64,000 bases of DNA from an uncultured Clostridium sp. (GTDB lineage: Bacteria; Bacillota; Clostridia; Lachnospirales; Lachnospiraceae), in the NCBI GenBank assembly GCA_900538475.1, contig UPYT01000004.1:76758-140757 (forward strand), given 5' to 3'. Shown here piece after piece: positions 1-64,000 of this stretch. Below the pieces are notes generated by a model. That model was not told the DNA's origin. It made no database searches and saw only the letters and a program-made list of their open reading frames with translations. The stretch's first letter is position 1. The number at the start of each line of letters is the position of its first letter. The position numbers and the translations under genes are program-made.

Positions 1-1
1 T

Positions 2-1396
2 ACCCAGCACATCGGTGCTTATACTGTAGATGTACGGGGACAGCAGATTACATTCCTGGATACACCGGGACATGAGGCATTTACTGCTATGCGTATGCGC
101 GGCGCTCAGTCTACGGATATTGCTATTCTGGTTGTTGCTGCTGACGACGGTGTTATGCCTCAGACCATTGAGGCTATTAACCATGCAAAGGCAGCAGAGG
201 TAGAGATTATTGTTGCAATCAACAAGATCGATAAGCCCAGCGCCAATGTAGACAGAGTAAAGCAGGAGCTGTCTGAGTATGAGCTGATTCCCGAGGACTG
301 GGGCGGCAGCACCATTTTTGTTCCTGTTTCTGCTCATACAAAAGAAGGAATTCCGGAGCTTCTGGAAATGATTCTTCTGGCAGCAGAGGTGAAGGAGTTA
401 AAGGCGAACCCCAACCGCAAGGCAAGAGGTCTTGTAATTGAGGCAGAGCTGGATAAAGGAAAAGGACCGGTAGCAACTATTCTGGTACAGAAGGGTACCC
501 TGCGGGTTGGAGATAATGTAACAGCAGGTCCTTGCTATGGTAAGGTTCGTGCGATGATGGATGATAAGGGACGCCGCGTAAAAGAGGCAGGTCCGTCCAT
601 GCCAGTTGAGATCCTGGGACTGAACGACGTTCCGGGTGCAGGAGATGTGCTGATGTCTACAGAAAACGAGAAAGAAGCACGTTCCTATGCAGAGACTTTC
701 ATTGCAGAAAGCAAGAACAAGCTGCTTGAGGATACCAAATCCAAGCTGTCCCTGGATGATCTGTTCAGTCAGATTAAGGCAGGCAATGTAAAAGAACTGC
801 CGCTGATTATCAAGGCTGACGTACAGGGTTCTGTAGAGGCAGTAAAGCAGAGTCTTGTAAAGCTGTCCAACGAAGAGGTTGTAGTAAAGGTTATTCACGG
901 CGGCGTAGGCGCAATCAACGAGTCCGACGTTTCCTTGGCATCTGCATCCAATGCAATTATTATCGGTTTCAACGTGCGTCCTGACGCAACAGCCAAATCC
1001 ATTGCAGAGCGAGAAAAAGTAGATCTCCGTCTGTACCGTGTAATTTACCAGGCAATCGAGGATGTAGAGGCTGCTATGAAGGGTATGCTGGATCCGGTTT
1101 TCGAGGAAAAGGTAATTGGTCACGCAGTGGTTCGTCAGACTTTCAAGGCATCCGGAGTAGGTACTATTGCAGGCGCATATGTTATGGACGGAAAGTTCCA
1201 GAGAGGCTGTTCCTGCCGCATTACCCGCGACGGCGAGCAGATCTTCGATGGCGGCCTGGCATCTCTGAAGCGGTTTAAGGATGACGTGAAGGAAGTAGCA
1301 ACCGGCTATGAGTGCGGACTTGTATTCGAGAAGTTTAACGATATTCAGGAAGATGATATGGTAGAGGCATACATGATGGTTGAGGTGCCCCGCTAA
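2..1396 (+). CDS. infB: Translation initiation factor IF-2 (5' end cut off by window)
   Basis: IF-2 is the GTPase that brings initiator tRNA to the 30S subunit and promotes subunit joining. The frame is open from base 2, so only the C-terminal 464 residues are present; the Walker A region and N-terminal part lie upstream. Visible are the G3 motif DTPGHE near fragment residue 20 and the G4 motif NKID, followed by the beta-barrel domain II, domain III and the C-terminal fMet-tRNA-binding domain (ending [10 protein letters not shown]). It is followed after 57 nt by rbfA, the usual order of the nusA-infB-rbfA operon. No irregularity seen. Confidence 0.97.
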
Positions 1397-1453
1397 GCTT
1401 CATTCCGGGCGTGTGGCCGGCCAATGCCGCCTGACATCAGGAAGGAAAGAAAT

Positions 1454-1819
1454 ATGAGAAAAAACAGCATTAAAAATACAAGAATTAATATGGAAGTACA
1501 GCGGGAATTAAGTGAAATTATCCGTCTGGAAATCAAGGATCCCCGGGTAAACGGCGCCATGACCAGCGTTGTTGCAGTAGAAGTGACTCCGGATCTGAAA
1601 TACTGCAAGGCATACATCAGTGTCCTTGGAGACGAGGAACGGGCAAAAGAGGCGATTACAGGTCTGAAAAGCGCGGTGGGCTATATCCGCCGCGAGCTTG
1701 CCCGCCGTGTGAACCTGCGGAATACACCGGAAATCAGCTTTGTGCTGGATCAGTCCATTGAGCATGGCGTAAATATGTCAAGGCTCATTGACGAGGTAAC
1801 CAGAGACTTGAAAGATTGA
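1454..1819 (+). CDS. rbfA: 30S ribosome-binding factor A
   Basis: RbfA is a single KH-like domain protein that binds immature 30S subunits and helps 16S rRNA 5'-end maturation, especially in the cold. The 121-residue product has the family length and features such as ELSEIIRLEIKDPRV near the N-terminus and a C-terminal half ending in a helix. The ATG at 1454 is chosen over an upstream in-frame ATG (1424) because AGGAAGG lies 8-14 nt before it and homologues start with a short basic segment (MRKNSIKNTR). It sits between infB and nrnA in the standard translation operon. Confidence 0.95.
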   Translation: MRKNSIKNTRINMEVQRELSEIIRLEIKDPRVNGAMTSVVAVEVTPDLKYCKAYISVLGDEERAKEAITGLKSAVGYIRRELARRVNLRNTPEISFVLDQSIEHGVNMSRLIDEVTRDLKD

Positions 1820-1872
1820 TGGCATCGTAAAGAAAGACAGATGGTGCAGGATTGATGGAAAGGGTGAGGATC

Positions 1873-2841
1873 ATGCAGAGGAACAGATTGCTGCAGATGG
1901 TAGAAGAAGCAAAGACGATCGCCGTTCTGGGACATATTCGTCCCGACGGCGACTGTATCGGCTCCTGTCTGGCGGTATGCAACTATTTAAAGGAGCAGTA
2001 TCCAGAAAAAAATGTTCAGGTTTATCTGGAGAAACCGCCGGTAAAATTCAGTTATCTTGATTATTTTGATCAGATCAGCCAGAACCCGGCAGAGGATGTT
2101 ATCTACGATTTATGTATCTGCCTGGACAGCGCTGACAAAGAGAGGCTGGGTGCATTTGTCCGTTATCTTGATACGGCAGCCCACAGTATCTGTCTGGATC
2201 ACCACATTACAAACAGAGGATACTGCGAGGAAAATGTGGTCTTGCCGGACGCCAGCTCCACCTGTGAGGTTGTTTATGGCTTCCTGGAAAAAGATAAAAT
2301 CAGCACAGCAGCAGCGGCCTGTATCTATACAGGAATTATTCACGATACTAATGTATTTAAAAACAGCAACACTACGGCAAAAACCATGGAAGCTGCCGGA
2401 GATATGATGAGCCGCGGCATTCCGTTTTCCAGAATTATTGATGAAAGCTTTTACCGGAAAACCTATGTGCAGAATCAGATCCTGGGCCGTGCACTTCTGG
2501 AAAGCGTGACCTTCCGGGAGGGAAAATGCATATTCAGCGTGGTTCGCCGCAAGGATATGGAATTCTATGGAGTAGAAAGCTCCGATTTGGACGGAATTGT
2601 GGATCAGATGCGGGTAACGGAAGGCGTGGAGGTTGCAATTTTCCTTCACGAAATGGAAAATCATGTGTACAAGGTCAGCATGCGCTCCAATAACTATGTG
2701 GATGTCAGCAAGGTTGCTGCCTATTTCGGCGGCGGCGGTCATGTGAGAGCTGCCGGATGTACGATGAGCGGAAGCGTACATGATGTCATCAACAATCTGT
2801 CCGGGCATATTGACAGACAGATGAAGGAGTATGAAGCGTAG
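1873..2841 (+). CDS. nrnA: DHH-family bifunctional oligoribonuclease/PAP phosphatase
   Basis: NrnA-type enzymes degrade nanoRNA and dephosphorylate pAp in the cytoplasm. The product has the DHH superfamily signature: HIRPDGD near the N-terminus, an LDHH motif around residue 110, and the C-terminal DHHA1 glycine-rich GGGGHVRAAG motif. Length (about 322 residues) is typical. ATG 1873 follows an AGGGTGAGG ribosome binding site; ATG 1855 or TTG 1852 are alternative starts that would add 6 or 7 residues. The TAG stop shares one base with the GTG start of truB, indicating translational coupling. nrnA between rbfA and truB is the conserved Firmicutes order. Confidence 0.93.
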   Translation: MQRNRLLQMVEEAKTIAVLGHIRPDGDCIGSCLAVCNYLKEQYPEKNVQVYLEKPPVKFSYLDYFDQISQNPAEDVIYDLCICLDSADKERLGAFVRYLDTAAHSICLDHHITNRGYCEENVVLPDASSTCEVVYGFLEKDKISTAAAACIYTGIIHDTNVFKNSNTTAKTMEAAGDMMSRGIPFSRIIDESFYRKTYVQNQILGRALLESVTFREGKCIFSVVRRKDMEFYGVESSDLDGIVDQMRVTEGVEVAIFLHEMENHVYKVSMRSNNYVDVSKVAAYFGGGGHVRAAGCTMSGSVHDVINNLSGHIDRQMKEYEA

Positions 2842-3827
2842 TGGACGGCATTATTAACGTATATAAAGAAAAAGGCTATACCTCTCATGATGTTGTTGCA
2901 AAAATGAGAGGTATTTTGCGAATGAAGAAAATTGGACATACTGGTACCCTGGATCCAGAGGCGGAGGGGGTACTTCCCGTCTGTCTGGGAAAGGGAACCA
3001 GACTTTGTGATATGCTGACAGATAAGACAAAATCTTACCGGGCAGTGCTTCTTCTGGGAAAGGAGACAGATACTCAGGATACGACAGGAACTGTTCTGGC
3101 AGAGAATCCTGAGGCGGCGGCTTCTGTAACAGAAGAACAGGTGCGTCAGGCGATTCTGAGCTTTCTGGGGATTTATATGCAGGTGCCCCCCATGTATTCA
3201 GCTTTAAAGGTCAACGGCAAAAAACTGTATGAGCTGGCCCGTGCCGGAAAGGAAATCGAAAGACAGGCCCGTCCGGTGGAGATTCTGGACATTCAGATAG
3301 AAAAAATTGATTTGCCCCGGGTAACCTTTCATGTATCCTGCAGCAAGGGAACCTATATCAGAACCCTGTGCTATGATATAGGAAGAAAGCTGGGCTGCGG
3401 CGGATGTATGGAGTCTCTTCTCCGCACACGAGTAGACCGTTTCTGTCTGGAGGATAGTTTGACTCTGTCTCAGATTGAGGCTCTGCGGGATGAAGGACGG
3501 GTTGAAGAGCATGTGCTTCCGGTTGATTCTGTATTTCTGGATTATCCAAAATTCTGTATGAAGCGGGGAGAGGGCGATAAGCTGGTACATAACGGAAATC
3601 CATTTCGGGCGGATGAAACGATTTTCACAGTGGAAAGCGGCGTTTGCGCTGGGGCAGAGGCTTGTGCCGGAACAGAGTCTTGCTCTGAGGAGGAGGCTTG
3701 CAAAGGAAACAACAGCTGTTTGACTGTCCGAGTGTATGACAGTGAAGACCAGTTTATTGGGCTTTACCAGTACGAAGAAGAAAAGCAGCGGTACCGCCCG
3801 CAAAAAATATTTCTGGGAGGAAAATAA
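2841..3827 (+). CDS. truB: tRNA pseudouridine(55) synthase
   Basis: TruB isomerises U55 in the T-loop of tRNAs. The N-terminal catalytic domain shows GTLDPEAEGVLP with the catalytic aspartate, followed by the YRAVLLLG and PPMYSALKVNGKKLYELAR motifs. The start is GTG at 2841, overlapping the nrnA stop. At 328 residues it is somewhat longer than many homologues because of a cysteine-rich insertion at roughly residues 268-293, near the C-terminal RNA-binding part, in which cysteines recur every six residues (listed separately). It is followed by ribF after 2 nt, so the two are cotranscribed. Confidence 0.95.
   Translation: MDGIINVYKEKGYTSHDVVAKMRGILRMKKIGHTGTLDPEAEGVLPVCLGKGTRLCDMLTDKTKSYRAVLLLGKETDTQDTTGTVLAENPEAAASVTEEQVRQAILSFLGIYMQVPPMYSALKVNGKKLYELARAGKEIERQARPVEILDIQIEKIDLPRVTFHVSCSKGTYIRTLCYDIGRKLGCGGCMESLLRTRVDRFCLEDSLTLSQIEALRDEGRVEEHVLPVDSVFLDYPKFCMKRGEGDKLVHNGNPFRADETIFTVESGVCAGAEACAGTESCSEEEACKGNNSCLTVRVYDSEDQFIGLYQYEEEKQRYRPQKIFLGGK
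3645..3719 (+). repeat. In-frame 18-nt periodic cysteine-codon repeat inside truB
   Basis: Five cysteine codons occur at 3645, 3663, 3681, 3699 and 3717, exactly 18 nt apart, each followed by five mostly small, acidic or polar residues (pattern Cys-x5 repeated). The intervening DNA is only loosely conserved (for example GGGGCAGAGGCT and GGAACAGAGTCT), as expected for an old minisatellite that expanded in frame. It lies in the C-terminal part of TruB, outside the catalytic core. Whether the cysteines bind metal or are simply tolerated cannot be told from sequence. Confidence 0.8.
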
Positions 3828-3829
3828 AC

Positions 3830-4777
3830 ATGCGCGTAATTACCGGAACCAGGGAGTTTCAGATTGAAGAGCCTACGGCAGTAACCATCGGAAAATTTGA
3901 CGGACGCCACAAGGGACATCAGAAGCTTCTTCGGGAAATGCTTTGTTTTAAAGAGAGACAGGGATTGAAGGCAGCTGTATTTACCTTTGACATGGCTCCT
4001 TCTGGCGTGATGCGCGGGCAGATTCAGACGGTGATTACGACCAATCAGGAACGGCGGAACAAAATGGCTAAAGTGGGCATTGATTACCTGGTGGAATATC
4101 CATTTGATCAGGAGACAGCCCACATGCAGCCGGAAGATTTTGTATCAGAGGTTCTGGTCAGACAGATGCATGCAAAAGCAGTTGTTGTGGGAACAGACTG
4201 CAGCTTTGGATACAAGGGAAAAGGTAATGTGCAGCTTTTGAAGGAAATGTCAAAGTCCTGTGGATTTGAAGCCGTGATTATTGAAAAAGAGCAGGATGAT
4301 CACCGGGATATCAGCAGCACCTATGTGCGGGAAGAACTGGATCTGGGCAATATAGAAAAGGCCAATGAGCTTCTGGGAGAGCCCTATGCCATTCACGGCG
4401 TTGTGGTTCACGGCAATCATATCGGCGGTACAGTCCTGGGCTTTCCCACTGCCAATATTCTTCCGCCGCCGGAAAAGCATCTGCCGCCCTTTGGTGTATA
4501 TGTATCTCAGGTGCTGGTGGATGGGAGACTGTACCGCGGTGTGACTAACATTGGAAAAAAACCTACGATTGCAGGAGAAAGTCCGGTAGGGGTGGAAACC
4601 TTTATTATGGGGCTGGAAGAAAATCTGTATGGAAAAGAGATCGAGGTTCAGCTTCTTAATTTTGAGCGTCCGGAGCAGAAATTTGCTTCTCTGAAAGAGT
4701 TGAAGGAACGGATTGAGAAGGACAAGGAGTATGCGGCTGCTTACTTTGAAGGGTTACCAGATTATTGGAAAAAATGA
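3830..4777 (+). CDS. ribF: Bifunctional riboflavin kinase/FAD synthetase
   Basis: RibF phosphorylates riboflavin to FMN and adenylates FMN to FAD. The N-terminal nucleotidyltransferase part has AVTIGKFDGRHKGHQ (the phosphate-binding H-x-G-H-type motif) and a later ISSTYVRE segment. The C-terminal riboflavin kinase part has HGNHIGGTVLGFPTANI and the GVTNIGKKPT strand typical of the flavokinase barrel. Length 315 matches the family. It starts with ATG two bases after the truB stop, preceded by GGGAGGAAAA, and ends the operon at the terminator at 4792-4819. Confidence 0.96.
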   Translation: MRVITGTREFQIEEPTAVTIGKFDGRHKGHQKLLREMLCFKERQGLKAAVFTFDMAPSGVMRGQIQTVITTNQERRNKMAKVGIDYLVEYPFDQETAHMQPEDFVSEVLVRQMHAKAVVVGTDCSFGYKGKGNVQLLKEMSKSCGFEAVIIEKEQDDHRDISSTYVREELDLGNIEKANELLGEPYAIHGVVVHGNHIGGTVLGFPTANILPPPEKHLPPFGVYVSQVLVDGRLYRGVTNIGKKPTIAGESPVGVETFIMGLEENLYGKEIEVQLLNFERPEQKFASLKELKERIEKDKEYAAAYFEGLPDYWKK

Positions 4778-4791
4778 GTGATATAAATGGA

Positions 4792-4819
4792 AGGCTGACT
4801 GAAGAGGTCGGCCTTTTTT
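4792..4819 (+). terminator. Rho-independent terminator after ribF
   Basis: AGGCTGAC (4792-4799) pairs with GTCGGCCT (4807-4814) with one G-T pair across a short loop, followed by a run of T to 4819. It lies 14 nt after the ribF stop. Confidence 0.85.
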
Positions 4820-4834
4820 GGTATCAAGATTGGG

Positions 4835-5040
4835 GGAGAAGGCTGGATCCTACACAAAGTCGAGGGTGGATTTTGCATTTTGGGCTGGAAAGGGTTGGAT
4901 TCTGCACAAAGTTGAGGTCGGATTTTGTATTTTGGACGAAAAAAGTTGGATCCTGCACAAAATCAGGTAGCGATTTTGCATTTTGGGAAGAAAAAGGTAG
5001 AATCTGCAAAATATGGGGCAGTTCTTTTTGGGGGATAAAA
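4835..5040. repeat. Degenerate 51-52 bp tandem repeat, about four units
   Basis: A motif of the form GTTGGAT(C/T)CTGCACAAA, followed about 15 nt later by GATTTTGCATTTTGG, recurs with starts near 4843, 4895, 4946 and 4998 (spacing 52, 51 and 52). Because the spacing is not always a multiple of three, the units are in different frames, so the open frames that cross it on both strands are unlikely to be genes. It sits directly downstream of the ribF terminator. Function unknown; it resembles an intergenic repeat array. Confidence 0.7.
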
Positions 5041-5293
5041 AAGGATTGATTGTAATTCATTCACAGCTATTCTTATTTTTATCATCGATACGGAAGGTAT
5101 CTGGAATCTGGGCGTGCTGGAAGCACATAATGTAGATAGAGACGGAGAGATGTCTGAAGCAATCAGCTCAGTAATACAATCTGCTTTGGCATTGAGCCTT
5201 TCGGTAGAGAAGATTGCACAAATCTGTGGCTGCGGAGTGGATTATGTGAGGCAGATTCAGGAATCCATGGAGAATGTGACTGCAGAACAATAA
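5039..5293 (+). pseudogene. Probable 3' remnant of an unidentified gene
   Basis: An open frame runs from 5039 (just after a stop at 5036) to TAA at 5291-5293 with no convincing start or ribosome binding site; the only ATG with a purine-rich upstream segment is 5150. The C-terminal segment (ALALSLSVEKIAQICGC and following) looks like a short helix-turn-helix tail of the kind found at the end of Rpn-type PD-(D/E)XK transposase/nuclease proteins, but that similarity is weak and from memory. A truncated gene left beside the tandem repeat is the simplest reading. Confidence 0.35.
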
Positions 5294-5368
5294 CAGAAGG
5301 TAAATGGGAAGAAGCTGGGCAGATTTGATAAATGCGATAACCATGTTCCGCACAAGTAATATAAAAAA

Positions 5369-5397
5369 TTGACATTTACCATATGAAAAGTTAAAAT
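5369..5397 (+). promoter_or_regulatory. SigA-type promoter for the cation transporter operon
   Basis: TTGACA (5369-5374) and TAAAAT (5392-5397) with 17 bp between, about 100 nt upstream of the CDF transporter start. The consensus -35 box makes this one of the clearest promoters in the window. Confidence 0.7.
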
Positions 5398-5496
5398 TAA
5401 AAATAGTTAAAAAAAGAAATGTTTTAGGAAAGAATTTTGAGAGTATGTGAAGGAAACAGGTTTTATCATACTTCAAATGAATGAGCAGAGGATTTT

Positions 5497-6462
5497 ATGA
5501 TAGCAGAAAAGAGAGAGAAACAGATTTTGCGGCTATCGTTTTTTTCAGGGCTTTTGTTTGCCGCAGTGGAGTATATTTTTTCTATATACAGCCACTCTCA
5601 GTCCGCATTGACGGATGCTGTATACGATGCATCGGAGCTGGTATTTATTGCGCTTCTTTTGTTTTTGACGCCATTATTTCATAAGCCAGTATCGGAGAAG
5701 CATCCTTATGGATATTTCCAGGTGGAATCGATTTTTGTAATTATTAAAGGTGTTATGATGCTGTCTGTAACCATGGGCGTATCTGCAGAGGTACTGGATT
5801 CTGCTTTGTCAGGAGGTAATCCTGTTGATACGGCGCAGGTTTCTCTGTTTCAGTTTTGTCTTGGCGTTGCCAGTGTTTTGATTTTTCTGGTGATGAAAAG
5901 GATGAACCGCAGTTTGTCGTCGCCAACCATACAGGCAGAGCTTTTGGGATGGAAGCTGGATATTGCTTATAGTATGGGAATGTCTCTTGCATTTTTTGCA
6001 TCCCGGTATCTGGAAAGGACGCCGCTTGGATTTATTTCTCCGTATTTTGACCAGCTGGTGGCAGTATTTGTTATGGTATGTATGCTTCCAGAAAGTATCA
6101 AGGTTTTATGGGGAGCAATGAAGGATGTTTTTCTGTTTTCCCCGGAACAGGAATTTACCGATGATGTGAAGGCCATCTGCACCCCGATCATGGAGAAGTA
6201 TGGTTTTGAACCGGTCTTTTTTGATATTACAAAAACAGGACGTCATGTGTGGGTGGCAGTTTATTTTCATATTGAAGAGGAGAGTCTGAAGGTGGAGATC
6301 TTATCTTCTGCATTGACTTACGTAAATAAGGAAATCAGGGAAAGATTTCAGGAAGCGACTTGTGAGCTGATTCTGGTTCCGAACACACAGCAGCAGCCTG
6401 AAGGAGATGAGAAAGGAAAAAGAGATGAATATACAGATTTTTGGAACAAAAAAGTGCAATGA
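5497..6462 (+). CDS. Cation diffusion facilitator (CDF) family transporter
   Basis: CDF proteins export divalent metals (Zn, Mn, Fe, Co and others) in exchange for protons. The N-terminal ~200 residues contain about six membrane segments; the family signature HPYGYFQVES follows TM2. TM2 carries an aspartate pair (TDAVYDASE), while the TM5 site reads WKLD where zinc exporters usually have HxxxD, so the metal is unlikely to be zinc alone. The C-terminal ~100 residues form the cytoplasmic dimerisation domain with a histidine-containing strand. ATG 5497 is used here; its 3' end overlaps the start of the ArsC-like gene (6425), so they form an operon. Confidence 0.85.
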   Translation: MIAEKREKQILRLSFFSGLLFAAVEYIFSIYSHSQSALTDAVYDASELVFIALLLFLTPLFHKPVSEKHPYGYFQVESIFVIIKGVMMLSVTMGVSAEVLDSALSGGNPVDTAQVSLFQFCLGVASVLIFLVMKRMNRSLSSPTIQAELLGWKLDIAYSMGMSLAFFASRYLERTPLGFISPYFDQLVAVFVMVCMLPESIKVLWGAMKDVFLFSPEQEFTDDVKAICTPIMEKYGFEPVFFDITKTGRHVWVAVYFHIEEESLKVEILSSALTYVNKEIRERFQEATCELILVPNTQQQPEGDEKGKRDEYTDFWNKKVQ

Positions 6463-6766
6463 CACAAAGAAGGCAGAGCGTTTTTTTAAAGAGAGAGGAA
6501 TCCGGTATCAGTTTATTGATATGAAGGAAAAGGGCATGAGTAAGGGAGAGTTTCTTTCTGTTGCCCAGGGAAATGGCGGACTGGAAAATATGATTCAGTG
6601 GGAGGGAAAGGATCATGATACCCTTGCTCTGATTCGGTACCTTGCTGATGAAGATAAGCTGGAAAAAGTTCTGGAAAATCCGCAGGTGATAAAAACTCCT
6701 GTTGTCAGAAACGGAAAGAAATCAACGCTGGGATACCAGCCGGATGTGTGGAAAACCTGGGATTAA
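6425..6766 (+). CDS. ArsC/Spx-family thioredoxin-fold protein
   Basis: The 113-residue product has the thioredoxin-like fold of the ArsC/Spx/YffB family: IFGTKKCNDTKKAERFF with a single N-terminal cysteine at residue 10, a central helix-rich section, and the TPVVRNGKK cis-proline segment near residue 92. A second CXXC cysteine is absent (CNDT). Family members include arsenate reductases and RNA polymerase-binding Spx; nothing here decides between them. The start at 6425 is taken because GAAAGGAAAAAGAG lies directly upstream; it overlaps the 3' end of the CDF gene by 38 nt. Confidence 0.8.
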   Translation: MNIQIFGTKKCNDTKKAERFFKERGIRYQFIDMKEKGMSKGEFLSVAQGNGGLENMIQWEGKDHDTLALIRYLADEDKLEKVLENPQVIKTPVVRNGKKSTLGYQPDVWKTWD

Positions 6767-6782
6767 AAGGGGGAAAAGAAAG

Positions 6783-7682
6783 ATGAAATTGTATGCAGCC
6801 TGCATGATGTGCCTGTTGTCTGCGCAGGAAAGAAAGCTGCGGGAGTACAGGGATGAGGATAAAAAAGCAAGGTATATAAAGGAACTGATGCGTTTGACTG
6901 CGGAGAGTAAGGACGATGCCTGCGCGCCCTGGCTGGCGGCCAGGATTGGAGAGGTCTATGAAAAATACTTTGGCGCTCCGGAGGATTACGGCCCCATAAA
7001 GGAGTCCTATAATCGTCTTGTTATGGATATGGAGTCGGAGATTGAGGGAAAAATCAGGAGTGCAAAAGATCCTCTTTACACCGCTATGAGGTATGCAAGA
7101 ATCGGAAATTATATTGATTTTTCTGCAGTCAGTGATGTAAGGCCGGAGGAATTTTTATCCCTTCTGGATCGGGAGAAGGATTCGATTGATGAGGAGGAGT
7201 ACAGGCATTTTATCAGGGAACTGGAAGGGGCAGAACGCCTTGCTTATCTTCTGGATAATTGTGGAGAGATTGTGCTGGACAAGCTGGTTATCCGCATACT
7301 CAAGGAACAGTATCCTCAGCTGAAGATAACGGCTATTGTCCGTGGGGCCCAGGTGATCAACGATGCTACAGTAGAGGATGCGGTATTTACGGGCCTTACC
7401 GGGGAAGCAGAGGTAATCGGAAATGGAGATAATGCAGCAGGAACCATTTTATCACGGATTTCCCCGGAAGCATCAGCTGCCATTGAAGCAGCCGATGTGA
7501 TTCTTTCCAAAGGCCAGGGGAATTTTGAAGCGCTTCATGGATGTGGGCTTAATATTTATTATCTTTTCCTGTGCAAATGTGACTGGTTTATGAAAAAATT
7601 CCAGGTAGATCGGTATCAGGGAATGTTTGTAAATGAGCGGCGGGTTCATGTGTGGAATGAAGAGGGGCTGTTGCAAAAGTGA
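6783..7682 (+). CDS. DUF89 (ARMT1-type) damage-control phosphatase family protein
   Basis: DUF89 proteins are metal-dependent phosphatases thought to remove damaged phosphometabolites. The 299-residue product shows the family motifs LDNCGE (about residue 159), IVRGAQVINDAT, GNGDNAAGT and KGQGNFEAL, which contain the metal-binding Asp/Asn residues. A CxxC (CMMC) lies near the N-terminus. ATG 6783 is preceded by AAGGGGGAAAAGAA; the upstream in-frame ATG at 6702 lies inside the preceding gene. It is the last gene before the drop in GC content that marks the 8-18 kb block. Confidence 0.85.
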   Translation: MKLYAACMMCLLSAQERKLREYRDEDKKARYIKELMRLTAESKDDACAPWLAARIGEVYEKYFGAPEDYGPIKESYNRLVMDMESEIEGKIRSAKDPLYTAMRYARIGNYIDFSAVSDVRPEEFLSLLDREKDSIDEEEYRHFIRELEGAERLAYLLDNCGEIVLDKLVIRILKEQYPQLKITAIVRGAQVINDATVEDAVFTGLTGEAEVIGNGDNAAGTILSRISPEASAAIEAADVILSKGQGNFEALHGCGLNIYYLFLCKCDWFMKKFQVDRYQGMFVNERRVHVWNEEGLLQK

Positions 7683-8001
7683 CAGCTCCGTTTTATGTCC
7701 TAAAAACAGAAAAAGAACGCTGAAGAGTCAGAAATCCATGATATAATAAGATATGAGTAAACGTTTTGGATATAATAAAACTCATACCAGCTGGTTTTGA
7801 CATTTAATTTAGAGGAGATAGTTTCCGATGATGCTTCTGTTTGAGTGTTGAGATGCGAATTAGAGGATTTAGAAAAGAAAGAAATCTAGTAGTTACTCCA
7901 AATATCATGATCAAAATTTTAACCTAAATAAAAACGATACTAACGAAAAGATAAAAAAGCAGCATAATAGTTAAATAGATTTAAAAATCGGGGAACGTGA
8001 T
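7683..8001. other. 319-nt AT-rich intergenic region ahead of the YesM/YesN-type genes
   Basis: No gene is supported. Visible structure: an interrupted inverted repeat TATGAGT (7752-7758) / ACTCATA (7780-7786); a TTGACA at about 7797; a seven-codon open frame from ATG 7828 after AGAGGAG, too short to judge; and AAAATTTTAAC at 7913-7923, a motif that recurs as palindromes at 11261-11280 and 11322-11351. The promoter of the sensor kinase gene probably lies here but cannot be assigned with confidence. Confidence 0.5.
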
Positions 8002-9726
8002 ATGATAAAAGGAAGAAAAGTAAGTTATGTCAGACTGCATTTTATTTACCTATTTTTATTTGTAGTCCTTTTAGCTTGTCTAATGGGAGGAAGCGTAACT
8101 CATTTTTCAAAAAATGTGGTAGGAAATGAATTGATAAAGTTACATCAGGCTCTTATCAAGCAATCAACTGGAGAAGTTATCTCTGTGGTAAATGGTTTGA
8201 AAGAAGTGACCTGTAATATTGCAGAGAATGCCAATGTTATAGATTATTTATCTGATAGTCCGGAATCAGCCAGTCCAAAAGATTTAGAAGAAATTGAACG
8301 TATGATTAGAGCTGAAATATATTTAAATCATAAATCAAAAAGATTTTTTCGTATTTATTTATATGATTTAGGGACACTTCGGTATGCAAGTGATTATCAG
8401 GAAATAGATTGGAGTGAGGCTGTTCAGGGAACGGGAGTGAATTCGATGGCACTGAGAGGTCCTGTACATAGTAGCGAGGAGGGGCTGTATCGTCATAGCT
8501 ATTATCTTACAAATCCAGTAAGAGATCTTTTGACTGGGGAAATTCGGGGATATGTATTACTCCAGTTTTGTGAGGAGGTATTATATCGCAGTTATTCTAA
8601 GTTACGTGAAAATGATAGAAAATATTTTATTATTGATGAAGGTGGGTACATCATATCCGGAGAGGATAAACGATTTATTGGTAATGAGGGAGAGCCTTTA
8701 AAATTTGCGCAGCAAAGACATGAAAATTCAGAAGGTGTTATTGCTACAGATAAAAGTTATATGTATTTTTATGAGAATATACTTGGTACACCATGGTATT
8801 TTTTGGAAAGAATAAATATTAGAGAAATTTGGAAATCTTTGGATCGAACAGGATATTTTGTGGGATGCCTCATAGTACTGTTTTCGATTTGTATTTATCC
8901 AGTTACTCTGTTTTCTGGAAAATGTATTGTTAAACCAGTTGATAAAATTAAAGAACGGATGGGAAAAGTGGCACAGGGAGATCTTTCTGTACGAATTAGT
9001 TTGGAAGAAAAGGGAAAAGGAGAATTTTCAGAAATTGCAGACTCTTTTAATTATATGGTGGAACGATTAGAGAAGCAGGTAGAAGAAATTAAGATTATGG
9101 AGCAAAAAAAGCATCTATTGGAATTGGATTTTTTGAGAACTCAGATTAATCCTCATTTTATTTATAATACACTCAGTTCTATTCGTTTTTATGTGGAGAT
9201 GGGAAAAAATGAGGAAGCAGAAGATATGTTAATTGATTTTTCTAAGATTCTGAGAAAGACTCTATCTAAATCAGAAACGACGGTTTGTTTAAAGGAAGAA
9301 CTTCAAACATTAGGCCATTATATAAATTTACAAAAAGCGAGGTACAGAGAGCGGTTTGAGGTAACGTATGATATTGATGAAAACACATTAACATCTCTGG
9401 TTCCAGATTTTATTCTTCAACCGATTGTAGAAAATGCAATTTTTTACAGCTTAAAAGAAGATCATATTTGCCATATCCAGGTGAAAAGTTATAAAAAGGA
9501 TAGTTTGTTATATGTTAGCGTAAGAGATGATGGTATTGGAATGGATCAAGAAAAGATTATACAGGTCATGGAAAAAAATGTTAACATAAATAAAGTGGGA
9601 ATTAAAAATGTCAATGAGCGCTTAAAACTGAATTTTGGTGATGAATATGGATTGAAGATTGAGAGCAAAGAAGGGATTGGTACCGAGGTTATCTTGATTA
9701 TGCCGTTTACTTCTGAACGCACATAG
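8002..9726 (+). CDS. YesM-type sensor histidine kinase
   Basis: Membrane sensor kinase of the LytS/YesM class (574 residues). TM1 is at about residues 12-34, followed by a ~250-residue extracellular sensor region (Cache-like, by layout), TM2 at about 284-304, a HAMP linker (IVKPVDKIKERMGKVAQGDL onward) to about 362, a His_kinase domain with QINPHFIYNT where His385 is the phosphoacceptor, and an HATPase domain with PIVENAI and DDGIGM. ATG 8002 is the chosen start with GGGGAACG upstream. It is 17 nt before its partner regulator and reads AT-rich like the following genes. Likely senses the substrate imported by the downstream ABC system; that is inference from context. Confidence 0.9.
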   Translation: MIKGRKVSYVRLHFIYLFLFVVLLACLMGGSVTHFSKNVVGNELIKLHQALIKQSTGEVISVVNGLKEVTCNIAENANVIDYLSDSPESASPKDLEEIERMIRAEIYLNHKSKRFFRIYLYDLGTLRYASDYQEIDWSEAVQGTGVNSMALRGPVHSSEEGLYRHSYYLTNPVRDLLTGEIRGYVLLQFCEEVLYRSYSKLRENDRKYFIIDEGGYIISGEDKRFIGNEGEPLKFAQQRHENSEGVIATDKSYMYFYENILGTPWYFLERINIREIWKSLDRTGYFVGCLIVLFSICIYPVTLFSGKCIVKPVDKIKERMGKVAQGDLSVRISLEEKGKGEFSEIADSFNYMVERLEKQVEEIKIMEQKKHLLELDFLRTQINPHFIYNTLSSIRFYVEMGKNEEAEDMLIDFSKILRKTLSKSETTVCLKEELQTLGHYINLQKARYRERFEVTYDIDENTLTSLVPDFILQPIVENAIFYSLKEDHICHIQVKSYKKDSLLYVSVRDDGIGMDQEKIIQVMEKNVNINKVGIKNVNERLKLNFGDEYGLKIESKEGIGTEVILIMPFTSERT

Positions 9727-9743
9727 AAAGGAAAATAAGGCTT

Positions 9744-11225
9744 ATGAAAATATTAATTGTTGATGATGAAACTCCAATTAGAGAATGGATTCAATTTAGC
9801 ATTGAGAGGGGAAATAATCCTGATTTTAATATCGTAGCTGTTGCAGAAAATGGTAATGATGCATTGGAGTTAGCATTAAAATACCAGGTGGATGTGGTAA
9901 TTTCCGATATAAAGATGCCGGGGATTGATGGGATTGAATTAATGAAGCAGGTCCTGAAAAAAATGCCATATACAAGTTTTGTCATATTAACAAATTATGC
10001 GGAATTTTCATATGCAAGAGAGGCTGTAACATATGGTGCAAAGAAATATCTGTTAAAATCAGAATTAAGAGGACGGGATATTTTGAGAACATTAGAAGAA
10101 ATCCAGGAGTATTATCGGAGTGTAGTAAAAGACAAGAAGATGGATTTTTATTCCAATGGATATTTGGATATTTTCGAATGTTACTATAATCTGGAGGATA
10201 AGGCGTTTCAGAGGCAATTTTGGATCTGTCATGGATTTCGTGAAGAAGAAAATTTTTTAATCATTGCATTGAAGGAAAGGGATAACAAAAAACAAAAATA
10301 TTTAATTGAAAATTTTTTATACCAGTATGAGATACATGGAGTAGGACCGGCATTAAAAAATGAAAATATTTTTCTTTTAATTCAGTCAAGCGGTGTAGAA
10401 CACTTGAAAAAGTATGTTGATATATTTGCAAGGTTGTATGAAAATAAAGGTTTTATGGTTTCTGGACACATTCAGAGAGGGGTAGCTTGTATCATGAAAG
10501 CAATTGATGAATCTGAAAAGATGTTAAGGTATAGTTTTTTGATTACAAATGGGTATTTGAGTATTGAGGATGCGGAACAAATCTTACCATTAGATCGTCG
10601 TGAATTAAAAAAAGAAAGCCATAAAATTATGAATAGCATTTTGTATGAGGAAAAAGAAAAGCTGTTATCCCGTTTAGAACGGTGGTTTAATAAATTACGA
10701 TCAGCTTCTTTTGAGGATATTGACTGGGTAAAAGAGATGTGTTTACAAATGGTAATTCGCATGGAGGAAGTAGGATGTCAATATATAGCAGGATTTTCTG
10801 AGGAGCATAAACCAGATATGCAGTGGACATTGGAATCATGTAAGGAATTTTGCTCTAATTTGACTAAACGTATGTATTCTATAGGAAATTTATGTTACTC
10901 ACAAAGTATTCGTGATACTATTCGCTATATCCATCAGAATTATAATCGTGATATTTCTTTGAATGAGGCAGCAAGTTATATTTATCGTTCTCCAGAATAT
11001 TTAAGTAGGCTTTTTAAAGCAGAAACAGGAGAAAATTTTAGCAGTTATCTTACAAAATATCGTTTGAAAAAGGCAAGAGACTTACTGTTGAATACAGATA
11101 TGAAAATTTATGAAATTGCAGATGCTGTTGGGTATACTACGCCGAGCTATTTTTCAAAGATGTATAAGGATTATATGGGGATAGCGCCAGAAGCAACGCG
11201 AAGTCAAAAAAATAATAGAATGTAA
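9744..11225 (+). CDS. YesN-type response regulator with AraC DNA-binding domain
   Basis: Receiver domain at residues 1-120 with acidic pocket VDDE, phosphoacceptor Asp55 (SDIKMPG) and conserved Lys in LLKSE. A central ~260-residue region of unknown fold follows, then an AraC-type double helix-turn-helix at about residues 388-486 (IRYIHQNYNRDISLNEAA and KIYEIADAVGYTTPSYFSKMYK). Pairing with the upstream YesM-type kinase is standard for carbohydrate or nutrient uptake control in Firmicutes. The gene ends at a terminator; palindromic AT-rich motifs flank that terminator and are candidate binding sites for this protein. Confidence 0.92.
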   Translation: MKILIVDDETPIREWIQFSIERGNNPDFNIVAVAENGNDALELALKYQVDVVISDIKMPGIDGIELMKQVLKKMPYTSFVILTNYAEFSYAREAVTYGAKKYLLKSELRGRDILRTLEEIQEYYRSVVKDKKMDFYSNGYLDIFECYYNLEDKAFQRQFWICHGFREEENFLIIALKERDNKKQKYLIENFLYQYEIHGVGPALKNENIFLLIQSSGVEHLKKYVDIFARLYENKGFMVSGHIQRGVACIMKAIDESEKMLRYSFLITNGYLSIEDAEQILPLDRRELKKESHKIMNSILYEEKEKLLSRLERWFNKLRSASFEDIDWVKEMCLQMVIRMEEVGCQYIAGFSEEHKPDMQWTLESCKEFCSNLTKRMYSIGNLCYSQSIRDTIRYIHQNYNRDISLNEAASYIYRSPEYLSRLFKAETGENFSSYLTKYRLKKARDLLLNTDMKIYEIADAVGYTTPSYFSKMYKDYMGIAPEATRSQKNNRM

Positions 11226-11260
11226 AAAAACTAATAGGAAAGTCAGTTTGAGATTAAAAT

Positions 11261-11280
11261 ATGTTAAAAAATTTTAACAT
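11261..11280. promoter_or_regulatory. Perfect 9-bp inverted repeat (candidate operator)
   Basis: ATGTTAAAA (11261-11269) and TTTTAACAT (11272-11280) are perfect complements separated by AA. It lies between the yesN-type stop and the terminator. The half-site resembles AAAATTTTAAC at 7913 and the arms at 11322-11351. Confidence 0.5.
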
Positions 11281-11310
11281 AAGGTCAGCAAGCTGGCTTT
11301 TTATTTTTTT
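11281..11310 (+). terminator. Rho-independent terminator after the yesN-type gene
   Basis: AAGGTCAG (11281-11288) pairs with CTGGCTTT (11293-11300), with G-T pairs, across a CAAG tetraloop; a T-rich tract runs to about 11312. It separates the regulator genes from the transporter operon. Confidence 0.75.
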
Positions 11311-11321
11311 TTAGGTATATT

Positions 11322-11351
11322 AAAATTTAACTATAAGTAATGTTAAATTTT
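11322..11351. promoter_or_regulatory. Perfect 10-bp inverted repeat upstream of the BMP lipoprotein gene
   Basis: AAAATTTAAC (11322-11331) and GTTAAATTTT (11342-11351) are perfect complements around a 10-bp spacer, ending 21 nt before the ATG at 11373. It could be a DNA operator for the adjacent AraC-type regulator or an mRNA hairpin just ahead of the ribosome binding site; the sequence alone does not decide. Confidence 0.5.
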
Positions 11352-11372
11352 GTAAGAAGGAAAGGAAGGGTT

Positions 11373-12494
11373 ATGATGAAAAAAAAGAAAATCACAGCAT
11401 TATTTTTAGCAGCAACGATGGGAATTTCTTTAACAGCTTGCGGATCCAAGGAGCAAGAACCGCAAAAGCAGGAAACAGAAGACAGTGAGAAGAAGGACAA
11501 AGAAGTAGCTGCAGAGGAAAATAGAGATAGCATTAAAATAGGTTTAGTATTGGGCACCGGTGGACTCGGCGATAAAAATTTTAATGATATGGCTTATGCG
11601 GGAATTACAAGGGCTCAGGAAGAAATGGGAATTGAATTTGATTACGTAGAGCCTGGGAATAGCAGTGACTTGTTGCCATTAGATCGCCAGTTTGCAGAAT
11701 CAGAGGAATATGATTTAATTATTGCTATGGCAGCAGATCAAGAGGAACCCATTCGGGAAATTGCGGAAGAATTTCCTGAACAGAAAATTTCTTTGATCGA
11801 TAGTTCAGCTGAAATTGAAGGAGTAAGTACAGTTCAAACAGAGTGGCCTGAACAGACCTTTTTAGCAGGTGTTGTGGCTGGACTTGGTACTAAAAGTGCT
11901 ATGACATTTGCAAATGAGGATAATGTTATTGGTGTTATTCTTGGAATGGATCTTCCGAATCTTCGCACAGGTGTTGCCGGTTTCATTTCCGGTGCAAAAT
12001 ATGTAAATCCTGATGTTGAAGTATTAGAGGGGGTCGTTGGAGCCTTTAATGATCCGGGAAAAGGAAAAGAAGTAGGACTTTCTATGTATAATAAGGGAGC
12101 GGATTTCATTCAGTGCATTGCTGGAGCATCTGGCTTAGGTGTTTTTGGAGCTGCGAAAGAGGTAGATCGATATGCATTTGGTGTAGGTCCTAATCAAAAT
12201 GCTGAGGATCCGGATCACATTGTTGCATCTTCTGTAAGAAGTGTGGATGGGATGGTTTACAATGAAGTAAAGGCATTGGTTGATGGAACTTGGGAACCAG
12301 GACTGCATATGAATGGAATGAAAGAGGGGGCTGTGAATTGCGATACGGAAGGATCTAATGTAGAACTGCCAGATGATATTAAAACTGCAGTAGAAGAGAT
12401 CAAGGCTAAAATTGTTGCTGGAGAATTAGTACCATGCGGTAATATTGATGAAATAGATATATGGGTGGCAGAAAACCAGTATGAAGGAAACTAA
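11373..12494 (+). CDS. BMP-family ABC transporter substrate-binding lipoprotein (nucleoside type)
   Basis: Extracytoplasmic binding protein of the basic membrane protein family (PnrA/TmpC relatives), which mostly bind purine nucleosides. An N-terminal lipoprotein signal (basic MMKKKK, hydrophobic stretch, LTAC lipobox with Cys23) is followed by a charged Glu/Lys linker and the binding domain starting KIGLVLGTGGLGDKNFND. ATG 11373 (or 11376) follows GGAAAGGAAGGG; an upstream ATG at 11340 falls inside the inverted repeat. The first gene of a six-gene operon with matching ATPase, two permeases, hydrolase and phosphorylase. Confidence 0.9.
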   Translation: MMKKKKITALFLAATMGISLTACGSKEQEPQKQETEDSEKKDKEVAAEENRDSIKIGLVLGTGGLGDKNFNDMAYAGITRAQEEMGIEFDYVEPGNSSDLLPLDRQFAESEEYDLIIAMAADQEEPIREIAEEFPEQKISLIDSSAEIEGVSTVQTEWPEQTFLAGVVAGLGTKSAMTFANEDNVIGVILGMDLPNLRTGVAGFISGAKYVNPDVEVLEGVVGAFNDPGKGKEVGLSMYNKGADFIQCIAGASGLGVFGAAKEVDRYAFGVGPNQNAEDPDHIVASSVRSVDGMVYNEVKALVDGTWEPGLHMNGMKEGAVNCDTEGSNVELPDDIKTAVEEIKAKIVAGELVPCGNIDEIDIWVAENQYEGN

Positions 12495-12531
12495 TATATG
12501 AAAAAGATGATGATTTGCAGGAGGTAACGGA

Positions 12532-14043
12532 ATGTATGCAGTCGAAATGAAGCAAATAACTAAGCAGTATCCGTTAGTCAGAGCATTAGATCGTGTCAAT
12601 TTTTCGTTAAGGGAGGGAGAAATTCTCTCCCTTCTTGGCGAAAATGGAGCCGGAAAATCTACTCTTATGAAAATCCTGTATGGTATATGTAAGCCGGATG
12701 AGGGACAGATTTTAATCAGAGGCAAGAAGGTTACAATTAAAAATCCAAAACAGGCCATAGATTTAGGAATAGGAATGGTTCATCAGCATTTTATGCTGAC
12801 TCCAGTTTTATCTGTAACAGAGAATATAGTTGTGGGATGTGAACCGGGAAAGGGGATTTTTTTTGATAAAGAAAAAGCAGAAAATCAGGTACAGAAGATG
12901 ATTGACAAATATGGATTCCATATTCGTGCATCGCAAAAGGTATCTGAACTTTCTGTAGGAGAGCAACAAAAGGTTGAAATATTAAAAGCTATTTATCGAA
13001 ATGCTAATATTTTAATTTTAGATGAGCCAACGGCTGTTCTGACACCTCAAGAGGTGGAAGAATTATTTCGGATTTTGCAGGAATTAAAATCACAGAAGAA
13101 AAGTATTGTTATTATAACGCATAAGCTTAAGGAAACTCTGGCAATTGCAGATAGTGTAAGTGTTCTGAGAGATGGAAAAATGATTCGTGCAGATGTTCTG
13201 GTAGAAGGGGCTACAGCAGAGAGCTTGGCTCAAATGATGGTTGGGCGCAATGTGACCCTTGGAATTACCAGAAAATCGAAAAATATTGGTGAAACTGCTC
13301 TTTTAGTTAAAAATATTACTTTAAAGAATAAAGATAGATTTATTTTAAAAAATATATCTATGGAGATAAAAAAAGGAGAGATTCTCGGAATTGCAGGAAT
13401 TGAAGGAAATGGTCAGACTGAGTTGATTGAATGTTTAACAGGTATATGTCATCCAGAACAACTGGAATTAGAAAAAAATGGTGTGCCTATTAAAGGAGGC
13501 CCAGATACATTTATTCAGTGTGGGATAGGGCATATTCCGGAAGATCGTATGACAAGAGGATTAGTATTAAATTTGCCAATCCTTGATAATTTAATTTTAG
13601 GATACCAAAATCGTTTTCAAAAAAAGGGTATTCTTGATAAGAAAAAAATAAAAAGTTTTTCTAATCAGCTCTTAGATGACTTTAGAATTAAAGCTCCAAA
13701 TACTCTTGTTAAGGCAAGCTCATTGTCTGGTGGAAATCAGCAAAAGATTGTAATTGCCCGTGTATTTAGCGAAGATCCCGATATTATTATTGTTGCCCAG
13801 CCAACACGAGGTGTTGACATTGGTGCAATGGAGTATATTCATGAAAGATTACTGGATTTGCGGGATCAAGGGAAGGCAATTTTATTAATTTCTGCGGATT
13901 TAGACGAGGTGAAGTGCTTGAGTGATCGTTTGATGGTTATGTATGACGGGGAATTAGTATCAGAAGGACGACCAGAAGATTTTACAGATATGGAATTGGG
14001 ACTTTTAATGACTGGAGCAAAAGGAGGGCAGAGGCATGAATGA
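12532..14043 (+). CDS. Nucleoside ABC transporter, duplicated ATP-binding protein
   Basis: A 503-residue protein with two ABC ATPase halves, as in the sugar/nucleoside (CUT2, BMP-partner) importers. First half: Walker A GENGAGKST at residues 36-44, signature LSVGEQQ, Walker B LILDEPT. Second half: Walker A-like GIEGNGQTE, signature LSGGNQQK, Walker B region IIVAQPTRG, where the usual Asp-Glu is replaced, a common degeneracy of the second half in this family. ATG follows GGAGGTAACGG. It overlaps the next permease gene by 8 nt. Confidence 0.93.
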   Translation: MYAVEMKQITKQYPLVRALDRVNFSLREGEILSLLGENGAGKSTLMKILYGICKPDEGQILIRGKKVTIKNPKQAIDLGIGMVHQHFMLTPVLSVTENIVVGCEPGKGIFFDKEKAENQVQKMIDKYGFHIRASQKVSELSVGEQQKVEILKAIYRNANILILDEPTAVLTPQEVEELFRILQELKSQKKSIVIITHKLKETLAIADSVSVLRDGKMIRADVLVEGATAESLAQMMVGRNVTLGITRKSKNIGETALLVKNITLKNKDRFILKNISMEIKKGEILGIAGIEGNGQTELIECLTGICHPEQLELEKNGVPIKGGPDTFIQCGIGHIPEDRMTRGLVLNLPILDNLILGYQNRFQKKGILDKKKIKSFSNQLLDDFRIKAPNTLVKASSLSGGNQQKIVIARVFSEDPDIIIVAQPTRGVDIGAMEYIHERLLDLRDQGKAILLISADLDEVKCLSDRLMVMYDGELVSEGRPEDFTDMELGLLMTGAKGGQRHE

Positions 14044-15118
14044 TAAAAAAGCAAAATATCAACTTCGTTCTATATTACAAAAGAATATGTCTCTGACAGC
14101 CTTGGTTTTAGCATTAATTTTAGGTGGAGTCATTATGGCAATTTGTGGATATAATCCATTAGAAGCATATGGTGCAATTTTTGAAGGAGCTTTCGGTGGA
14201 AAAAAAGCGATTTGTCAAACTTTTGTTCAGGCAACGCCGTTAATTTTTGCAGGTCTTGCGTATACAATTGCGAAAAGAGCAAATTTAATTAATCTTGGTA
14301 TTGAGGGACAGCTATATATGGGGGCATTGGGAACTACTTTAGTTGCGTTGTTGCCATTAAAACTTTCACCTGTTTTATGGATTCCTTTAAGCTTGCTTGG
14401 AGGTATGATATTTGGCGGGATTTATGCAGGAATTGTAGGTTTTATGAAAGTAAAATTTGGCTCAAATGAGGTTATTGCAACTACTATGTTGAATACGATT
14501 GCCATTAATTTTATAGCGTATATTGTAAATTATCCATTGAAAGAAGAGAATTCAATTGTTGCTCAGACGGCTAAATTTTCTAAGGAGATATGGCTTCCTA
14601 AAATGATTGATAAAACTCAACTTACGATCGCAATTCTTATTGCAGTGATTGCCTGTATCTTAGTAAAATTATTACTAGACAGAACGGTAATTGGGTATGA
14701 AATAAAGTGTGTCGGACAAAATTTAAGAGCTTCGGAAACTGCAGGAATTAGAATAGGTTCTGTTATGATTACGGCAATGTTGATGAGTGGATCCATTGCA
14801 GGATTGCTGGGAGGAACTCATGTAATGGCGATTGATCATAGACTAATAGGAGGATTTTCATCTGGTTATGGTTATGATGGAATTGCTGTTGCCGCATTGG
14901 CTGCAGACAGTCCGATTGCTGTTATTTTTTCTGGTGTTATTTTTGGTGCTTTAAGAGCAGGATGTATGGTCTTAAACCGTACAACGGGAGTTCCTACGGA
15001 ATTTATTGATGTAATCCAGGCTTTGATTATTCTTTTGGTTGCGGCACCTCTTTTTGTAAAAGAGATTTTGAGAATAAAAGATAATCGTGAAAGTGTAAAA
15101 GGAGGGAACGAAGCATGA
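14036..15118 (+). CDS. Nucleoside ABC transporter permease 1
   Basis: A 360-residue polytopic membrane protein of the BPD_transp_2 type found with BMP binding proteins. Hydrophobic segments fill most of the protein, and GLAYTIAKRANLINLGIEGQ is the family's conserved cytoplasmic loop. ATG at 14036 overlaps the ATPase gene and its own stop overlaps the next permease start, so transporter subunits are translationally coupled. A cytoplasmic N-terminus precedes the first membrane segment at about residue 18. Confidence 0.92.
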   Translation: MNDKKAKYQLRSILQKNMSLTALVLALILGGVIMAICGYNPLEAYGAIFEGAFGGKKAICQTFVQATPLIFAGLAYTIAKRANLINLGIEGQLYMGALGTTLVALLPLKLSPVLWIPLSLLGGMIFGGIYAGIVGFMKVKFGSNEVIATTMLNTIAINFIAYIVNYPLKEENSIVAQTAKFSKEIWLPKMIDKTQLTIAILIAVIACILVKLLLDRTVIGYEIKCVGQNLRASETAGIRIGSVMITAMLMSGSIAGLLGGTHVMAIDHRLIGGFSSGYGYDGIAVAALAADSPIAVIFSGVIFGALRAGCMVLNRTTGVPTEFIDVIQALIILLVAAPLFVKEILRIKDNRESVKGGNEA

Positions 15119-15978
15119 ACCAAGTTATGTCAGTATTGATATCTACATTAAGTATGTCTGTTCCTTTGATTTTGGCAGCACTAGGTGGTGTAATTTCTGT
15201 TCGAAGCGGTATTATGGCACTAGGATTGGAAAGCATGATGACAATGGGAGCTTTTTGCGGTGTTTTAGGCTCTTATTTTACCAATCATGTAGTATTTGGT
15301 ATCCTTTTTGGGATTGCGGGTGGTGCGTTATTTGGCCTGTGTCATGGTGTTTTAAGTATTCGATATAAAGTCAATCAAGTAATTAGTGGTATTGGCTTAA
15401 ATCTATTATCTGTATCAGCGACAACATTGCTTATGCAGCTTTTATGGAATAATAAAGGAGCATCTCCTCAAGTGTCATCTATAAAGCAAGGTGTTTTAAC
15501 ATCTCCAATAACATGGATTATGTTAGTTGCAGTTGTTTTAGAATACATCGTATTGTTTAAAACATGTATTGGATTGCGATTGAGAACAGTAGGAGAAAAT
15601 CCGAAGGCGGCAGCTACAGTTGGGCTTCCTGTTCATCGTATTAAATATATGGCAGTTATTTCATGTGGAATGCTGGCAGGACTTGGAGGAGCCTATTTAT
15701 CTATCGATCATCTCGATATGTACGTTAGAGATATGTCTGCTGGAAGAGGGTATATTGCAGTTGCAATCATGATTTTAGCACGATATAATCCGATAATGGT
15801 TCTTTTTTGCGCCTTGATTTTTGGATTTTCTGATGCAGTACAGATCAATTTGCAGGGATACGGTGTTCCTCCACAGATTATGTCTATGTTGCCTTATATT
15901 GTGACACTTTTTGTTCTAGCATTTGGTGTACGCCATATTACGCCTCCTGCAGGTGTGGGTGCCCATGATGATGATTAA
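15115..15978 (+). CDS. Nucleoside ABC transporter permease 2
   Basis: The second, shorter (287 residues) permease of the pair; it has the conserved LAALGGVISVRSGIMALGLE loop and about eight hydrophobic segments. ATG 15115 overlaps the preceding stop by 4 nt (ATGA type). The C-terminus ends in a short hydrophilic tail (HITPPAGVGAHDDD). With the binding protein, ATPase and permease 1 it completes a BMP-type importer. Substrate is inferred to be a purine nucleoside or a derivative because a purine nucleoside phosphorylase closes the operon. Confidence 0.92.
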   Translation: MNQVMSVLISTLSMSVPLILAALGGVISVRSGIMALGLESMMTMGAFCGVLGSYFTNHVVFGILFGIAGGALFGLCHGVLSIRYKVNQVISGIGLNLLSVSATTLLMQLLWNNKGASPQVSSIKQGVLTSPITWIMLVAVVLEYIVLFKTCIGLRLRTVGENPKAAATVGLPVHRIKYMAVISCGMLAGLGGAYLSIDHLDMYVRDMSAGRGYIAVAIMILARYNPIMVLFCALIFGFSDAVQINLQGYGVPPQIMSMLPYIVTLFVLAFGVRHITPPAGVGAHDDD

Positions 15979-16007
15979 CTAAATTTTCAGGTGAAAGGAG
16001 TCTTCTT

Positions 16008-17498
16008 ATGAAAGCAATTATGGTAATGTTTGATTCTTTGAATAGACATATGCTTCCTTCTTATGGATATCAGGATATTGTTGCTCCTAACTTTGAGCGA
16101 CTTGCTCAGAAAACAGTCACTTTTGATCAGTGCTATGCAGGCAGTTTGCCTTGTATGCCTGCCAGACGAGAACTTCATACAGGCCGCTACAATTTTCTTC
16201 ATAGAAGCTGGGGACCGTTAGAACCTTATGATGATTCCATGCCTGAAGTTTTAAAAGAGAATGGAGTTTATACGCATTTAACGACTGATCATTGGCATTA
16301 TTGGGAAGAAGGCGGCTTTAATTATCAGACAAAATATAATACATTCGAGTTTGTACGAGGACAGGAAGGAGATTGTTGGAAGGGGCATTTAAGGTGGGAT
16401 GTTCCAGAGCATTTAGATGGAAGGAAGGATGCATGTGGAAGACAGGAATACATTAATCGTTATTATATGCACGAAGAAGAAAATCAGTCCATTGCTGTAA
16501 ATTTTGCCAATGGACTTGAGTTTATTCGTAATAATCATAATGAAGATAATTGGTATCTCCAATTAGAAAATTTTGATCCACATGAGCCATTTTTTACCCC
16601 TCAGAAATATAAAGATTATTATAAAGACGGTTATGATGGAATTATGTTTGACTGGCCAGGATATCATGAAGTGGCTGAAACCCCAGAGCAAGTGCAACAC
16701 TGTATCAATGAATACAAGGCATTGGTAACTATGTGCGACACATATTTGGGTAAAGTTTTAGATATGATGGATGAATACAATATGTGGGAGGATACCATGT
16801 TGATTGTAAATACAGATCATGGATTTATCCTTAGCGAACATAATTGGTGGGGAAAAGTTATGATGCCATATTTTAATGAAATTGCGCATATTCCGCTATT
16901 CATCTGGGATCCTAGATTAAAACTGGCAGGAGTAAGACGTCAGTCTTTGGTACAGACTGTTGATATCGCTCCCACTGTTTTGGAATTTTTTGGTCAAAAA
17001 ATTCCAAAGAATATGCAGGGAAAACCATTAAAAGAGACTATGATAGATGATAAAAAAGTCAGAGATTACGCTCTTTTTGGACAACATGGTGTTCATGTAA
17101 ATATCACAGATGGAAGATATGTTTATATGCGGTGCCCTTTACAAGATAAACAGGATGAATTGTACAATTACATTATTGAGCCGTCTAGCTACCCAGGTGC
17201 AATCGGGGTGGAAGAAATGAATACTGCAGAAGCACACAAAGGCTTTGATTTTACAAAGGGCATGCCTGTTTGGAAAATCAAAGGGGGATATGGAATTCGA
17301 TCTTTGGGCTTTCCACCTAAAAAGTTAATGGATTTTGGTACATTATTGTTTGATCTCAAAATAGATCCAAAACAGGAACATCCTATCAGCGATCCAAAAA
17401 CAGAAGAAAGAATGAAAATAAATATGGTGAGATTAATGAAAAAAAATGATGCACCGATAGAGCAATATATACGTCTTGGATTAGAGGAATATCTGTAA
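16008..17498 (+). CDS. Sulfatase-family hydrolase, cytoplasmic
   Basis: A 496-residue alkaline-phosphatase-superfamily enzyme. The N-terminal metal-binding Asp (MVMFDS, Asp9), the nucleophile motif Cys49-Met-Pro-Ala-Arg53 (the C-x-P-S/A-R pattern whose cysteine is converted to formylglycine), a downstream HTGR, and the NTDHGF metal motif around residue 270 are all present. Sulfatases and phosphonate monoester/phosphodiester hydrolases share these features. There is no signal peptide, so it should act on imported substrate. A cysteine-type sulfatase in an anaerobe needs an anSME maturase, which is not in this window. Position between a nucleoside importer and a nucleoside phosphorylase is unusual and suggests an esterified nucleoside; other sulfated small molecules remain possible. 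Confidence 0.85.
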   Translation: MKAIMVMFDSLNRHMLPSYGYQDIVAPNFERLAQKTVTFDQCYAGSLPCMPARRELHTGRYNFLHRSWGPLEPYDDSMPEVLKENGVYTHLTTDHWHYWEEGGFNYQTKYNTFEFVRGQEGDCWKGHLRWDVPEHLDGRKDACGRQEYINRYYMHEEENQSIAVNFANGLEFIRNNHNEDNWYLQLENFDPHEPFFTPQKYKDYYKDGYDGIMFDWPGYHEVAETPEQVQHCINEYKALVTMCDTYLGKVLDMMDEYNMWEDTMLIVNTDHGFILSEHNWWGKVMMPYFNEIAHIPLFIWDPRLKLAGVRRQSLVQTVDIAPTVLEFFGQKIPKNMQGKPLKETMIDDKKVRDYALFGQHGVHVNITDGRYVYMRCPLQDKQDELYNYIIEPSSYPGAIGVEEMNTAEAHKGFDFTKGMPVWKIKGGYGIRSLGFPPKKLMDFGTLLFDLKIDPKQEHPISDPKTEERMKINMVRLMKKNDAPIEQYIRLGLEEYL

Positions 17499-17519
17499 TT
17501 AAACAAAAAGGAGAAGTCT

Positions 17520-18230
17520 ATGGGAAGAATACCAACACCTCATATTCATGCTGAGAAGAATGAAATAGCTAAAACAGTCTTGATGCCGGGCGATCCGCTA
17601 AGGGCAAAATTTATTGCAGAAAATTTTTTAGAAAATGCAAAATGTGTTAATTCAATAAGAAATATGTTAGGATTTACTGGAACGTATAAAGGAAAGAAGG
17701 TTACTGTATTTGGCGGAGGTATGGGGATGCCATCCGTAGGAATTTATACCTATGAACTCTTTAACTTTTATGAGGTAGATCAGATCGTTCGGATCGGAAC
17801 TGCGGGTGCTTTAAATGAGAATGTGAAGTTGAGAGATGTAGTTGTGGGAATTGGGGCGAGTACAGATTCCTCTTATGGCGAACAGTTTGGACTGCCAGGA
17901 ACTTTTGCTCCAATCGCAGATTTTTCTTTAGCCCGGCTTGCTGTAGAGGCAGGGGAAAGGATGGGGATCAAAACGGTTGAAGGAAATATTTTGTCATCTG
18001 ATATTTTCTATAATGATGATGCAGATACTTTACAGAAGTGGAGAAAAATGGGGATTTTAGCTGTGGAAATGGAGGCAGCAGCCTTATATATGAATGCTGC
18101 CCGTGCTGGAAAAAAAGCATTATGCCTATTGACAATTTCTGATGCGCCATTTAGCGGTGAGGTTTTGTCTACAGAGGAGCGTCAGTATGGCTTCACAGAT
18201 ATGATGAAAATTGCTTTAGAAATTGCATAA
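17520..18230 (+). CDS. deoD: DeoD-type purine nucleoside phosphorylase
   Basis: Hexameric-type PNP that converts purine (deoxy)nucleosides plus phosphate to base and (deoxy)ribose 1-phosphate. The product is 236 residues, full length, with N-terminal TPHIHAEKNEIAKTVLMPGDP (phosphate-binding region), the VEMEAAALY ribose-binding motif and TISDAP with the catalytic aspartate. Start ATG 17520 follows AAAAAGGAGAAG. It is 21 nt after the hydrolase gene and is the last gene of the AT-rich operon, followed by a hairpin terminator. Confidence 0.94.
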   Translation: MGRIPTPHIHAEKNEIAKTVLMPGDPLRAKFIAENFLENAKCVNSIRNMLGFTGTYKGKKVTVFGGGMGMPSVGIYTYELFNFYEVDQIVRIGTAGALNENVKLRDVVVGIGASTDSSYGEQFGLPGTFAPIADFSLARLAVEAGERMGIKTVEGNILSSDIFYNDDADTLQKWRKMGILAVEMEAAALYMNAARAGKKALCLLTISDAPFSGEVLSTEERQYGFTDMMKIALEIA

Positions 18231-18391
18231 AAATTTTTTATGTCAATGTATGGGACAAAAGTAAATGAATAATCTACGGGAGCAGAAGCTTCGTTAAGAT
18301 TTTTCTTCTGATCTGTATGGAACTTTTATATAAATGAAAGATAACCATATGAGAAATGCACAGTTAAATCCAGATTTTTGTACAGAGAATG

Positions 18392-18433
18392 AGGCATCGC
18401 TCAATTATTTAATTTGATAATTTTGCGATGCCT
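18392..18433. terminator. Bidirectional terminator between deoD and the OLD-type gene
   Basis: AGGCATCGC (18392-18400) pairs with GCGATGCCT (18425-18433), with an inner AATTAT/ATAATT stem in the loop. It lies between convergent genes and is followed by T-rich sequence on the plus strand. The AT-rich block ends at about this position. Confidence 0.7.
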
Positions 18434-18439
18434 TCTTAC

Positions 18440-20296
18440 TTAAACCCTTCGGCTGTCAAAATAGGGAAACTGATCGATGGCGTCCAGAATATCACGGAAG
18501 TCATCGCGGGGAGCTATTTTGATATAGTTTTTTAGGATTTCCTGCTCTCTGTCTTTAAAGGGGCCATAAAAAATATCATAAAGATTGTGTCCCCTCAGAT
18601 ATATTTTAATTTCTTCCAGGTGCTCTTTTATGTCTTTGGGAGAGGTGAAATTCCGGCCAAGAACCTGTATCAGCTGCTGGCCGCTGCGGAGCCGATACAG
18701 ATACTCATTCCATTTTTCGTACAGTACAGAATAAAACATTTCTTCGGATTCTACAATGCCAAGGGCAGCCATAATTTTCGGATTCAGAAAATAATTTTCA
18801 AAGGAATAATATTTTAAAATCAGTACATTTCGCCGTGTGACTCTGGGCAGCTGATCCACATCTTCCAGATTCCGCTCATCGTAGTAATGGCACAGCTGGG
18901 AAGCTAACTCTTCCGGATCCTTGCCGTCACCATCTCGGATCATGAGAAACTGATCCCGAATATATACCTGATTCATGTATTTTAAATTGGCATAGGTTCG
19001 AATGTTGGTACAGCTGTTGGTGGTGAGAATGGAAATCCGGGCAAGCCGTCCCTGGCTGTCGTGGATTTCTGAATAATAGTGTTCCAGCAGCAGGGGGAGA
19101 CGGGATTTATCCTGCTTTCCTTCTACGATGAATACAAAGCTGACGTTCATGAGATCGTTGGCGCCATAGCCCAGATCGTCCAGAATCTGTCCCAGATCGG
19201 TTTTGGGGCGTATGATGGAATATCGGTCCTCGTCCAGAACCATCTGACGGATCTGACGTTTGGTAAAGTTAAACAGGAGATCCGGAGAGTGGGTTTTAAA
19301 TATTACCTGATTCTTTTTGGAAAGGCGGTACAGGATCTCACTGCAGATTTTCTGAAGTTGCGGATGAAGGAAAATCTCCGGATCCTCTACGACAATCAAG
19401 CTGGGGATTCGTCCGGGTTCGGTAATGTAGGTTTCCAGAAGAGACAGCATGTAGATGCTTCTCATGCCTTTTCCCATAAGCTCTACTGGTTTCACGGTCC
19501 TGGTCTGTGGGTTAAAGGAGGAGACCTCCAGGGAGAAAAGCTGATCGATATCATAATTCAAGGTAAAATGAATCTCCTCAAATCCTCCGTTTTTTCGGAA
19601 ATTGTGATTGAGCTTTTCGGAAAAATCACTGAGATTCAGCTGATAAATTTTCGATTCCAGAAGACGGGCCGTTTCTGCCGCAGTCAGCTCTTCTGGTTTT
19701 TTCTGGTAAATTAATCCCAGGCATTGAAAGCAGTGATTGCACTGCTTGGCCTGTTCAAAGAGACAGGAGCCGGATCGCAGTTTTTTCAGCTGGACATTTT
19801 CCTGAAACATCAGCAGATCGTTCTGCAGAAGCTCCAGATCCCGTTCTGCGGTGATGCGGTAAATCCGGGGAAGGAGCATGGGAATATAAGGGTTATTTTT
19901 CCGGAATCCGTCCTCATAGCGGATTTTTCCGTCCCGGTTTACATGAAAGGTAAAGGTCAGCTCCCGATTTTCCTGAGAATAGGAGGGGAAGCGTTCGTAA
20001 AAGGTTCTGAGCCAGACCTCATATCTGCGGTACTGACTGACAATCCCCATATAGTGAAACAGCTTTAAATCTTCTTGGTCAATGGAAATCGATGCTTCAA
20101 TGCGGATGGCCTGAAGCTTTTCATTAAAATCAGATTCCTGGACAGGATAATAGCCGCAGACAGCGCAGATGGCATCCAGAACGGAGGTCTTTCCTGTGTT
20201 GTTTTTTCCTACCAGAATCAGAGCGCTGTCAATGTCGGTAATTTCCATGTCGCGGATGGATTTGAAGTTATGAATGTGCAAATAAGTAAGCTGCAT
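18440..20296 (-). CDS. OLD-family ATP-dependent nuclease (AAA ATPase plus TOPRIM)
   Basis: A 618-residue protein with an ABC/RecF-like ATPase: Walker A GKNNTGKT at residues 30-37, a long insertion, Walker B IVVEDPEIFLHP and FKTHSPDLL, then a TOPRIM domain with FIVEGKQDK, the acidic RDGDGKD and a downstream FENYFLNP. This is the class 1 OLD arrangement (nuclease linked to defence or repair). ATG 20296 is preceded by AGGAGGCGCTT; a start 7 codons upstream has no such site. No UvrD-like helicase (GajB) partner is adjacent, so this is not a standard Gabija pair. Neighbours on the minus strand are unrelated cell-surface genes. Confidence 0.85.
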   Translation of the reverse strand: MQLTYLHIHNFKSIRDMEITDIDSALILVGKNNTGKTSVLDAICAVCGYYPVQESDFNEKLQAIRIEASISIDQEDLKLFHYMGIVSQYRRYEVWLRTFYERFPSYSQENRELTFTFHVNRDGKIRYEDGFRKNNPYIPMLLPRIYRITAERDLELLQNDLLMFQENVQLKKLRSGSCLFEQAKQCNHCFQCLGLIYQKKPEELTAAETARLLESKIYQLNLSDFSEKLNHNFRKNGGFEEIHFTLNYDIDQLFSLEVSSFNPQTRTVKPVELMGKGMRSIYMLSLLETYITEPGRIPSLIVVEDPEIFLHPQLQKICSEILYRLSKKNQVIFKTHSPDLLFNFTKRQIRQMVLDEDRYSIIRPKTDLGQILDDLGYGANDLMNVSFVFIVEGKQDKSRLPLLLEHYYSEIHDSQGRLARISILTTNSCTNIRTYANLKYMNQVYIRDQFLMIRDGDGKDPEELASQLCHYYDERNLEDVDQLPRVTRRNVLILKYYSFENYFLNPKIMAALGIVESEEMFYSVLYEKWNEYLYRLRSGQQLIQVLGRNFTSPKDIKEHLEEIKIYLRGHNLYDIFYGPFKDREQEILKNYIKIAPRDDFRDILDAIDQFPYFDSRRV

Positions 20297-20395
20297 AAGC
20301 GCCTCCTGAAAGAACACGAAACCCGGTTACAGATAAGTCCAGTATAAATCAGAGCAGGGAAAGGGACAACCGGTTTTTGAAAAAATGCAGCTTTT

Positions 20396-21397
20396 TTACA
20401 TACCCGTACCTGTTTCGGAGGCATCTTTCAGCCAGTCTACCCACACAGAATAGTATTTTCCCAGCACATGGGAACCATCTGTGGAGTAATCTGCCTTCAG
20501 ATTGCCGTTTTCATCATCAAATACTGGATTTACATCAAGATAGAAGCAGCTGTTTTCTTCGGCAAGGGTCTGGATTCCGCTGTTAAGGCGGTTGATTTTT
20601 TCGTTGTTGTAGGTACTGCTTGAGGCTGATTTGTTTCCGGTAACATGAAGGTTGGCCTGAAGAACCAGGATTGCCTCCGGCTGCAGGGACTGAATGGTAT
20701 CTACTACAGACTGGTATTTTTTGATAATGCTGCTGTATTCGTAACCCAACTCATTGATTCCCAGCATCAGGTAAATGGTTTGAAATTGCCTTCGAGACAA
20801 AACTTCCCTTAATGTCAGCTTGATCCCGCTTTTTGTTTTTACACGGGAATCAAACAGGTTGAATACACTCATTCCGGAATCTGCAAAAACCTCAGCCTGT
20901 CCCAGATCTCCATATTCGGAAAGGCCGGCAGTCCTGGAGTCTCCAATAAAAAGCACATTGGTGAAATCGGGATTTTCCGGGATAGAGAGGGCGTTCTGTG
21001 TGGAGGTTTCTGGGAGAGCGGAGGAATGGCTGTCCCCTGAAACTTCTGTGGCTGAGGAAACCGTGCCGGATTCCTCAGCAGCCGGAGAGACGTTTTCGGA
21101 GCCGGACACTGCCATGTCGTTGGAAGCAGAACTGTCAGCTGGGAGCGGAGCTGCCGGATTTCTCTCAGAAGAAGCTTCCTGGTCTGCGCCTGGTTCAGCC
21201 GGAGGCTTTTCGGACAATGTCTGTCCTCCATCGGCGTATGCCTTTGCAGTCATTCGGAGATCGGTTCCGATATCGATGATTTCAGCGGCTACTGCTTCCG
21301 CCACAGAATCCGGAATCATCCGCGCTGCAGCAGCGCCGGAAAGGCTGATGGTTAAAAGTATGGTATACCAGTATTTTCTCATAATGTACATCTCCAT
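20396..21397 (-). CDS. Membrane-anchored SGNH/GDSL-type hydrolase or acyltransferase
   Basis: A 333-residue protein with an N-terminal hydrophobic signal/anchor (residues 8-26), a low-complexity Pro/Ser/Ala/Glu-rich linker at about 60-140, and an SGNH domain: FIGDSRTAG with nucleophile Ser154, LGINELG (block III) and DGSH with Asp307 and His310. Its ATG overlaps the stop of the MBOAT gene by one base (TAATG), so the two are coupled; an alternative start at 21382 is possible. SGNH partners of MBOAT proteins (PatB-like) transfer or remove O-acetyl groups outside the cell, and that is the inferred job here. Confidence 0.8.
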   Translation of the reverse strand: MEMYIMRKYWYTILLTISLSGAAAARMIPDSVAEAVAAEIIDIGTDLRMTAKAYADGGQTLSEKPPAEPGADQEASSERNPAAPLPADSSASNDMAVSGSENVSPAAEESGTVSSATEVSGDSHSSALPETSTQNALSIPENPDFTNVLFIGDSRTAGLSEYGDLGQAEVFADSGMSVFNLFDSRVKTKSGIKLTLREVLSRRQFQTIYLMLGINELGYEYSSIIKKYQSVVDTIQSLQPEAILVLQANLHVTGNKSASSSTYNNEKINRLNSGIQTLAEENSCFYLDVNPVFDDENGNLKADYSTDGSHVLGKYYSVWVDWLKDASETGTGM

Positions 21398-22815
21398 TAA
21401 AATCTAAAATATAAAAAAGGATCATCTGCACCCAGCTTCATCAGGTACACACAGCCCCAGAAAACTGCCAGAAGAGGGGCGGCGGTGAAAAAGGAGCTTT
21501 TGTACCGCCTGTAAAGCTTTTCCGGCAGTCTGGTCATGAAAATCAGTCCGGCGATAAGGGAAACCAGGTAAATCTGCCCATATTTCAGATAATCGCCGGA
21601 GAAAAAGGTAAACTCTGCGTGGGGCGTCATAAATGGGAAAAGACGGAGAAAGTAAATTTTCATCTGTCCCAGATCCGTAACTGCAAAAATCAGCCAGTTG
21701 AGAGGAATAATCAGCATCATATAAAGATGACCCAGAAGGGGGAACCGATGTAAAATCCGCCCCAGTCCGGCTTTTTCTATAAAAATCAACAGAAACAGTG
21801 CCAGTCCCCACAGGAGGAAATTCCAGCTGGCTCCATGCCAGAAGCCTGTAAGCAGCCAGACAATCAGCAGGTTTCGGATCATGGTAAGGCTGCCTGCTCT
21901 GTTTCCTCCCAGGGGAATGTAAATGTAATCACGAAACCAGCTTCCCAGGGTGATATGCCATCTGCGCCAGAATTCAGTCATGGACAGAGACAGATAGGGA
22001 TGGGCGAAGTTGTCAGGCAAGGAAAAGCCCATCAGCTGTCCCAGGCCTTTTGCCATCAGAGAATAACCGTAAAAGTCAAAGTAAATCTGCAGGCTGAAGG
22101 CGATGATTCCCATCCATGCCAGGGGAGTGGAAATGCTTTCGAAGCCGATGGCTTCTACCTGACTCCAGAGCCGCCCCACCTGATTGGCAAGCAGAACCTT
22201 AAATCCAAGTCCCAGAGTAAATTGCCGCAGTCCTTCTTCAAAATTTGGAAGATTGCAGGTACGGCAGTGAAGCTGCTGACGGATGGAATTGTAGGTGACA
22301 ATAGGACCGGCAATCAGCTGGGGGAACATGGTAATATACATTCCGTAATCAATAAAGGAAGGCTCGTAGGAGGCATCCTTTCGGTAAACGTCTGCCAGAT
22401 AGGAAATCGCCTGAAAGGTATAAAAGCTGATTCCAATAGGAAGGGGCAGACGGCAGACTGGGAGAAGGAGTTCCAGTCCAAGGTATGTCAGCAGAATATT
22501 CAGATTTTCTGCAAAAAAACCGGAATATTTAAACAAAAACAGCCAGAACAGATTGAACACAATACCTGCTGCCAGCCATTTTTTTCGATTTTCTTTTTTT
22601 CTGCGCCGTCCAAGGAGAATGCCAATCCGGTAATTGACCCAGATGGACAAAATCAGAAGAAAAAAATACAGAGGCTGATCCTTGACTCCATAAAAATAGA
22701 AGATCAGGCTGCCCACAAACAGGCAGAGATTTTTCCATCTGTCGGGACAAATATAATAAAGGAATAAAAATACAGGCAAAAAGCCGAAAAGAAAAATAAG
22801 ACTGCTGAAAACCAT
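21397..22815 (-). CDS. MBOAT-family membrane O-acyltransferase (AlgI/PatA/DltB-like)
   Basis: MBOAT proteins pass acyl groups across the membrane for O-acylation of extracellular polymers. The 472-residue product is mostly hydrophobic, with the family block FRDYIYIPLGGNR and the conserved LTGFWHGASWN motif containing His327. ATG 22815 is chosen because GGAGG lies 7 nt upstream and the protein then begins with a membrane segment (MVFSSLIFLFGF); an ORF extension upstream is not homologous in style. It is the first gene of a two-gene minus-strand operon with the SGNH protein. No D-alanine ligation genes (dltA, dltC) accompany it, arguing against DltB. Confidence 0.87.
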   Translation of the reverse strand: MVFSSLIFLFGFLPVFLFLYYICPDRWKNLCLFVGSLIFYFYGVKDQPLYFFLLILSIWVNYRIGILLGRRRKKENRKKWLAAGIVFNLFWLFLFKYSGFFAENLNILLTYLGLELLLPVCRLPLPIGISFYTFQAISYLADVYRKDASYEPSFIDYGMYITMFPQLIAGPIVTYNSIRQQLHCRTCNLPNFEEGLRQFTLGLGFKVLLANQVGRLWSQVEAIGFESISTPLAWMGIIAFSLQIYFDFYGYSLMAKGLGQLMGFSLPDNFAHPYLSLSMTEFWRRWHITLGSWFRDYIYIPLGGNRAGSLTMIRNLLIVWLLTGFWHGASWNFLLWGLALFLLIFIEKAGLGRILHRFPLLGHLYMMLIIPLNWLIFAVTDLGQMKIYFLRLFPFMTPHAEFTFFSGDYLKYGQIYLVSLIAGLIFMTRLPEKLYRRYKSSFFTAAPLLAVFWGCVYLMKLGADDPFLYFRF

Positions 22816-23164
22816 AACTGCCTCCTTTTGTGTATCCTGATGTATGCGTCTGTATAGACCAGCTCCAGCAGCAGGGCCGGAAACTGGAATGATACAGACG
22901 TCTGAAGCTTTCATACTATAGACGATGCAGAAAAGGAAAAAGTTTCGCATTTTTTTGCAGCAGAAATCACAAAAAATATCTTCAAATATATAAAAGATGT
23001 TCAAAATCCTAAAAAAACGTAGATTTTTGTGGATTTATGTATTATACTAAAATTTGCTGTTGTTTATTTTATGAAAAATCTCTGTGAAATTTATCAGAGG
23101 CATAAATATCGGCAGAGTGGAAATAGGGCAGCAAAAGACAGTTGAAAGAAAGGATGACATAGAG
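22816..23164. other. 349-nt divergent intergenic region (MBOAT operon / M42 peptidase)
   Basis: Contains the promoters for two divergent units. On the plus strand TATACT at about 23042 is a plausible -10 box; no clear -35 box. The minus side carries AGGAGG directly before the MBOAT start. An ATG at 23084 opens an N-terminal extension of the peptidase frame, but this is probably untranslated leader. No gene or other structure seen. Confidence 0.4.
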
Positions 23165-24205
23165 ATGGAACTGCAGTGGAATTGGGAATATCTGATAGAG
23201 GTGATGGAAAAGCTCATAGCGACCCCAAGCCCGGTCAGCTATTATGAAGAGATCAATCCTCTGATGGAGAAGCTGGCAGCAGAGCTGGGGTATGAGGTTA
23301 CGTATGACCGTAAGCATACTGTTTATATTAAGGTTCCGGGAAAGAACAGGGAGAAGACCGTCTGTGTAGGCGCTCATCTGGATACTCTGGGACTGATGGT
23401 AAAGAGAATTGACGAAGATGGAATGATTCGCGTGAGAAATCTGGGCGGAATTAATTTTAATAATATTGAAGGAGAGACAGTGACCGTTCATACCCGCAGC
23501 GGAAAGACCTATACAGGTCTGGTTGCTTGTCAGTCCCATTCTGTTCATGTGTATGACGATGCAAAAACTCTGGAGAGAAATGAAAATACGATGATGGTGA
23601 TCCTGGATGAGGATGTGCATTCTAAGGAAGAGGTTAAGGCATTGGGCATTGAAAACGGAGATATTTTATCTCTGGAGCCTCATTTTACTGTAACTCCCAG
23701 TGGATTTATTAAATCTCGCTTTATCGATAACAAAGCGTGTGCAGCATGCAGTCTGGCTTTGTTAAAAGTTATGAAGGAACAGAATCTGACACCGGCCTGT
23801 GATACATGGTTTGTATTCCCACATTATGAGGAGATTGGTCATGGCGGTGCTTATGTGCCGGATGAGGTTAGTGAGTACCTGGCACTTGATATTGCTGTGA
23901 TAGGACCGGATCACAATGGAAGAGAAGACCGGGTAAGCATCTGTGTAAAGGATAATTTCTCTCCGTATGATAGAGAACTGACGGATCGCCTGGTTCGCAA
24001 GGCAGAAGCTTTGCAGTTGAATTATGCAGCAGATGTATTCTACCGTTATGGAACCGATGGAAGTGCTGCAGTCCGTGCCGGAAATAACCTGAAAGCAGGA
24101 GCTTTTGGAATGGGAACTTTTTCTTCCCACGGTATAGAGCGTACCCATATGGACGGCGTGAAGAATACAGCAAGACTTCTGGCGGCCTATGTGCTGGAGG
24201 ACTGA
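23165..24205 (+). CDS. M42-family metallo-aminopeptidase (copy 1)
   Basis: Cytoplasmic co-catalytic metalloenzyme of the M42 (PepA/FrvX/tetrahedral aminopeptidase) family that trims short peptides. Metal ligand motifs are present: GAHLDTLG, FIDNKA, the catalytic EEIGHG, and the C-terminal SHGIERTHMDG. The 346-residue length fits. Start 23165 matches the start of the second copy at 29860, with which it aligns over its entire length; an upstream ATG at 23084 would add 27 atypical residues. It precedes the peptide ABC operon by 113 nt, so import and hydrolysis are probably linked. Confidence 0.9.
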   Translation: MELQWNWEYLIEVMEKLIATPSPVSYYEEINPLMEKLAAELGYEVTYDRKHTVYIKVPGKNREKTVCVGAHLDTLGLMVKRIDEDGMIRVRNLGGINFNNIEGETVTVHTRSGKTYTGLVACQSHSVHVYDDAKTLERNENTMMVILDEDVHSKEEVKALGIENGDILSLEPHFTVTPSGFIKSRFIDNKACAACSLALLKVMKEQNLTPACDTWFVFPHYEEIGHGGAYVPDEVSEYLALDIAVIGPDHNGREDRVSICVKDNFSPYDRELTDRLVRKAEALQLNYAADVFYRYGTDGSAAVRAGNNLKAGAFGMGTFSSHGIERTHMDGVKNTARLLAAYVLED

Positions 24206-24317
24206 TGAAAACAGAATAGAACGCGGTACTTGCTTGAATGAAAGTCATGCGTTTTAGATAAAGGCCGGGGATTTCCCCATGCCACGCTAAAAAGAGAATA
24301 AAAAAGGAGTGTATCAA

Positions 24318-25901
24318 ATGAGAAGAACAGGAAAAATGGTTCTTGCATGCCTTCTGGCAGCATCTGCAATGCTGACAGCCTGCGGCGGCTCCGGAGATAC
24401 CGGTTCAGCAGGCTCTGCAGGAACAACAACTCAGGCAGCAGCAATTGGTGGAGAATCAAGAAAAGATGGCATTATCCGTGTGGGTATGAGCTCTGACATC
24501 ACATCTCTGGATCCTCATGCAAACAATGATGTAAACTCATCTAACGCAACCCGTCATATCTACAATAACCTGGTTCGTGTTACGAATGATGGTGAGGTTC
24601 TGGGCGATCTGGCAGAAAGCTGGGAGTTTCTGGATGATATGAACGTACAGTTTAAGCTGAAGGAGGGCGTTAAGTTCTCTGACGGAACCCCGTTAACTTC
24701 TGAGGATGTAAAGTTTTCTCTGGAGAGACAGAAAGCATCTGCAAAGGTTGGTCATCTGGTAGCTATGATCGACAATGTTGAGGTTGTAGACGATCTGACC
24801 TTTATTATCCATATGAATCAGCCGTCTAACGCACTGCTGACCTCTCTGGCTCATGCAGGCGGAGCAATCCTTTGCAAGAGCTACACCGAGAAGCTGGAGA
24901 GCGAAGGCAAGAAGCTGGCAGACGCTCCCATGGGAACAGGCCCATACACCTTTGTTTCCTGGATGGCAGGCACCAGCGTAGAGCTGAAGAAGAACCCTAA
25001 CTACTTTGATCCGGAAAGAGCAGCAAAGAACGAGGGTCTGATCCTGAAGGCAATTACCGAAGAGACCTCCCGTACCATCGCTCTGGAGAACGGTGAGATT
25101 GACGTGCTTCTGAATGTAGGTACCAACGACGCTCAGAAGATCCGTGAGAACAGCAACCTGATTCTGGATGAGTTTGAATGCGCGCAGAATGAGATGGTCG
25201 TTATGAATACCACGAAACCGCCGTTTGACAACAAGCTGGTAAGACAGGCTGTAAACTATGCAGTAAACAAAGAGGACGCTCTGATCGTTGCAATCAACGG
25301 TGAGGGAACTACCATTGACGGATACCTGGCTCCGGCTGCAATTGGTGCAAAGGATACTGCAGTGAAGTACGAGTATAACCCGGAGAAGGCAAAAGAGCTT
25401 CTGGCTGAGGCTGGTTATGCAGATGGATTTACCTTTACTGTATTTTCTTCCAGTGACGGACGTTCCAGAGCAGCAACTGCAATTCAGGCAAACCTGCAGC
25501 AGGTTGGCATTACCATGAATATTGAGCAGATGGAGTCTTCTACCTTCTATGAGAGAACCGGAAACGGTGAGCATGATGCATGTATGCAGGGCTGGGCAGA
25601 GAACGCTGAGCCGGATAACACCTACCGTCCGCTGTTTATGAGCAAAAATGCAGGTGCAGGCGGAAACCGTGCATTCTATAAGAATCCGGAAGTAGATGCT
25701 CTGATTGACGATGCAGCTACCAACCGGGATGCAGCAAAGGTTGACGAGGATTACAAGAAGATTACTGAGATCGTATCTGACGATGCTATCTGGGTTCCCC
25801 TGTATTCTCAGACCGGTTTTGTTGCAAGAAACAAGGATCTGCAGGGCGTGGAGATTTCTACTTTCAGCATGCATGTTTTAAGCGGCGCTCATTACGAGTA
25901 A
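24318..25901 (+). CDS. Peptide/oligopeptide ABC transporter substrate-binding lipoprotein
   Basis: A family 5 solute-binding protein (527 residues) of the DppA/OppA type. Lipoprotein signal: MRRTGKM, hydrophobic core, LTAC lipobox with Cys22, then a Gly/Ser/Thr-rich linker before the domain beginning IIRVGMSSDITSLDPH. The conserved GTGPYTFVSW and KNPNYFD motifs are seen. ATG 24318 is favoured over GTG 24309, which lies on top of the AAGGAG site. Two hairpins downstream separate it from the permease genes, a layout often linked with excess binding-protein mRNA. The frame is GC-richer and codon-biased (CTG-rich), consistent with high expression. Confidence 0.92.
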   Translation: MRRTGKMVLACLLAASAMLTACGGSGDTGSAGSAGTTTQAAAIGGESRKDGIIRVGMSSDITSLDPHANNDVNSSNATRHIYNNLVRVTNDGEVLGDLAESWEFLDDMNVQFKLKEGVKFSDGTPLTSEDVKFSLERQKASAKVGHLVAMIDNVEVVDDLTFIIHMNQPSNALLTSLAHAGGAILCKSYTEKLESEGKKLADAPMGTGPYTFVSWMAGTSVELKKNPNYFDPERAAKNEGLILKAITEETSRTIALENGEIDVLLNVGTNDAQKIRENSNLILDEFECAQNEMVVMNTTKPPFDNKLVRQAVNYAVNKEDALIVAINGEGTTIDGYLAPAAIGAKDTAVKYEYNPEKAKELLAEAGYADGFTFTVFSSSDGRSRAATAIQANLQQVGITMNIEQMESSTFYERTGNGEHDACMQGWAENAEPDNTYRPLFMSKNAGAGGNRAFYKNPEVDALIDDAATNRDAAKVDEDYKKITEIVSDDAIWVPLYSQTGFVARNKDLQGVEISTFSMHVLSGAHYE

Positions 25902-25916
25902 TTGTTTGACAGTGAA

Positions 25917-26000
25917 AGCAGAGTTTCCGGATAGTGAACGGAAAGCTTCTGCTGCTGAATGAAAGATGGGAGGGCACATGCCGGAGGGTATGTGCTCTCC
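25917..26000 (+). other. Two intercistronic hairpins between binding protein and permease genes
   Basis: Hairpin 1: AGCAGA plus TTTCCG (25917-25929) pairs with CGGAAA and TCTGCT (25939-25953). Hairpin 2: GGAGGGCACAT (25969-25979) pairs with ATGTGCTCTCC (25990-26000), 11 bp. No T tract follows, so they are more likely mRNA-stabilising or processing structures, or partial attenuators, than full terminators. Confidence 0.55.
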
Positions 26001-26039
26001 TGCGATAAAGGACTAAAACAACAGAGAGGAGAGTGTGAG

Positions 26040-26966
26040 ATGCACAAATACGTCTTTAAACGGCTGCTGATGCTGATTCCGGTTATTCTTGGTGTATCTT
26101 TCCTGGTATTTTTTATTATGTCCCTGGCTCCCGGTGATACAGCTCGGAGCATTCTGGGTGAGACGGCTCCTCAGGAGGCGGTGGAAGCCCTGCGTGAGGA
26201 ATTAGGACTGAATGATCCGGTACTGGTGCGTTACTATCATTACATGGTAGATCTGCTTCATGGCGATCTGGGTGAGTCCTACAAATCTGGTCAGCCGGTT
26301 TTTTCTGAGGTAATGGCTCGTTTCCCGGCAACCTTAAAGCTTGCTTTCTGGGGAATGCTGTTTGCGGTAACCTTATCCATTCCCATTGGAATTATTTCTG
26401 CAACCAAGCAGTATTCCATTACAGACAGCGTCAGCATGGTTCTGGCACTTCTGGGTGTTGCAACCCCGAACTTCTGGCTGGGCCTGATGCTGATTATCGG
26501 ATTTTCTCTGCATCTGAAATGGTTCCCCTCCGGCGGTGATGCAGGCTGGAGATCTCTGGTTCTTCCGGTTATTACACTGGGAACCGGATGTATGGCAAGT
26601 ATTACAAGAATTACCCGTTCTTCCATGCTGGAGGTTGTCCGTCAGGATTATATTCGTACTGCTAAGGCAAAGGGTGTCAGCAGCCGTGTGGTTATTTACA
26701 AACACGCTCTGAAAAATGCCCTGATTCCGGTAGTTACGGTAGTTGGTCTGCAGTTTGGTTCTCTGTTAGGCGGTGCAGTTCTTACTGAGTCTGTATTCTC
26801 ATGGCCGGGTGTTGGTACCTACCTGGTAAACAGCATTAAGGCAAAGGATACCCCTGCAGTACTGGGATGTGTTATTATCTTCTGTATCTGTTTCAGTATT
26901 GTAAACCTGGTGGTAGATATTCTGTATGCTTACATTGATCCGAGAATTAAGTCGAAATATAAATAG
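26040..26966 (+). CDS. Peptide ABC transporter permease (DppB/OppB type)
   Basis: Inner-membrane permease of 308 residues with six predicted membrane segments. It begins MHKYVFKRLLMLIPVILGVS, the usual first segment of this family, contains the MSLAPGDTAR turn, and the conserved EAA-loop region (RQDYIRTAKAKGVS) that contacts the ATPase. ATG 26040 follows AGAGGAGAG; an upstream ATG at 25959 lies within the hairpin region and would add a non-homologous 27-residue extension. Coupled with the second permease 13 nt downstream. Confidence 0.93.
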   Translation: MHKYVFKRLLMLIPVILGVSFLVFFIMSLAPGDTARSILGETAPQEAVEALREELGLNDPVLVRYYHYMVDLLHGDLGESYKSGQPVFSEVMARFPATLKLAFWGMLFAVTLSIPIGIISATKQYSITDSVSMVLALLGVATPNFWLGLMLIIGFSLHLKWFPSGGDAGWRSLVLPVITLGTGCMASITRITRSSMLEVVRQDYIRTAKAKGVSSRVVIYKHALKNALIPVVTVVGLQFGSLLGGAVLTESVFSWPGVGTYLVNSIKAKDTPAVLGCVIIFCICFSIVNLVVDILYAYIDPRIKSKYK

Positions 26967-26979
26967 GAGGTGACGTCAA

Positions 26980-27855
26980 GTGGAAAGAACAGTAGAAACA
27001 CAGAAAAAGCGCAGTATGGCACTGGAAATCTGGCGTCGTCTGCGAAAAAATAAAATGGCAATGTTAGGCCTTGTGATTCTGGTAATGCTGGCTCTGACAG
27101 CAATCTTTGCAGATGTCATTGCCGATTACGATACCAAGGTAATTGCCCAGGATATCAAAAACCGTCTTCAGGGACCCAGTATGGAGCATTGGTGCGGAAC
27201 CGATGAGTTTGGCCGTGATATTTTTGCCCGTCTGGTGCATGGTTCCAGAGTTTCTCTGGTTGTGGGCCTGATTTCTGTAAGTATTTCTCTTCTGATGGGC
27301 GGAGCTCTTGGAGCAATTGCCGGATACTATGGCGGCAGAGTGGATAACGTGATCATGAGAATCATGGATATTTTCCTGGCAGTGCCCAGTATTTTGCTGG
27401 CCATGACTATTGTGGCAGCTCTGGGAACCAGTCTGATCAACGTAATGCTGGCTATCGGTGTTTCCGGTATTCCGGGATATGCTCGAATTGTCCGGGCATC
27501 CGTTATGAGTATTAAGGATCAGGAGTTTGTAGAGGCATCCCGTGCTATTGGTGCAAAGAGTCCCACTACGATTTTCCGTGAGATTCTGCCGAACTGTCTG
27601 GCTCCGATCATTGTTCAGGCAACCCTGTCTGTAGCAGGAGCAATCCTGTCTACTGCGTCCTTAAGCTTCATTGGTCTGGGCGTACAGCCGCCGTCTCCGG
27701 AGTGGGGCGCAATGCTGTCCGGCGGAAGAAACTATTTAAGAGACGCACTTCATCTGACACTGTTCCCCGGCCTTGCCATTGTGATTACCATTCTGGCACT
27801 GAATCTGCTGGGTGACGGACTGCGTGACGCACTGGATCCGCGGTTAAAACAGTAG
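26980..27855 (+). CDS. Peptide ABC transporter permease (DppC/OppC type)
   Basis: A 291-residue permease starting from GTG with an ideal AGGAGGTGA site upstream. A cytoplasmic N-terminal segment ([19 protein letters not shown]) precedes TM1; [19 protein letters not shown] is the family's periplasmic-loop motif and [20 protein letters not shown] the EAA loop. It forms the heterodimeric channel with the preceding permease and is followed by the two ATPase genes after 7 nt. Confidence 0.93.
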
Positions 27856-27862
27856 GAGGTAC

Positions 27863-28876
27863 ATGATGGACGAGAAAAATTATACCATTGATATTGAGAA
27901 TCTTTCTGTACGGTACGAGACAGCTGACGGAGTTGTAGAGGCGGTCAATGGCATTGACTTAAAGATTGAGAGAGGAAAAACTCTGGGTCTGGTGGGAGAG
28001 ACTGGTGCAGGAAAGACCACAACGGCTCTTTCTATTCTGCGCCTGATTCCCAATCCGCCGGGAAAAATCACCGGAGGAACCATTAAGCTGCAGGGAAAGA
28101 ACGTTTTTGAATATAGTGAGCATGAGATGGAAGCCATCCGTGGAAATCATGTTTCTATGATTTTCCAGGATCCAATGACCTCTCTGAATCCGGTTATGAC
28201 CGTAGGCGATCAGATCGCAGAGGAAATTCAGCTTCACGATAAGAAGATTGATAAAAAGCAGGCTCTGGATAAGGCAAAGGCCATGCTGGAAATGGTTGGC
28301 ATTCCGGGACAGCGTGCGGCAGAGTATCCTCATCAGTTTTCCGGCGGCATGAAGCAGCGTGTAGTAATTGCTATGGCACTTGTATGCAATCCGGATCTTC
28401 TGATTGCTGATGAGCCGACGACGGCTCTGGATGTAACCATTCAGGCGCAGGTGCTGGATCTGATGCAGAAACTGAAGGAGCAGTACAATACCTCCATGCT
28501 GATGATTACCCATGACCTGGGAATTGTGGCTGAGGTTTGCGATGAAGTCAGCATTATGTATGCAGGACGAATTGTAGAGCATGGAAATCTGGAGGATATT
28601 TTTGAGAATACCAGCCATCCCTACACAGAGGGCCTGTTTGGTTCTCTTCCGGACATTGAACACCGCACAGAGGAGCTGCATCCCATTCCGGGTCTGATGC
28701 CAGATCCGACAGATCTGCCCAGCGGATGCCCCTTCCACCCCCGGTGTGCTTACTGCACAGAGCTGTGCAAAACAAGGCGTCCGGTGGAAACACGGCTGTC
28801 AGATACCCATACCGTTGCCTGTCTGGCCTATGAGGAAGGCACAGGAGTTGTGTTAGGAGGAAAGCGCAGTGAGTAA
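27863..28876 (+). CDS. Peptide ABC transporter ATP-binding protein (DppD/OppD type)
   Basis: First of two ATPases. Walker A GETGAGKT near residue 50, Q-loop [10 protein letters not shown], signature FSGGMKQRV, Walker [13 protein letters not shown] and the H-loop THDLG are intact. The C-terminal oligopeptide-importer extension carries the cysteine cluster GCPFHPRC-x2-C-x3-C, typical of a [4Fe-4S]-type insertion in Opp/Dpp ATPases. Length 337. ATG 27863 or 27866 follows AGGAGGT. The 3' end overlaps the partner ATPase gene by 8 nt. Confidence 0.93.
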
Positions 28877-29831
28877 TGCAATTTTAGAGGTAAAAAACCT
28901 GAAAAAATATTTTAATACCCCGGGCGGCGTCCTTCATGCGGTGGATGATGTCAGCTTTACTCTGGAAAAGGGAAAAATCCTCGGCGTAGTAGGAGAGTCC
29001 GGCTGCGGAAAGTCTACCATGGGACGTGCAATCCTGCGGCTTCATGAGCCGACCTCCGGTGAGGTTTTGTTTGAGGGAAAGGATATTACAAAGATTTCCA
29101 CAGAGGAGATGAGAAAGCTTCGCTCTGAGATGCAGATCATTTTCCAGGATCCCTTTGCTTCTCTGAACCCGAGAAAAACCGTCAGCGAGATTATCGGAGA
29201 GCCCTTGCGTCTCCACAAAATTTACAAGTCAGCAGCGGAGCGGCAGAAGCATGTTCTGGAGCTGATGGAGGTAGTAGGACTGGCAGAGCGTCTTGTAAAT
29301 ACCTATCCTCACGAGTTGGATGGCGGCCGCAGACAGAGAATCGGAATTGCCAGAGCTCTGGCATTGAATCCCAAGTTTATCGTTTGTGACGAGCCGGTTT
29401 CTGCCCTGGATGTTTCCATTCAGGCACAGATTTTGAACCTGTTAAAGCGGTTAAAGAAAGAGCGTGGTCTGACCTATATGTTCATTACCCACGATCTTTC
29501 TGTTGTAAATTATTTCTCTGATGATATTATGGTTATGTACCTGGGCAAAATGGTGGAATATGCACCGTCTGAGGAGCTGTTTGAGAATCCGGTTCATCCG
29601 TATACAAAAGCGCTGCTTTCTGCAATTCCAGTACCGAGGCTGCGTGAGAAGAAGGAGAGAATCCTGCTGAAGGGCGAGATCACTTCTCCTATCGACCCGA
29701 AGCCGGGCTGCCGTTTTGCACCTCGCTGTGCGTATGCGAAGGACTGCTGCTTTAAGGAGTCTCCGGAGCTTAAGGATATTGGAAACGGACATAAGGTGGC
29801 ATGTCACTTCAGTGATGAATTTTGTAAATAG
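28869..29831 (+). CDS. Peptide ABC transporter ATP-binding protein (DppF/OppF type)
   Basis: Second ATPase of the importer (320 residues), GTG start with GGAGGAAAG upstream. Walker [11 protein letters not shown]-loop [10 protein letters not shown], Walker [12 protein letters not shown] and H-loop THDLS are canonical. The ABC signature reads LDGGRRQR rather than LSGGQ, a substitution at the catalytically important Ser position; it may reduce ATP turnover at one site. The C-terminal extension has a GCRFAPRC cysteine cluster. It is followed 28 nt later by the second M42 peptidase, which is most likely in the same transcript. Confidence 0.92.
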
Positions 29832-29859
29832 GCTTTCATAGTTTGAATGGAGAAGAACA

Positions 29860-30903
29860 ATGGACATTAAGATTGACAGACAATTTATTGCAGACTGTTT
29901 TCGTGATTTCGTAAACGTTCCAAGCCCGGTCAGCTATTATGATGAGATTTTGCCTCTGGTAGAGGAGTATGCAGCAAAGTTCGGATATCCGGTTACCTAT
30001 GACAGAAAGAATACTCCCTACATTACCCTGGAGGGAGAGGATAATTCCAAAACCGTTATGGTAGGCGCACATATGGATACCCTGGGTCTGATGGTTCGTA
30101 AAATTGAGAAGGACGGAACCCTGCGGGTACGCCAGCTGGGCGGAGTTTCTTTCCAGAGTATTGAGGGAGAAACCATGACGGTTCATACCAGAAGCGGAAA
30201 GAGCTATACTGGTCTGATGGTTTGCCAGTCTCATTCCACCCATGTATTTGATGATGCAAGAAGTCTGGAGCGGGATGAGAATACTATGATGATCAGCCTG
30301 GATGAGAAGGTAGAAACCAGAGAGGATGTACTGGCTCTCGGCATTCGGCATGGAGATGTAATTTCTTTTGATCCTCACTGCACGATTACGGAAAACGGCT
30401 ATGTAAAATCTCGTTTTATCGATGATAAAATGGCAGTGGCAGCGGTGTTTGCAGCTCTGAAATACATGACAGAGAATGGATTAAAGCCCAAGTACCGCAC
30501 CCTTCTTTCCTTCCCGTTTTATGAGGAAATCAACCATGGCGGCGCATATATCCCACCTGAGGTTGAGGAGTTTGTGGCTATCGATATTGGCCTGATTGGA
30601 CCGGATTATGACGGCAATGAGCGGACTGTAAGTATCTGCGTAAAGGATAATTTCTCTCCTTATGACAGAAATCTGACAGGAAAGCTGATTGCTGAGGCAG
30701 AGGCAAATGATATTAAGCATGCCATTGATATTTTCTACCGGTACGGCACAGATGCCAATGCAGCTGTGAGAGCTGGAAACAATGTGAGAGGCGCAGCCTT
30801 TGGTATGGCCTGCTATTGCAGTCACGGAATGGAGAGAACCCATTTAGACGGCGTAGTAGAGACTGTAAAGCTGGCAGTGGCTTACATGATGGATTGGAAA
30901 TAA
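29860..30903 (+). CDS. M42-family metallo-aminopeptidase (copy 2)
   Basis: A 347-residue paralogue of the gene at 23165, clearly similar along the whole length. Metal and catalytic motifs: GAHMDTLG, FIDDKM, YEEINHGG (the general base Glu is present) and CSHGMERTHLDG. Compared with copy 1, the EEIGHG motif is EEINHG, and several substrate-pocket residues differ, suggesting different peptide preference. It starts with ATG after GGAGAAGAAC and ends the peptide import operon ahead of a terminator. Together the two copies bracket the transporter. Confidence 0.9.
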   Translation: MDIKIDRQFIADCFRDFVNVPSPVSYYDEILPLVEEYAAKFGYPVTYDRKNTPYITLEGEDNSKTVMVGAHMDTLGLMVRKIEKDGTLRVRQLGGVSFQSIEGETMTVHTRSGKSYTGLMVCQSHSTHVFDDARSLERDENTMMISLDEKVETREDVLALGIRHGDVISFDPHCTITENGYVKSRFIDDKMAVAAVFAALKYMTENGLKPKYRTLLSFPFYEEINHGGAYIPPEVEEFVAIDIGLIGPDYDGNERTVSICVKDNFSPYDRNLTGKLIAEAEANDIKHAIDIFYRYGTDANAAVRAGNNVRGAAFGMACYCSHGMERTHLDGVVETVKLAVAYMMDWK

Positions 30904-30953
30904 TCAGCAAGTCAGCAGCTGAATCAGCAACAGAAAATAAAAAAGGATGAGAA

Positions 30954-31001
30954 TGCGGTGGGTTTTCTGGCTTTTGTTTGGATAATCCGCCGCAGTTTTT
31001 T
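30954..31001 (+). terminator. Terminator after the second M42 peptidase gene
   Basis: TGCGGTGG (30954-30961) pairs with CCGCCGCA (30987-30994) with one G-T pair, then a T run at 30996-31001. The stem ends just ahead of the ATG at 31008, which argues against the TTG start at 30978 for the next gene. Confidence 0.7.
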
Positions 31002-31007
31002 AGGAAA

Positions 31008-31415
31008 ATGACATTTTATGAGAAAATGGCGATTGTCTGCCGCAGGATTCCCCGGGGAACCGTAGCTACTTATGGGCAGATTGCGCTGCTGTGCGGAGCT
31101 CCGACTCATGCCAGACAGGTAGGCTATGGGTTGAAGCATGATCTGGCGGGAGAGGATATACCAGCTCACCGGGTAGTCAATGCAAAGGGAATATTAAGCG
31201 GAGCAGCTGCCTTTGAAACCTGGGATATGCAAAAACAGCTTCTCACTGGCGAGGGGGTAGAGGTTCTGTGGACAGAAGATGGCTGGAAGGTGGATTTAAA
31301 AAAATTTGGCTGGAAAAACACAATGGAAGAGGCAGAAGCCATTGCGCAGAAGCTGCAAATGTGTTATACTGACGGAGCTGAGGGCGGGAAGGATACAACG
31401 CCGGAGGGAAAATAG
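31008..31415 (+). CDS. Alkyltransferase-like protein (MGMT/Ada C-terminal fold, Cys replaced)
   Basis: A 135-residue protein with the DNA-binding domain of O6-alkylguanine-DNA alkyltransferases (GTVATYGQIALLCGAP, helix-turn-helix, then RQVGYGLKH with the arginine finger region). The active-site motif PCHRVV reads IPAHRVV: the acceptor cysteine is alanine. Proteins of this kind (ATLs) bind O6-alkylguanine lesions and recruit nucleotide excision repair instead of removing the alkyl group. The C-terminal ~30 residues are charged and not part of the fold. Start ATG 31008 lies directly behind a terminator and has TAGGA close upstream, a weak site; ATG 31023 is an alternative. Confidence 0.85.
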   Translation: MTFYEKMAIVCRRIPRGTVATYGQIALLCGAPTHARQVGYGLKHDLAGEDIPAHRVVNAKGILSGAAAFETWDMQKQLLTGEGVEVLWTEDGWKVDLKKFGWKNTMEEAEAIAQKLQMCYTDGAEGGKDTTPEGK

Positions 31416-31486
31416 AACATGGTGATGTGGAGCAGCAAATATGCGGAAGCGGTAAGCCATGAAAATAGAAAATGGCCGGATGGCCG

Positions 31487-31521
31487 ACTGGTTCGTGAAC
31501 CTCCCAGGATAAAAAACTAGG
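31487..31521 (+). promoter_or_regulatory. PreQ1-I-like riboswitch aptamer
   Basis: CTGG (31488-31491) pairs with CCAG (31504-31507) to form P1; a short loop containing GTGAAC leads to CCT (31500-31502), which can pair with AGG (31519-31521) to form the P2 pseudoknot; between them lies the A-rich GATAAAAAACT, the hallmark preQ1-I tail. The compact 34-nt size and layout match class I preQ1 riboswitches. It precedes a terminator and the putative queuosine salvage operon, which is what would be expected of this regulator. Called by eye, so covariance-model support is not available here. Confidence 0.72.
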
Positions 31522-31551
31522 CAAATCAAATAATACACGCTGAAAGTCAGG

Positions 31552-31607
31552 GTGCTGTTTTTGTTGTTGTCTGAAGGTTCAGGCAGGAACAAAAGCAGCA
31601 TTTTTTT
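31552..31607 (+). terminator. Terminator of the preQ1-I-like riboswitch
   Basis: GTGCTGTTTTTGTT (31552-31565) pairs with AACAAAAGCAGCAT (31588-31601) with G-T pairs, followed by seven T. It lies 30 nt behind the aptamer and ahead of the queK-type gene, so it is the likely expression platform. Confidence 0.75.
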
Positions 31608-31608
31608 G

Positions 31609-31728
31609 TCATAGGAAATTACGTCCTATGAAACAAAAACGCTCTTCGGGGATTGCCATACGGCGAAAGAGAATTTTGCCGCAGAAGCGGATTTTGCCGC
31701 AGAAGCGACCTGCCGCAGGCGAAGAAAA
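31609..31728 (+). repeat. Hairpin-headed intergenic repeat, copy 1
   Basis: Begins with a perfect 8-bp hairpin TCATAGGA (31609-31616) / TCCTATGA (31624-31631), followed by about 95 bp that matches the copy at 35907-36006 almost base for base (shared blocks include GAAAGAGAATTTTG/GGAAGAGAATTTTG and CGCAGAAGCGACC). This copy holds an extra 18-bp tandem duplication at 31673-31708 (ATTTTGCCGCAGAAGCG-unit twice). It lies between the riboswitch terminator and the queK-type ribosome binding site, inside the operon leader. Confidence 0.75.
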
Positions 31729-31783
31729 ATGGATGCTGGTGCGGGAATGTAAAAGACATATTTTTGTTGCAGAAGGAGAAAAA

Positions 31784-32782
31784 ATGGAAAGAAGAAATGT
31801 GATTATTGACTGTGATCCTGGCATTGATGACAGCCTTGCTATTATGCTGGCACTTTCTCTGGAGGAGCTCCATGTAGAGGGGATTACGATTGTATGTGGA
31901 AACAGTCCAGTGGAAATGGGCGCTGGAAATGCGAGAAAGGTGTTAAAACAGATGAACCGGCTGGATGTGCCGATATATCTGGGTGCGGAAAAGCCTTTGA
32001 AACGGGAATATGTCAGCGCCCTGGATACCCATGGAGCGGATGGTCTGGGCGAGAGCTGGCTGCCTGAGGTGCCGGAGGTGAAGCAGGATATGAATGCGGT
32101 GGAATTTCTCTCACGGACAATCAGAGAAAGAATCGATGATAAAACAGGATGTTCTGTGATTGCTCTGGGACCTATGACAAATCTGGCTCACCTGATTCAG
32201 ACAGATCCGGAGGCTTTTTCTATGATAGAAGAGATTGTTTCTATGGGAGGAAGCTTCAAAAGTCATGGGAACTGTTCACCTGTTGCTGAGTATAATTACT
32301 GGGCAGATCCGGATGGGGCAGCTCTTGTCTATGAGACAGCTGCCAGTCAGAGAAAGAAAATAGTGATGGTAGGCCTTGATGTGACGAGAAAGATTGTGCT
32401 GACGCCGAATCTTTTGGAATATATGAAGCGTCTGAATCCGGAAACAGGTCAGTTTGTGCAGGCAATTACAAAGTTTTATTTTGATTTTCACTGGGAGTGG
32501 GAGCATTTGATTGGCTGTGTAATTAACGATCCTCTGGCAGTTGCCTGGTTTGCAGATCCAAGCCTGTGCAGCGGATTTGAGGCCTATATGGCAGTGGAGA
32601 CAGGAGGAATTTCTATGGGGCAGACTGTAGTGGATTCCATGGGATTCTACCGCAGAGAAGCCAATGCTTTGATATTGACTCAGACAGATGCAGTGAGGTT
32701 TTTCCGTATGTTTTTCTCTCGGATTCTGGGGATGGAAGAGGATAAGCTGGATTTGCTGGACAATCTTGTGGAAGGAAAATAA
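31784..32782 (+). CDS. queK: Nucleoside hydrolase, putative queuosine hydrolase
   Basis: A 332-residue inosine-uridine-type nucleoside hydrolase. The calcium- and ribose-binding motif D9-C-D-P-G-I-D-D16 is intact, as are GPMTNLA and the C-terminal NDPLAVAW. ATG 31784 follows GAAGGAGAA; the open frame upstream runs through the repeat and is not coding. In known queuine salvage systems of Clostridia, QueK is a member of this family that splits queuosine to queuine and is encoded with an ECF S component (QrtT) and a radical-SAM lyase (QueL); all three are present here in a row behind a preQ1-I-like riboswitch. Substrate assignment is inferred from that context; a purine or pyrimidine nucleosidase is the alternative. 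Confidence 0.82.
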   Translation: MERRNVIIDCDPGIDDSLAIMLALSLEELHVEGITIVCGNSPVEMGAGNARKVLKQMNRLDVPIYLGAEKPLKREYVSALDTHGADGLGESWLPEVPEVKQDMNAVEFLSRTIRERIDDKTGCSVIALGPMTNLAHLIQTDPEAFSMIEEIVSMGGSFKSHGNCSPVAEYNYWADPDGAALVYETAASQRKKIVMVGLDVTRKIVLTPNLLEYMKRLNPETGQFVQAITKFYFDFHWEWEHLIGCVINDPLAVAWFADPSLCSGFEAYMAVETGGISMGQTVVDSMGFYRREANALILTQTDAVRFFRMFFSRILGMEEDKLDLLDNLVEGK

Positions 32783-32804
32783 AAAGGAAAGGAGTTTGGA
32801 TATA

Positions 32805-33395
32805 ATGAATCGAAAAATAACGGCATTTCAACTGTGTCTGGCAGCGATGGCAGCCTGTATCAACGTAGCAGGAGGACAGCTGGCTCTGACCCTTCGCCTG
32901 CCGGTGTATCTGGACAGCATTGGAACGATTCTGGTAGGAATCTGGATGGGACCTGTGTTTGGTATGGTACCCAATCTTGTCAGCGGGGTGATTTTGGGAC
33001 TGACAACAGATGTATATTCTCTGTATTTTGCCCCGGTTGGCATGATAACCGGCTTTATGGCAGGTCTGGCAGGAAGCCACTGCAGTCTGAATAAGAAAAA
33101 CCTGTTTTTGCCGGCGTTGGCAATTACGGTTCCGGGAACTGTGATTAGCTCTTTGATTTGTGCTGTACTGTTTGGAGGAATTACGTCCTCTGGATCTACA
33201 ATCCTGGTACAGCTTTTGGCAAAGACTCCTCTTGGAATGACGGCCAGTGTGTTTGTGGTTCAGATTGTGACGGATTATCTGGATCGTTTGATCAGTTTAT
33301 TTGCGGCAGTCTGTCTTTTGCAGGCACTGCCGTCTGATTTAAAGAATCGATGGAAGGGAGGAAAAAGTCATGGGCGTGCCGGAAGAACGGTATAG
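32805..33395 (+). CDS. qrtT: ECF transporter S component, putative queuosine/queuine transporter
   Basis: A 196-residue integral membrane protein with five or six hydrophobic segments and an N-terminal segment of the ECF S-component type (AFQLCLAAMAACINVAGGQL), which must recruit shared EcfA/EcfT modules encoded elsewhere. Start ATG 32805 after AAAGGAG. Its 3' end overlaps the radical-SAM gene by 26 nt. Between a nucleoside hydrolase and a radical-SAM protein it matches QrtT (QueT family) of queuine salvage operons. Specificity cannot be read from the sequence itself. Confidence 0.8.
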   Translation: MNRKITAFQLCLAAMAACINVAGGQLALTLRLPVYLDSIGTILVGIWMGPVFGMVPNLVSGVILGLTTDVYSLYFAPVGMITGFMAGLAGSHCSLNKKNLFLPALAITVPGTVISSLICAVLFGGITSSGSTILVQLLAKTPLGMTASVFVVQIVTDYLDRLISLFAAVCLLQALPSDLKNRWKGGKSHGRAGRTV

Positions 33396-34068
33396 CAAAA
33401 TTATTGGAAAGAATCAGAGAGAAATTTGTCTTTTAAGAGGTTTTCCCTGTGCCTGGGGAAAATGTGCATTCTGCGATTATATTGAGGATAACGGGAGGGA
33501 TACGCAGGCTATGGTTTCCCTGAATCATCAGGTTCTTCAGAAGGTGACGGGAGAGTTTGGCGTCCTTGAGGTAATTAATTCTGGAAGCTGTTTTGAACTG
33601 CCGGAGGAAACCCTGGACGAGATTGCGAAGGTAATCCGGGAAAAGAAGATTCAGAAGCTGTTTTTTGAGGCCCACTGGATGTATCGAAATCACCTGGAAG
33701 AGATGCGCCGCAGGATGCCGGTTCCGATTGTATTTAAGATAGGCGTGGAGACCTTTGACAATGATTTCCGTGAGCGGGGTTTGAATAAGCATGCAGATTT
33801 TACCAGACCGGAAGAAGTAGCAGAATATTTCGATTCCCCCTGCTTGATGGTGGGAATCAAGGGGCAGACCAGGGAAATGATTCGATATGATATCGAATGC
33901 CTGAAGAAATATTTTAAGCTGGGAACAGTGAATGTATACAACAATAATACAACTCCGATTCGCCGGGATGAGGAGCTGGTGGCCTGGTTTATGGAGGAAT
34001 ACCGCTGGCTTCTGGATGACCCCTCAGTGGAGGTGCTTTACGAGATTACAGATTTTGGTGTAGGATGA
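33370..34068 (+). CDS. queL: Radical-SAM-type protein, putative queuine lyase
   Basis: A 232-residue protein with cysteines 27, 32 and 35 (PCAWGKCAFC), a CX4CX2C variant of the radical-SAM [4Fe-4S] motif, and a barrel-like remainder (VINSGSCFELPEETL, FKIGVETFDNDFRERG). QueL converts queuine to preQ1, which TGT can then insert into tRNA. ATG 33370 follows GGGAGGAAAAA and overlaps the preceding gene, indicating a single translation-coupled unit. The assignment rests on the three-gene order plus riboswitch; by itself the protein would only be called a radical-SAM family member. Confidence 0.8.
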   Translation: MGVPEERYSKIIGKNQREICLLRGFPCAWGKCAFCDYIEDNGRDTQAMVSLNHQVLQKVTGEFGVLEVINSGSCFELPEETLDEIAKVIREKKIQKLFFEAHWMYRNHLEEMRRRMPVPIVFKIGVETFDNDFRERGLNKHADFTRPEEVAEYFDSPCLMVGIKGQTREMIRYDIECLKKYFKLGTVNVYNNNTTPIRRDEELVAWFMEEYRWLLDDPSVEVLYEITDFGVG

Positions 34069-34076
34069 ACCTGTAC

Positions 34077-34106
34077 TTGATACTCCCTGGTATTCCGTGA
34101 TAGAAT
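34077..34106 (+). promoter_or_regulatory. Probable promoter for the DpnA-like methyltransferase gene
   Basis: TTGATA (34077-34082) and TAGAAT (34101-34106), 18 bp apart, lie 80 nt ahead of the gene. A small hairpin (AGAGCAG/CTGCTCT around 34117-34136) follows in the leader without a T tract. Confidence 0.5.
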
Positions 34107-34186
34107 TGAGAGTAAGAGAGCAGCTTGTTCTGCTCTGCTGTAATTGGAGAAAGAAAAACACAGAAGATAAAACGGGGTGTACAAAT

Positions 34187-34984
34187 ATGGAAAGACTGAT
34201 AAAAGGGAAAACAGGGCCATATTTTGAAAATGATATTGGACAGCTGTATCTGGGGGACAGCTTTCAGCTGTTAAAGAGGATGGTACCGGAATCAGTGGAT
34301 ATGATTTTTGCAGATCCGCCGTATTTTCTCAGCAATGACGGAGTGACCTGCCGAAGCGGTCATTTGGTATCGGTGAACAAGGCTTCCTGGGATGAGGGAA
34401 TGGATTTTCAGTCCCGCCACAGGTTTAACAGACGATGGATCCGGCTGTGCAAACGGTGTTTAAGTCCCAATGGAACCATCTGGATTTCCGGAACCATGCA
34501 CAATATTTTTTCAATTGGTATGGCTATGGAGCAGGAAGGGTTTAAAATTATTAACAGTATTACCTGGCAGAAAACCAATCCTCCGCCCAATCTGGCCTGC
34601 CGCTGTTTTACACATTCAACAGAAACCATTATCTGGGCGAAAAAGAATGAGAAAAAAGCAAAGCACACCTTTAATTATGAATTAATGAAGCAGAGAAATG
34701 GCGGCCATCAGATGAAGGATGTGTGGACGGGAAGCAGAACGCGTCCTTCGGAAAAGAAGGTGGGAAAGCATCCCACACAGAAGCCGGAGTATTTGATGGA
34801 GAATATTGTTTTGTCATCCACAAAAAGAGGCGATCTGGTGCTGGATCCTTTCTGCGGCTCTGGAACTACCGGAGTGGCAGCTGTGCGATTTGGACGGAGA
34901 TTTATTGGAATCGATAACGAAAAAGAATATATTGAGACAGCCTTTAAAAGGATGTCAAATGTGCAGGAAGAACTGGAGTGGTAG
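34187..34984 (+). CDS. Orphan DNA adenine methyltransferase, DpnA-like
   Basis: A 265-residue beta-class amino-methyltransferase: catalytic motif IV DPPYFLSN at residues 43-50 precedes the SAM-binding motif I DPFCGSGTT at 220-228. Blocks such as RKGLKLN-type are absent, but WISGTMHNI, ITWQKTNPPPNL, FTHSTETI and HPTQKPEYL closely resemble DpnA (M2.DpnII), which methylates adenine in GATC, including single-stranded DNA. GATC specificity is inferred. Start ATG 34187 (GGGGTG upstream) is preferred over ATG 34097. No DpnM-type methyltransferase or restriction endonuclease lies beside it, so it is solitary here. The terminator begins inside its last codons. Confidence 0.88.
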   Translation: MERLIKGKTGPYFENDIGQLYLGDSFQLLKRMVPESVDMIFADPPYFLSNDGVTCRSGHLVSVNKASWDEGMDFQSRHRFNRRWIRLCKRCLSPNGTIWISGTMHNIFSIGMAMEQEGFKIINSITWQKTNPPPNLACRCFTHSTETIIWAKKNEKKAKHTFNYELMKQRNGGHQMKDVWTGSRTRPSEKKVGKHPTQKPEYLMENIVLSSTKRGDLVLDPFCGSGTTGVAAVRFGRRFIGIDNEKEYIETAFKRMSNVQEELEW

Positions 34985-35002
34985 CCACTCCAGTTCTTTT
35001 TT
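34971..35002 (+). terminator. Terminator overlapping the methyltransferase stop codon
   Basis: AACTGGAGTGG (34971-34981) pairs perfectly with CCACTCCAGTT (34985-34995); the TAG stop codon is the three-base loop, and a T run follows to 35002. On the other strand it sits just after the bioY gene's end and may serve both convergent genes. Confidence 0.85.
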
Positions 35003-35014
35003 AGGGGGAATGCC

Positions 35015-35611
35015 TTATCTCATGATTCGGTTCAGAACCTTTCTCATGGAAAGACCGATAAATACAGCCAGGACAGTCAGAATGATGTCCTTGGGAATAA
35101 ACGCTACAGCTGCATATGCAAAGACTGCGGAAACAGACATAGAGCCGCCGGAAAGTGCTGCCCACTGAAGTCCGCCGATGGTCTCAACGAGAAGCAGTCC
35201 TGCCAGAGAGGAAAGGAGAATCAGAGCGGTATCTTTTTTCTGGTTTCCAGTGTTTGGATGGATTCCGCAGAGAGCAGCCATCAGAGGATAAGACCAGAGA
35301 TAACCGCCCGTCAGGCTGACCAGACGGGAAATGCCGCCGCCAAAATTAGCAAATACAGGGAGTCCCACAGCGCCGATCAGTAGATAAATCACTGCGGAAA
35401 GGCAGCCAAGGCGCCAGCCTAATGTAACTCCAATAAGGGCAATGCCAAAAACCTGGATAGTAATGGGAACGCCGTTGGGCATGGGGATGGAAAGCTGGGA
35501 GATGACTGCCATAAGTGCTGCAAACATTCCTCCTAAAACAAGCTCTCTGGTAGTAAAGCGCAGATGAGAGGCCTGTGAAGATACAGGTTTTCTGGATAAG
35601 GTCTGATTCAT
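35015..35611 (-). CDS. bioY: BioY-family biotin ECF transporter S component
   Basis: BioY captures biotin and works alone or with the ECF ATPase module. The 198-residue product has six hydrophobic segments and the family motifs GGMFAALMAVISQLSIPMP, VPITIQVFGIALIG, YLLIGAVGLPVFANFGGG and the C-terminal FIPKDIIL. ATG at 35611 follows AAAGGACAT. A BirA-type operator lies about 120-155 nt upstream on the minus strand, which independently supports biotin as substrate. It is a single-gene unit, convergent with the methyltransferase gene. Confidence 0.94.
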   Translation of the reverse strand: MNQTLSRKPVSSQASHLRFTTRELVLGGMFAALMAVISQLSIPMPNGVPITIQVFGIALIGVTLGWRLGCLSAVIYLLIGAVGLPVFANFGGGISRLVSLTGGYLWSYPLMAALCGIHPNTGNQKKDTALILLSSLAGLLLVETIGGLQWAALSGGSMSVSAVFAYAAVAFIPKDIILTVLAVFIGLSMRKVLNRIMR

Positions 35612-35731
35612 AATCGGTTATGTCCTTTCTTTTGGTATGAATATAAATCTGCCTGCAGAATGTGCAGCGCCGGCAGCTGCCGCAGGAAAATACTGGCCCA
35701 TTGGTTAAAGGTATAACACAGCAGGGGAAGA

Positions 35732-35765
35732 TTGTCAACTAAAAATGAAAAATAATAGTTAACAA
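35732..35765 (-). promoter_or_regulatory. BirA-type biotin operator upstream of bioY
   Basis: TTGTCAAC (35732-35739) and GTTAACAA (35758-35765) form the TTGTTAAC-N-GTTAACAA palindrome bound by biotin-loaded BirA in Firmicutes, with an 18-bp spacer counted between these half-sites. The symmetry extends outward to a near-perfect 23-bp arm on each side (35719-35741 and 35756-35778), longer than BirA itself requires. Confidence 0.72.
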
Positions 35766-35834
35766 TCTTCCCCTGTTGGAGTATAGATGCAATTCATCTT
35801 TGCAATCCAGCAGATTTTCCTGTTTACATAATAG

Positions 35835-35889
35835 GTTCAGCCATGTATCTCTTGCCCGCTTACAGCAGACAAGAGATACATGGCTGAAC
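35835..35889. repeat. Perfect 20-bp inverted repeat (large hairpin), ATGGCTGAAC family
   Basis: The 20 bases at 35835-35854 are exactly complementary to 35870-35889 around a 15-nt loop; AATA/TATT extends the stem past one bulged base. No T tract on either side. The right-hand portion, CATGGCTGAACTATTACT, is nearly the same as CATGGCTGAACTGTTACT at 49356-49373, so the two belong to one dispersed repeat family. Confidence 0.75.
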
Positions 35890-35906
35890 TATTACTCATA
35901 CTCATG

Positions 35907-36006
35907 TCATAGGAAATTGCGTCCTATGATATAACAATGCTCCGCGAGGATCGCCATGCAGCGGAAGAGAATTTTGTCGCAGAAGCGACCCGCTGCAGGC
36001 GGAGAA
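35907..36006 (+). repeat. Hairpin-headed intergenic repeat, copy 2
   Basis: Starts with TCATAGGA (35907-35914) / TCCTATGA (35922-35929), a perfect hairpin identical to that of copy 1 at 31609, and continues with matching GC-rich sequence (TCGCCATGCAGCGGAAGAG, then ATTTTGTCGCAGAAGCGACC). It lacks the 18-bp duplication of copy 1. It ends about 22 nt before the carB stop and, read from the minus strand, could serve as part of the carB transcript end. Confidence 0.75.
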
Positions 36007-36027
36007 ACTCGCGAGCGAGATTCTTTT

Positions 36028-39000
36028 CTATTTATCACGAATCTGACTGTGGAGATTCTGAATGGAATTTACCTCGCCCTGTCCGTGAGCCTTAACATAG
36101 CTGATACCGCTTGCAGTAGCCTTGGCAGCAGCTATCGTGGTCATGTAAGGAATCTTTGCCTTAATAGCAGCTTTTCTCAGATAGCTGTCATCATGGACGC
36201 TGTCCTTGCCAATCGGAGAGTTGATAATCAGCTGAATGTCGCCATTGGTAATCATATCCAGAACATTGGGGCGCCCTTCGTGAAGCTTCTTTATCTTTTT
36301 GGCCGGGATTCCTGCAGCTGCAATCAGATCATAGGTGTTCTGTGTTGCTACAATGTTAAATCCGTCCTCATAGAAGCTTCTTGCCACATCCACAACCTCT
36401 GCCTTATCCTTGCGGTTTACGGAGATTAAAACTGTTCCTTCCAGCGGAAGTCTGGACTGGGTAGCTTCCTGAGCCTTGAAGAAGGCTTCGCCGTAAGATG
36501 GAGACAGGCCTAAAACCTCACCGGTGGAACGCATTTCCGGTCCCAGAATCGGGTCAACCTCCTGGAACATATTGAATGGGAATACGGCCTCTTTTACTCC
36601 GTAGTAAGGAATATCCTGCTCTTTTAAGGTAGAGACAGGAGAGGGACGTCCAGTCAGCTCAGAGGTAATGATATCGGTAGCCAGCGGCACCATGTGGATA
36701 TTGCAGACCTTAGATACCAGCGGAACGGTACGGGATGCACGGGGATTTGCTTCCAGTACATAAACCTTTCCGTTTTCGATGGCGTACTGCATATTCATCA
36801 GACCCTTTACATGCATCTCTTCTGCAATTTTTCTTGTATATTCCTTGATGGTTTCCAGATTTTCTCTGGAAATCTGAACGGAAGGAATGATGCAGGCGGA
36901 GTCACCGGAGTGAACGCCAGCCAGCTCAATATGTTCCATAACAGCCGGTACAAAAGCATGGGTACCGTCACTGATGGCATCTGCCTCGCACTCAGTTGCA
37001 TGGTTTAAGAACCGGTCAATCAGAATCGGACGATCTGGGGTTACGCCTACAGCAGCTTTCATGTAGTTTACCATGCTGGCATCATCGTATACGACTTCCA
37101 TACCGCGTCCGCCAAGAACGTAGGAAGGACGAACCATAACCGGATAGCCGATTTTGGAAGCAATTGCCAGGGCCTCTTCTACTGTGGTAGCCATACCGGA
37201 TTCCGGCATGGGGATTTCCAGTTTATCCATCATAGCACGGAACAGATCACGGTCTTCTGCCAGATCGATGACAGAAGGAGCGGTTCCCAGAATACGGACG
37301 CCGTTTTTCTCCAGATCTGCAGCCAGATTCAGAGGAGTCTGACCACCAAACTGAGCGATAACACCTACTGGCTGCTCTTTTTTGTAGATACTTAAAACGT
37401 CTTCCAGAGTCAGAGGCTCGAAATACAGCTTGTCAGAGGTATCGTAATCAGTAGAAACTGTTTCCGGATTGCAGTTTACGATAATAGTCTCAAAGCCAAG
37501 CTTTTTCAGGGCCAGGGAAGCGTGAACGCAGCAGTAGTCAAATTCGATACCCTGTCCGATTCGGTTGGGACCTCCGCCCAGAATCATAACCTTGGGTTTC
37601 TCGGTGCGAATAGGATTCTTGTCCGGTGCATTGTAGGTGGAATAATAGTAGGCGCTGTCCTCAGTTCCGCTTACATGAATTCCCTCCCAGGCTTCCTCTA
37701 CACCCAGCTCGATCCGGCGATTGCGGATAGAATCCTCCGGAACTGCAAGCAGCTGGCTTAAATATTTGTCAGAGAAACCGTCTTTTTTGGCAGCAGTCAG
37801 CATCTCATCTGAAGGCAGGCTTCCCTTGCAGGCAAGAAGAGCCTCTTCCTCCTCTACCAGTTCCTTCATCTGCTCAATAAACCATGCTTTTACCTTGGTA
37901 ATTTCATGGATCTCGCTGACAGTGGCACCCTTACGCAGGGCCTCATACATAATGAAATGACGTTCACTGGAAGGAGTAATCAGCATCTGAAGCAGCTCGT
38001 CCTTTGTTCTGGTATCAAAGTCTTTTGCATGACCCAGGCCATAGCGTCCAGTCTCCAGGCTTCGGATAGCCTTCTGGAAAGCTTCTTTGTAATTTTTACC
38101 AATACTCATAACCTCGCCGACAGCGCGCATCTGAGTGCCCAGGTGATCTTCAACGCCTTTGAATTTTTCAAAGGCCCAGCGGGCAAATTTGATTACAACA
38201 TAATCGCCGCCGGGAACGTATTTGTCCAGAGTTCCGTACTTTCCGCAGGGAATATCCTTTAAGGTCAGTCCCGTAGCCAGCATGGCGGATACCAGGGCAA
38301 TGGGGAAGCCGGTAGCCTTGGAAGCCAGAGCAGAGGAGCGGGAGGTGCGGGGGTTAATTTCGATTACAATAATCCGATCGGAAACCGGATCATGAGCAAA
38401 CTGTACGTTGGTTCCGCCGATAACCTGTACGGAGTCAACAATTTTATAAGCCTGTTCCTGCAGACGCTTCTGACATTCCTCAGAAATGGTAAGCATAGGA
38501 GCAGAGCAGAAGGAGTCGCCGGTATGTACACCCAGGGGATCGATATTTTCAATGAAGCAGACGGTGATCATATTGCCTTCGCAGTCGCGGACAATTTCCA
38601 GTTCCAGCTCTTCCCAGCCCAGAATAGACTCCTCTACCAGTACCTGGCCTACCAGGCTGGCCTGAAGACCTCTGGCACATACGGTTTTCAGCTCCTCTTT
38701 GTTGTAAACCAGGCCGCCGCCTGCACCGCCCATGGTATAGGCAGGACGAAGTACAACCGGGTATCCCAGCTTGTCTGCAATGTCCAGGGCCTCTTCAACG
38801 GTGTAAGCCACCTCACTGCGGGCCATTTCAATGCCCAGTTCATTCATGGCTTTTTTAAATTCTACACGGTCTTCTCCCCGCTCAATGGCGTCTACCTGAA
38901 CGCCGATTACCTTTACGTTGTATTTGTCCAGAATGCCTGCCTTGTTTAATTCTGAACACAGATTCAGGCCAGATTGGCCGCCAAGATTGGGAAGCAGCGC

Positions 39001-39252
39001 ATCAGGACGCTCTTTTGCAATAATCTGTTCCAGACGCTCTACGTTCAGGGGCTCAATATAAGTAACATCTGCTGTCTCCGGATCGGTCATGATGGTAGCC
39101 GGGTTGGAATTAACCAGCACAATTTCATAACCGAGATTTCTCAGAGCCTTGCAGGCCTGAGTTCCGGAATAGTCAAACTCACAGGCCTGACCAATGATAA
39201 TAGGGCCGGACCCAATAATAAGTACCTTATGAATATCCGTTCTCTGTGGCAT
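36028..39252 (-). CDS. carB: Carbamoyl-phosphate synthase large subunit
   Basis: CarB makes carbamoyl phosphate from bicarbonate, ATP and ammonia delivered by the small subunit CarA, feeding pyrimidine and arginine synthesis. The 1074-residue protein shows the duplicated ATP-grasp arrangement: first half beginning KVLIIGSGPIIIGQACEFDYSG, second half beginning KVMILGGGPNRIGQGIEFDY, and a C-terminal allosteric MGS-like domain (TVLISVNRKDK onward, with MITNGDIQLIINSP). ATG 39252 follows AAGGAGGAT. carA is not next to it on either side, which is unusual. The pyr operon lies about 7 kb away on the other strand. Confidence 0.96.
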   Translation of the reverse strand: MPQRTDIHKVLIIGSGPIIIGQACEFDYSGTQACKALRNLGYEIVLVNSNPATIMTDPETADVTYIEPLNVERLEQIIAKERPDALLPNLGGQSGLNLCSELNKAGILDKYNVKVIGVQVDAIERGEDRVEFKKAMNELGIEMARSEVAYTVEEALDIADKLGYPVVLRPAYTMGGAGGGLVYNKEELKTVCARGLQASLVGQVLVEESILGWEELELEIVRDCEGNMITVCFIENIDPLGVHTGDSFCSAPMLTISEECQKRLQEQAYKIVDSVQVIGGTNVQFAHDPVSDRIIVIEINPRTSRSSALASKATGFPIALVSAMLATGLTLKDIPCGKYGTLDKYVPGGDYVVIKFARWAFEKFKGVEDHLGTQMRAVGEVMSIGKNYKEAFQKAIRSLETGRYGLGHAKDFDTRTKDELLQMLITPSSERHFIMYEALRKGATVSEIHEITKVKAWFIEQMKELVEEEEALLACKGSLPSDEMLTAAKKDGFSDKYLSQLLAVPEDSIRNRRIELGVEEAWEGIHVSGTEDSAYYYSTYNAPDKNPIRTEKPKVMILGGGPNRIGQGIEFDYCCVHASLALKKLGFETIIVNCNPETVSTDYDTSDKLYFEPLTLEDVLSIYKKEQPVGVIAQFGGQTPLNLAADLEKNGVRILGTAPSVIDLAEDRDLFRAMMDKLEIPMPESGMATTVEEALAIASKIGYPVMVRPSYVLGGRGMEVVYDDASMVNYMKAAVGVTPDRPILIDRFLNHATECEADAISDGTHAFVPAVMEHIELAGVHSGDSACIIPSVQISRENLETIKEYTRKIAEEMHVKGLMNMQYAIENGKVYVLEANPRASRTVPLVSKVCNIHMVPLATDIITSELTGRPSPVSTLKEQDIPYYGVKEAVFPFNMFQEVDPILGPEMRSTGEVLGLSPSYGEAFFKAQEATQSRLPLEGTVLISVNRKDKAEVVDVARSFYEDGFNIVATQNTYDLIAAAGIPAKKIKKLHEGRPNVLDMITNGDIQLIINSPIGKDSVHDDSYLRKAAIKAKIPYMTTIAAAKATASGISYVKAHGQGEVNSIQNLHSQIRDK

Positions 39253-39283
39253 AAGTGGTATCCTCCTTTTTTTCTGATATAAT

Positions 39284-39311
39284 ATTATATAGGAAAACAA
39301 AAAAAGCGCAA
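39284..39311 (-). promoter_or_regulatory. carB promoter
   Basis: On the minus strand TTGCGC (39306-39311) and TATAAT (39284-39289) are 16 bp apart, with the -10 box 32 nt ahead of the carB ATG. The perfect -10 box is the main support. Confidence 0.5.
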
Positions 39312-39468
39312 CAAGAACAATTTTCAGAAAAACTAAAAAAAATTTTGCAATAAAAAGACTGGAGTTTTATGCTACAATTGTACTAAATAAACTAAAAAAC
39401 AGGAAAATTAAAAAAATATAGAAATTTTAGAAGAATTCTATTAAAAAAAGGAAGAAAAAGGAGTAAAT

Positions 39469-40011
39469 ATGGACTATCAGATTCTGCGGTCGGAAAGAAA
39501 AACGGTTGTAATTCAGGTGGAAACAGATGGAACTGTGACTGTCCGGGCGCCAAAGCGATGCAGTTTCAGAAAAATTGATAACTTTGTACGAGAAAAAGAA
39601 CACTGGATTCGGACAAAGCAGGAAGAGATTGCTGTTAATCGGAAAAAATTTTCTGGAAAAAAACTGACCGAGAAGGAGCGCGAAAGCCTTCGGCAGAAAG
39701 CCGGAATTTTGTTAGGGGAACGGACAGCCCTGTATGCAGAGCGGATGCAGGTTTCCTACAAAAGAATTACCATACGTGATCAGAAAACAAGGTGGGGCAG
39801 CTGCAGCACTGCAGGAAATCTGAATTTTAACTGGAGGCTGGTGCTGGCCCCCAGGGAGGTTCTGGATTATGTGGTAATTCACGAGCTGGCTCACCGGAGA
39901 GAAATGAATCATTCTGCTGCATTCTGGAGAATTGTGGAGGCGGAGATGCCGGATTACAGAAAATATCGGGACTGGCTTAAGAAAAACGGCAGTTTTCTAA
40001 TGGAAATGTAG
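39469..40011 (+). CDS. YgjP-like (DUF45/M48-type) metallopeptidase
   Basis: A 180-residue protein of the YgjP family, zinc-metallopeptidase fold of unknown substrate. The zinc-binding HELAH motif is at residues 138-142 (VVIHELAH), followed by NHSAAFW with the third ligand candidate, and the family's upstream TRWGSCS block is present. The N-terminal ~70 residues form a beta-rich domain (ILRSERKTVVIQVETDGTV). ATG 39469 has AAAAGGAGTAAAT just before. It is a single gene between divergent carB and the MATE pump gene. Confidence 0.88.
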   Translation: MDYQILRSERKTVVIQVETDGTVTVRAPKRCSFRKIDNFVREKEHWIRTKQEEIAVNRKKFSGKKLTEKERESLRQKAGILLGERTALYAERMQVSYKRITIRDQKTRWGSCSTAGNLNFNWRLVLAPREVLDYVVIHELAHRREMNHSAAFWRIVEAEMPDYRKYRDWLKKNGSFLMEM

Positions 40012-40141
40012 GGAGAAAACCGGAAAAATGACAGTTGCCTCCTCTTTTTTTCTGTGATAAACTTTTTGAAGTTTTTTTCGCGTTATAGAAATGCTTCGCA
40101 GTAGAAGGAAGAAAATGATTTCATGGAGGAAAGAGACTGTT

Positions 40142-41473
40142 ATGACAAATGATATGACAAAGGGAAGTCCAGTGCGGCTGATATTGTCGTTTATGATTCC
40201 TACCTATCTGGGCAATATTTTTCAGCAGTTTTACAATCTGGTTGATTCGATAGTGGCTGGCCGCTATATCGGCGTCAATGCCCTGGCGGCTATTGGAAGC
40301 ACCGCCTCTCTGATTTTTCTGGTCATCGGCTGGCTTAACGGCATTACCAGCGGCTTTGCTATTATGGTGGCTCAGAGCTTTGGGGCAAAGGATTACCGGA
40401 AGATGCGCCATTATATCGCCATGTCTATTTTACTGTGCTTTGGCTTTGTGGTGGTGATGACAGGGGGACTGCTGGTGCTGAATGTTCCCATTCTGAGACT
40501 GATCAATACACCGGCAGATATTATTGGAGATACGGCGGCTTATATGCGGATCATTTATGCAGGTCTGTTTGTGACAGGAGCTTACAATGCTTTTGCTGCA
40601 GTTCTGAGGGCGTTGGGTGACAGCCGTTCTCCTCTGTATTTTCTGATTGTTTCTGCATTCATTAATGTGGTGCTGGATATTTTCTTTATTGTCCGCCTGC
40701 ACATGGGCGTGGACGGCTGTGCATGGGCAACCGTGATTTCGCAGGGAATTTCTGCTCTCCTCTGTCTGATTTACATGATTCGGAGATTTGAGCTTTTAAA
40801 ATTATCAAAAGAGGATTTTCGGAAGGATTTTCCGGTTATGGGAAGACTCCTGGCTATCGGAATTCCTATGGGCTTGCAGTTTTCCATTACGGCAATCGGA
40901 ACCATCATTGTTCAGGGGGCTGTCAATATTTTCGGTGCTGTGTACATCGCAGGCTTTTCTGCAGCCGGAAAAATTCAGAATCTGGTTGCTTCTGTGTTTG
41001 TATCCTTTGGGGCCACCATTGCTACCTATGTGGGGCAGAATAGAGGAGCTGGAAACATGGAGCGGATTCGTCAGGGAGTCCGCAGCACCCAGATTATGAT
41101 TCTGATCTGGAGCGTGGTCATGTTTACTTTTATTCAGATAGCAGGCGGACCCATGATACATATTTTTGTGGATCCGGCTCAGACTGAGGTGGTTCAGGCC
41201 GCAAAGGATTATTTCACAGCTGTGGCATGGTGTTATCCTTTCCTGGGAAGCATTTTCCTGTACCGGAATGCCCTGCAGGGACTGGGATATGGCCTTGTGC
41301 CTATGATGGGCGGGGTATTTGAACTGGTGGCCAGAGCTTTGGTAGTTATGATAACGGTTCGTCTGGAACTGGGCTATATGGCTACCTGTGCCTCAGATCC
41401 GGCTGCCTGGATGGCGGCGCTGATTCCGCTGGTGCCCTATTACATTCATGTGATGAAGAAAATAAAAACTTGA
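40142..41473 (+). CDS. MATE-family multidrug/organic cation efflux transporter
   Basis: A 443-residue, twelve-segment membrane transporter of the MATE (MepA/NorM-like) family, which exports drugs or metabolites using sodium or proton gradients. Two homologous halves begin with FMIPTYLGNIFQQFYNLVDS and AIGIPMGLQFSITAIGTIIV. The N-terminal segment MTNDMTKGSPVRLIL is typical of Clostridial members. Start ATG 40142 fits homologues; ATG 40115 with AAGGAAG upstream is a real alternative that would add nine residues. No regulator lies beside it. Confidence 0.9.
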   Translation: MTNDMTKGSPVRLILSFMIPTYLGNIFQQFYNLVDSIVAGRYIGVNALAAIGSTASLIFLVIGWLNGITSGFAIMVAQSFGAKDYRKMRHYIAMSILLCFGFVVVMTGGLLVLNVPILRLINTPADIIGDTAAYMRIIYAGLFVTGAYNAFAAVLRALGDSRSPLYFLIVSAFINVVLDIFFIVRLHMGVDGCAWATVISQGISALLCLIYMIRRFELLKLSKEDFRKDFPVMGRLLAIGIPMGLQFSITAIGTIIVQGAVNIFGAVYIAGFSAAGKIQNLVASVFVSFGATIATYVGQNRGAGNMERIRQGVRSTQIMILIWSVVMFTFIQIAGGPMIHIFVDPAQTEVVQAAKDYFTAVAWCYPFLGSIFLYRNALQGLGYGLVPMMGGVFELVARALVVMITVRLELGYMATCASDPAAWMAALIPLVPYYIHVMKKIKT

Positions 41474-41536
41474 CAAGGCGCGTCTGTCGGTATATGATGA
41501 GGGCGTTGCAGGAAATGCAGAAAAATATAATAAGAA

Positions 41537-41645
41537 AAGCAGAGTAGGTCTGTGTGCGTTAAGTGCCAGCCGGACAGGGAGTTGCCGGCAGGACGAAAAG
41601 GAGAAGTTTCTTCTTGCGGTACACAAGCCGCATCCCGCTGCGAAG
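41537..41645 (+). promoter_or_regulatory. Tetrahydrofolate (THF) riboswitch
   Basis: The segment has the conserved THF-riboswitch core: GCAGAGTAGG at the 5' side, GTGCGTTAAGTGCC in the middle, an ACAGGGAGTTGCCGGCAGGACGAAAAGG stretch split here for length (GCCGGCA pairs with GTGCC-side bases), and a 3' GCATCCCGCTGC that closes P1 with GCAG. It sits 80 nt ahead of a folate transporter gene, exactly the regulon known for this class. Downstream hairpins (41652-41677 and 41684-41715) form the expression platform. Confidence 0.85.
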
Positions 41646-41651
41646 AGGGCG

Positions 41652-41715
41652 GAGAAGCGTGCAGAAAAAAGCTTCTCATATGTCTCCTTTGTAGTTTGAG
41701 AGGTCTGCAAAGGAG
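41652..41715 (+). promoter_or_regulatory. Expression platform: hairpin plus anti-Shine-Dalgarno stem of folT
   Basis: Two consecutive hairpins follow the aptamer. GAGAAGC (41652-41658) pairs with GCTTCTC (41671-41677). Then CTCCTTTG (41684-41691) pairs perfectly with CAAAGGAG (41708-41715), burying the folT ribosome binding site AAAGGAGG. This indicates control at translation initiation: THF binding should favour sequestering. Confidence 0.75.
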
Positions 41716-41724
41716 GTAATTTTT

Positions 41725-42309
41725 ATGAAGAAATTAGCAACTTTGTTCACCGATTCCTGGAATGAATTTCACCAGGTCAGAACCATCACCACCGCAGCCA
41801 TGTTCGGGGCGATTTCTGTGGTACTGGGGTATTTTACCATTGCAATCGGGGACTACATTAAAATCGGGTTTTCCACCATATGCAATCAGTTTGTGTATTA
41901 CCTGTTTGGACCCGTTGTCGGAGGATTTTTTGGCGGGGCATTGGATGTGCTGAAGTTTTTAATTAAGCCGACAGGAGCATTTTTTCCGGGATTTACCATT
42001 GGAGCTATGATTGGCGGTGTACTTTATGGCTGCTTTTTTTATAAAAAGCCCATAGCTCTGCCCAGAGTTCTGGCAGCAGAATTTACAGTAAGCCTGGTGT
42101 GCAATGTTCTTTTGGGAACCCTGTGGCTCAGTATGCTTTACGGAAAAGGATTTCTGGCACTTTTGCCAATGCGGATATTTAAAAACTTGGTCATGTGGCC
42201 GGTGAATTCCATGCTGTTTTACACCATCGGAAAAACGCTGGAGGCGGCCGGCGTATTCCGGACTCTGAAAATGTCCGGAGGAAGAAAAATCAGGAGAGGG
42301 ACTCCTTAA
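41725..42309 (+). CDS. folT: Folate ECF transporter S component
   Basis: FolT captures folates for ECF-driven uptake. The 194-residue membrane protein has an N-terminal cytoplasmic helix and the S-component signature ITTAAMFGAISVVLGYFTI, plus later motifs (GPVVGGFFGGALDVLKFLI, FPGFTIGAMIGGVLYG). The THF riboswitch upstream supports the substrate. ATG 41725 follows GGAGG, which the upstream stem can hide. It ends in a terminator shared with the convergent alarmone synthetase gene. Confidence 0.93.
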   Translation: MKKLATLFTDSWNEFHQVRTITTAAMFGAISVVLGYFTIAIGDYIKIGFSTICNQFVYYLFGPVVGGFFGGALDVLKFLIKPTGAFFPGFTIGAMIGGVLYGCFFYKKPIALPRVLAAEFTVSLVCNVLLGTLWLSMLYGKGFLALLPMRIFKNLVMWPVNSMLFYTIGKTLEAAGVFRTLKMSGGRKIRRGTP

Positions 42310-42330
42310 AAGAGTCTCCCTCCTGATTTT
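42289..42330. terminator. Bidirectional terminator between folT and the alarmone synthetase gene
   Basis: ATCAGGAGAGGGACTC (42289-42304) pairs with GAGTCTCCCTCCTGAT (42312-42327), with one mismatched base pair, and is flanked by A-rich and T-rich runs on the two sides. The folT stop codon lies in the loop region. Confidence 0.8.
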
Positions 42331-42393
42331 TCATAATTTTTCATATTATAGAGTTTTATTCGAGGCGTTCCTGTCAGAGTCTGTGAAGATGCG

Positions 42394-43137
42394 TCAAGTC
42401 TCCAGGATGGGGGACAGGGCTTTTCCGTACTTGTCAGAGAATGCGCCCTGGGATTCAATGCTGCGGCGAATGTTTAACATCCGCTGATCTGTGGCGGCGA
42501 TGGTTTCCGCACACTGGCGAAGCTCCTCACTGATCTGATCGGACACATCACCAATATCTTTTTTGTACTTCAGCTGGTGATCCAGGCTGGCCCAGAAATC
42601 CATGGCAATGGTGCGGATCTGAACCTCCACCCGCAGATTCTTTTTTTCTTCTGAAAAGAAAACAGGAATCTCAATAATCAGGTGATAGCTGCGATAGCCA
42701 TTGGGCTTGGGATGCTTGATGTAATCCTTGATGGTAATAACCGTAATGTCATCCTGGCTGACCAGCATATTGGCAACGGCATAAATATCATCAACAAAGG
42801 AGCAGACTACGCGGATTCCCGCAATGTCGTCCAGATTCTGCATCATGGATTCCAGAGACACAGGGAGATTGCGGCGCTGAAGCTTTTCTACAATACTTAA
42901 AGGCTTTTTCACCCTGGATTTGATTACTTCAATGGGGTTGCGCTGGTTGCGGACGGAAAGCTCGTCGTTGAGAACCTCCAGCTTGGTTTTTACCTCCCGG
43001 ATAGCGCAGGTGTACATCATCATAGCCATTTGAAATTCTCTGGCCTGACTGATCAGGGCGTCGGGAACAGGAACAAGGTTGGGGACATTGACAGCAGATT
43101 GAACCAGCTCGCTGTTGGGATTCATATTGAAATTCAT
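42394..43137 (-). CDS. relQ: Small alarmone synthetase, RelQ/YjbM type ((p)ppGpp synthetase)
   Basis: A 247-residue synthetase-only member of the RelA/SpoT family that makes (p)ppGpp from ATP and GTP/GDP. Motifs: SRVKKPLSIVEKL (ATP-binding arginines/lysines), the catalytic DDIAGIRVVC, HPKPNGYRSYHLII and the EVQIRTIAMDFWASLDH synthetase motif with Glu and Asp. No HD hydrolase domain precedes it. The start at 43137 is chosen because a promoter with -10 TATAAT overlaps the further upstream ATG (43197). Regulation is therefore transcriptional from its own promoter; it is monocistronic and convergent with folT. Confidence 0.9.
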   Translation of the reverse strand: MNFNMNPNSELVQSAVNVPNLVPVPDALISQAREFQMAMMMYTCAIREVKTKLEVLNDELSVRNQRNPIEVIKSRVKKPLSIVEKLQRRNLPVSLESMMQNLDDIAGIRVVCSFVDDIYAVANMLVSQDDITVITIKDYIKHPKPNGYRSYHLIIEIPVFFSEEKKNLRVEVQIRTIAMDFWASLDHQLKYKKDIGDVSDQISEELRQCAETIAATDQRMLNIRRSIESQGAFSDKYGKALSPILET

Positions 43138-43195
43138 CAGTAATACCTCACAAAATTTTTGCACAGAAATAAAATTCTTTGGCTTTTCTATCTTC

Positions 43196-43223
43196 ATTAT
43201 AGCAGATATCTGTGTTCAGACAA
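43196..43223 (-). promoter_or_regulatory. relQ promoter
   Basis: On the minus strand TTGTCT (43218-43223) and TATAAT (43196-43201) with 16 bp between. The -10 box overlaps the ATG at 43197, which rules out that codon as translation start for the transcript from this promoter. Confidence 0.65.
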
Positions 43224-43437
43224 GGAACAAATCATTAAATTTTAGAGAATTTTTAACGCCTTTTTACGCTACATGAAAAGAGCAGATTTGCTGTGGATTT
43301 TTCTGGTTTTCCCGTAAAACGGGAAATCTGAGCGGGCAGGGCAGTTTTAGGCTTTCCCTTTTTGTGAATCTGTGGTATTCTATCCTTTAGGGCTGTCCGG
43401 GGCAAACTGCGGACGGCAGAACCTAGGAGGTATTTAC

Positions 43438-44274
43438 ATGAGCGAAAATTGTACCCATAACTGCAGCTCCTGCGGGGAGAACTGCAGCAGCCGCACTGCA
43501 GAGCAGACCAGCTTTTTAGAGCCGTTAAATCCGGCCAGCAGTGTCAAAAAAGTAATTGGAGTTGTCAGCGGAAAAGGCGGAGTAGGAAAATCTCTGGTAA
43601 CTGCGCTGATGGCAGTAAAAATGAACAGCATGGGAAAGCATACAGCGATTCTGGATGCTGATATTACAGGACCGTCTATTCCGAAGGCGTTTGGCCTGGG
43701 TGTTGACGGAGTTTCCGTAAATCCGGATGGTCTGATGGTTCCGGCAACCACAGCGACAGGCATTGAGATCATGTCAGCCAACCTGCTTCTGGATCACGAT
43801 ACAGATCCGGTTATCTGGAGAGGTCCGGTTATTGCAGGCGCAGTAAAGCAGTTCTGGCAGGAGGCACTCTGGGAGAATGTGGATTATATGTTTGTAGATA
43901 TGCCGCCGGGAACCGGTGACGTTCCCTTAACGGTATTCCAGTCTCTTCCGGTTGACGGCATTCTGATTGTAACCTCTCCGCAGGAGCTGGTTTCCATGAT
44001 CGTTGCAAAGGCTGTGAACATGGCAAAGAAAATGAACATTCCGATTCTGGGACTGGTAGAAAATATGAGCTATCTGGAGTGCCCGGACTGCGGAAAGAAG
44101 ATTTCTGTATTCGGAGAGAGCCATATTGATGAGATTGCGAAGGAGCATGAGCTTCCGGTTCTGGCCAAGCTTCCCATTGACCCTGTGATTGCAAAGCATG
44201 TGGACGAGGGTCTGGTAGAGTACCTGGAGGAAAGCTGGATGGACGAGGCAGCAAAGAAGGTTCTGGAGCTGTAA
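43438..44274 (+). CDS. Mrp/NBP35-family iron-sulfur cluster carrier ATPase
   Basis: Cytosolic P-loop ATPase that assembles or carries [4Fe-4S] clusters. The 278-residue protein has an N-terminal cysteine motif (CTHNCSSCGENC), deviant Walker A GKGGVGKS at 45-52, DMPPGTGDVPLTV (switch), and a C-terminal ECPDCG CXXC that bridges clusters in the dimer. The start at 43438 after CTAGGAGGT is preferred over the upstream ATG at 43372, which would add 22 residues over a leader hairpin (GCTGTCCG/CGGACGGC, 43392-43417). Its transcript appears to end at the terminator at 44342, inside the 3' end of the opposite gene. Confidence 0.93.
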   Translation: MSENCTHNCSSCGENCSSRTAEQTSFLEPLNPASSVKKVIGVVSGKGGVGKSLVTALMAVKMNSMGKHTAILDADITGPSIPKAFGLGVDGVSVNPDGLMVPATTATGIEIMSANLLLDHDTDPVIWRGPVIAGAVKQFWQEALWENVDYMFVDMPPGTGDVPLTVFQSLPVDGILIVTSPQELVSMIVAKAVNMAKKMNIPILGLVENMSYLECPDCGKKISVFGESHIDEIAKEHELPVLAKLPIDPVIAKHVDEGLVEYLEESWMDEAAKKVLEL

Positions 44275-44324
44275 GTCCACTCAGGAACCATAGGCTTCCC
44301 ATGGAAGGTGCAAAACTGCATAAA

Positions 44325-45167
44325 TCAGTAAAAGTAAAAGGACAGGGCTTCCGTAATGCGGAACCCTGTTTTTTTGTACAGGGCCAGGGCGGCATGGTTG
44401 TCAGCGGAAACCTGAAGGATTACCCGGGAAATATTTTTTTGTGCAGCCATATCCAGGAAAAGCCGGATCATGGCAGTGCCCAGGCCCTGGCCGCGAAAGG
44501 CCGGAAGTATCTCTACCTGGTGAAGACAGACGCAGTCGTTCCCGGTCCAGGTAGTAAGAAAGGTTCCCACAGGACAGTCAGAGGAAGGGCTTTCAGAAAT
44601 ACCGGTATGAAAACTCCAGCATAAGGTTTCGCTGTCATCAGGGGAGGGCGAACTGTTAAGAAAGGTATCTGACTGGTTGGCTTTTTCCTGAGAATACGGA
44701 AGCTGCATCTGATTTTGCGTGCTGTCTGTTGTCTGAGGAGTCCATTCCATCTGGTATTCTGTGGTATCCAGCTGAGCGCCCAGAGCCTCCAGTGTATTCA
44801 GGGTATCCGGACAGGCTCCGGATACGGGAAAGAGAATATCATACTCCTCAAAATCCTCAAGAGCGCGGCTGAGCAAAGCATCAAAGCATCCTTTCCGGCG
44901 AAAGGCGGGCAGGGTAAAGGCTGTGCATTCCACAACTGTCTCACCGCAGGGGACCATAGCCAGAGCTGCGCAGAGGGTGCCTTCGCTGGAATACAGAAGG
45001 TAGTGGCAGGCATTTTCCTGAGGCTCTGCCGGATAGGAAAGGCGGATAGAGTCATGGAGGCAGCAGTTCAGGACCAGATTTTTTGTTTCTTTTGTCTGGA
45101 TGTCTGTAAGCGGAAGATTTTTTTGCAAAGTGGAAAAATCAGGGGAAAATCGGGAAACATATGTCAT
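44325..45167 (-). CDS. Two-domain GNAT acetyltransferase
   Basis: A 280-residue protein with two GNAT folds in tandem. The N-terminal one carries LPAFRRKGCFDALL (acetyl-CoA-binding loop variant of RxxGxG); the C-terminal one carries the intact LPAFRGQGLGTAMI and the ADNHAALALYKKTGFR motif. They are joined by a Ser/Thr/Gln/Pro-rich linker at about residues 145-185. Substrate unknown. It starts near 45167 with GGAGCCATT upstream, a moderate site. The plus-strand terminator of the neighbouring gene lies inside its 3' end, so the two convergent genes overlap at transcript level. Confidence 0.83.
   Translation of the reverse strand: MTYVSRFSPDFSTLQKNLPLTDIQTKETKNLVLNCCLHDSIRLSYPAEPQENACHYLLYSSEGTLCAALAMVPCGETVVECTAFTLPAFRRKGCFDALLSRALEDFEEYDILFPVSGACPDTLNTLEALGAQLDTTEYQMEWTPQTTDSTQNQMQLPYSQEKANQSDTFLNSSPSPDDSETLCWSFHTGISESPSSDCPVGTFLTTWTGNDCVCLHQVEILPAFRGQGLGTAMIRLFLDMAAQKNISRVILQVSADNHAALALYKKTGFRITEALSFYFY
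44342..44375 (+). terminator. Terminator of the Mrp-family gene, inside the opposing GNAT gene
   Basis: ACAGGGCTTCCG (44342-44353) pairs with CGGAACCCTGT (44359-44369), with one bulged base, followed by seven T. It lies 68 nt after the Mrp stop and within the last 17 codons of the minus-strand GNAT gene. Confidence 0.8.
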
Positions 45168-45395
45168 AGGGAAATGGCTCCTTTCTGGTCAGTCAAAGTG
45201 ATTCCAGTATACAGAAAAAACATAAAGAATACAAGAAATAGGATTGTTATTTTCACATTGCAGTGCTAAAATACGTGACTGTATCTTTGTTATACAGGAA
45301 CTTATTCAGGACGGGGCATCTTCTTGTCCGGCAAAGCGGTTCTGAATAGTTACGTTATACAAAAGAAGAGTTCTGAATAAGGAGGAGCAACGTCA

Positions 45396-45773
45396 ATGAA
45401 ATACGTAAAAGAATGCCTGATTATTTTTGGAATAACTCTGGCGGGAGAAGTGCTGAATGGTATTTTGCCGCTTCCTGTTCCGGCAGGCGTGTACGGTCTT
45501 TTTCTGCTTCTGTTTCTGCTCTGCAGAGGTATTTTGAAGCTGGAGGATGTGGAGGCTACGGGAAATTTTCTTCTGGATACCATGCCAATTATGTTTATTC
45601 CCGCCTGTGTGGGACTGATGGAAAGCTATGCAGATATGAAGGAAAATCTGATTCCTCTGTTTGTAATCAGTCTGGCATCTACGGTGATCGTTATGGCAGT
45701 GACCGGAATGGTGGCAGAGCGGATTCTGTCAGGCAAAAAAACGGAGGAAGAAAAAGGAGGAGAAAAGAAATGA
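45396..45773 (+). CDS. lrgA: LrgA/CidA-family holin-like protein
   Basis: A small (125-residue) membrane protein of the CidA/LrgA family with four hydrophobic segments and the motif GITLAGEVLNGILPLPVPAGVYG at the N-terminus (quoted pieces: LAGEVLNGI, PLPVPAGVYG), then LLDTMPIMFIPACVGL. Such proteins with LrgB modulate murein hydrolases or export small metabolites such as pyruvate. ATG 45396 follows AAGGAGGAGC. The leader contains repeated TTCTGAATA (45340 and 45371) and its inverse CTTATTCAG at 45301, possibly a regulatory site. Confidence 0.9.
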   Translation: MKYVKECLIIFGITLAGEVLNGILPLPVPAGVYGLFLLLFLLCRGILKLEDVEATGNFLLDTMPIMFIPACVGLMESYADMKENLIPLFVISLASTVIVMAVTGMVAERILSGKKTEEEKGGEKK

Positions 45774-46459
45774 CATTTTTGCAGCAGTCTTTATATCTTG
45801 GATTCGTAATCAGCATACTGGCTTATCTCTGCGGCGTGTGGCTGAAGAAAAAGCTGGGGTGGGCAATTTTAAATCCGCTTCTTGTTTCTGTGGTCCTTGT
45901 GATTGGATTTCTGACCGTTTTTGGAATTGATTATAAAACCTACAACAGCAGCGCCAGTGTCATCAGCTATCTCCTGACTCCGGCCACGGTCTGTCTGGCA
46001 ATTCCTCTGTATAAGCAGCTGGAGCTTCTGAAAAAGCATTTTGCGGCAATTCTGACAGCAATTATTTCTGGTGTATTTACCAGTGCAGCCAGTATTTTTG
46101 CGATGAGTCTTGTATTTCGTCTGGATCATGGAACCTATGCAAGTCTGCTTCCAAAATCGATTACTACGGCAATCGGAATGGGAATCAGTGAGGAAGTAGG
46201 AGGAATGGTAACGGTTACCGTTGTGTGTATTATTGCTACCGGAATTTTTGGAAATATTATCGGAGAAACGGTTTTTCGTATTTTGGGCATTCAGGATCCT
46301 ATGGCAAAGGGACTGGCCCTGGGAACCTCAGCCCATGCCATTGGAACAGCAAAGGCGCTGGAGCTGGGAGAAGTGGAAGGCGCCATGAGTAGCCTTTCCA
46401 TCGCAGTAGCTGGAATTTTGACAGTGATTGCTGTTCCTCTGGCAGTGGGGCTGATTTAG
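45770..46459 (+). CDS. lrgB: LrgB/CidB-family membrane protein
   Basis: The 229-residue partner of LrgA, with LPKSITTAIGMGISEEVGG and LGTSAHAIGTAKALELGEVEGA, the family's strongest motifs, and about seven membrane segments. Its ATG overlaps the lrgA stop (ATGA), so the pair is translationally coupled. A hairpin just after the stop (TTCCTGTTTACT at 46460-46471 pairing with AGTAAATAGGAA at 46479-46490) may end the transcript, although no T tract follows. Confidence 0.93.
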   Translation: MTFLQQSLYLGFVISILAYLCGVWLKKKLGWAILNPLLVSVVLVIGFLTVFGIDYKTYNSSASVISYLLTPATVCLAIPLYKQLELLKKHFAAILTAIISGVFTSAASIFAMSLVFRLDHGTYASLLPKSITTAIGMGISEEVGGMVTVTVVCIIATGIFGNIIGETVFRILGIQDPMAKGLALGTSAHAIGTAKALELGEVEGAMSSLSIAVAGILTVIAVPLAVGLI

Positions 46460-46531
46460 TTCCTGTTTACTGGCTTGTAAGTAAATAGGAACCTGATTTG
46501 ACGAAGCCTTTGAAATTCCGGTGTGAACAGC

Positions 46532-46560
46532 TTGAAAGCCGTTCGCGGATATGATAAAAT
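46532..46560 (+). promoter_or_regulatory. Promoter of the pyrimidine operon
   Basis: TTGAAA (46532-46537) and TAAAAT (46555-46560), 17 bp apart, lie about 150 nt ahead of pyrF. The leader between has no PyrR-type attenuator or terminator that could be recognised. Confidence 0.55.
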
Positions 46561-46712
46561 GACAGGTAAGGTGCATATCTGCGGTCTGAAGAAAGGCTCT
46601 GCAGTGTCTGCTTTGGCGGCAGTGTCAGAATTGCCCCTTGGAGGGTTTCTTACAATATATAATTCAGGGACAGGGCGCAGTAAGCGAATATATGTGAACA
46701 CATGAGGAGGAT

Positions 46713-47633
46713 ATGATGATTCAGCAGTTGATTGAGAAAATTCAGAAAACCAAGGCACCGATTTGCGTAGGACTGGATCCGATGTTAAATTATATTCCGG
46801 AGCATATTCTGAAAAAGTCTTTCGGAGACTTCGGTGAGACTCTGGAGGGAGCGGCAGATGCGATCTGGAATTTCAATAAGGAGATTGTGGATCACACTTT
46901 TGATCTGATTCCTTCTGTAAAGCCGCAGATTGCCATGTATGAGCAGTTCGGTATTGAAGGATTGAAGGTATATGAGAAAACCGTTCGCTATTGCCAGGAT
47001 AAGGGACTTCTTGTTATCGGTGATGCAAAGAGAGGCGATATCGGTTCTACCTCTGCAGCCTATGCAACAGCTCACCTGGGCAAGGTAAAGGTTGGAAACA
47101 GCGTGTGCACGGCCTTTAATACAGAATTCCTGACGGTAAATCCCTATCTGGGAACCGATGGCGTAAAGCCCTTTGTGGATGTGTGCAAGGCAGAGGATAA
47201 GGGTCTGTTTGTACTGGTAAAGACTTCCAATCCTTCCAGCGGAGAGTTCCAGGATAAGCTGGTTGACGGCCGCCCGGTTTATGAGCTGGTAGCTGATAAG
47301 GTGGTAGAGTGGGGAGCTGACTGCATGGATGGTGCATACAGCAATGTAGGCGCTGTAGTGGGAGCAACTTATCCGGAGATGAGCGCTATTTTAAGAAAGC
47401 TGATGCCGAATACCTATTTCCTGGTTCCGGGATACGGCGCTCAGGGCGGTACTGCAAAGGATCTGAAGCCCTGCTTCAATGAGGATGGACTGGGTGCAAT
47501 TGTAAACTCTTCCCGCGGCATTATTGCAGCATACAAGCAGGAGAAGTACGCCCGCTTTGGAGCTGAGCACTTTGCAGAGGCTTCCAGACAGGCTGTGCTG
47601 GATATGGTTGCAGATATTAACAGCGTTCTGTAA
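46713..47633 (+). CDS. pyrF: Orotidine-5'-phosphate decarboxylase (long type)
   Basis: PyrF decarboxylates OMP to UMP, the last step of pyrimidine synthesis. The 306-residue protein is the longer type 2 form with ICVGLDPMLNYIP at the N-terminus, the catalytic DAKRGDIGSTSAAYA, and FLVPGYGAQGGTA near the C-terminus. ATG 46713 (or 46716) follows GAGGAGGAT. First gene of pyrF-pyrK-pyrD-pyrE, 17 nt ahead of pyrK. Confidence 0.95.
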   Translation: MMIQQLIEKIQKTKAPICVGLDPMLNYIPEHILKKSFGDFGETLEGAADAIWNFNKEIVDHTFDLIPSVKPQIAMYEQFGIEGLKVYEKTVRYCQDKGLLVIGDAKRGDIGSTSAAYATAHLGKVKVGNSVCTAFNTEFLTVNPYLGTDGVKPFVDVCKAEDKGLFVLVKTSNPSSGEFQDKLVDGRPVYELVADKVVEWGADCMDGAYSNVGAVVGATYPEMSAILRKLMPNTYFLVPGYGAQGGTAKDLKPCFNEDGLGAIVNSSRGIIAAYKQEKYARFGAEHFAEASRQAVLDMVADINSVL

Positions 47634-47650
47634 GGGAGAGAGGCAGATTC

Positions 47651-48424
47651 ATGGGAAAAGTAAAAATGACAGCGAAGGTAGTCAGTCAGCAGGCTCTGAC
47701 AGACGATATCTTCAGTATGTGGATTCAGGCAGATGAGATTGCCGGAGCAGCTGTTCCGGGACAGTTTATTTCTGTCTATACAAAGGATACGGGAAAGCTG
47801 CTTCCCCGTCCTATCAGCCTTTGTCAGGTTGATAAAGAAAAGGGCCAGCTCCGGATCGTATACCGGGTAGTTGGTGCAGGAACCAGCCAGTTTTCCGGAT
47901 ATCAGGCTGGGGATGATATTGAAATTATGGGCCCTCTGGGCAATGGCTTCCCGCTGGAGCGGGCTGCCGGCAAGAAAGTATTTCTCATTGGCGGAGGTAT
48001 CGGAATTCCTCCCATGCTGGAGCTGGCAAGGCAGCTGGACTGCGAGAAGCAGGCAGTTTTAGGCTATCGCGATGTTCTGTTTTTAAATGACGAATTTGAA
48101 AAATTCAGCGATGTCTATGTGGTAACAGAGGACGGCAGCGCCGGAACAAAGGGAAATGTGCTGGATGCTATTCGGGAAAATGGCCTGAAGGCAGATGTAA
48201 TTTTTGCCTGCGGACCGACCCCCATGCTGCGTGCACTGAAGGCTTATGCAGAAGAGCATGAGATTGAATGCTGGCTTTCTCTGGAAGAGAAGATGGCCTG
48301 CGGAATCGGCGCATGTCTGGCCTGTGTATGTCAGTCCAAAGAGGTAGATGAACATTCCCATGTACACAACAAACGGATCTGTAAGGATGGTCCCGTATTC
48401 CTGGCACAGGAGGTGGAACTGTAA
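47651..48424 (+). CDS. pyrK: Dihydroorotate dehydrogenase electron transfer subunit
   Basis: PyrK passes electrons from dihydroorotate dehydrogenase B to NAD through FAD and a [2Fe-2S] cluster. The 257-residue product has the FAD-binding LLPRPISLCQV, the NAD-domain GGGIGIPPMLELA, and the C-terminal cysteine cluster CGIGACLACVC with a fourth cysteine in RICKDGP. The start ATG 47651 follows GGGAGAGAGGC. Its stop overlaps the pyrD start (TAATG). Confidence 0.95.
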   Translation: MGKVKMTAKVVSQQALTDDIFSMWIQADEIAGAAVPGQFISVYTKDTGKLLPRPISLCQVDKEKGQLRIVYRVVGAGTSQFSGYQAGDDIEIMGPLGNGFPLERAAGKKVFLIGGGIGIPPMLELARQLDCEKQAVLGYRDVLFLNDEFEKFSDVYVVTEDGSAGTKGNVLDAIRENGLKADVIFACGPTPMLRALKAYAEEHEIECWLSLEEKMACGIGACLACVCQSKEVDEHSHVHNKRICKDGPVFLAQEVEL

Positions 48425-49326
48425 TGAACACAAAGGTAACTCTTGCCGGTGTGGAACTGAAAAATCCGGTTATGACAGCTTCCGGAACCTTTGGAAGCGG
48501 CGCAGAGTACAGCGAGTTTGTAGATTTAAACCGCCTTGGCGCAGTGGTAACCAAGGGGGTAGCCAATGTGCCCTGGCCGGGGAATCCAACACCCAGAATT
48601 GCAGAGGTACATGGCGGAATGCTGAATGCTATCGGGCTTCAGAATCCGGGAATTGATGTATTTGTAAAACGGGATATTCCTTTTTTGAAGCAGTATGATA
48701 CCAAGATCATTGTCAATGTCTGCGGAAAAACCACAGAGGACTATATTGAGGTTGTGGAGCGCCTGGGAGATGAGCCAGTGGATATGCTGGAAATCAATAT
48801 CTCCTGTCCCAATGTAAAAGAGGGCGGCATTGCCTTTGGTCAGGATCCGAAGGCTGTAGAGGCCATTACCAGAGAGGTAAAGCGTCACGCAAAGCAGCCG
48901 GTGATTATGAAGCTGAGTCCCAATGTGACAGATATTACGGTGATGGCAAAGGCGGCTGAGGCCGGCGGCGCAGATGTGCTCTCTCTGATCAATACTCTGA
49001 CAGGCATGAAGATTGATATTAACCGGAGAACCTTTGCTATAGCCAATAAGACCGGAGGTATGTCCGGTCCTGCCGTGAAGCCGGTGGCAGTGCGTATGGT
49101 ATACCAGGTAGCCAATGCAGTGAAGCTTCCGATTATCGGAATGGGAGGAATCGCGACAGCAGAAGACGCTCTGGAATTTCTTATGGCAGGCGCTACGGCT
49201 GTTTCTGTGGGAACTGCCAATTTCTACAATCCCTATGCGACAGTAGAGATTGCAGAGGGCATTGAAAATTACATGAAGAAATATCAGATCGATGATGTGA
49301 ATCAGCTGATTGGCTGCGTAAAATAA
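48424..49326 (+). CDS. pyrD: Dihydroorotate dehydrogenase, class 1B catalytic subunit
   Basis: FMN enzyme that oxidises dihydroorotate to orotate, working with PyrK and NAD. The 300-residue product shows GTFGSG and NVPWPGNPTPR near the N-terminus, NISCPNVKEGG (active-site region) and GMGGIATAEDALEFLMAGA (FMN phosphate binding). The cysteine in the active-site loop and the partner PyrK mark class 1B. It is translationally coupled to pyrK through a one-base overlap. Confidence 0.95.
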   Translation: MNTKVTLAGVELKNPVMTASGTFGSGAEYSEFVDLNRLGAVVTKGVANVPWPGNPTPRIAEVHGGMLNAIGLQNPGIDVFVKRDIPFLKQYDTKIIVNVCGKTTEDYIEVVERLGDEPVDMLEINISCPNVKEGGIAFGQDPKAVEAITREVKRHAKQPVIMKLSPNVTDITVMAKAAEAGGADVLSLINTLTGMKIDINRRTFAIANKTGGMSGPAVKPVAVRMVYQVANAVKLPIIGMGGIATAEDALEFLMAGATAVSVGTANFYNPYATVEIAEGIENYMKKYQIDDVNQLIGCVK

Positions 49327-49373
49327 GTAACAGTGTTTTCTGTTTGAAGCTTCGCATGGCTGAACTGTTACTA
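49325..49373. repeat. Short hairpin repeat between pyrD and pyrE, ATGGCTGAAC family
   Basis: AGTAACAGT (49327-49335) is complementary to ACTGTTACT (49365-49373); the 3' part, CATGGCTGAACTGTTACT (49356-49373), matches the right arm of the hairpin at 35835-35889 with one difference. It occupies the gap between pyrD and pyrE without a T tract, so it is probably transcribed within the operon. Confidence 0.6.
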
Positions 49374-49391
49374 AAATAAAAGGAGAAGATT

Positions 49392-50069
49392 ATGGAAGCA
49401 TATAAGAAAGAATTTATTGAATTTATGATTGACTGTGAGGTTCTGAAATTTGGTGATTTTGTAACCAAAAGCGGAAGAAAGACACCGTTTTTCGTAAATA
49501 CCGGATTTTACCGCACAGGAACCCAGCTGCGCCGTCTTGGCGAATATTACGCAAAGGCTATCCAGAATACCTTCGGTATGGATTTTGACGTTCTGTTTGG
49601 ACCGGCCTACAAGGGAATTCCCCTGACAGTAGCAACCACTATGGCAATCAGTGAATTTTACGATGCTGATATTAAGTACTGCTCCAACCGGAAAGAGGTA
49701 AAGGATCACGGCGATAAGGGAATCCTTCTGGGCAGCCCCATTCAGGATAAAGATAAAGTCGTAATTATTGAGGATGTAACTACAGCAGGAACCTCCATTG
49801 AGGAGACTCTGCCGATTATCAAAGCCCAGGGCGATGTTGACGTAATGGGACTGGTTGTTTCTGTTGATCGTATGGAGCGGGGCAAGGGAACCAAATCTGC
49901 ATTAAAGGAAATCGAAGAAAAATACGGATTTAAGACAACTGCCATTGTAACCATGGGTGAGGTGGTAGAGCATCTCTATAACCGTCCTTATAAGGGAAGA
50001 GTTATTATTGATGATAAGCTGAAGGAGGCAATCGACGCTTACTACGAGCAGTATGGCGCTGAGAATTAA
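49392..50069 (+). CDS. pyrE: Orotate phosphoribosyltransferase
   Basis: PyrE converts orotate and PRPP to OMP. The 225-residue protein has the long N-terminal form, FGPAYKGIPL, the flexible-loop basic NRKEVKDHG and the PRPP-binding VVIIEDVTTAGTS. ATG 49392 follows AAAAGGAGAAG. It is 65 nt from pyrD, the gap being filled by the repeat element. Confidence 0.95.
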   Translation: MEAYKKEFIEFMIDCEVLKFGDFVTKSGRKTPFFVNTGFYRTGTQLRRLGEYYAKAIQNTFGMDFDVLFGPAYKGIPLTVATTMAISEFYDADIKYCSNRKEVKDHGDKGILLGSPIQDKDKVVIIEDVTTAGTSIEETLPIIKAQGDVDVMGLVVSVDRMERGKGTKSALKEIEEKYGFKTTAIVTMGEVVEHLYNRPYKGRVIIDDKLKEAIDAYYEQYGAEN

Positions 50070-50104
50070 ATCGCTTTTTGGCAGGCTAAGTGAGGAGAAT
50101 CAGG

Positions 50105-50254
50105 ATGGAAAAGGTTTATAAAACCATGCAGCGCACAGGCGCATTCAGCATTGTTATTGGAATCGTGGTGCTGATTACCGGTCTGACAGTAGGAATCGGT
50201 TCGATTATCTGCGGCGGACTTTTACTGAAACGCAAAGGCGATATTACGTTTTAA
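50105..50254 (+). CDS. Small single-pass membrane protein (49 aa)
   Basis: An ATG at 50105 preceded by GAGGAGAATCAGG opens a 49-codon frame. The product has a short basic N-terminus (MEKVYKTMQRTG), one strongly hydrophobic segment with glycine spacing (about residues 13-40) and a positively charged tail (LLKRKGDITF). It lies 35 nt after pyrE and before the operon terminator, so it is probably cotranscribed with the pyr genes. Family not recognised; too short for routine gene finders. Confidence 0.6.
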   Translation: MEKVYKTMQRTGAFSIVIGIVVLITGLTVGIGSIICGGLLLKRKGDITF

Positions 50255-50259
50255 GAAAA

Positions 50260-50299
50260 AGCAGTTTCTGTTTTGCAAAGGACAGAAACTGCTGTTTTT
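50260..50299 (+). terminator. Terminator of the pyrimidine operon
   Basis: AGCAGTTTCTGT (50260-50271) pairs perfectly with ACAGAAACTGCT (50282-50293), followed by GTTTTT. It lies 5 nt after the small membrane protein's stop. Confidence 0.9.
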
Positions 50300-50381
50300 C
50301 CAAAAAGGGAATAAATAATAGAAATTTGAATGAGAAAATAATTCCGCTCAGGCGGGTAGAGATAGATTGCTGAGGATTTTT

Positions 50382-50852
50382 ATGATAAGGAATACAACCA
50401 GGAATCAGAAGCTGGGATGGGTGCTGTTTATTGCCTATCTGGCGCTTCTGGTTTACTTTTTAATATTTTCAGAGTCTTTGGGCCGTGATGCCTCTCAAAG
50501 GGATTATGCCTATAATCTGGAGCTGTTTAAAGAGATTCGAAGATTTTACGTTTACAGAAAGCAGTTGGGAATGGGGGCCTTTCTGCTGAATGTGTTTGGA
50601 AATGTGATTGCATTTATGCCCTGCGGTTTTTTTCTTCCGATTGTCAGCCGGAGATCCCGCAAATGGTATAATACCGTGCTGTTAGGCTTTCTTCTGAGTC
50701 TTAGTGTGGAAACCCTTCAGCTGGTTCTGAGAGTGGGCAGCTTTGATGTAGATGATCTGCTGCTGAACACTCTGGGAGGCGGTCTGGGATATCTTGTAAA
50801 CCGCATGATTCAGAAGGTGCGCATAAGGAGGAAAAAAGTTGCCAAAGGTTAA
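50382..50852 (+). CDS. VanZ-like membrane protein
   Basis: A 156-residue protein with four or five hydrophobic segments and the VanZ-family motifs LLNVFGNVIAFMPCGFFLP and GSFDVDDLLLNTLGGGLGY. VanZ-like proteins are widespread; the name comes from a teicoplanin-resistance gene and the function is otherwise unclear. ATG 50382 with TGAGGA upstream is preferred over TTG 50367. The basic C-terminus overlaps the next gene by 14 nt, so the two are cotranscribed. Confidence 0.85.
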   Translation: MIRNTTRNQKLGWVLFIAYLALLVYFLIFSESLGRDASQRDYAYNLELFKEIRRFYVYRKQLGMGAFLLNVFGNVIAFMPCGFFLPIVSRRSRKWYNTVLLGFLLSLSVETLQLVLRVGSFDVDDLLLNTLGGGLGYLVNRMIQKVRIRRKKVAKG

Positions 50853-51162
50853 GAAAAAGATTTCCTATATAAAAAAGCCCTTTTCCAGAAAAAGCTTTAT
50901 TAGTGTGGGCTTTGCTGCGGCAGCTCTTATCTGCTGCGGCTTCAGCCTGGGACTCAGCGTGTCTCACCAGGGAAATGGTGGATTAAATGTGGCGGCCTGG
51001 GGACTGAGCAGTTTGATTTTTTCCTTTATAGGAGGCTTTTATGGGCTGATCTCCTTTATGGAGAGAGAAAAAAATTATCTTTTTGCTAAAATTGGTCTGG
51101 GAGTCAGCGGAGTTTTGCTGATTGTCTGGATTGTGCTGGTGATTGCAGGAATTGCAGGCTGA
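50839..51162 (+). CDS. Small membrane protein (DUF6142-like)
   Basis: A 107-residue protein from a TTG start with an excellent AAGGAGGAAAA site 6-8 nt before it. A basic N-terminus (KVKKKISYIKKPFSRKSF) is followed by three hydrophobic segments. It resembles DUF6142 proteins of Lachnospiraceae by layout; function unknown. The overlap with the VanZ-like gene and lack of a promoter between them show a two-gene operon. Confidence 0.7.
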   Translation: MPKVKKKISYIKKPFSRKSFISVGFAAAALICCGFSLGLSVSHQGNGGLNVAAWGLSSLIFSFIGGFYGLISFMEREKNYLFAKIGLGVSGVLLIVWIVLVIAGIAG

Positions 51163-51261
51163 TGACAGAAGAATCATAGAGCGTTAAAAAGCTTTGACAG
51201 GCAGAAAGAAATGGGAATGCAGGGATGAGGAGCCCTGGTGCTCCCAGGAAAGGAAGACAGA

Positions 51262-53355
51262 ATGAATTATCAGGAATTATGGAATGAGGAAAATACGCAG
51301 ATTACGGAGCGGTATGATTTGGCATCTGACCGGATTCAGGAGATTCCCGGAGAAAACAGAATTCCGGAGCCGTTTCGCAGTTATTTTACAGAGATGAGCC
51401 GTTTTGCAGGGCAGATTGAGGAACTGGCAAGAAGACAGCTGAGGGATGAGCTGGAGAGTCTGTCTCTGGAGGAATTAAAGGAGCTGAACGACAGTCTGTA
51501 CCGGGATATTTTTCCGGAGCATTACGGGGAAAGCTACGGCAATCCGGAGTATGCGGCAGAAAAGCTGGGAGAAGACTGGGGGCCTCTTTTATCTGCATTT
51601 TATGCGCAGTTTAGAGGTGCGATTGTGTTTGCCTATGAGTGCAGACTGACAGATATTACCATTCTGTTTGAAACCCTGCTGGAGCTTTACGGGGAATTTG
51701 CCGATGCAGCAGGGCATAATCCTTCAGGGCTTCCGGATATCCGGAATGTGAAGGATGTTCTGTACTGGTTCTTCAGCGATTATACAGACGTAACCCTTAC
51801 CTACCGTATCAGAGAGCAGCTGGATCCGGAGTTGACCTTTGCAAGGGATCGGATTATGGACAGCGATCTGTCGGATCTGCGATATCTGTACAGCTTTGGA
51901 GAATACATTTCAGAAACTGAGCTTCAGGTAGCAGAATTTTTAAATAGTCTTCCTCAGGAGACTATTGATCAGATGGCTTATGCTTATACAGAAGGATACC
52001 GGAAGGGCTTTGAGGTGACCGGAAGGGAGCTTTCTTCCAAAAAGACGGTGGGAATTCGCTATGAGCTGGGCTTTGAACGGATGATTCGGGCTGCGATCCT
52101 GCAGTTTGAGGCTATGGGATTAAAGCCGGTGATTTACAGAGCGCCTGTATGGCTGGTGACAAAGACCCCGGGACGGAGAATCGGTTATCACGGTACCTCT
52201 CCCAACAGCCAGTTTGATTACGATCACCGATATGATCAGGCTATCTTTTTTGATAAGGCATTTAAGGAGAGAAAGCTGGCTGTGCTGAGGACTGCCTACG
52301 AGACATATAAAAAAGAGGCATCCTGGTATGCAGGCCCAGCTGTGGTGGAAACCTTCGGAGAGGGGGGCTTTCAGCCGGTGAATAAGGAGGCTGCCTATGT
52401 TTTAAGTGAAAAGCAGCAGGAGCTGACCATTGCCTATTCCAATGAGTCCATGCCCATTGTAAATCAGTATATTCCCGGAGATGAGACCAGCTTTACGATT
52501 ATTGCCTTTCCTGTTCCGGCGATTGGAGAGGATTTCCAGGAGATCTTTTCTGAAACGATCCGAATCAATACTCTGGATTATGAATGGTATAAGGATGTAC
52601 AGCAGAAGCTGATCGATGTTTTGGATCAGGCGGAGTATGTGACCGTTAGCGGAAGGGGAGCAAATGAAACAAACCTGAAAATTTCTCTTCATCTTCTGAC
52701 GGAGCCTCAGAAACAGACGAATTTTGAAAACTGTGTGGCTGATGTGAATATTCCGGTAGGGGAAGTATTTACTTCTCCGGTTCTGGCAGGAACAGAGGGA
52801 CTTCTTCATGTGGAAAATGTATATATTGGAGAATTCCAGTTTAAGAATCTCAGAATGCGATTTGAAGAAGGAAAAATTACCGAATATTCCTGTGACAATT
52901 TTGAAAATCCCCAGGAAGGAAAGGATCTGATTCGCCAGCAGATTATGAAGAATCATGACACGCTGGCAATGGGCGAATTTGCCATTGGAACGAATACGGC
53001 AGCTTATGCTATGGCCAGACGGTTCGGAATTGTGGAAAAGCTTCCGATTCTGATTGCAGAGAAAATGGGCCCCCACTTTGCAGTGGGAGATACCTGTTAC
53101 AGCTGGAGCGAGGATTCGGCTGTGTACAATCCAGACGGAAAGGAAATCATTGCGCGGGATAATGAGGTATCGCTGATGCGAAAAGAGGATCCCTCCAAGG
53201 CATATTATGGATGCCATACGGATATTACGATTCCCTATTCTGAGCTGGGAGATATCACTGCTGTCTGCAGAGATGGGAAGACGCTGGCAGTAATTCGGAA
53301 TGGAAAATTTGCAGTTGAGGGAACGGAAGCATTAAATAAGGAATTAGGCGAGTAA
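51262..53355 (+). CDS. M29-type aminopeptidase with long N-terminal extension
   Basis: A 697-residue protein whose C-terminal ~400 residues carry the M29 (AmpS/PepS) features: SGRGANETNLKI, VPVGEVFTSPVL-like NIPVGEVFTSP (metal-binding Glu), GEFAIGTN (Glu), EKMGPHFAVGDTCYSW (His) and HTDITIPY (His, Asp). M29 enzymes are usually about 410 residues; here the first ~290 residues form an additional, mainly helical acidic domain of unknown role. ATG 51262 follows AGGAAAGGAAG. Single gene ahead of the cyclic-di-GMP pair. Confidence 0.85.
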   Translation: MNYQELWNEENTQITERYDLASDRIQEIPGENRIPEPFRSYFTEMSRFAGQIEELARRQLRDELESLSLEELKELNDSLYRDIFPEHYGESYGNPEYAAEKLGEDWGPLLSAFYAQFRGAIVFAYECRLTDITILFETLLELYGEFADAAGHNPSGLPDIRNVKDVLYWFFSDYTDVTLTYRIREQLDPELTFARDRIMDSDLSDLRYLYSFGEYISETELQVAEFLNSLPQETIDQMAYAYTEGYRKGFEVTGRELSSKKTVGIRYELGFERMIRAAILQFEAMGLKPVIYRAPVWLVTKTPGRRIGYHGTSPNSQFDYDHRYDQAIFFDKAFKERKLAVLRTAYETYKKEASWYAGPAVVETFGEGGFQPVNKEAAYVLSEKQQELTIAYSNESMPIVNQYIPGDETSFTIIAFPVPAIGEDFQEIFSETIRINTLDYEWYKDVQQKLIDVLDQAEYVTVSGRGANETNLKISLHLLTEPQKQTNFENCVADVNIPVGEVFTSPVLAGTEGLLHVENVYIGEFQFKNLRMRFEEGKITEYSCDNFENPQEGKDLIRQQIMKNHDTLAMGEFAIGTNTAAYAMARRFGIVEKLPILIAEKMGPHFAVGDTCYSWSEDSAVYNPDGKEIIARDNEVSLMRKEDPSKAYYGCHTDITIPYSELGDITAVCRDGKTLAVIRNGKFAVEGTEALNKELGE

Positions 53356-53393
53356 GTGGCCGAAGCTGTTTGAGTCTGCTTTTAACAGGGGAA

Positions 53394-55574
53394 ATGATGA
53401 GTAGAGTACAGAAGGAAAAAAAAATAAGGGTTGTATTTGTTCTGTGGATGGCGGTTTGTGCAGTGCTGCTTCTTTTTGGATTTGTAGGAAATACCGTGTT
53501 GTTTGAAAGAAAGGTCAGCCGCATCGGAAAAGAATATATCAGGGAAAGCAATGAACAGTTGTCCGCGCATATTCTGGAGCGTCTGAGATTTGGAAGGGAG
53601 TTCGTAACGGAATTTGCGGATGCTCTCAGCCGGATGCCGGAATTTTTGCTGACAGAGGAGCTGCTGGACAGAAAGCAGAATGCCTTTCAGCTGGCAGATG
53701 TGGTGATTCTTTATGAGGATGGAACTACCTTTCCGGAATCAGGAGAGACGGCTGCTTTTGAACAGTGGATGGAGGAAAATCCGCAGATTTGGAAAAATCC
53801 TGAGATATCTTATATAAAAAATGATCGGATTTTGTTTTCTGCGCCAATTCCGGGAGAGTCAGGGAGCAGGCGTGTTGTTGTGGGGAGCCAGTACTATGAG
53901 GAGCTGAAGACACTTTCTAATCTGGCAGATTATCAGGAGTATGCAGTCAGCATCCTGATGAATGAAAAAAATCAGGAGGTCATTACCCTTAATGCAGGCT
54001 CCGGTGTTTCTTCTAAAGACGAGGAAATCTCCTATGTGCTGGAACAGCTGAAAAACAGGGGGACATGCAGTCAGACGGTTTATGAAGAGAAGCTGCCTTC
54101 GGGAAGTCGCATTCATGTAGCTGTATGCCGTCTGGGGGAATCAGGATGGACACAGGTTGCCATGATTCCGTCGGATTTTCTGATGAATCAGGTGCAGACA
54201 GAGGTGAAATTATATTTTCTGTTTGCATTGATTCTGTCAGTGGTATTTGGAATTGTTATTTACAGCCAGATCCGGGCCAACAGAATCAGCGAGCGGATGC
54301 TGCATACGGATTCTCTGACAGACGGTTTTAACCGGGAAGGCTTTTTAAGAGCAGCAGGGGAGTTTCTGGAAAAGGAAAAAGAGAGCGCTTATTCTGTGGT
54401 TTATCTGAATGTGAAGAATTTCCGGTATATTAACGAAAGCTGGGGCGAGGAGGACGGAAATAAAACGCTGATTTTTATTTATAAGGAACTCCAGAAAATG
54501 GTGAAGCCTCAGGAACTGGCAGCGCGAAGCAGCATGGATCATTTCTTTTTGCTGCTGGATGAAGCGACGGATTGTGAAATTGAGGAGCGGATTCGCAGAG
54601 TGGAAGCGGACATCAATAACAGAATACGAAACCGCTTTGGAAAATACAGCCTGGAATTTTCTGTAGGAGCCTACAGGATGGAGGATGATAACGAGATCAG
54701 TCAGGCCATGAATAAGGCAATGCATGCCAGCAGACTGGGGGAAGAAAAGCATATCTGCAGCTTTTATCAGGGAGCGATTGCGGAACAGATCAGCAGAGAA
54801 AACCATTTGAACGCTCTGTTTGACGAATCTCTGAGAAATCATGACTTCTATGCATATCTCCAGCCCAAGGTATCTGCCGGTAAGGAGAAATGCTGTGAGG
54901 CAGAGGCGCTGGTTCGGTGGATTCATCCCAGGGAAGGCATGATTTATCCTTCTGATTTTATTCCCGTTCTGGAGAGAAATGGAAAAATCTGCAGTTTGGA
55001 TCTTTATATTTTTGAAGAGATCTGCAGGCTGATACAGTCCTGGATCAGCCAGGGAAAAACCGTTACCCATATTTCGGTGAACCTTTCCCGGTTCCATATC
55101 AGGAATGCAGGCAGTGATGTCTGGAAACAGTATCAGGAAATCAAAGAGCGCTATCAGATTCCCGATGGAGTTCTGGAAATTGAACTGACAGAGACAGCGC
55201 TGTTGGAATCGCATCAGTTTGAATTTGTAAAGCAGGTACTGGACGGATTCCGCAGGATAGGCATAGCTGTGGCTCTGGATGATTTCGGATTTGCCTATTC
55301 GTCCCTGTCGCTGTTAAAGGCCCTGGAGGTGGATACGCTGAAGCTGGACAGAACCTTCTTCCTGAATGAAAGCAAGCGTTCCAGAAATATTGTCTGCAAT
55401 GTGATCCAGCTGGCTCACAGCCTTCACATGAATGTGGTGGCAGAGGGGATTGAAAATATGGAGCAGGTTCATGCACTGAGAGAGATGGACTGCGACTTGA
55501 TACAGGGATATGTATATTCCAGACCGATATCAGCAGATGAATTTGAGGCATGGAGAGAGCAATATGAAAAATAA
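53394..55574 (+). CDS. Membrane cyclic-di-GMP phosphodiesterase: degenerate GGDEF plus EAL
   Basis: A 726-residue protein: TM1 at about 14-36, an extracellular sensor region to about 270, TM2 at about 278-296, then a GGDEF domain in which the catalytic motif is replaced by RSSMDHF, so diguanylate cyclase activity should be lost, and an EAL domain with EALVRW, NLSRFH, ELTETALL, DDFGFAYSSL and QGYVYSRP, all consistent with an active phosphodiesterase. ATG 53394 or 53397 follows AGGGGAA. The last codons overlap the start of the following GGDEF gene by 11 nt, so the two opposing activities are made from one message. Confidence 0.88.
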   Translation: MMSRVQKEKKIRVVFVLWMAVCAVLLLFGFVGNTVLFERKVSRIGKEYIRESNEQLSAHILERLRFGREFVTEFADALSRMPEFLLTEELLDRKQNAFQLADVVILYEDGTTFPESGETAAFEQWMEENPQIWKNPEISYIKNDRILFSAPIPGESGSRRVVVGSQYYEELKTLSNLADYQEYAVSILMNEKNQEVITLNAGSGVSSKDEEISYVLEQLKNRGTCSQTVYEEKLPSGSRIHVAVCRLGESGWTQVAMIPSDFLMNQVQTEVKLYFLFALILSVVFGIVIYSQIRANRISERMLHTDSLTDGFNREGFLRAAGEFLEKEKESAYSVVYLNVKNFRYINESWGEEDGNKTLIFIYKELQKMVKPQELAARSSMDHFFLLLDEATDCEIEERIRRVEADINNRIRNRFGKYSLEFSVGAYRMEDDNEISQAMNKAMHASRLGEEKHICSFYQGAIAEQISRENHLNALFDESLRNHDFYAYLQPKVSAGKEKCCEAEALVRWIHPREGMIYPSDFIPVLERNGKICSLDLYIFEEICRLIQSWISQGKTVTHISVNLSRFHIRNAGSDVWKQYQEIKERYQIPDGVLEIELTETALLESHQFEFVKQVLDGFRRIGIAVALDDFGFAYSSLSLLKALEVDTLKLDRTFFLNESKRSRNIVCNVIQLAHSLHMNVVAEGIENMEQVHALREMDCDLIQGYVYSRPISADEFEAWREQYEK

Positions 55575-57489
55575 CAGTATCAGAGAAGCATTGCCAAGAC
55601 TGGCAAAGTACATGATTCTATGCATGATTCTTCTGATTCTCCCTGCTAATATTGGATTTCAGATGTATATCCATCACGAGAATCAGAAGGCATCTGCCAA
55701 TGAAATGTTTCGTCAGGTAGGTCTGTTGATTGAGACCAATGAAAAGGATATGGAGGAAGTCAAGAATGACTTTTCTGAGAGGTGTATCCGAGCAGCAGAT
55801 ATGGCAGCTTATTTTGTGCAGTACAATCCTGAAGTAAAGGACAGTCTGGAGCGGACCAGAGAACTGGCAAAAAAGTTGGATGTGGACGAGCTTCATTACT
55901 TTTCCAGAGAAGGGAAAATTTGTGGCGGAACCCATCCAGAATATTACGGACTTTCCTTTGATTCCGGTGAGCAGATGTCATTTTTCCTGCCAATGCTCCA
56001 GGATCCTTCACTGAAGCTGTGTCAGGACATTACGCCAAATACGGGTGAGGGAAAGCAGATGCAGTATGCGGCAGTCTGGATGGCGGACGGAAGCGGTATT
56101 ATCCAGATTGGAATGGAACCAAGGCGGGTTTTTGAGGAAATGGAAAAAAAGAGTCTCAGCGGAATGATTGCCAATATGCCTTCTGTTAATTATGGAGATT
56201 TTCTTATCATTGACGCTCAGAGTGAAACGATTGTGGCAGCTACGGCAGACGAGCTGATTGGAAGAGATGTAAGTGAGGCTTTGGATAAAATAAAATCAGG
56301 GAAAAATCTGTCTGTGTATCACTACAGGTTTGGCGGAAAAAAGTACTGTGTGTATGTAAGAGCCTACGAGGATTATATTCTGGCAAGAACCTTTCGTTCC
56401 AGATATATGATGAAGAACTTTGTGGTATCTTCTGTGTTGGTGCTGATCTATGTGCTTGCAGTGGGAAGTTCCATGATCGCAGCAATTATCTGGTATGTGA
56501 ATAAACGACTGTCAGACAATATAGACAGCGTTGTTCAGGAGCTGGAAAAGATTGAGGAGGGCAATCTGGAGAATCTGACAATCCAGACGGATATTCAGGA
56601 ATTTGATGAGTTGATTGCCCGGATCAATCAGCTGATGAAGAGTTTACGTTTGAGCTGGGATAAATTTTCCACCGTGATTGATAAGGGGCGGTTCCCCATT
56701 GGAATTTATGAGGAAAATTATTTTTATAAGAGAGTTTTTTTCAGCGAGCGGTTGATTGAAATTCTTGGGATTTCCAGCGAGGATACGGGGCAGGAGAAGG
56801 CTCTGGAAGACAGGATAAGAAGTATTTTAAAGGAGATCAGCAGACATGAGGCAGATGCTGAAAATGCTATTTTCCAGTATGACAGAAGCGGGGAAACGAT
56901 GTATCTGCGCATGGAGATCACAGAGGATGATCAAAGCGTTACGTATTACGTGACAGATGCGACTGCCTGGTGGAAGGAGATGAACCAGCTGAAGGAGGAA
57001 AATGTCAGAGACAGCCTGACTGGTCTTTTGAACAGGAAGGGCTTTCACGATGGGCTGGAGTCTCTCTTTACTTGTCAGGAGCAGCTGAAACATGCCGCTA
57101 TGATTATGCTGGATGCGGATGGACTGAAGCTGGTTAATGATATTTACGGACACCATATTGGCGATGATTATCTGAAACGGATTGCTTCAGCCTTAGATGA
57201 AAGAACAAGGGGAAGGAAGCTCAGTGCGCGCCTGGGCGGAGATGAATTTATACTGTTTTTGTATGGATATTCGGCGAAAATTGATTTGGAACAGGATATT
57301 GAGAAGCTGAGGGAGCGCCGGGGAGAACGCTTTCTTGGAGAATCAGAAAACGTTCCTGTTACCCTTGAGTTTTCCATGGGATATGCGTTTTATCCAGACG
57401 ATGACAGGGATTATCATGTGCTGATGCATCTGGCAGACCAAAATATGTATGAAGAAAAACGAAAACGGAAAAAGTGGCGTAGAGCGTGA
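55564..57489 (+). CDS. Membrane diguanylate cyclase (GGDEF)
   Basis: A 641-residue protein: TM1 at about 15-34, a ~260-residue extracellular Cache-type sensor, TM2 at about 296-316, a HAMP-like segment (LEKIEEGNLENLTIQ), a PAS-like domain at about 360-470 and a C-terminal GGDEF domain with ARLGGDEF intact, LLNRKGF and DADGLKLVNDIYGHH. No RxxD inhibitory site is visible before GGDEF. ATG 55564 is inside the end of the EAL gene, giving an 11-nt overlap; the upstream ATG at 55510 lies in the other gene. Operon with the phosphodiesterase; ends at a terminator. Confidence 0.9.
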   Translation: MKNNSIREALPRLAKYMILCMILLILPANIGFQMYIHHENQKASANEMFRQVGLLIETNEKDMEEVKNDFSERCIRAADMAAYFVQYNPEVKDSLERTRELAKKLDVDELHYFSREGKICGGTHPEYYGLSFDSGEQMSFFLPMLQDPSLKLCQDITPNTGEGKQMQYAAVWMADGSGIIQIGMEPRRVFEEMEKKSLSGMIANMPSVNYGDFLIIDAQSETIVAATADELIGRDVSEALDKIKSGKNLSVYHYRFGGKKYCVYVRAYEDYILARTFRSRYMMKNFVVSSVLVLIYVLAVGSSMIAAIIWYVNKRLSDNIDSVVQELEKIEEGNLENLTIQTDIQEFDELIARINQLMKSLRLSWDKFSTVIDKGRFPIGIYEENYFYKRVFFSERLIEILGISSEDTGQEKALEDRIRSILKEISRHEADAENAIFQYDRSGETMYLRMEITEDDQSVTYYVTDATAWWKEMNQLKEENVRDSLTGLLNRKGFHDGLESLFTCQEQLKHAAMIMLDADGLKLVNDIYGHHIGDDYLKRIASALDERTRGRKLSARLGGDEFILFLYGYSAKIDLEQDIEKLRERRGERFLGESENVPVTLEFSMGYAFYPDDDRDYHVLMHLADQNMYEEKRKRKKWRRA

Positions 57490-57526
57490 GTGAAGGGTAT
57501 TCTTAAGGCTCAAAGCTATTTTGAAG

Positions 57527-57576
57527 ACACCCGTATATTGCTGAGGAGTGATGTGGCAATATTGCGGGTGTTTTTT
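57527..57576 (+). terminator. Terminator after the diguanylate cyclase gene
   Basis: ACACCCG followed by TATATTGC (57527-57541) pairs with GCAATATTGCGGGTGT (57556-57571), and a T run follows. It lies 37 nt past the stop. Confidence 0.85.
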
Positions 57577-57630
57577 ATGTGCAGTCAAACTATAAAATAA
57601 ACTATATAGAAACTATACATAATCATATAT

Positions 57631-57659
57631 TTTACTTATAACCTTTCGAGAAGTATAAT
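57631..57659 (+). promoter_or_regulatory. Promoter of the isocitrate-dehydrogenase-like gene
   Basis: TTTACT (57631-57636) and TATAAT (57654-57659) with 17 bp spacing, 40 nt ahead of the start codon. Confidence 0.6.
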
Positions 57660-57698
57660 AAAAATCAGAAGGAATCTGTTTACGAAAGGAGAAGAATC

Positions 57699-58919
57699 AT
57701 GGAGGAAATTAAGGCGGCGCAGGAACAGTTTGGAAAGCTGATTGAATCAGAATTTCAGCGGATTGAGAAAATGAAGAAGGACAGAGAAGCTGTTGATTTT
57801 TCCAGGCTGGAAACGATCGTGATTGGAGTTCTTCCCGGTGATGGGATTGGTCCGATTATTATGAAGCAGGCACTGCGGGTTCTGAGAGAGCTTTTGGCGC
57901 CGGAGTTGAAACAGGGCCGTGTGGAGATTCGTGAGATTGAAGGAATGACCATTGAAAACCGGGCAGCAAAGCTGCAAAGTCTTCCGGACGAGGTGTTTGA
58001 GGACATTAAGAAATGCAATGTTTTGATTAAGGGGCCAATGGTCACTCCACGGGCAGGAGAGCCCTGGCCAAATATGGTTTCAGCCAACAGTCTGTTGCGC
58101 CGGGGGCTGGAGCTGTTTGCTGCAGTCCGTCCCATTCGGATTCCGGATAAGAATATTGACTGGACATTTTTCAGAGAGAACATTGAAGGAGAATATATCT
58201 GGGGAAATAAGGGAATCCAGGTAAACGAGGATCTGGCCGTTGACTTTAAGGTACAGACCAGACAGGGAAGCGAGCGGATTGCCCGGGCTGCTTTTGAGTA
58301 CGCGAGAAAAAATGGGAAAAAGAATGTGACGATTGTAACCAAGGCTAATATTGTAAAGCTGGCGGATGGAAACTTTATTGAAGCTGTACGGAGAGTGGGA
58401 GAAGAATATCCGGAGATCGAGATTCAGGAGCGGCTGGTAGATGCTATGTGCGCAAAAATGCTGGATCCGGAATTCAACAGGGGAATCGAAGTGATTGTCC
58501 TGCCTAATCTTTATGGAGATATTGTAACAGATGTAGCGGCAGAGCACCAGGGAGGATTGGGAACAGCATCCTCCTCCAATATTGGAAATCACTACGCCAT
58601 GTTTGAGGCAATTCATGGAACAGCGCCATTTTTAATCAATCATGGACGGGGAAATTACGCAGATCCCTGTTCTCTGATTCGGGCGGCAGGAATGCTGATG
58701 GCTCATATTGGATATGGGGATCGGAAAGAGCTTCTGGACAGGGCTCTTGATATCTGTACAATTACAGAGCGTAAATGTGTGATTACTACGGATACAGACG
58801 GGGCAACGGCAGAGGAATTTACAGACTATCTGCTGGAAACTATCGAGGGGCTGAAAAGGGAAGGCAAAAGGAACAAACCGGAAAAGAAGGATGTGGAAAG
58901 AGAAGAGCTGGAAATATAA
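57699..58919 (+). CDS. Isocitrate/isopropylmalate dehydrogenase-family oxidoreductase
   Basis: A 406-residue beta-decarboxylating dehydrogenase. GVLPGDGIGP marks the fold; the substrate loop SANSLLRRGLELFAAVRP has the S-x-N-x-x-L-R pattern of isocitrate dehydrogenases rather than the L-L-x-L-R of isopropylmalate enzymes; VTKANIVKLADG and LPNLYGDIVTDVAAEHQGG carry the catalytic Lys and metal-binding Asp residues. Substrate is therefore probably isocitrate or a related 2-hydroxy acid. An N-terminal ~40-residue helical extension and a charged C-terminal tail are unusual. ATG 57699 follows AAAGGAGAAG. It forms an operon with the broken prpF-like gene. Confidence 0.85.
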   Translation: MEEIKAAQEQFGKLIESEFQRIEKMKKDREAVDFSRLETIVIGVLPGDGIGPIIMKQALRVLRELLAPELKQGRVEIREIEGMTIENRAAKLQSLPDEVFEDIKKCNVLIKGPMVTPRAGEPWPNMVSANSLLRRGLELFAAVRPIRIPDKNIDWTFFRENIEGEYIWGNKGIQVNEDLAVDFKVQTRQGSERIARAAFEYARKNGKKNVTIVTKANIVKLADGNFIEAVRRVGEEYPEIEIQERLVDAMCAKMLDPEFNRGIEVIVLPNLYGDIVTDVAAEHQGGLGTASSSNIGNHYAMFEAIHGTAPFLINHGRGNYADPCSLIRAAGMLMAHIGYGDRKELLDRALDICTITERKCVITTDTDGATAEEFTDYLLETIEGLKREGKRNKPEKKDVEREELEI

Positions 58920-58963
58920 GCTCAGAACAAAAGCATCCGGCAAGAAAGGAGAAGAGAGAGGAT

Positions 58964-59786
58964 ATGAGGAAATTTCATACGGTCTTTATGAGAGGCGGCA
59001 CCAGCAAAGGATGTATGTTTCATAAAGAGGATCTGCCAGAAAACAGAGATGAATGGGACAGCATTTTTCTGCAGGCCATGGGGGATCCGGATCCCAAGCA
59101 GATTGACGGTCTGGGGGGAACGGTTTCCTCTAACAATAAAATTGTAATTGTGTGGAAAAGCCAGGTAGATTATAAGTCCAACTGTGGAAATATGACAGCC
59201 GCCGTAGGCCCTTATGCAGTAGAAGAGGGAATGGTGGATGTTGTGGAGCCGGTGACCTGCGTTCATATGTTAAATCGCAACACAGGAAAATATATTGATG
59301 TGACAGTTCCTATTGATCCGGAAACAAAAACCTTTGCTCAGGAGGGAAGCTGTACCATTGCCGGTGTGGACGGAACGGCTGCGGAGCTGAATGTGAAATT
59401 TTTAAATCCTGCAGGCGCAAAGACAGGCTGTCTTCTTCCCACAGGAAGGTGCCTGGATGTTCTTGATATTCCCGGTTTTGGAAAGCTGGAGACAACAATT
59501 CTTGACATATCCAATCCCATGGTTCTTGTACGCGCCAGGGATATTGGCATGTCCGCTGACATCGGCCAGCGCTATCAGTGTAGCGGCTGCACTGAAGGGT
59601 TCTGTGGTACAGCAGATGATGCATTCCATGGAACCGGTGAACCATGTGCGGATTGGCCATCCCAGCGGTATTATGACTATGGTGCCGGAGGTAAAAGAGG
59701 AGGACGGAGTTCTTAATCTGCCCAGTGTAGGTGTTCAGAGAACAGCGAGAAGAATTATGGAAGGAACCCTTTACATTAGAAAATAA
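58964..59786 (+). pseudogene. prpF: PrpF-family isomerase, internally deleted and frameshifted
   Basis: PrpF-type enzymes isomerise aconitate-like C=C acids. Reading from ATG 58964 (GGAGAAGAGAGAGG upstream) gives a normal N-terminal half (FMRGGTSKG, GLGGTVSSNNK, SNCGNMTAAVG) to about RARDIGMSAD at 59560. From there the frame continues in an unrelated sequence to a stop at 59716, while the true C-terminal part (ISVAAALKGSV, HVRIGHPSG, RTARRIMEGTLYIRK) continues in another frame to TAA at 59784-59786. Together about 270 residues are present against roughly 390 in the family, so about 100 residues around the break at 59555-59575 were deleted with a frame change. The protein is expected to be non-functional. 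Confidence 0.85.
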
Positions 59787-59844
59787 TGATTACTTTAACA
59801 GATAAAAAGACAAAAAATCATAAAAAAAGCCGGACTTTTCAGGG

Positions 59845-59892
59845 CAGTCGGGTTTCTGAATCCATAGGGGAGACAGAAACCCGGCTGTCTTT
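59845..59892 (+). terminator. Terminator between the prpF remnant and purE
   Basis: CAGTCGGGTTTCTG (59845-59858) pairs with CAGAAACCCGGCTG (59874-59887), with one G-T pair, followed by TCTTTT. Confidence 0.85.
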
Positions 59893-59913
59893 TGGATCCT
59901 GTACAGATTTCTA

Positions 59914-59942
59914 TTGACGTTAGTAAAAAAATCTAGTATCAT
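59914..59942 (+). promoter_or_regulatory. Promoter of the purE-M-N-D operon
   Basis: TTGACG (59914-59919) and TATCAT (59937-59942), 17 bp apart, about 70 nt ahead of the purE ATG. No guanine riboswitch was recognised in the leader. Confidence 0.65.
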
Positions 59943-60014
59943 ACTGATAAGAACAGGTTTATATAAAGATGCTATTTATAAGAATTTCTAATGAAGATAA
60001 AAGGAGAACTAACA

Positions 60015-60527
60015 ATGGCGAAAGTAGGAATTGTAATGGGAAGCGACTCAGATATGCCGATTATGGCAAAGGCTGCTGAGATCCTTGATAAGCTTGGAAT
60101 TGATTATGAAATGACGATTATCTCCGCTCACAGAGAGCCGGATATTTTCTTCCAGTGGGCAAAATCTGCAGAAGAAAGAGGGATTCGTGTGATCATTGCA
60201 GGAGCAGGAAAGGCAGCTCACCTTCCAGGTATGTGCGCAGCTCTGTTCTCTATGCCGGTCATTGGAATTCCCATGAAGACCTCTGATCTGGGCGGTGTAG
60301 ATTCCCTGTATTCCATTGTACAGATGCCGTCTGGTATTCCGGTAGCAACGGTAGCAATCAATGGAGGCGCCAATGCAGGAATTCTGGCAGCAAAGATTCT
60401 GGCTGTTTCTGATGAAGAACTGCTGCAGAAAGTAAAGGATTATTCCGAAGCTCTGAAAAATGATGTAGTAAAAAAGGCAGAAAAGTTGGAGAGTGTGGGA
60501 TACAAGGAGTATCTGGCACAGATGTAG
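60015..60527 (+). CDS. purE: N5-carboxyaminoimidazole ribonucleotide mutase
   Basis: PurE (class I) rearranges N5-CAIR to CAIR in purine synthesis. The 170-residue product has GIVMGSDSDMPIM (ribonucleotide binding), SAHREPD with the active-site His, and GAGKAAHLPGM. ATG 60015 follows AAAAGGAGAACTAAC; the upstream ATG 59991 would add eight non-conserved residues. purK, its usual partner supplying N5-CAIR, is not in this window. First gene of purE-purM-purN-purD. Confidence 0.95.
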   Translation: MAKVGIVMGSDSDMPIMAKAAEILDKLGIDYEMTIISAHREPDIFFQWAKSAEERGIRVIIAGAGKAAHLPGMCAALFSMPVIGIPMKTSDLGGVDSLYSIVQMPSGIPVATVAINGGANAGILAAKILAVSDEELLQKVKDYSEALKNDVVKKAEKLESVGYKEYLAQM

Positions 60528-60592
60528 AAGCGGTTGATAAGAACTGGAAATAAAATACATAGAAACAGCAGAATAAGATCGGAGGATGAATC

Positions 60593-61624
60593 ATGGATTA
60601 CAAGAAAGCCGGAGTGGATATTGAAGCTGGTTACAAGTCAGTGGAACTGATGAAGGAGCATGTAAAAAAGACCATGCGTGAGGAAGTTCTGGGAGGCCTG
60701 GGCGGTTTTTCCGGAGCATTTTCCCTGGCAAAGATCAAAGAGATGGAGGAGCCGGTGCTTCTCTCCGGAACAGACGGCTGCGGAACCAAGGTGAAGTTGG
60801 CTATTATTATGGATCAGCATGACACCATTGGTATTGACGCTGTAGCGATGTGCGTCAACGATATTGCATGTGCAGGCGGCGAGCCGCTGTTTTTCCTGGA
60901 TTATATTGCCTGCGGAAAGAATTATCCCGAAAAGATTGCTTCGATTGTAAAAGGTGTGGCAGAGGGCTGTCTTCAGTCTGAGGCTGCTTTGATTGGCGGA
61001 GAGACAGCAGAGCATCCGGGACTGATGCCGGAGGAGGATTATGATCTGGCAGGATTTGCAGTTGGTGTCTGCGACAAAAAAGATATGATTACCGGAGAAC
61101 ATCTGCAGGCAGGCGACGTGCTGATCGGTATGGCATCTACAGGTGTTCATTCCAACGGCTTTTCTCTGGTGCGCAAGGTATTTGAAAAGGAACTGACAAA
61201 AGAAGGATTGGATACCTACTATGATGTTCTGGGCAAAACTCTGGGCGAGGCACTTCTGGCACCTACCAGAATCTATGTAAAAGCACTGAAGAGTCTGAAA
61301 GAAGCAGGCGTTCAGGTAAAGGCCTGCAGCCATATTACCGGCGGCGGATTTTATGAGAACGTTCCCCGTATGCTGAAAGAAGGAACCCATGCGGTGATCA
61401 AAAAGGACAGTTACCAGGTACCGCCGATCTTTAAGCTGCTGGCAGAAAAAGGAGAGATTGCTGAAGAAATGATGTACAACACCTTTAATATGGGACTTGG
61501 CATGATTGTAGCAGTCGATCCGTCCCAGGTGGATGCAGCTATGGAGGCAATCCGGAAAACAGGAGATGTTCCCTATGTGGTTGGTTCTATTGAAGCAGGA
61601 GAAAAAGGGGTGACCTTATGCTAA
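60593..61624 (+). CDS. purM: Phosphoribosylformylglycinamidine cyclo-ligase (AIR synthase)
   Basis: PurM closes the imidazole ring of AIR using ATP. The 343-residue product has the family landmarks LLSGTDGCGTKVKLA, CVNDIACAGGEPLFFLDYIA, GGETAEHPG, and HITGGGFYENVPRM. ATG 60593 follows GATCGGAGGATGAATC, and the gene overlaps purN by 7 nt. The order purE-purM-purN-purD with a purL/purF/purH set elsewhere is common in Clostridia. Confidence 0.96.
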   Translation: MDYKKAGVDIEAGYKSVELMKEHVKKTMREEVLGGLGGFSGAFSLAKIKEMEEPVLLSGTDGCGTKVKLAIIMDQHDTIGIDAVAMCVNDIACAGGEPLFFLDYIACGKNYPEKIASIVKGVAEGCLQSEAALIGGETAEHPGLMPEEDYDLAGFAVGVCDKKDMITGEHLQAGDVLIGMASTGVHSNGFSLVRKVFEKELTKEGLDTYYDVLGKTLGEALLAPTRIYVKALKSLKEAGVQVKACSHITGGGFYENVPRMLKEGTHAVIKKDSYQVPPIFKLLAEKGEIAEEMMYNTFNMGLGMIVAVDPSQVDAAMEAIRKTGDVPYVVGSIEAGEKGVTLC

Positions 61625-62211
61625 GAGTCGGTGTCATGGTTTCTGGAGGAGGCACCAATCTGCAGGCGATTCTGGATGCTGTTGAGGAAGGCAGAATTAC
61701 CAATGCGGAGATTGAAGTTGTGATCAGCAACAATCCCGGCGCCTATGCACTGGAGCGGGCGAAAAATCATGGAATTGAGGCTGTATGCATGTCACCGAAG
61801 GACTATGAAACAAGAGATGATTTCAACCGGGCATTTCTGGAAAAGGTAGATGAATACCATCTGGATCTGATTGTGCTGGCCGGCTTTCTGGTAAAGATCC
61901 CAGAGGCGATGGTTGAAAAATATGAGCATCGGATTATCAATATTCATCCATCTTTGATTCCTTCCTTCTGCGGAGTGGGTTATTATGGGCTGAAGGTACA
62001 TGAGGCAGCTCTGGCCCGTGGTGTCAAGGTGACAGGGGCAACGGTTCACTATGTGGACGGCGGAATGGATACCGGCCCCATTATTCTGCAGAAAGCAGTG
62101 GAGGTGCAGGAAAACGATACGCCGGAGCTTTTACAGCGCAGAGTGATGGAGCAGGCAGAGTGGGTGATTCTGCCAAAGGCCATTGATATGATTGCCAATG
62201 GTATGGTATAA
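61618..62211 (+). CDS. purN: Phosphoribosylglycinamide formyltransferase
   Basis: PurN transfers a formyl group from 10-formyl-THF to GAR. The 197-residue product contains VMVSGGGTNLQAI (substrate phosphate binding), the catalytic INIHPSLIPSF motif with Asn and His, and VDGGMDTGPII with the conserved Asp. Start ATG 61618 overlaps the 3' end of purM. After its stop is a small hairpin (CAGGCCGG/CCGGTCTG, 62224-62246) before purD, which may tune expression rather than terminate it. Confidence 0.96.
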   Translation: MLRVGVMVSGGGTNLQAILDAVEEGRITNAEIEVVISNNPGAYALERAKNHGIEAVCMSPKDYETRDDFNRAFLEKVDEYHLDLIVLAGFLVKIPEAMVEKYEHRIINIHPSLIPSFCGVGYYGLKVHEAALARGVKVTGATVHYVDGGMDTGPIILQKAVEVQENDTPELLQRRVMEQAEWVILPKAIDMIANGMV

Positions 62212-62295
62212 AGAAAAACAGGGCAGGCCGGAGGAATACCGGTCTGTCTTTGGTGTTTTAAGATTGATGCTTAAAATAAAGGAGGACAGGCTTTT

Positions 62296-63570
62296 ATGAA
62301 GATTCTGATTGTTGGAGGCGGCGGAAGAGAACACGCCATTGCATGGAAGCTGGCGCAGAGCCCAAAGGTAGAGAAGTTGTATTGTGCACCGGGAAATGCA
62401 GGAATTGCAGAGGTGGCTGAGTGTGTCAATATTGGTGTTATGGAGTTTGATAAGCTGGTGGAATTTGCGAAGGAGCATGAGATTGACATGACCGTTGTGG
62501 CGCCTGATGATCCCCTGGCAGCAGGAGCTGTGGATGCTTTTGAGGCAGCAGGACTGCGTGCCTTTGGCCCCAGAGCCAATGCGGCGATTCTGGAGGGCTC
62601 CAAGGCATTTTCCAAGGATTTAATGAAAAAATACAACATCCCCACAGCTGCTTACGAGACCTTTTCCGATCCGGAGGAGGCTATCGCTTATCTGGAAACA
62701 GCAAAAATGCCGATTGTACTGAAGGCAGACGGTCTTGCCCTGGGAAAAGGCGTTCTGATTTGCAGGAACCTGGAGGAAGCGAAGGAAGGTGTGAAAACCT
62801 TGATGCTGGACAAGCAGTTTGGTTCTGCAGGAGATGAGATTGTTATTGAAGAATTCATGACAGGCCGCGAGGTATCTGTTCTGTCCTTTGTAGACGGAAA
62901 AACTATTAAAATCATGACCTCTGCCCAGGATCACAAGCGGGCCAAGGACGGAGATCAGGGGCTGAATACCGGCGGAATGGGAACCTTTTCTCCCAGTCCC
63001 TTCTATACGGCTGAGGTAGATACTTTCTGTAAAGAAAAGATTTATCAGCCCACTGTGGATGCCATGCGGGCAGAGGGAAGAGAATTTAAGGGGATTATTT
63101 TCTTTGGCCTGATGCTGACAGAAGATGGTCCCAAGGTGCTGGAGTATAATGCCCGTTTTGGAGATCCGGAAACACAGGTGGTTCTGCCAAGAATGAAAAA
63201 TGATCTGGTGGATTTGTTTGACGCCTGCATTGACGGCACTCTGGATCAGATTGATCTGGAATTTGAGGATAATGCTGCGGTCTGCGTGGTTCTGGCATCA
63301 GACGGTTATCCAGAGCATTACGAGAAGGGCTTTCCGATTACCGGACTGGAGCGTTTTCAGTCTGCAGACGGATACTATGTATTCCACGCCGGAAGCAAAT
63401 TTGACAGCGAAGGCCGTGTTGTTACCAACGGTGGAAGAGTGCTGGGGGTTACGGCAACCGGTGCAACCTTAAAAGAAGCCCGCGCCAATGCATATCAGGC
63501 AACGGAGTGGGTGCAGTTTGATAATAAATATATGCGTCACGATATTGGAAAGGCGATTGACGAGGCGTAA
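62296..63570 (+). CDS. purD: Phosphoribosylamine-glycine ligase (GAR synthetase)
   Basis: PurD joins glycine to phosphoribosylamine. The 424-residue ATP-grasp protein has an N-terminal PreATP domain (ILIVGGGGREHAIAWKLA), ADGLALGKGV, the glycine-rich QGLNTGGMGTFSP, and EYNARFGDPETQ for metal and ATP binding. ATG 62296 follows AAGGAGGACAGG. Last gene of the purine operon, followed by a terminator about 80 nt downstream. Confidence 0.97.
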   Translation: MKILIVGGGGREHAIAWKLAQSPKVEKLYCAPGNAGIAEVAECVNIGVMEFDKLVEFAKEHEIDMTVVAPDDPLAAGAVDAFEAAGLRAFGPRANAAILEGSKAFSKDLMKKYNIPTAAYETFSDPEEAIAYLETAKMPIVLKADGLALGKGVLICRNLEEAKEGVKTLMLDKQFGSAGDEIVIEEFMTGREVSVLSFVDGKTIKIMTSAQDHKRAKDGDQGLNTGGMGTFSPSPFYTAEVDTFCKEKIYQPTVDAMRAEGREFKGIIFFGLMLTEDGPKVLEYNARFGDPETQVVLPRMKNDLVDLFDACIDGTLDQIDLEFEDNAAVCVVLASDGYPEHYEKGFPITGLERFQSADGYYVFHAGSKFDSEGRVVTNGGRVLGVTATGATLKEARANAYQATEWVQFDNKYMRHDIGKAIDEA

Positions 63571-63651
63571 GATTGGAAAGGCAATTTGTTAATTCCCATT
63601 TCAATCGGAAACAAAGAGCGAAAACACACATGTCATAACAAACCGGAAAAG

Positions 63652-63693
63652 ACCACGGACAGTCGGTAACCCCTGACTGTCTGTGGTTTTTTC
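63652..63693 (+). terminator. Terminator of the purine operon
   Basis: ACCACGGACAGTC (63652-63664) pairs with GACTGTCTGTGGT (63675-63687), with one G-T pair, followed by TTTTTTCTTTTTT. Confidence 0.9.
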
Positions 63694-64000
63694 TTTTTTA
63701 CAGAAAAATATATTGTGCAGCAGCAGGTACGAAAAATGGGAAAGGTGTTTTCAAACAGCCGCTTGTTTCTTTTATAATGGAAAAAGCCAAAAATCCGGAA
63801 AACGCCTGTTTCCTTTTGAAATGGAACTGCGATTTTTTCAAAAAAAGCGTCTTATTTCCGTTTGAAATGGGAAAAGGACGAAAATTGGCATTTTTGAAAA
63901 ATTTCCCATTGTACCTTTTCCTATTGCAAAGGAAACAGGAAGTTCGAGACCGTTTCAAGTTTTGTGTAAACTCAAAAAACTGATATAAGATATGTCATTA
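63694..64000. other. 307-nt AT-rich tail without a supported gene
   Basis: Between the purine operon terminator and the window end there are only the promoter-like element (63750-63778) and two of the TTGAAATGG motifs. The strand-symmetric composition and lack of ribosome binding sites argue against a coding region. Confidence 0.5.
63750..63778 (+). promoter_or_regulatory. Promoter-like element with no gene behind it in the window
   Basis: TTCAAA (63750-63755) and TATAAT (63773-63778) are 17 bp apart on the plus strand. The following 220 nt to the window end contain no frame with a ribosome binding site; an ATG at 63777 opens 68 codons but overlaps the -10 box. It could drive a small RNA or a gene beyond the window. 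Confidence 0.45.

Follow-up and report, generated by a model that had tools for sequence, protein, structure and literature searches.

Here we describe a block of eight genes in a 64,000-nucleotide stretch of DNA from an uncultured Clostridium sp. (hereafter the window), six of which, in the order bmp-ATPase-permease-permease-hydrolase-deoD, fairly probably constitute an operon for the catabolism of a purine nucleoside bearing an anionic ester, likeliest a sugar sulfate, that would be imported, unmasked and phosphorolysed. The strongest evidence in this study is that differing protein families occupy the same roles around one conserved hydrolase: phosphorylases of two families and importers of three types recur beside it, a degree of support that is unusual for a functional prediction drawn from genome sequences only.

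Organization and composition of the block

The eight genes lie on the + strand between positions 8002 and 18230 of the window, beginning with a kinase and an AraC-type regulator (Table 1). An earlier note on this DNA had listed eight genes in one direction, and the open reading frame list together with Pfam and NCBIfam searches bore out their positions and names; its label of YesMN for the kinase-regulator pair fits by domain architecture, the sole ground for it. From bmp to deoD, neighbouring genes either overlap or are separated by 21 to 37 bases. A candidate terminator-like hairpin upstream of bmp would divide this six-gene unit from the kinase-regulator unit; the consensus scan found five such sites compared with 5.7 in shuffled sequences, the candidate relying on its position and T-run. 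With its start at 11373, the BMP protein has what we judged by eye to be a lipoprotein-like signal.

Table 1. Features of the gene block, in window coordinates
Feature	Position	Strand	Basis
Sensor histidine kinase	8002-9726	+	PF06580 His_kinase, PF00672 HAMP, weak dCache; homologue at the equal position in L001, L002, L004, L094
Response regulator with AraC-type HTH	9744-11225	+	PF00072 and PF12833; homologues 46-64% identical in L001, L002, L004, L094
Terminator-like hairpin with T-run (candidate), between regulator and BMP genes	11281-11300	+	Consensus scan
BMP (PnrA-like) binding lipoprotein	11373-12494 (ORF list start 11340)	+	PF02608, E 4e-48
GVGPNQN, with Gly replacing the ribose-contacting Asp of the GVDxDQ motif	12180-12200	+	Sequence comparison
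Double ABC ATPase	12532-14043	+	PF00005, two stretches
Permease 1 (BPD_transp_2)	14036-15118	+	PF02653
Permease 2 (BPD_transp_2)	15115-15978	+	PF02653
Cytoplasmic sulfatase-fold hydrolase	16008-17498	+	PF00884 Sulfatase, E 3.8e-33; clade and gene context
C-M-P-A-R codons, predicted formylglycine site	16152-16166	+	Translation and alignment
DeoD-type purine nucleoside phosphorylase	17520-18230	+	TIGR00107, 306.5 bits (cutoff 232.25, passed)
Inverted repeat at block end, possible terminator	18392-18433		17-nt arms, 88% complementary

The GC content of the block is 0.360, compared with 0.462 in the left and 0.465 in the right flank, and the third-position GC of its genes is 0.23-0.32 (0.318 for deoD); the 43 other window reading frames of at least 150 amino acids average 0.491 (sd 0.037), and none falls below 0.402. 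These comparisons confirm the AT-richer block that the earlier note had pointed out, and its claim of transfer is strongly suggested by the composition. The corresponding block in 10 relatives departs from its own flanks by no more than 0.07, in either direction; that of L088 is AT-richer too (0.391 versus 0.456). The odd composition, strongest in this window, fits arrival from a low-GC donor, and the block probably reached this genome by transfer, for which we infer a low-GC relative as the source. Genes of the block occur in other records too: the 90% cluster of the BMP gene (P0121) covers 17 contigs, the longest of 10,777 bases. No direct repeats were found inside either edge region, each searched singly and not against the other, and no integrase or transposase was recognised by eye among reading frames of at least 100 amino acids in window 4000-22000. 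A plasmid search at 1e-60 returned 87 records, each below 60% identity, and thus no plasmid carrier of a close form. Adjoining the block, at 18440-20317 on the - strand, is an OLD-family ATPase-like protein (PADLOC Old model, E 3e-32), possibly a defence gene.

Recurrence of the neighbourhood among relatives

A contig scan for hydrolase homologues supplied the best 80 of 579 relatives, to which genome searches added three clade loci (L088, L094 and L095); the clade considered here comprises the window and 13 other loci. At each of these 13 the importer adjoins the hydrolase or, in L095, lies one gene off. Ten of the importers are BMP-type ABC systems, one is another ABC system and two are MFS_2 transporters. 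A purine nucleoside phosphorylase of the DeoD or PunA family is encoded at 10 of the 14 loci, directly 3' of the hydrolase gene in the window, L004, L008, L088 and L094.

The window plan of kinase, regulator and BMP importer is repeated in L001, L002, L004 and L094; PunA follows the hydrolase in L004 and L094, and in the latter is itself followed by DeoC. An assembly gap follows the hydrolase gene in L001, no phosphorylase was found at the L002 locus, and L009 stops right after the hydrolase. L006 has genes for a BMP importer, the hydrolase, a deaminase-like protein (35% identity) and PunA (53%), and L008 has adenosylhomocysteinase, a BMP importer, the hydrolase, PunA and anSME. L005 and L007 are the most elaborate, with DeoR, class II aldolase, PunA, alcohol dehydrogenase, MtnA, the BMP importer, the hydrolase and a deaminase-like gene, and farther along adenine phosphoribosyltransferase; in L010 there are two permeases, the hydrolase, an aldolase, a DeoR-like gene and MtnA. 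L003 combines an Rbs-type ABC system with the hydrolase; some 4 kb of genes on the other strand separate these from a BD-FAE esterase, a phosphorylase and DeoC. Common to L088 and L095 are the hydrolase, a Crp-type regulator, an MFS_2 transporter and a BD-FAE esterase, one locus having PunA and the other DeoD. All three clade loci without a BMP importer thus encode a BD-FAE-type esterase alongside the hydrolase, which may indicate that the substrate also bears an acyl group.

Regulation is less uniform. The kinase-regulator pair is present at five of the 14 loci (the window and the four that repeat its plan), and the proposal of two-component control is plausible there only; regulators are DeoR-type in L005, L007 and L010, Crp-type in L088 and L095, and different again elsewhere. 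A deaminase-like gene occurs with PunA in L005-L007, whereas none was found with DeoD (the window and L095) by the reference-library search, and PunA stands without a local deaminase-like gene in L003, L004, L088 and L094. The PunA-deaminase versus DeoD-no-deaminase pattern suits an adenine nucleoside, as a hint only.

As controls we used the 70 other homologue loci among the best 80 of 579 (L011-L080), 44 of which are 18 kb or longer. None had a match at 1e-8 to BMP, permease, phosphorylase, MtnA, aldolase, deaminase, adenosylhomocysteinase or DeoC, the reference library being the window and the clade loci, so that distant versions could escape. Generic matches did occur: ABC ATPases, kinases, one alcohol dehydrogenase (L038), one DeoR (L036), one adenine phosphoribosyltransferase (L072) and anSME in eight loci. 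Outgroup loci L089, L096, L097 and L098 likewise had no phosphorylase or BMP match. For the phosphorylase, 9 of 13 other clade loci against 0 of 70 controls gives p = 2e-9 by Fisher's test, with the loci taken as unrelated. The earlier note had named a chance neighbourhood as grounds for abandoning its reading; as run, this comparison fails to refute it, and we reject chance as the source of the association. Recurrence at 13 other clade loci, with absence from the 70 controls, upholds the claim that importer, hydrolase and phosphorylase form one functional set.

A careful 41-row tree puts all 14 loci on one side of one branch (support 92/67, bootstrap not settled), and the neighbourhood label takes one change; in a quick tree of 124 of 145 sequences it takes two. 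L032 lies inside the clade and has no informative neighbours; since its contig begins within the gene, we kept it out of the 14, and it figures as one of the 70 controls. The genome searches drew on overlapping sets, and a first look scored few candidates per genome (three in the 397-genome draw). A draw of 397 L001-family genomes, with a threshold of 1e-240, gave new members in G370 and G159; it also matched G001 and G007 (both known; their extra copies include L088 and the outgroup locus L089) and G319 (L096, likewise of the outgroup). Draws of 145 and 394 genomes contained no new clade member, and one of 291 gave only two outgroup matches, L097 and L098, both in G888. Draws of 32 and 31 genomes gave lower-scoring matches in G1130, G1134 and G007 (L122, L123 and L125), which fall outside the tree sample.

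The hydrolase and the importer

The formylglycine motif of the window hydrolase is C49-M-P-A-R53. C49, P51 and R53 are present in 62 of 63 rows of the clade alignment, which includes some proteins without visible gene surroundings, and in 71 of 72 rows of a second alignment, the one remaining row of each being a gap. An anSME-type homologue, a putative maturase, is encoded in all 12 of the relatives' genomes. M1 is nearly invariant among 32 aligned sequences (window included) and the first strand of the predicted model spans residues 2-8, which leaves no room for a signal peptide, as had been proposed; the hydrolase and DeoD should therefore act in the cytoplasm on the cargo of the importer.

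The metal ligands of the choline sulfatase SmCS are described as D14, D296 and H297 (PMC5870055); alignments place these at the conserved residues D9, D270 and H271, the predicted ligands of the window hydrolase. The predicted general acid pair, H192 and K283, is conserved in 63/63 and 72/72 rows and would correspond by alignment to H201 and K309 of SmCS. The position of the sulfate-binding K102 of SmCS falls on His95 or Thr93, varying with the template. We also considered W96 and an insertion at 435-440 as nucleoside-specific marks of the clade and dropped both; W96 need not be an innovation, because it matches the W of KWH, a motif typical of sulfatases, in a sulfatase of known structure.

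The binding protein has the PF02608 fold and, by eye, a lipoprotein signal, and is accompanied by an ATPase and two permeases, as expected of a BMP/PnrA importer. Its predicted model (mean pLDDT 88.2) matches guanosine-bound Lbp best among solved structures, followed by adenosine-bound BmpD and inosine-bound PnrA, tied with riboflavin-bound RfuA. The nearest NCBIfam set for the importer is that of a putative B6 ABC transporter (NF047927/28/29/30), the cutoffs of which are missed at 72.5 of 400 (binding protein), 147.8 of 465, 159.3 of 400 and 418.5 of 670 bits.

Both Phe residues of the base-stacking pair are present in the window protein; among the sulfatase-linked BMP proteins the first is found in 10 of 10 and the second in nine, with Trp in L008. 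Asp225 and Lys242 (BmpA/BmpD numbering) are described as contacting the ribose (PMC13325309); we checked the BmpD residue numbers by counting on its sequence. The window protein has Gly and Arg at these positions, and both residues are absent from all 10 sulfatase-linked proteins. We had taken this change as possible proof of a sulfated ligand and dropped it: three of eight sulfatase-free BMP proteins (L113-L115) also lack both residues, L116, L117 and L120 lack one, and the Asp is absent from 120 of the 120 nearest homologues. The change is at most a sign of an altered sugar in general and not of sulfate. The sulfatase-free loci came from BMP-only searches with matches in 0 of 3, 9 of 299 and 1 of 384 genomes; L113-L120 are eight of the 10 places in the 299-genome search that were not previously known. 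Nucleoside genes also adjoin sulfatase-free relatives of the importer. L115, for example, has PunA and a DeoC-like gene, and at positions 2792-10877 of L114 an operon much like L005 minus the hydrolase joins a BMP importer to PunA, MtnA, class II aldolase and DeoR.

Proposed pathway, alternatives and known systems

In the pathway that we propose, the BMP lipoprotein would capture the nucleoside in its masked form, to be taken in intact by the ABC importer. The hydrolase, activated at its predicted formylglycine site by an anSME-type maturase, would strip off the ester in the cytoplasm, and the freed nucleoside would then be split by DeoD through phosphorolysis into the base and (deoxy)ribose-1-phosphate. 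The adjacent kinase-regulator pair probably turns the operon on in this window. Sulfate appears the likeliest mask, since one hydrolytic step would then give the phosphorylase substrate directly, the formylglycine motif is present and anSME-type homologues occur in relatives' genomes, and no nucleotidase was noticed in the clade gene lists examined by eye (those of L006, L009 and L010 being poor, with high GC). Sulfated purine compounds exist: sulfated guanosines have been described in spider venom and sulfated purine glycosides in a beetle. We advance more tentatively, as a serious possibility, that this is a dedicated pathway spread horizontally among gut Clostridia, in which sulfated purine nucleosides are imported whole, desulfated by the first nucleoside-sulfate sulfatase and then phosphorolysed; if so, sulfated nucleosides would be a common and overlooked nutrient.

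The hydrolase could instead be a phosphodiesterase or phosphonate monoester hydrolase acting on a nucleotide derivative, such as a cyclic nucleotide, a nucleoside phosphodiester or a phosphonate, which we consider unlikely. Its top match in a single-sequence search is the phosphonate monoester hydrolase 4upk, and its top NCBIfam match is the PehA equivalog NF045661, at 130 bits against a cutoff of 900. We rejected the fold as a criterion here, sulfatases and phosphonate monoester hydrolases not being discriminated by it. The top three PDB matches of the hydrolase profile, however, are sulfatases, and in one of two alignments His97 coincides with His104 of choline sulfatase, on the nucleophile side. 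A diesterase would moreover yield a nucleotide, which the phosphorylase cannot use, and neither a nucleotidase nor a phosphatase was noticed adjoining the hydrolase in the same lists; a phosphodiester mask therefore seems less likely.

With similarly low probability, the substrate could be a glyconucleoside or other purine conjugate bearing the sulfate on its own sugar, the ancestral sugar-sulfate specificity having been kept and the nucleoside being freed later. Natural purine conjugates with sulfated sugars are known, several outgroup members have sugar-use-like surroundings (15 loci viewed by eye), and the esterase-like BD-FAE genes of L003, L088 and L095 would suit such a compound; no glycosidase, however, was noticed by eye near the phosphorylase in the clade loci, and in five of them the phosphorylase gene immediately follows that of the hydrolase. 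An ordinary sugar sulfatase, with nucleoside genes as neighbours by chance or through shared regulation, would suit the sugar-like context of several loci in the wider family, but this reading is already contradicted by linkage and very improbable: the importer adjoins or lies one gene off at 14 of 14 loci and the phosphorylase is present at 10 of them, compared with no BMP or phosphorylase match at the 70 control loci.

Our preferred reading, import of a sulfated nucleoside followed by desulfation and phosphorolysis, extends known systems. The PnrA/BmpD/Lbp-type nucleoside importers with a linked phosphorylase share with the window the importer family, the fold, the base-stacking aromatics and the nearby phosphorylase; the window differs in the cytoplasmic sulfatase-fold hydrolase encoded ahead of the phosphorylase and in the loss of Asp225 and Lys242, the latter lost also in some sulfatase-free importers. 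The S1 formylglycine sulfatases (choline sulfatase BetC, the S1_7 enzyme 6hhm and carbohydrate sulfatases) have in common with the hydrolase the fold, the formylglycine motif and the metal Asp and His, with an anSME-type homologue in relatives, whereas the hydrolase is partnered by nucleoside genes and apparently has His95 at SmCS Lys102, where the alignment is ambiguous. The phosphonate monoester hydrolases (4upk, 2w8s and 2vqr) share the fold and motif; the hydrolase nevertheless scores far under the PehA cutoff, and no phosphorus-linked neighbour genes were noticed by eye. The DHAP shunt for 5'-deoxynucleosides uses MtnA and Ald2 (PMC10986504), and in L005, L007 and L010 MtnA and a class II aldolase are encoded close to the importer or the hydrolase; both genes are absent from the window block, and the shunt is presented without a sulfatase step in the accessible text of that paper. 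Searches of an open-access paper library yielded no nucleoside sulfatase and no such operon, in agreement with the earlier note, to whose author no described pathway of this form was known. If correct, our reading gives a concrete substrate class to a sulfatase clade annotated by family only and implies a masked-nucleoside pool in animal guts.

Elsewhere in the window, the region 31482-34068 comprises a PreQ1 riboswitch (RF00522, 41.3 bits) followed by reading frames that, by eye, resemble a nucleoside hydrolase, a small membrane protein of ECF type and a protein akin to radical-SAM enzymes, a set presumably like the queuosine salvage operons of Clostridioides difficile. A THF riboswitch (RF01831, 85.9 bits) is found at 41538-41642.
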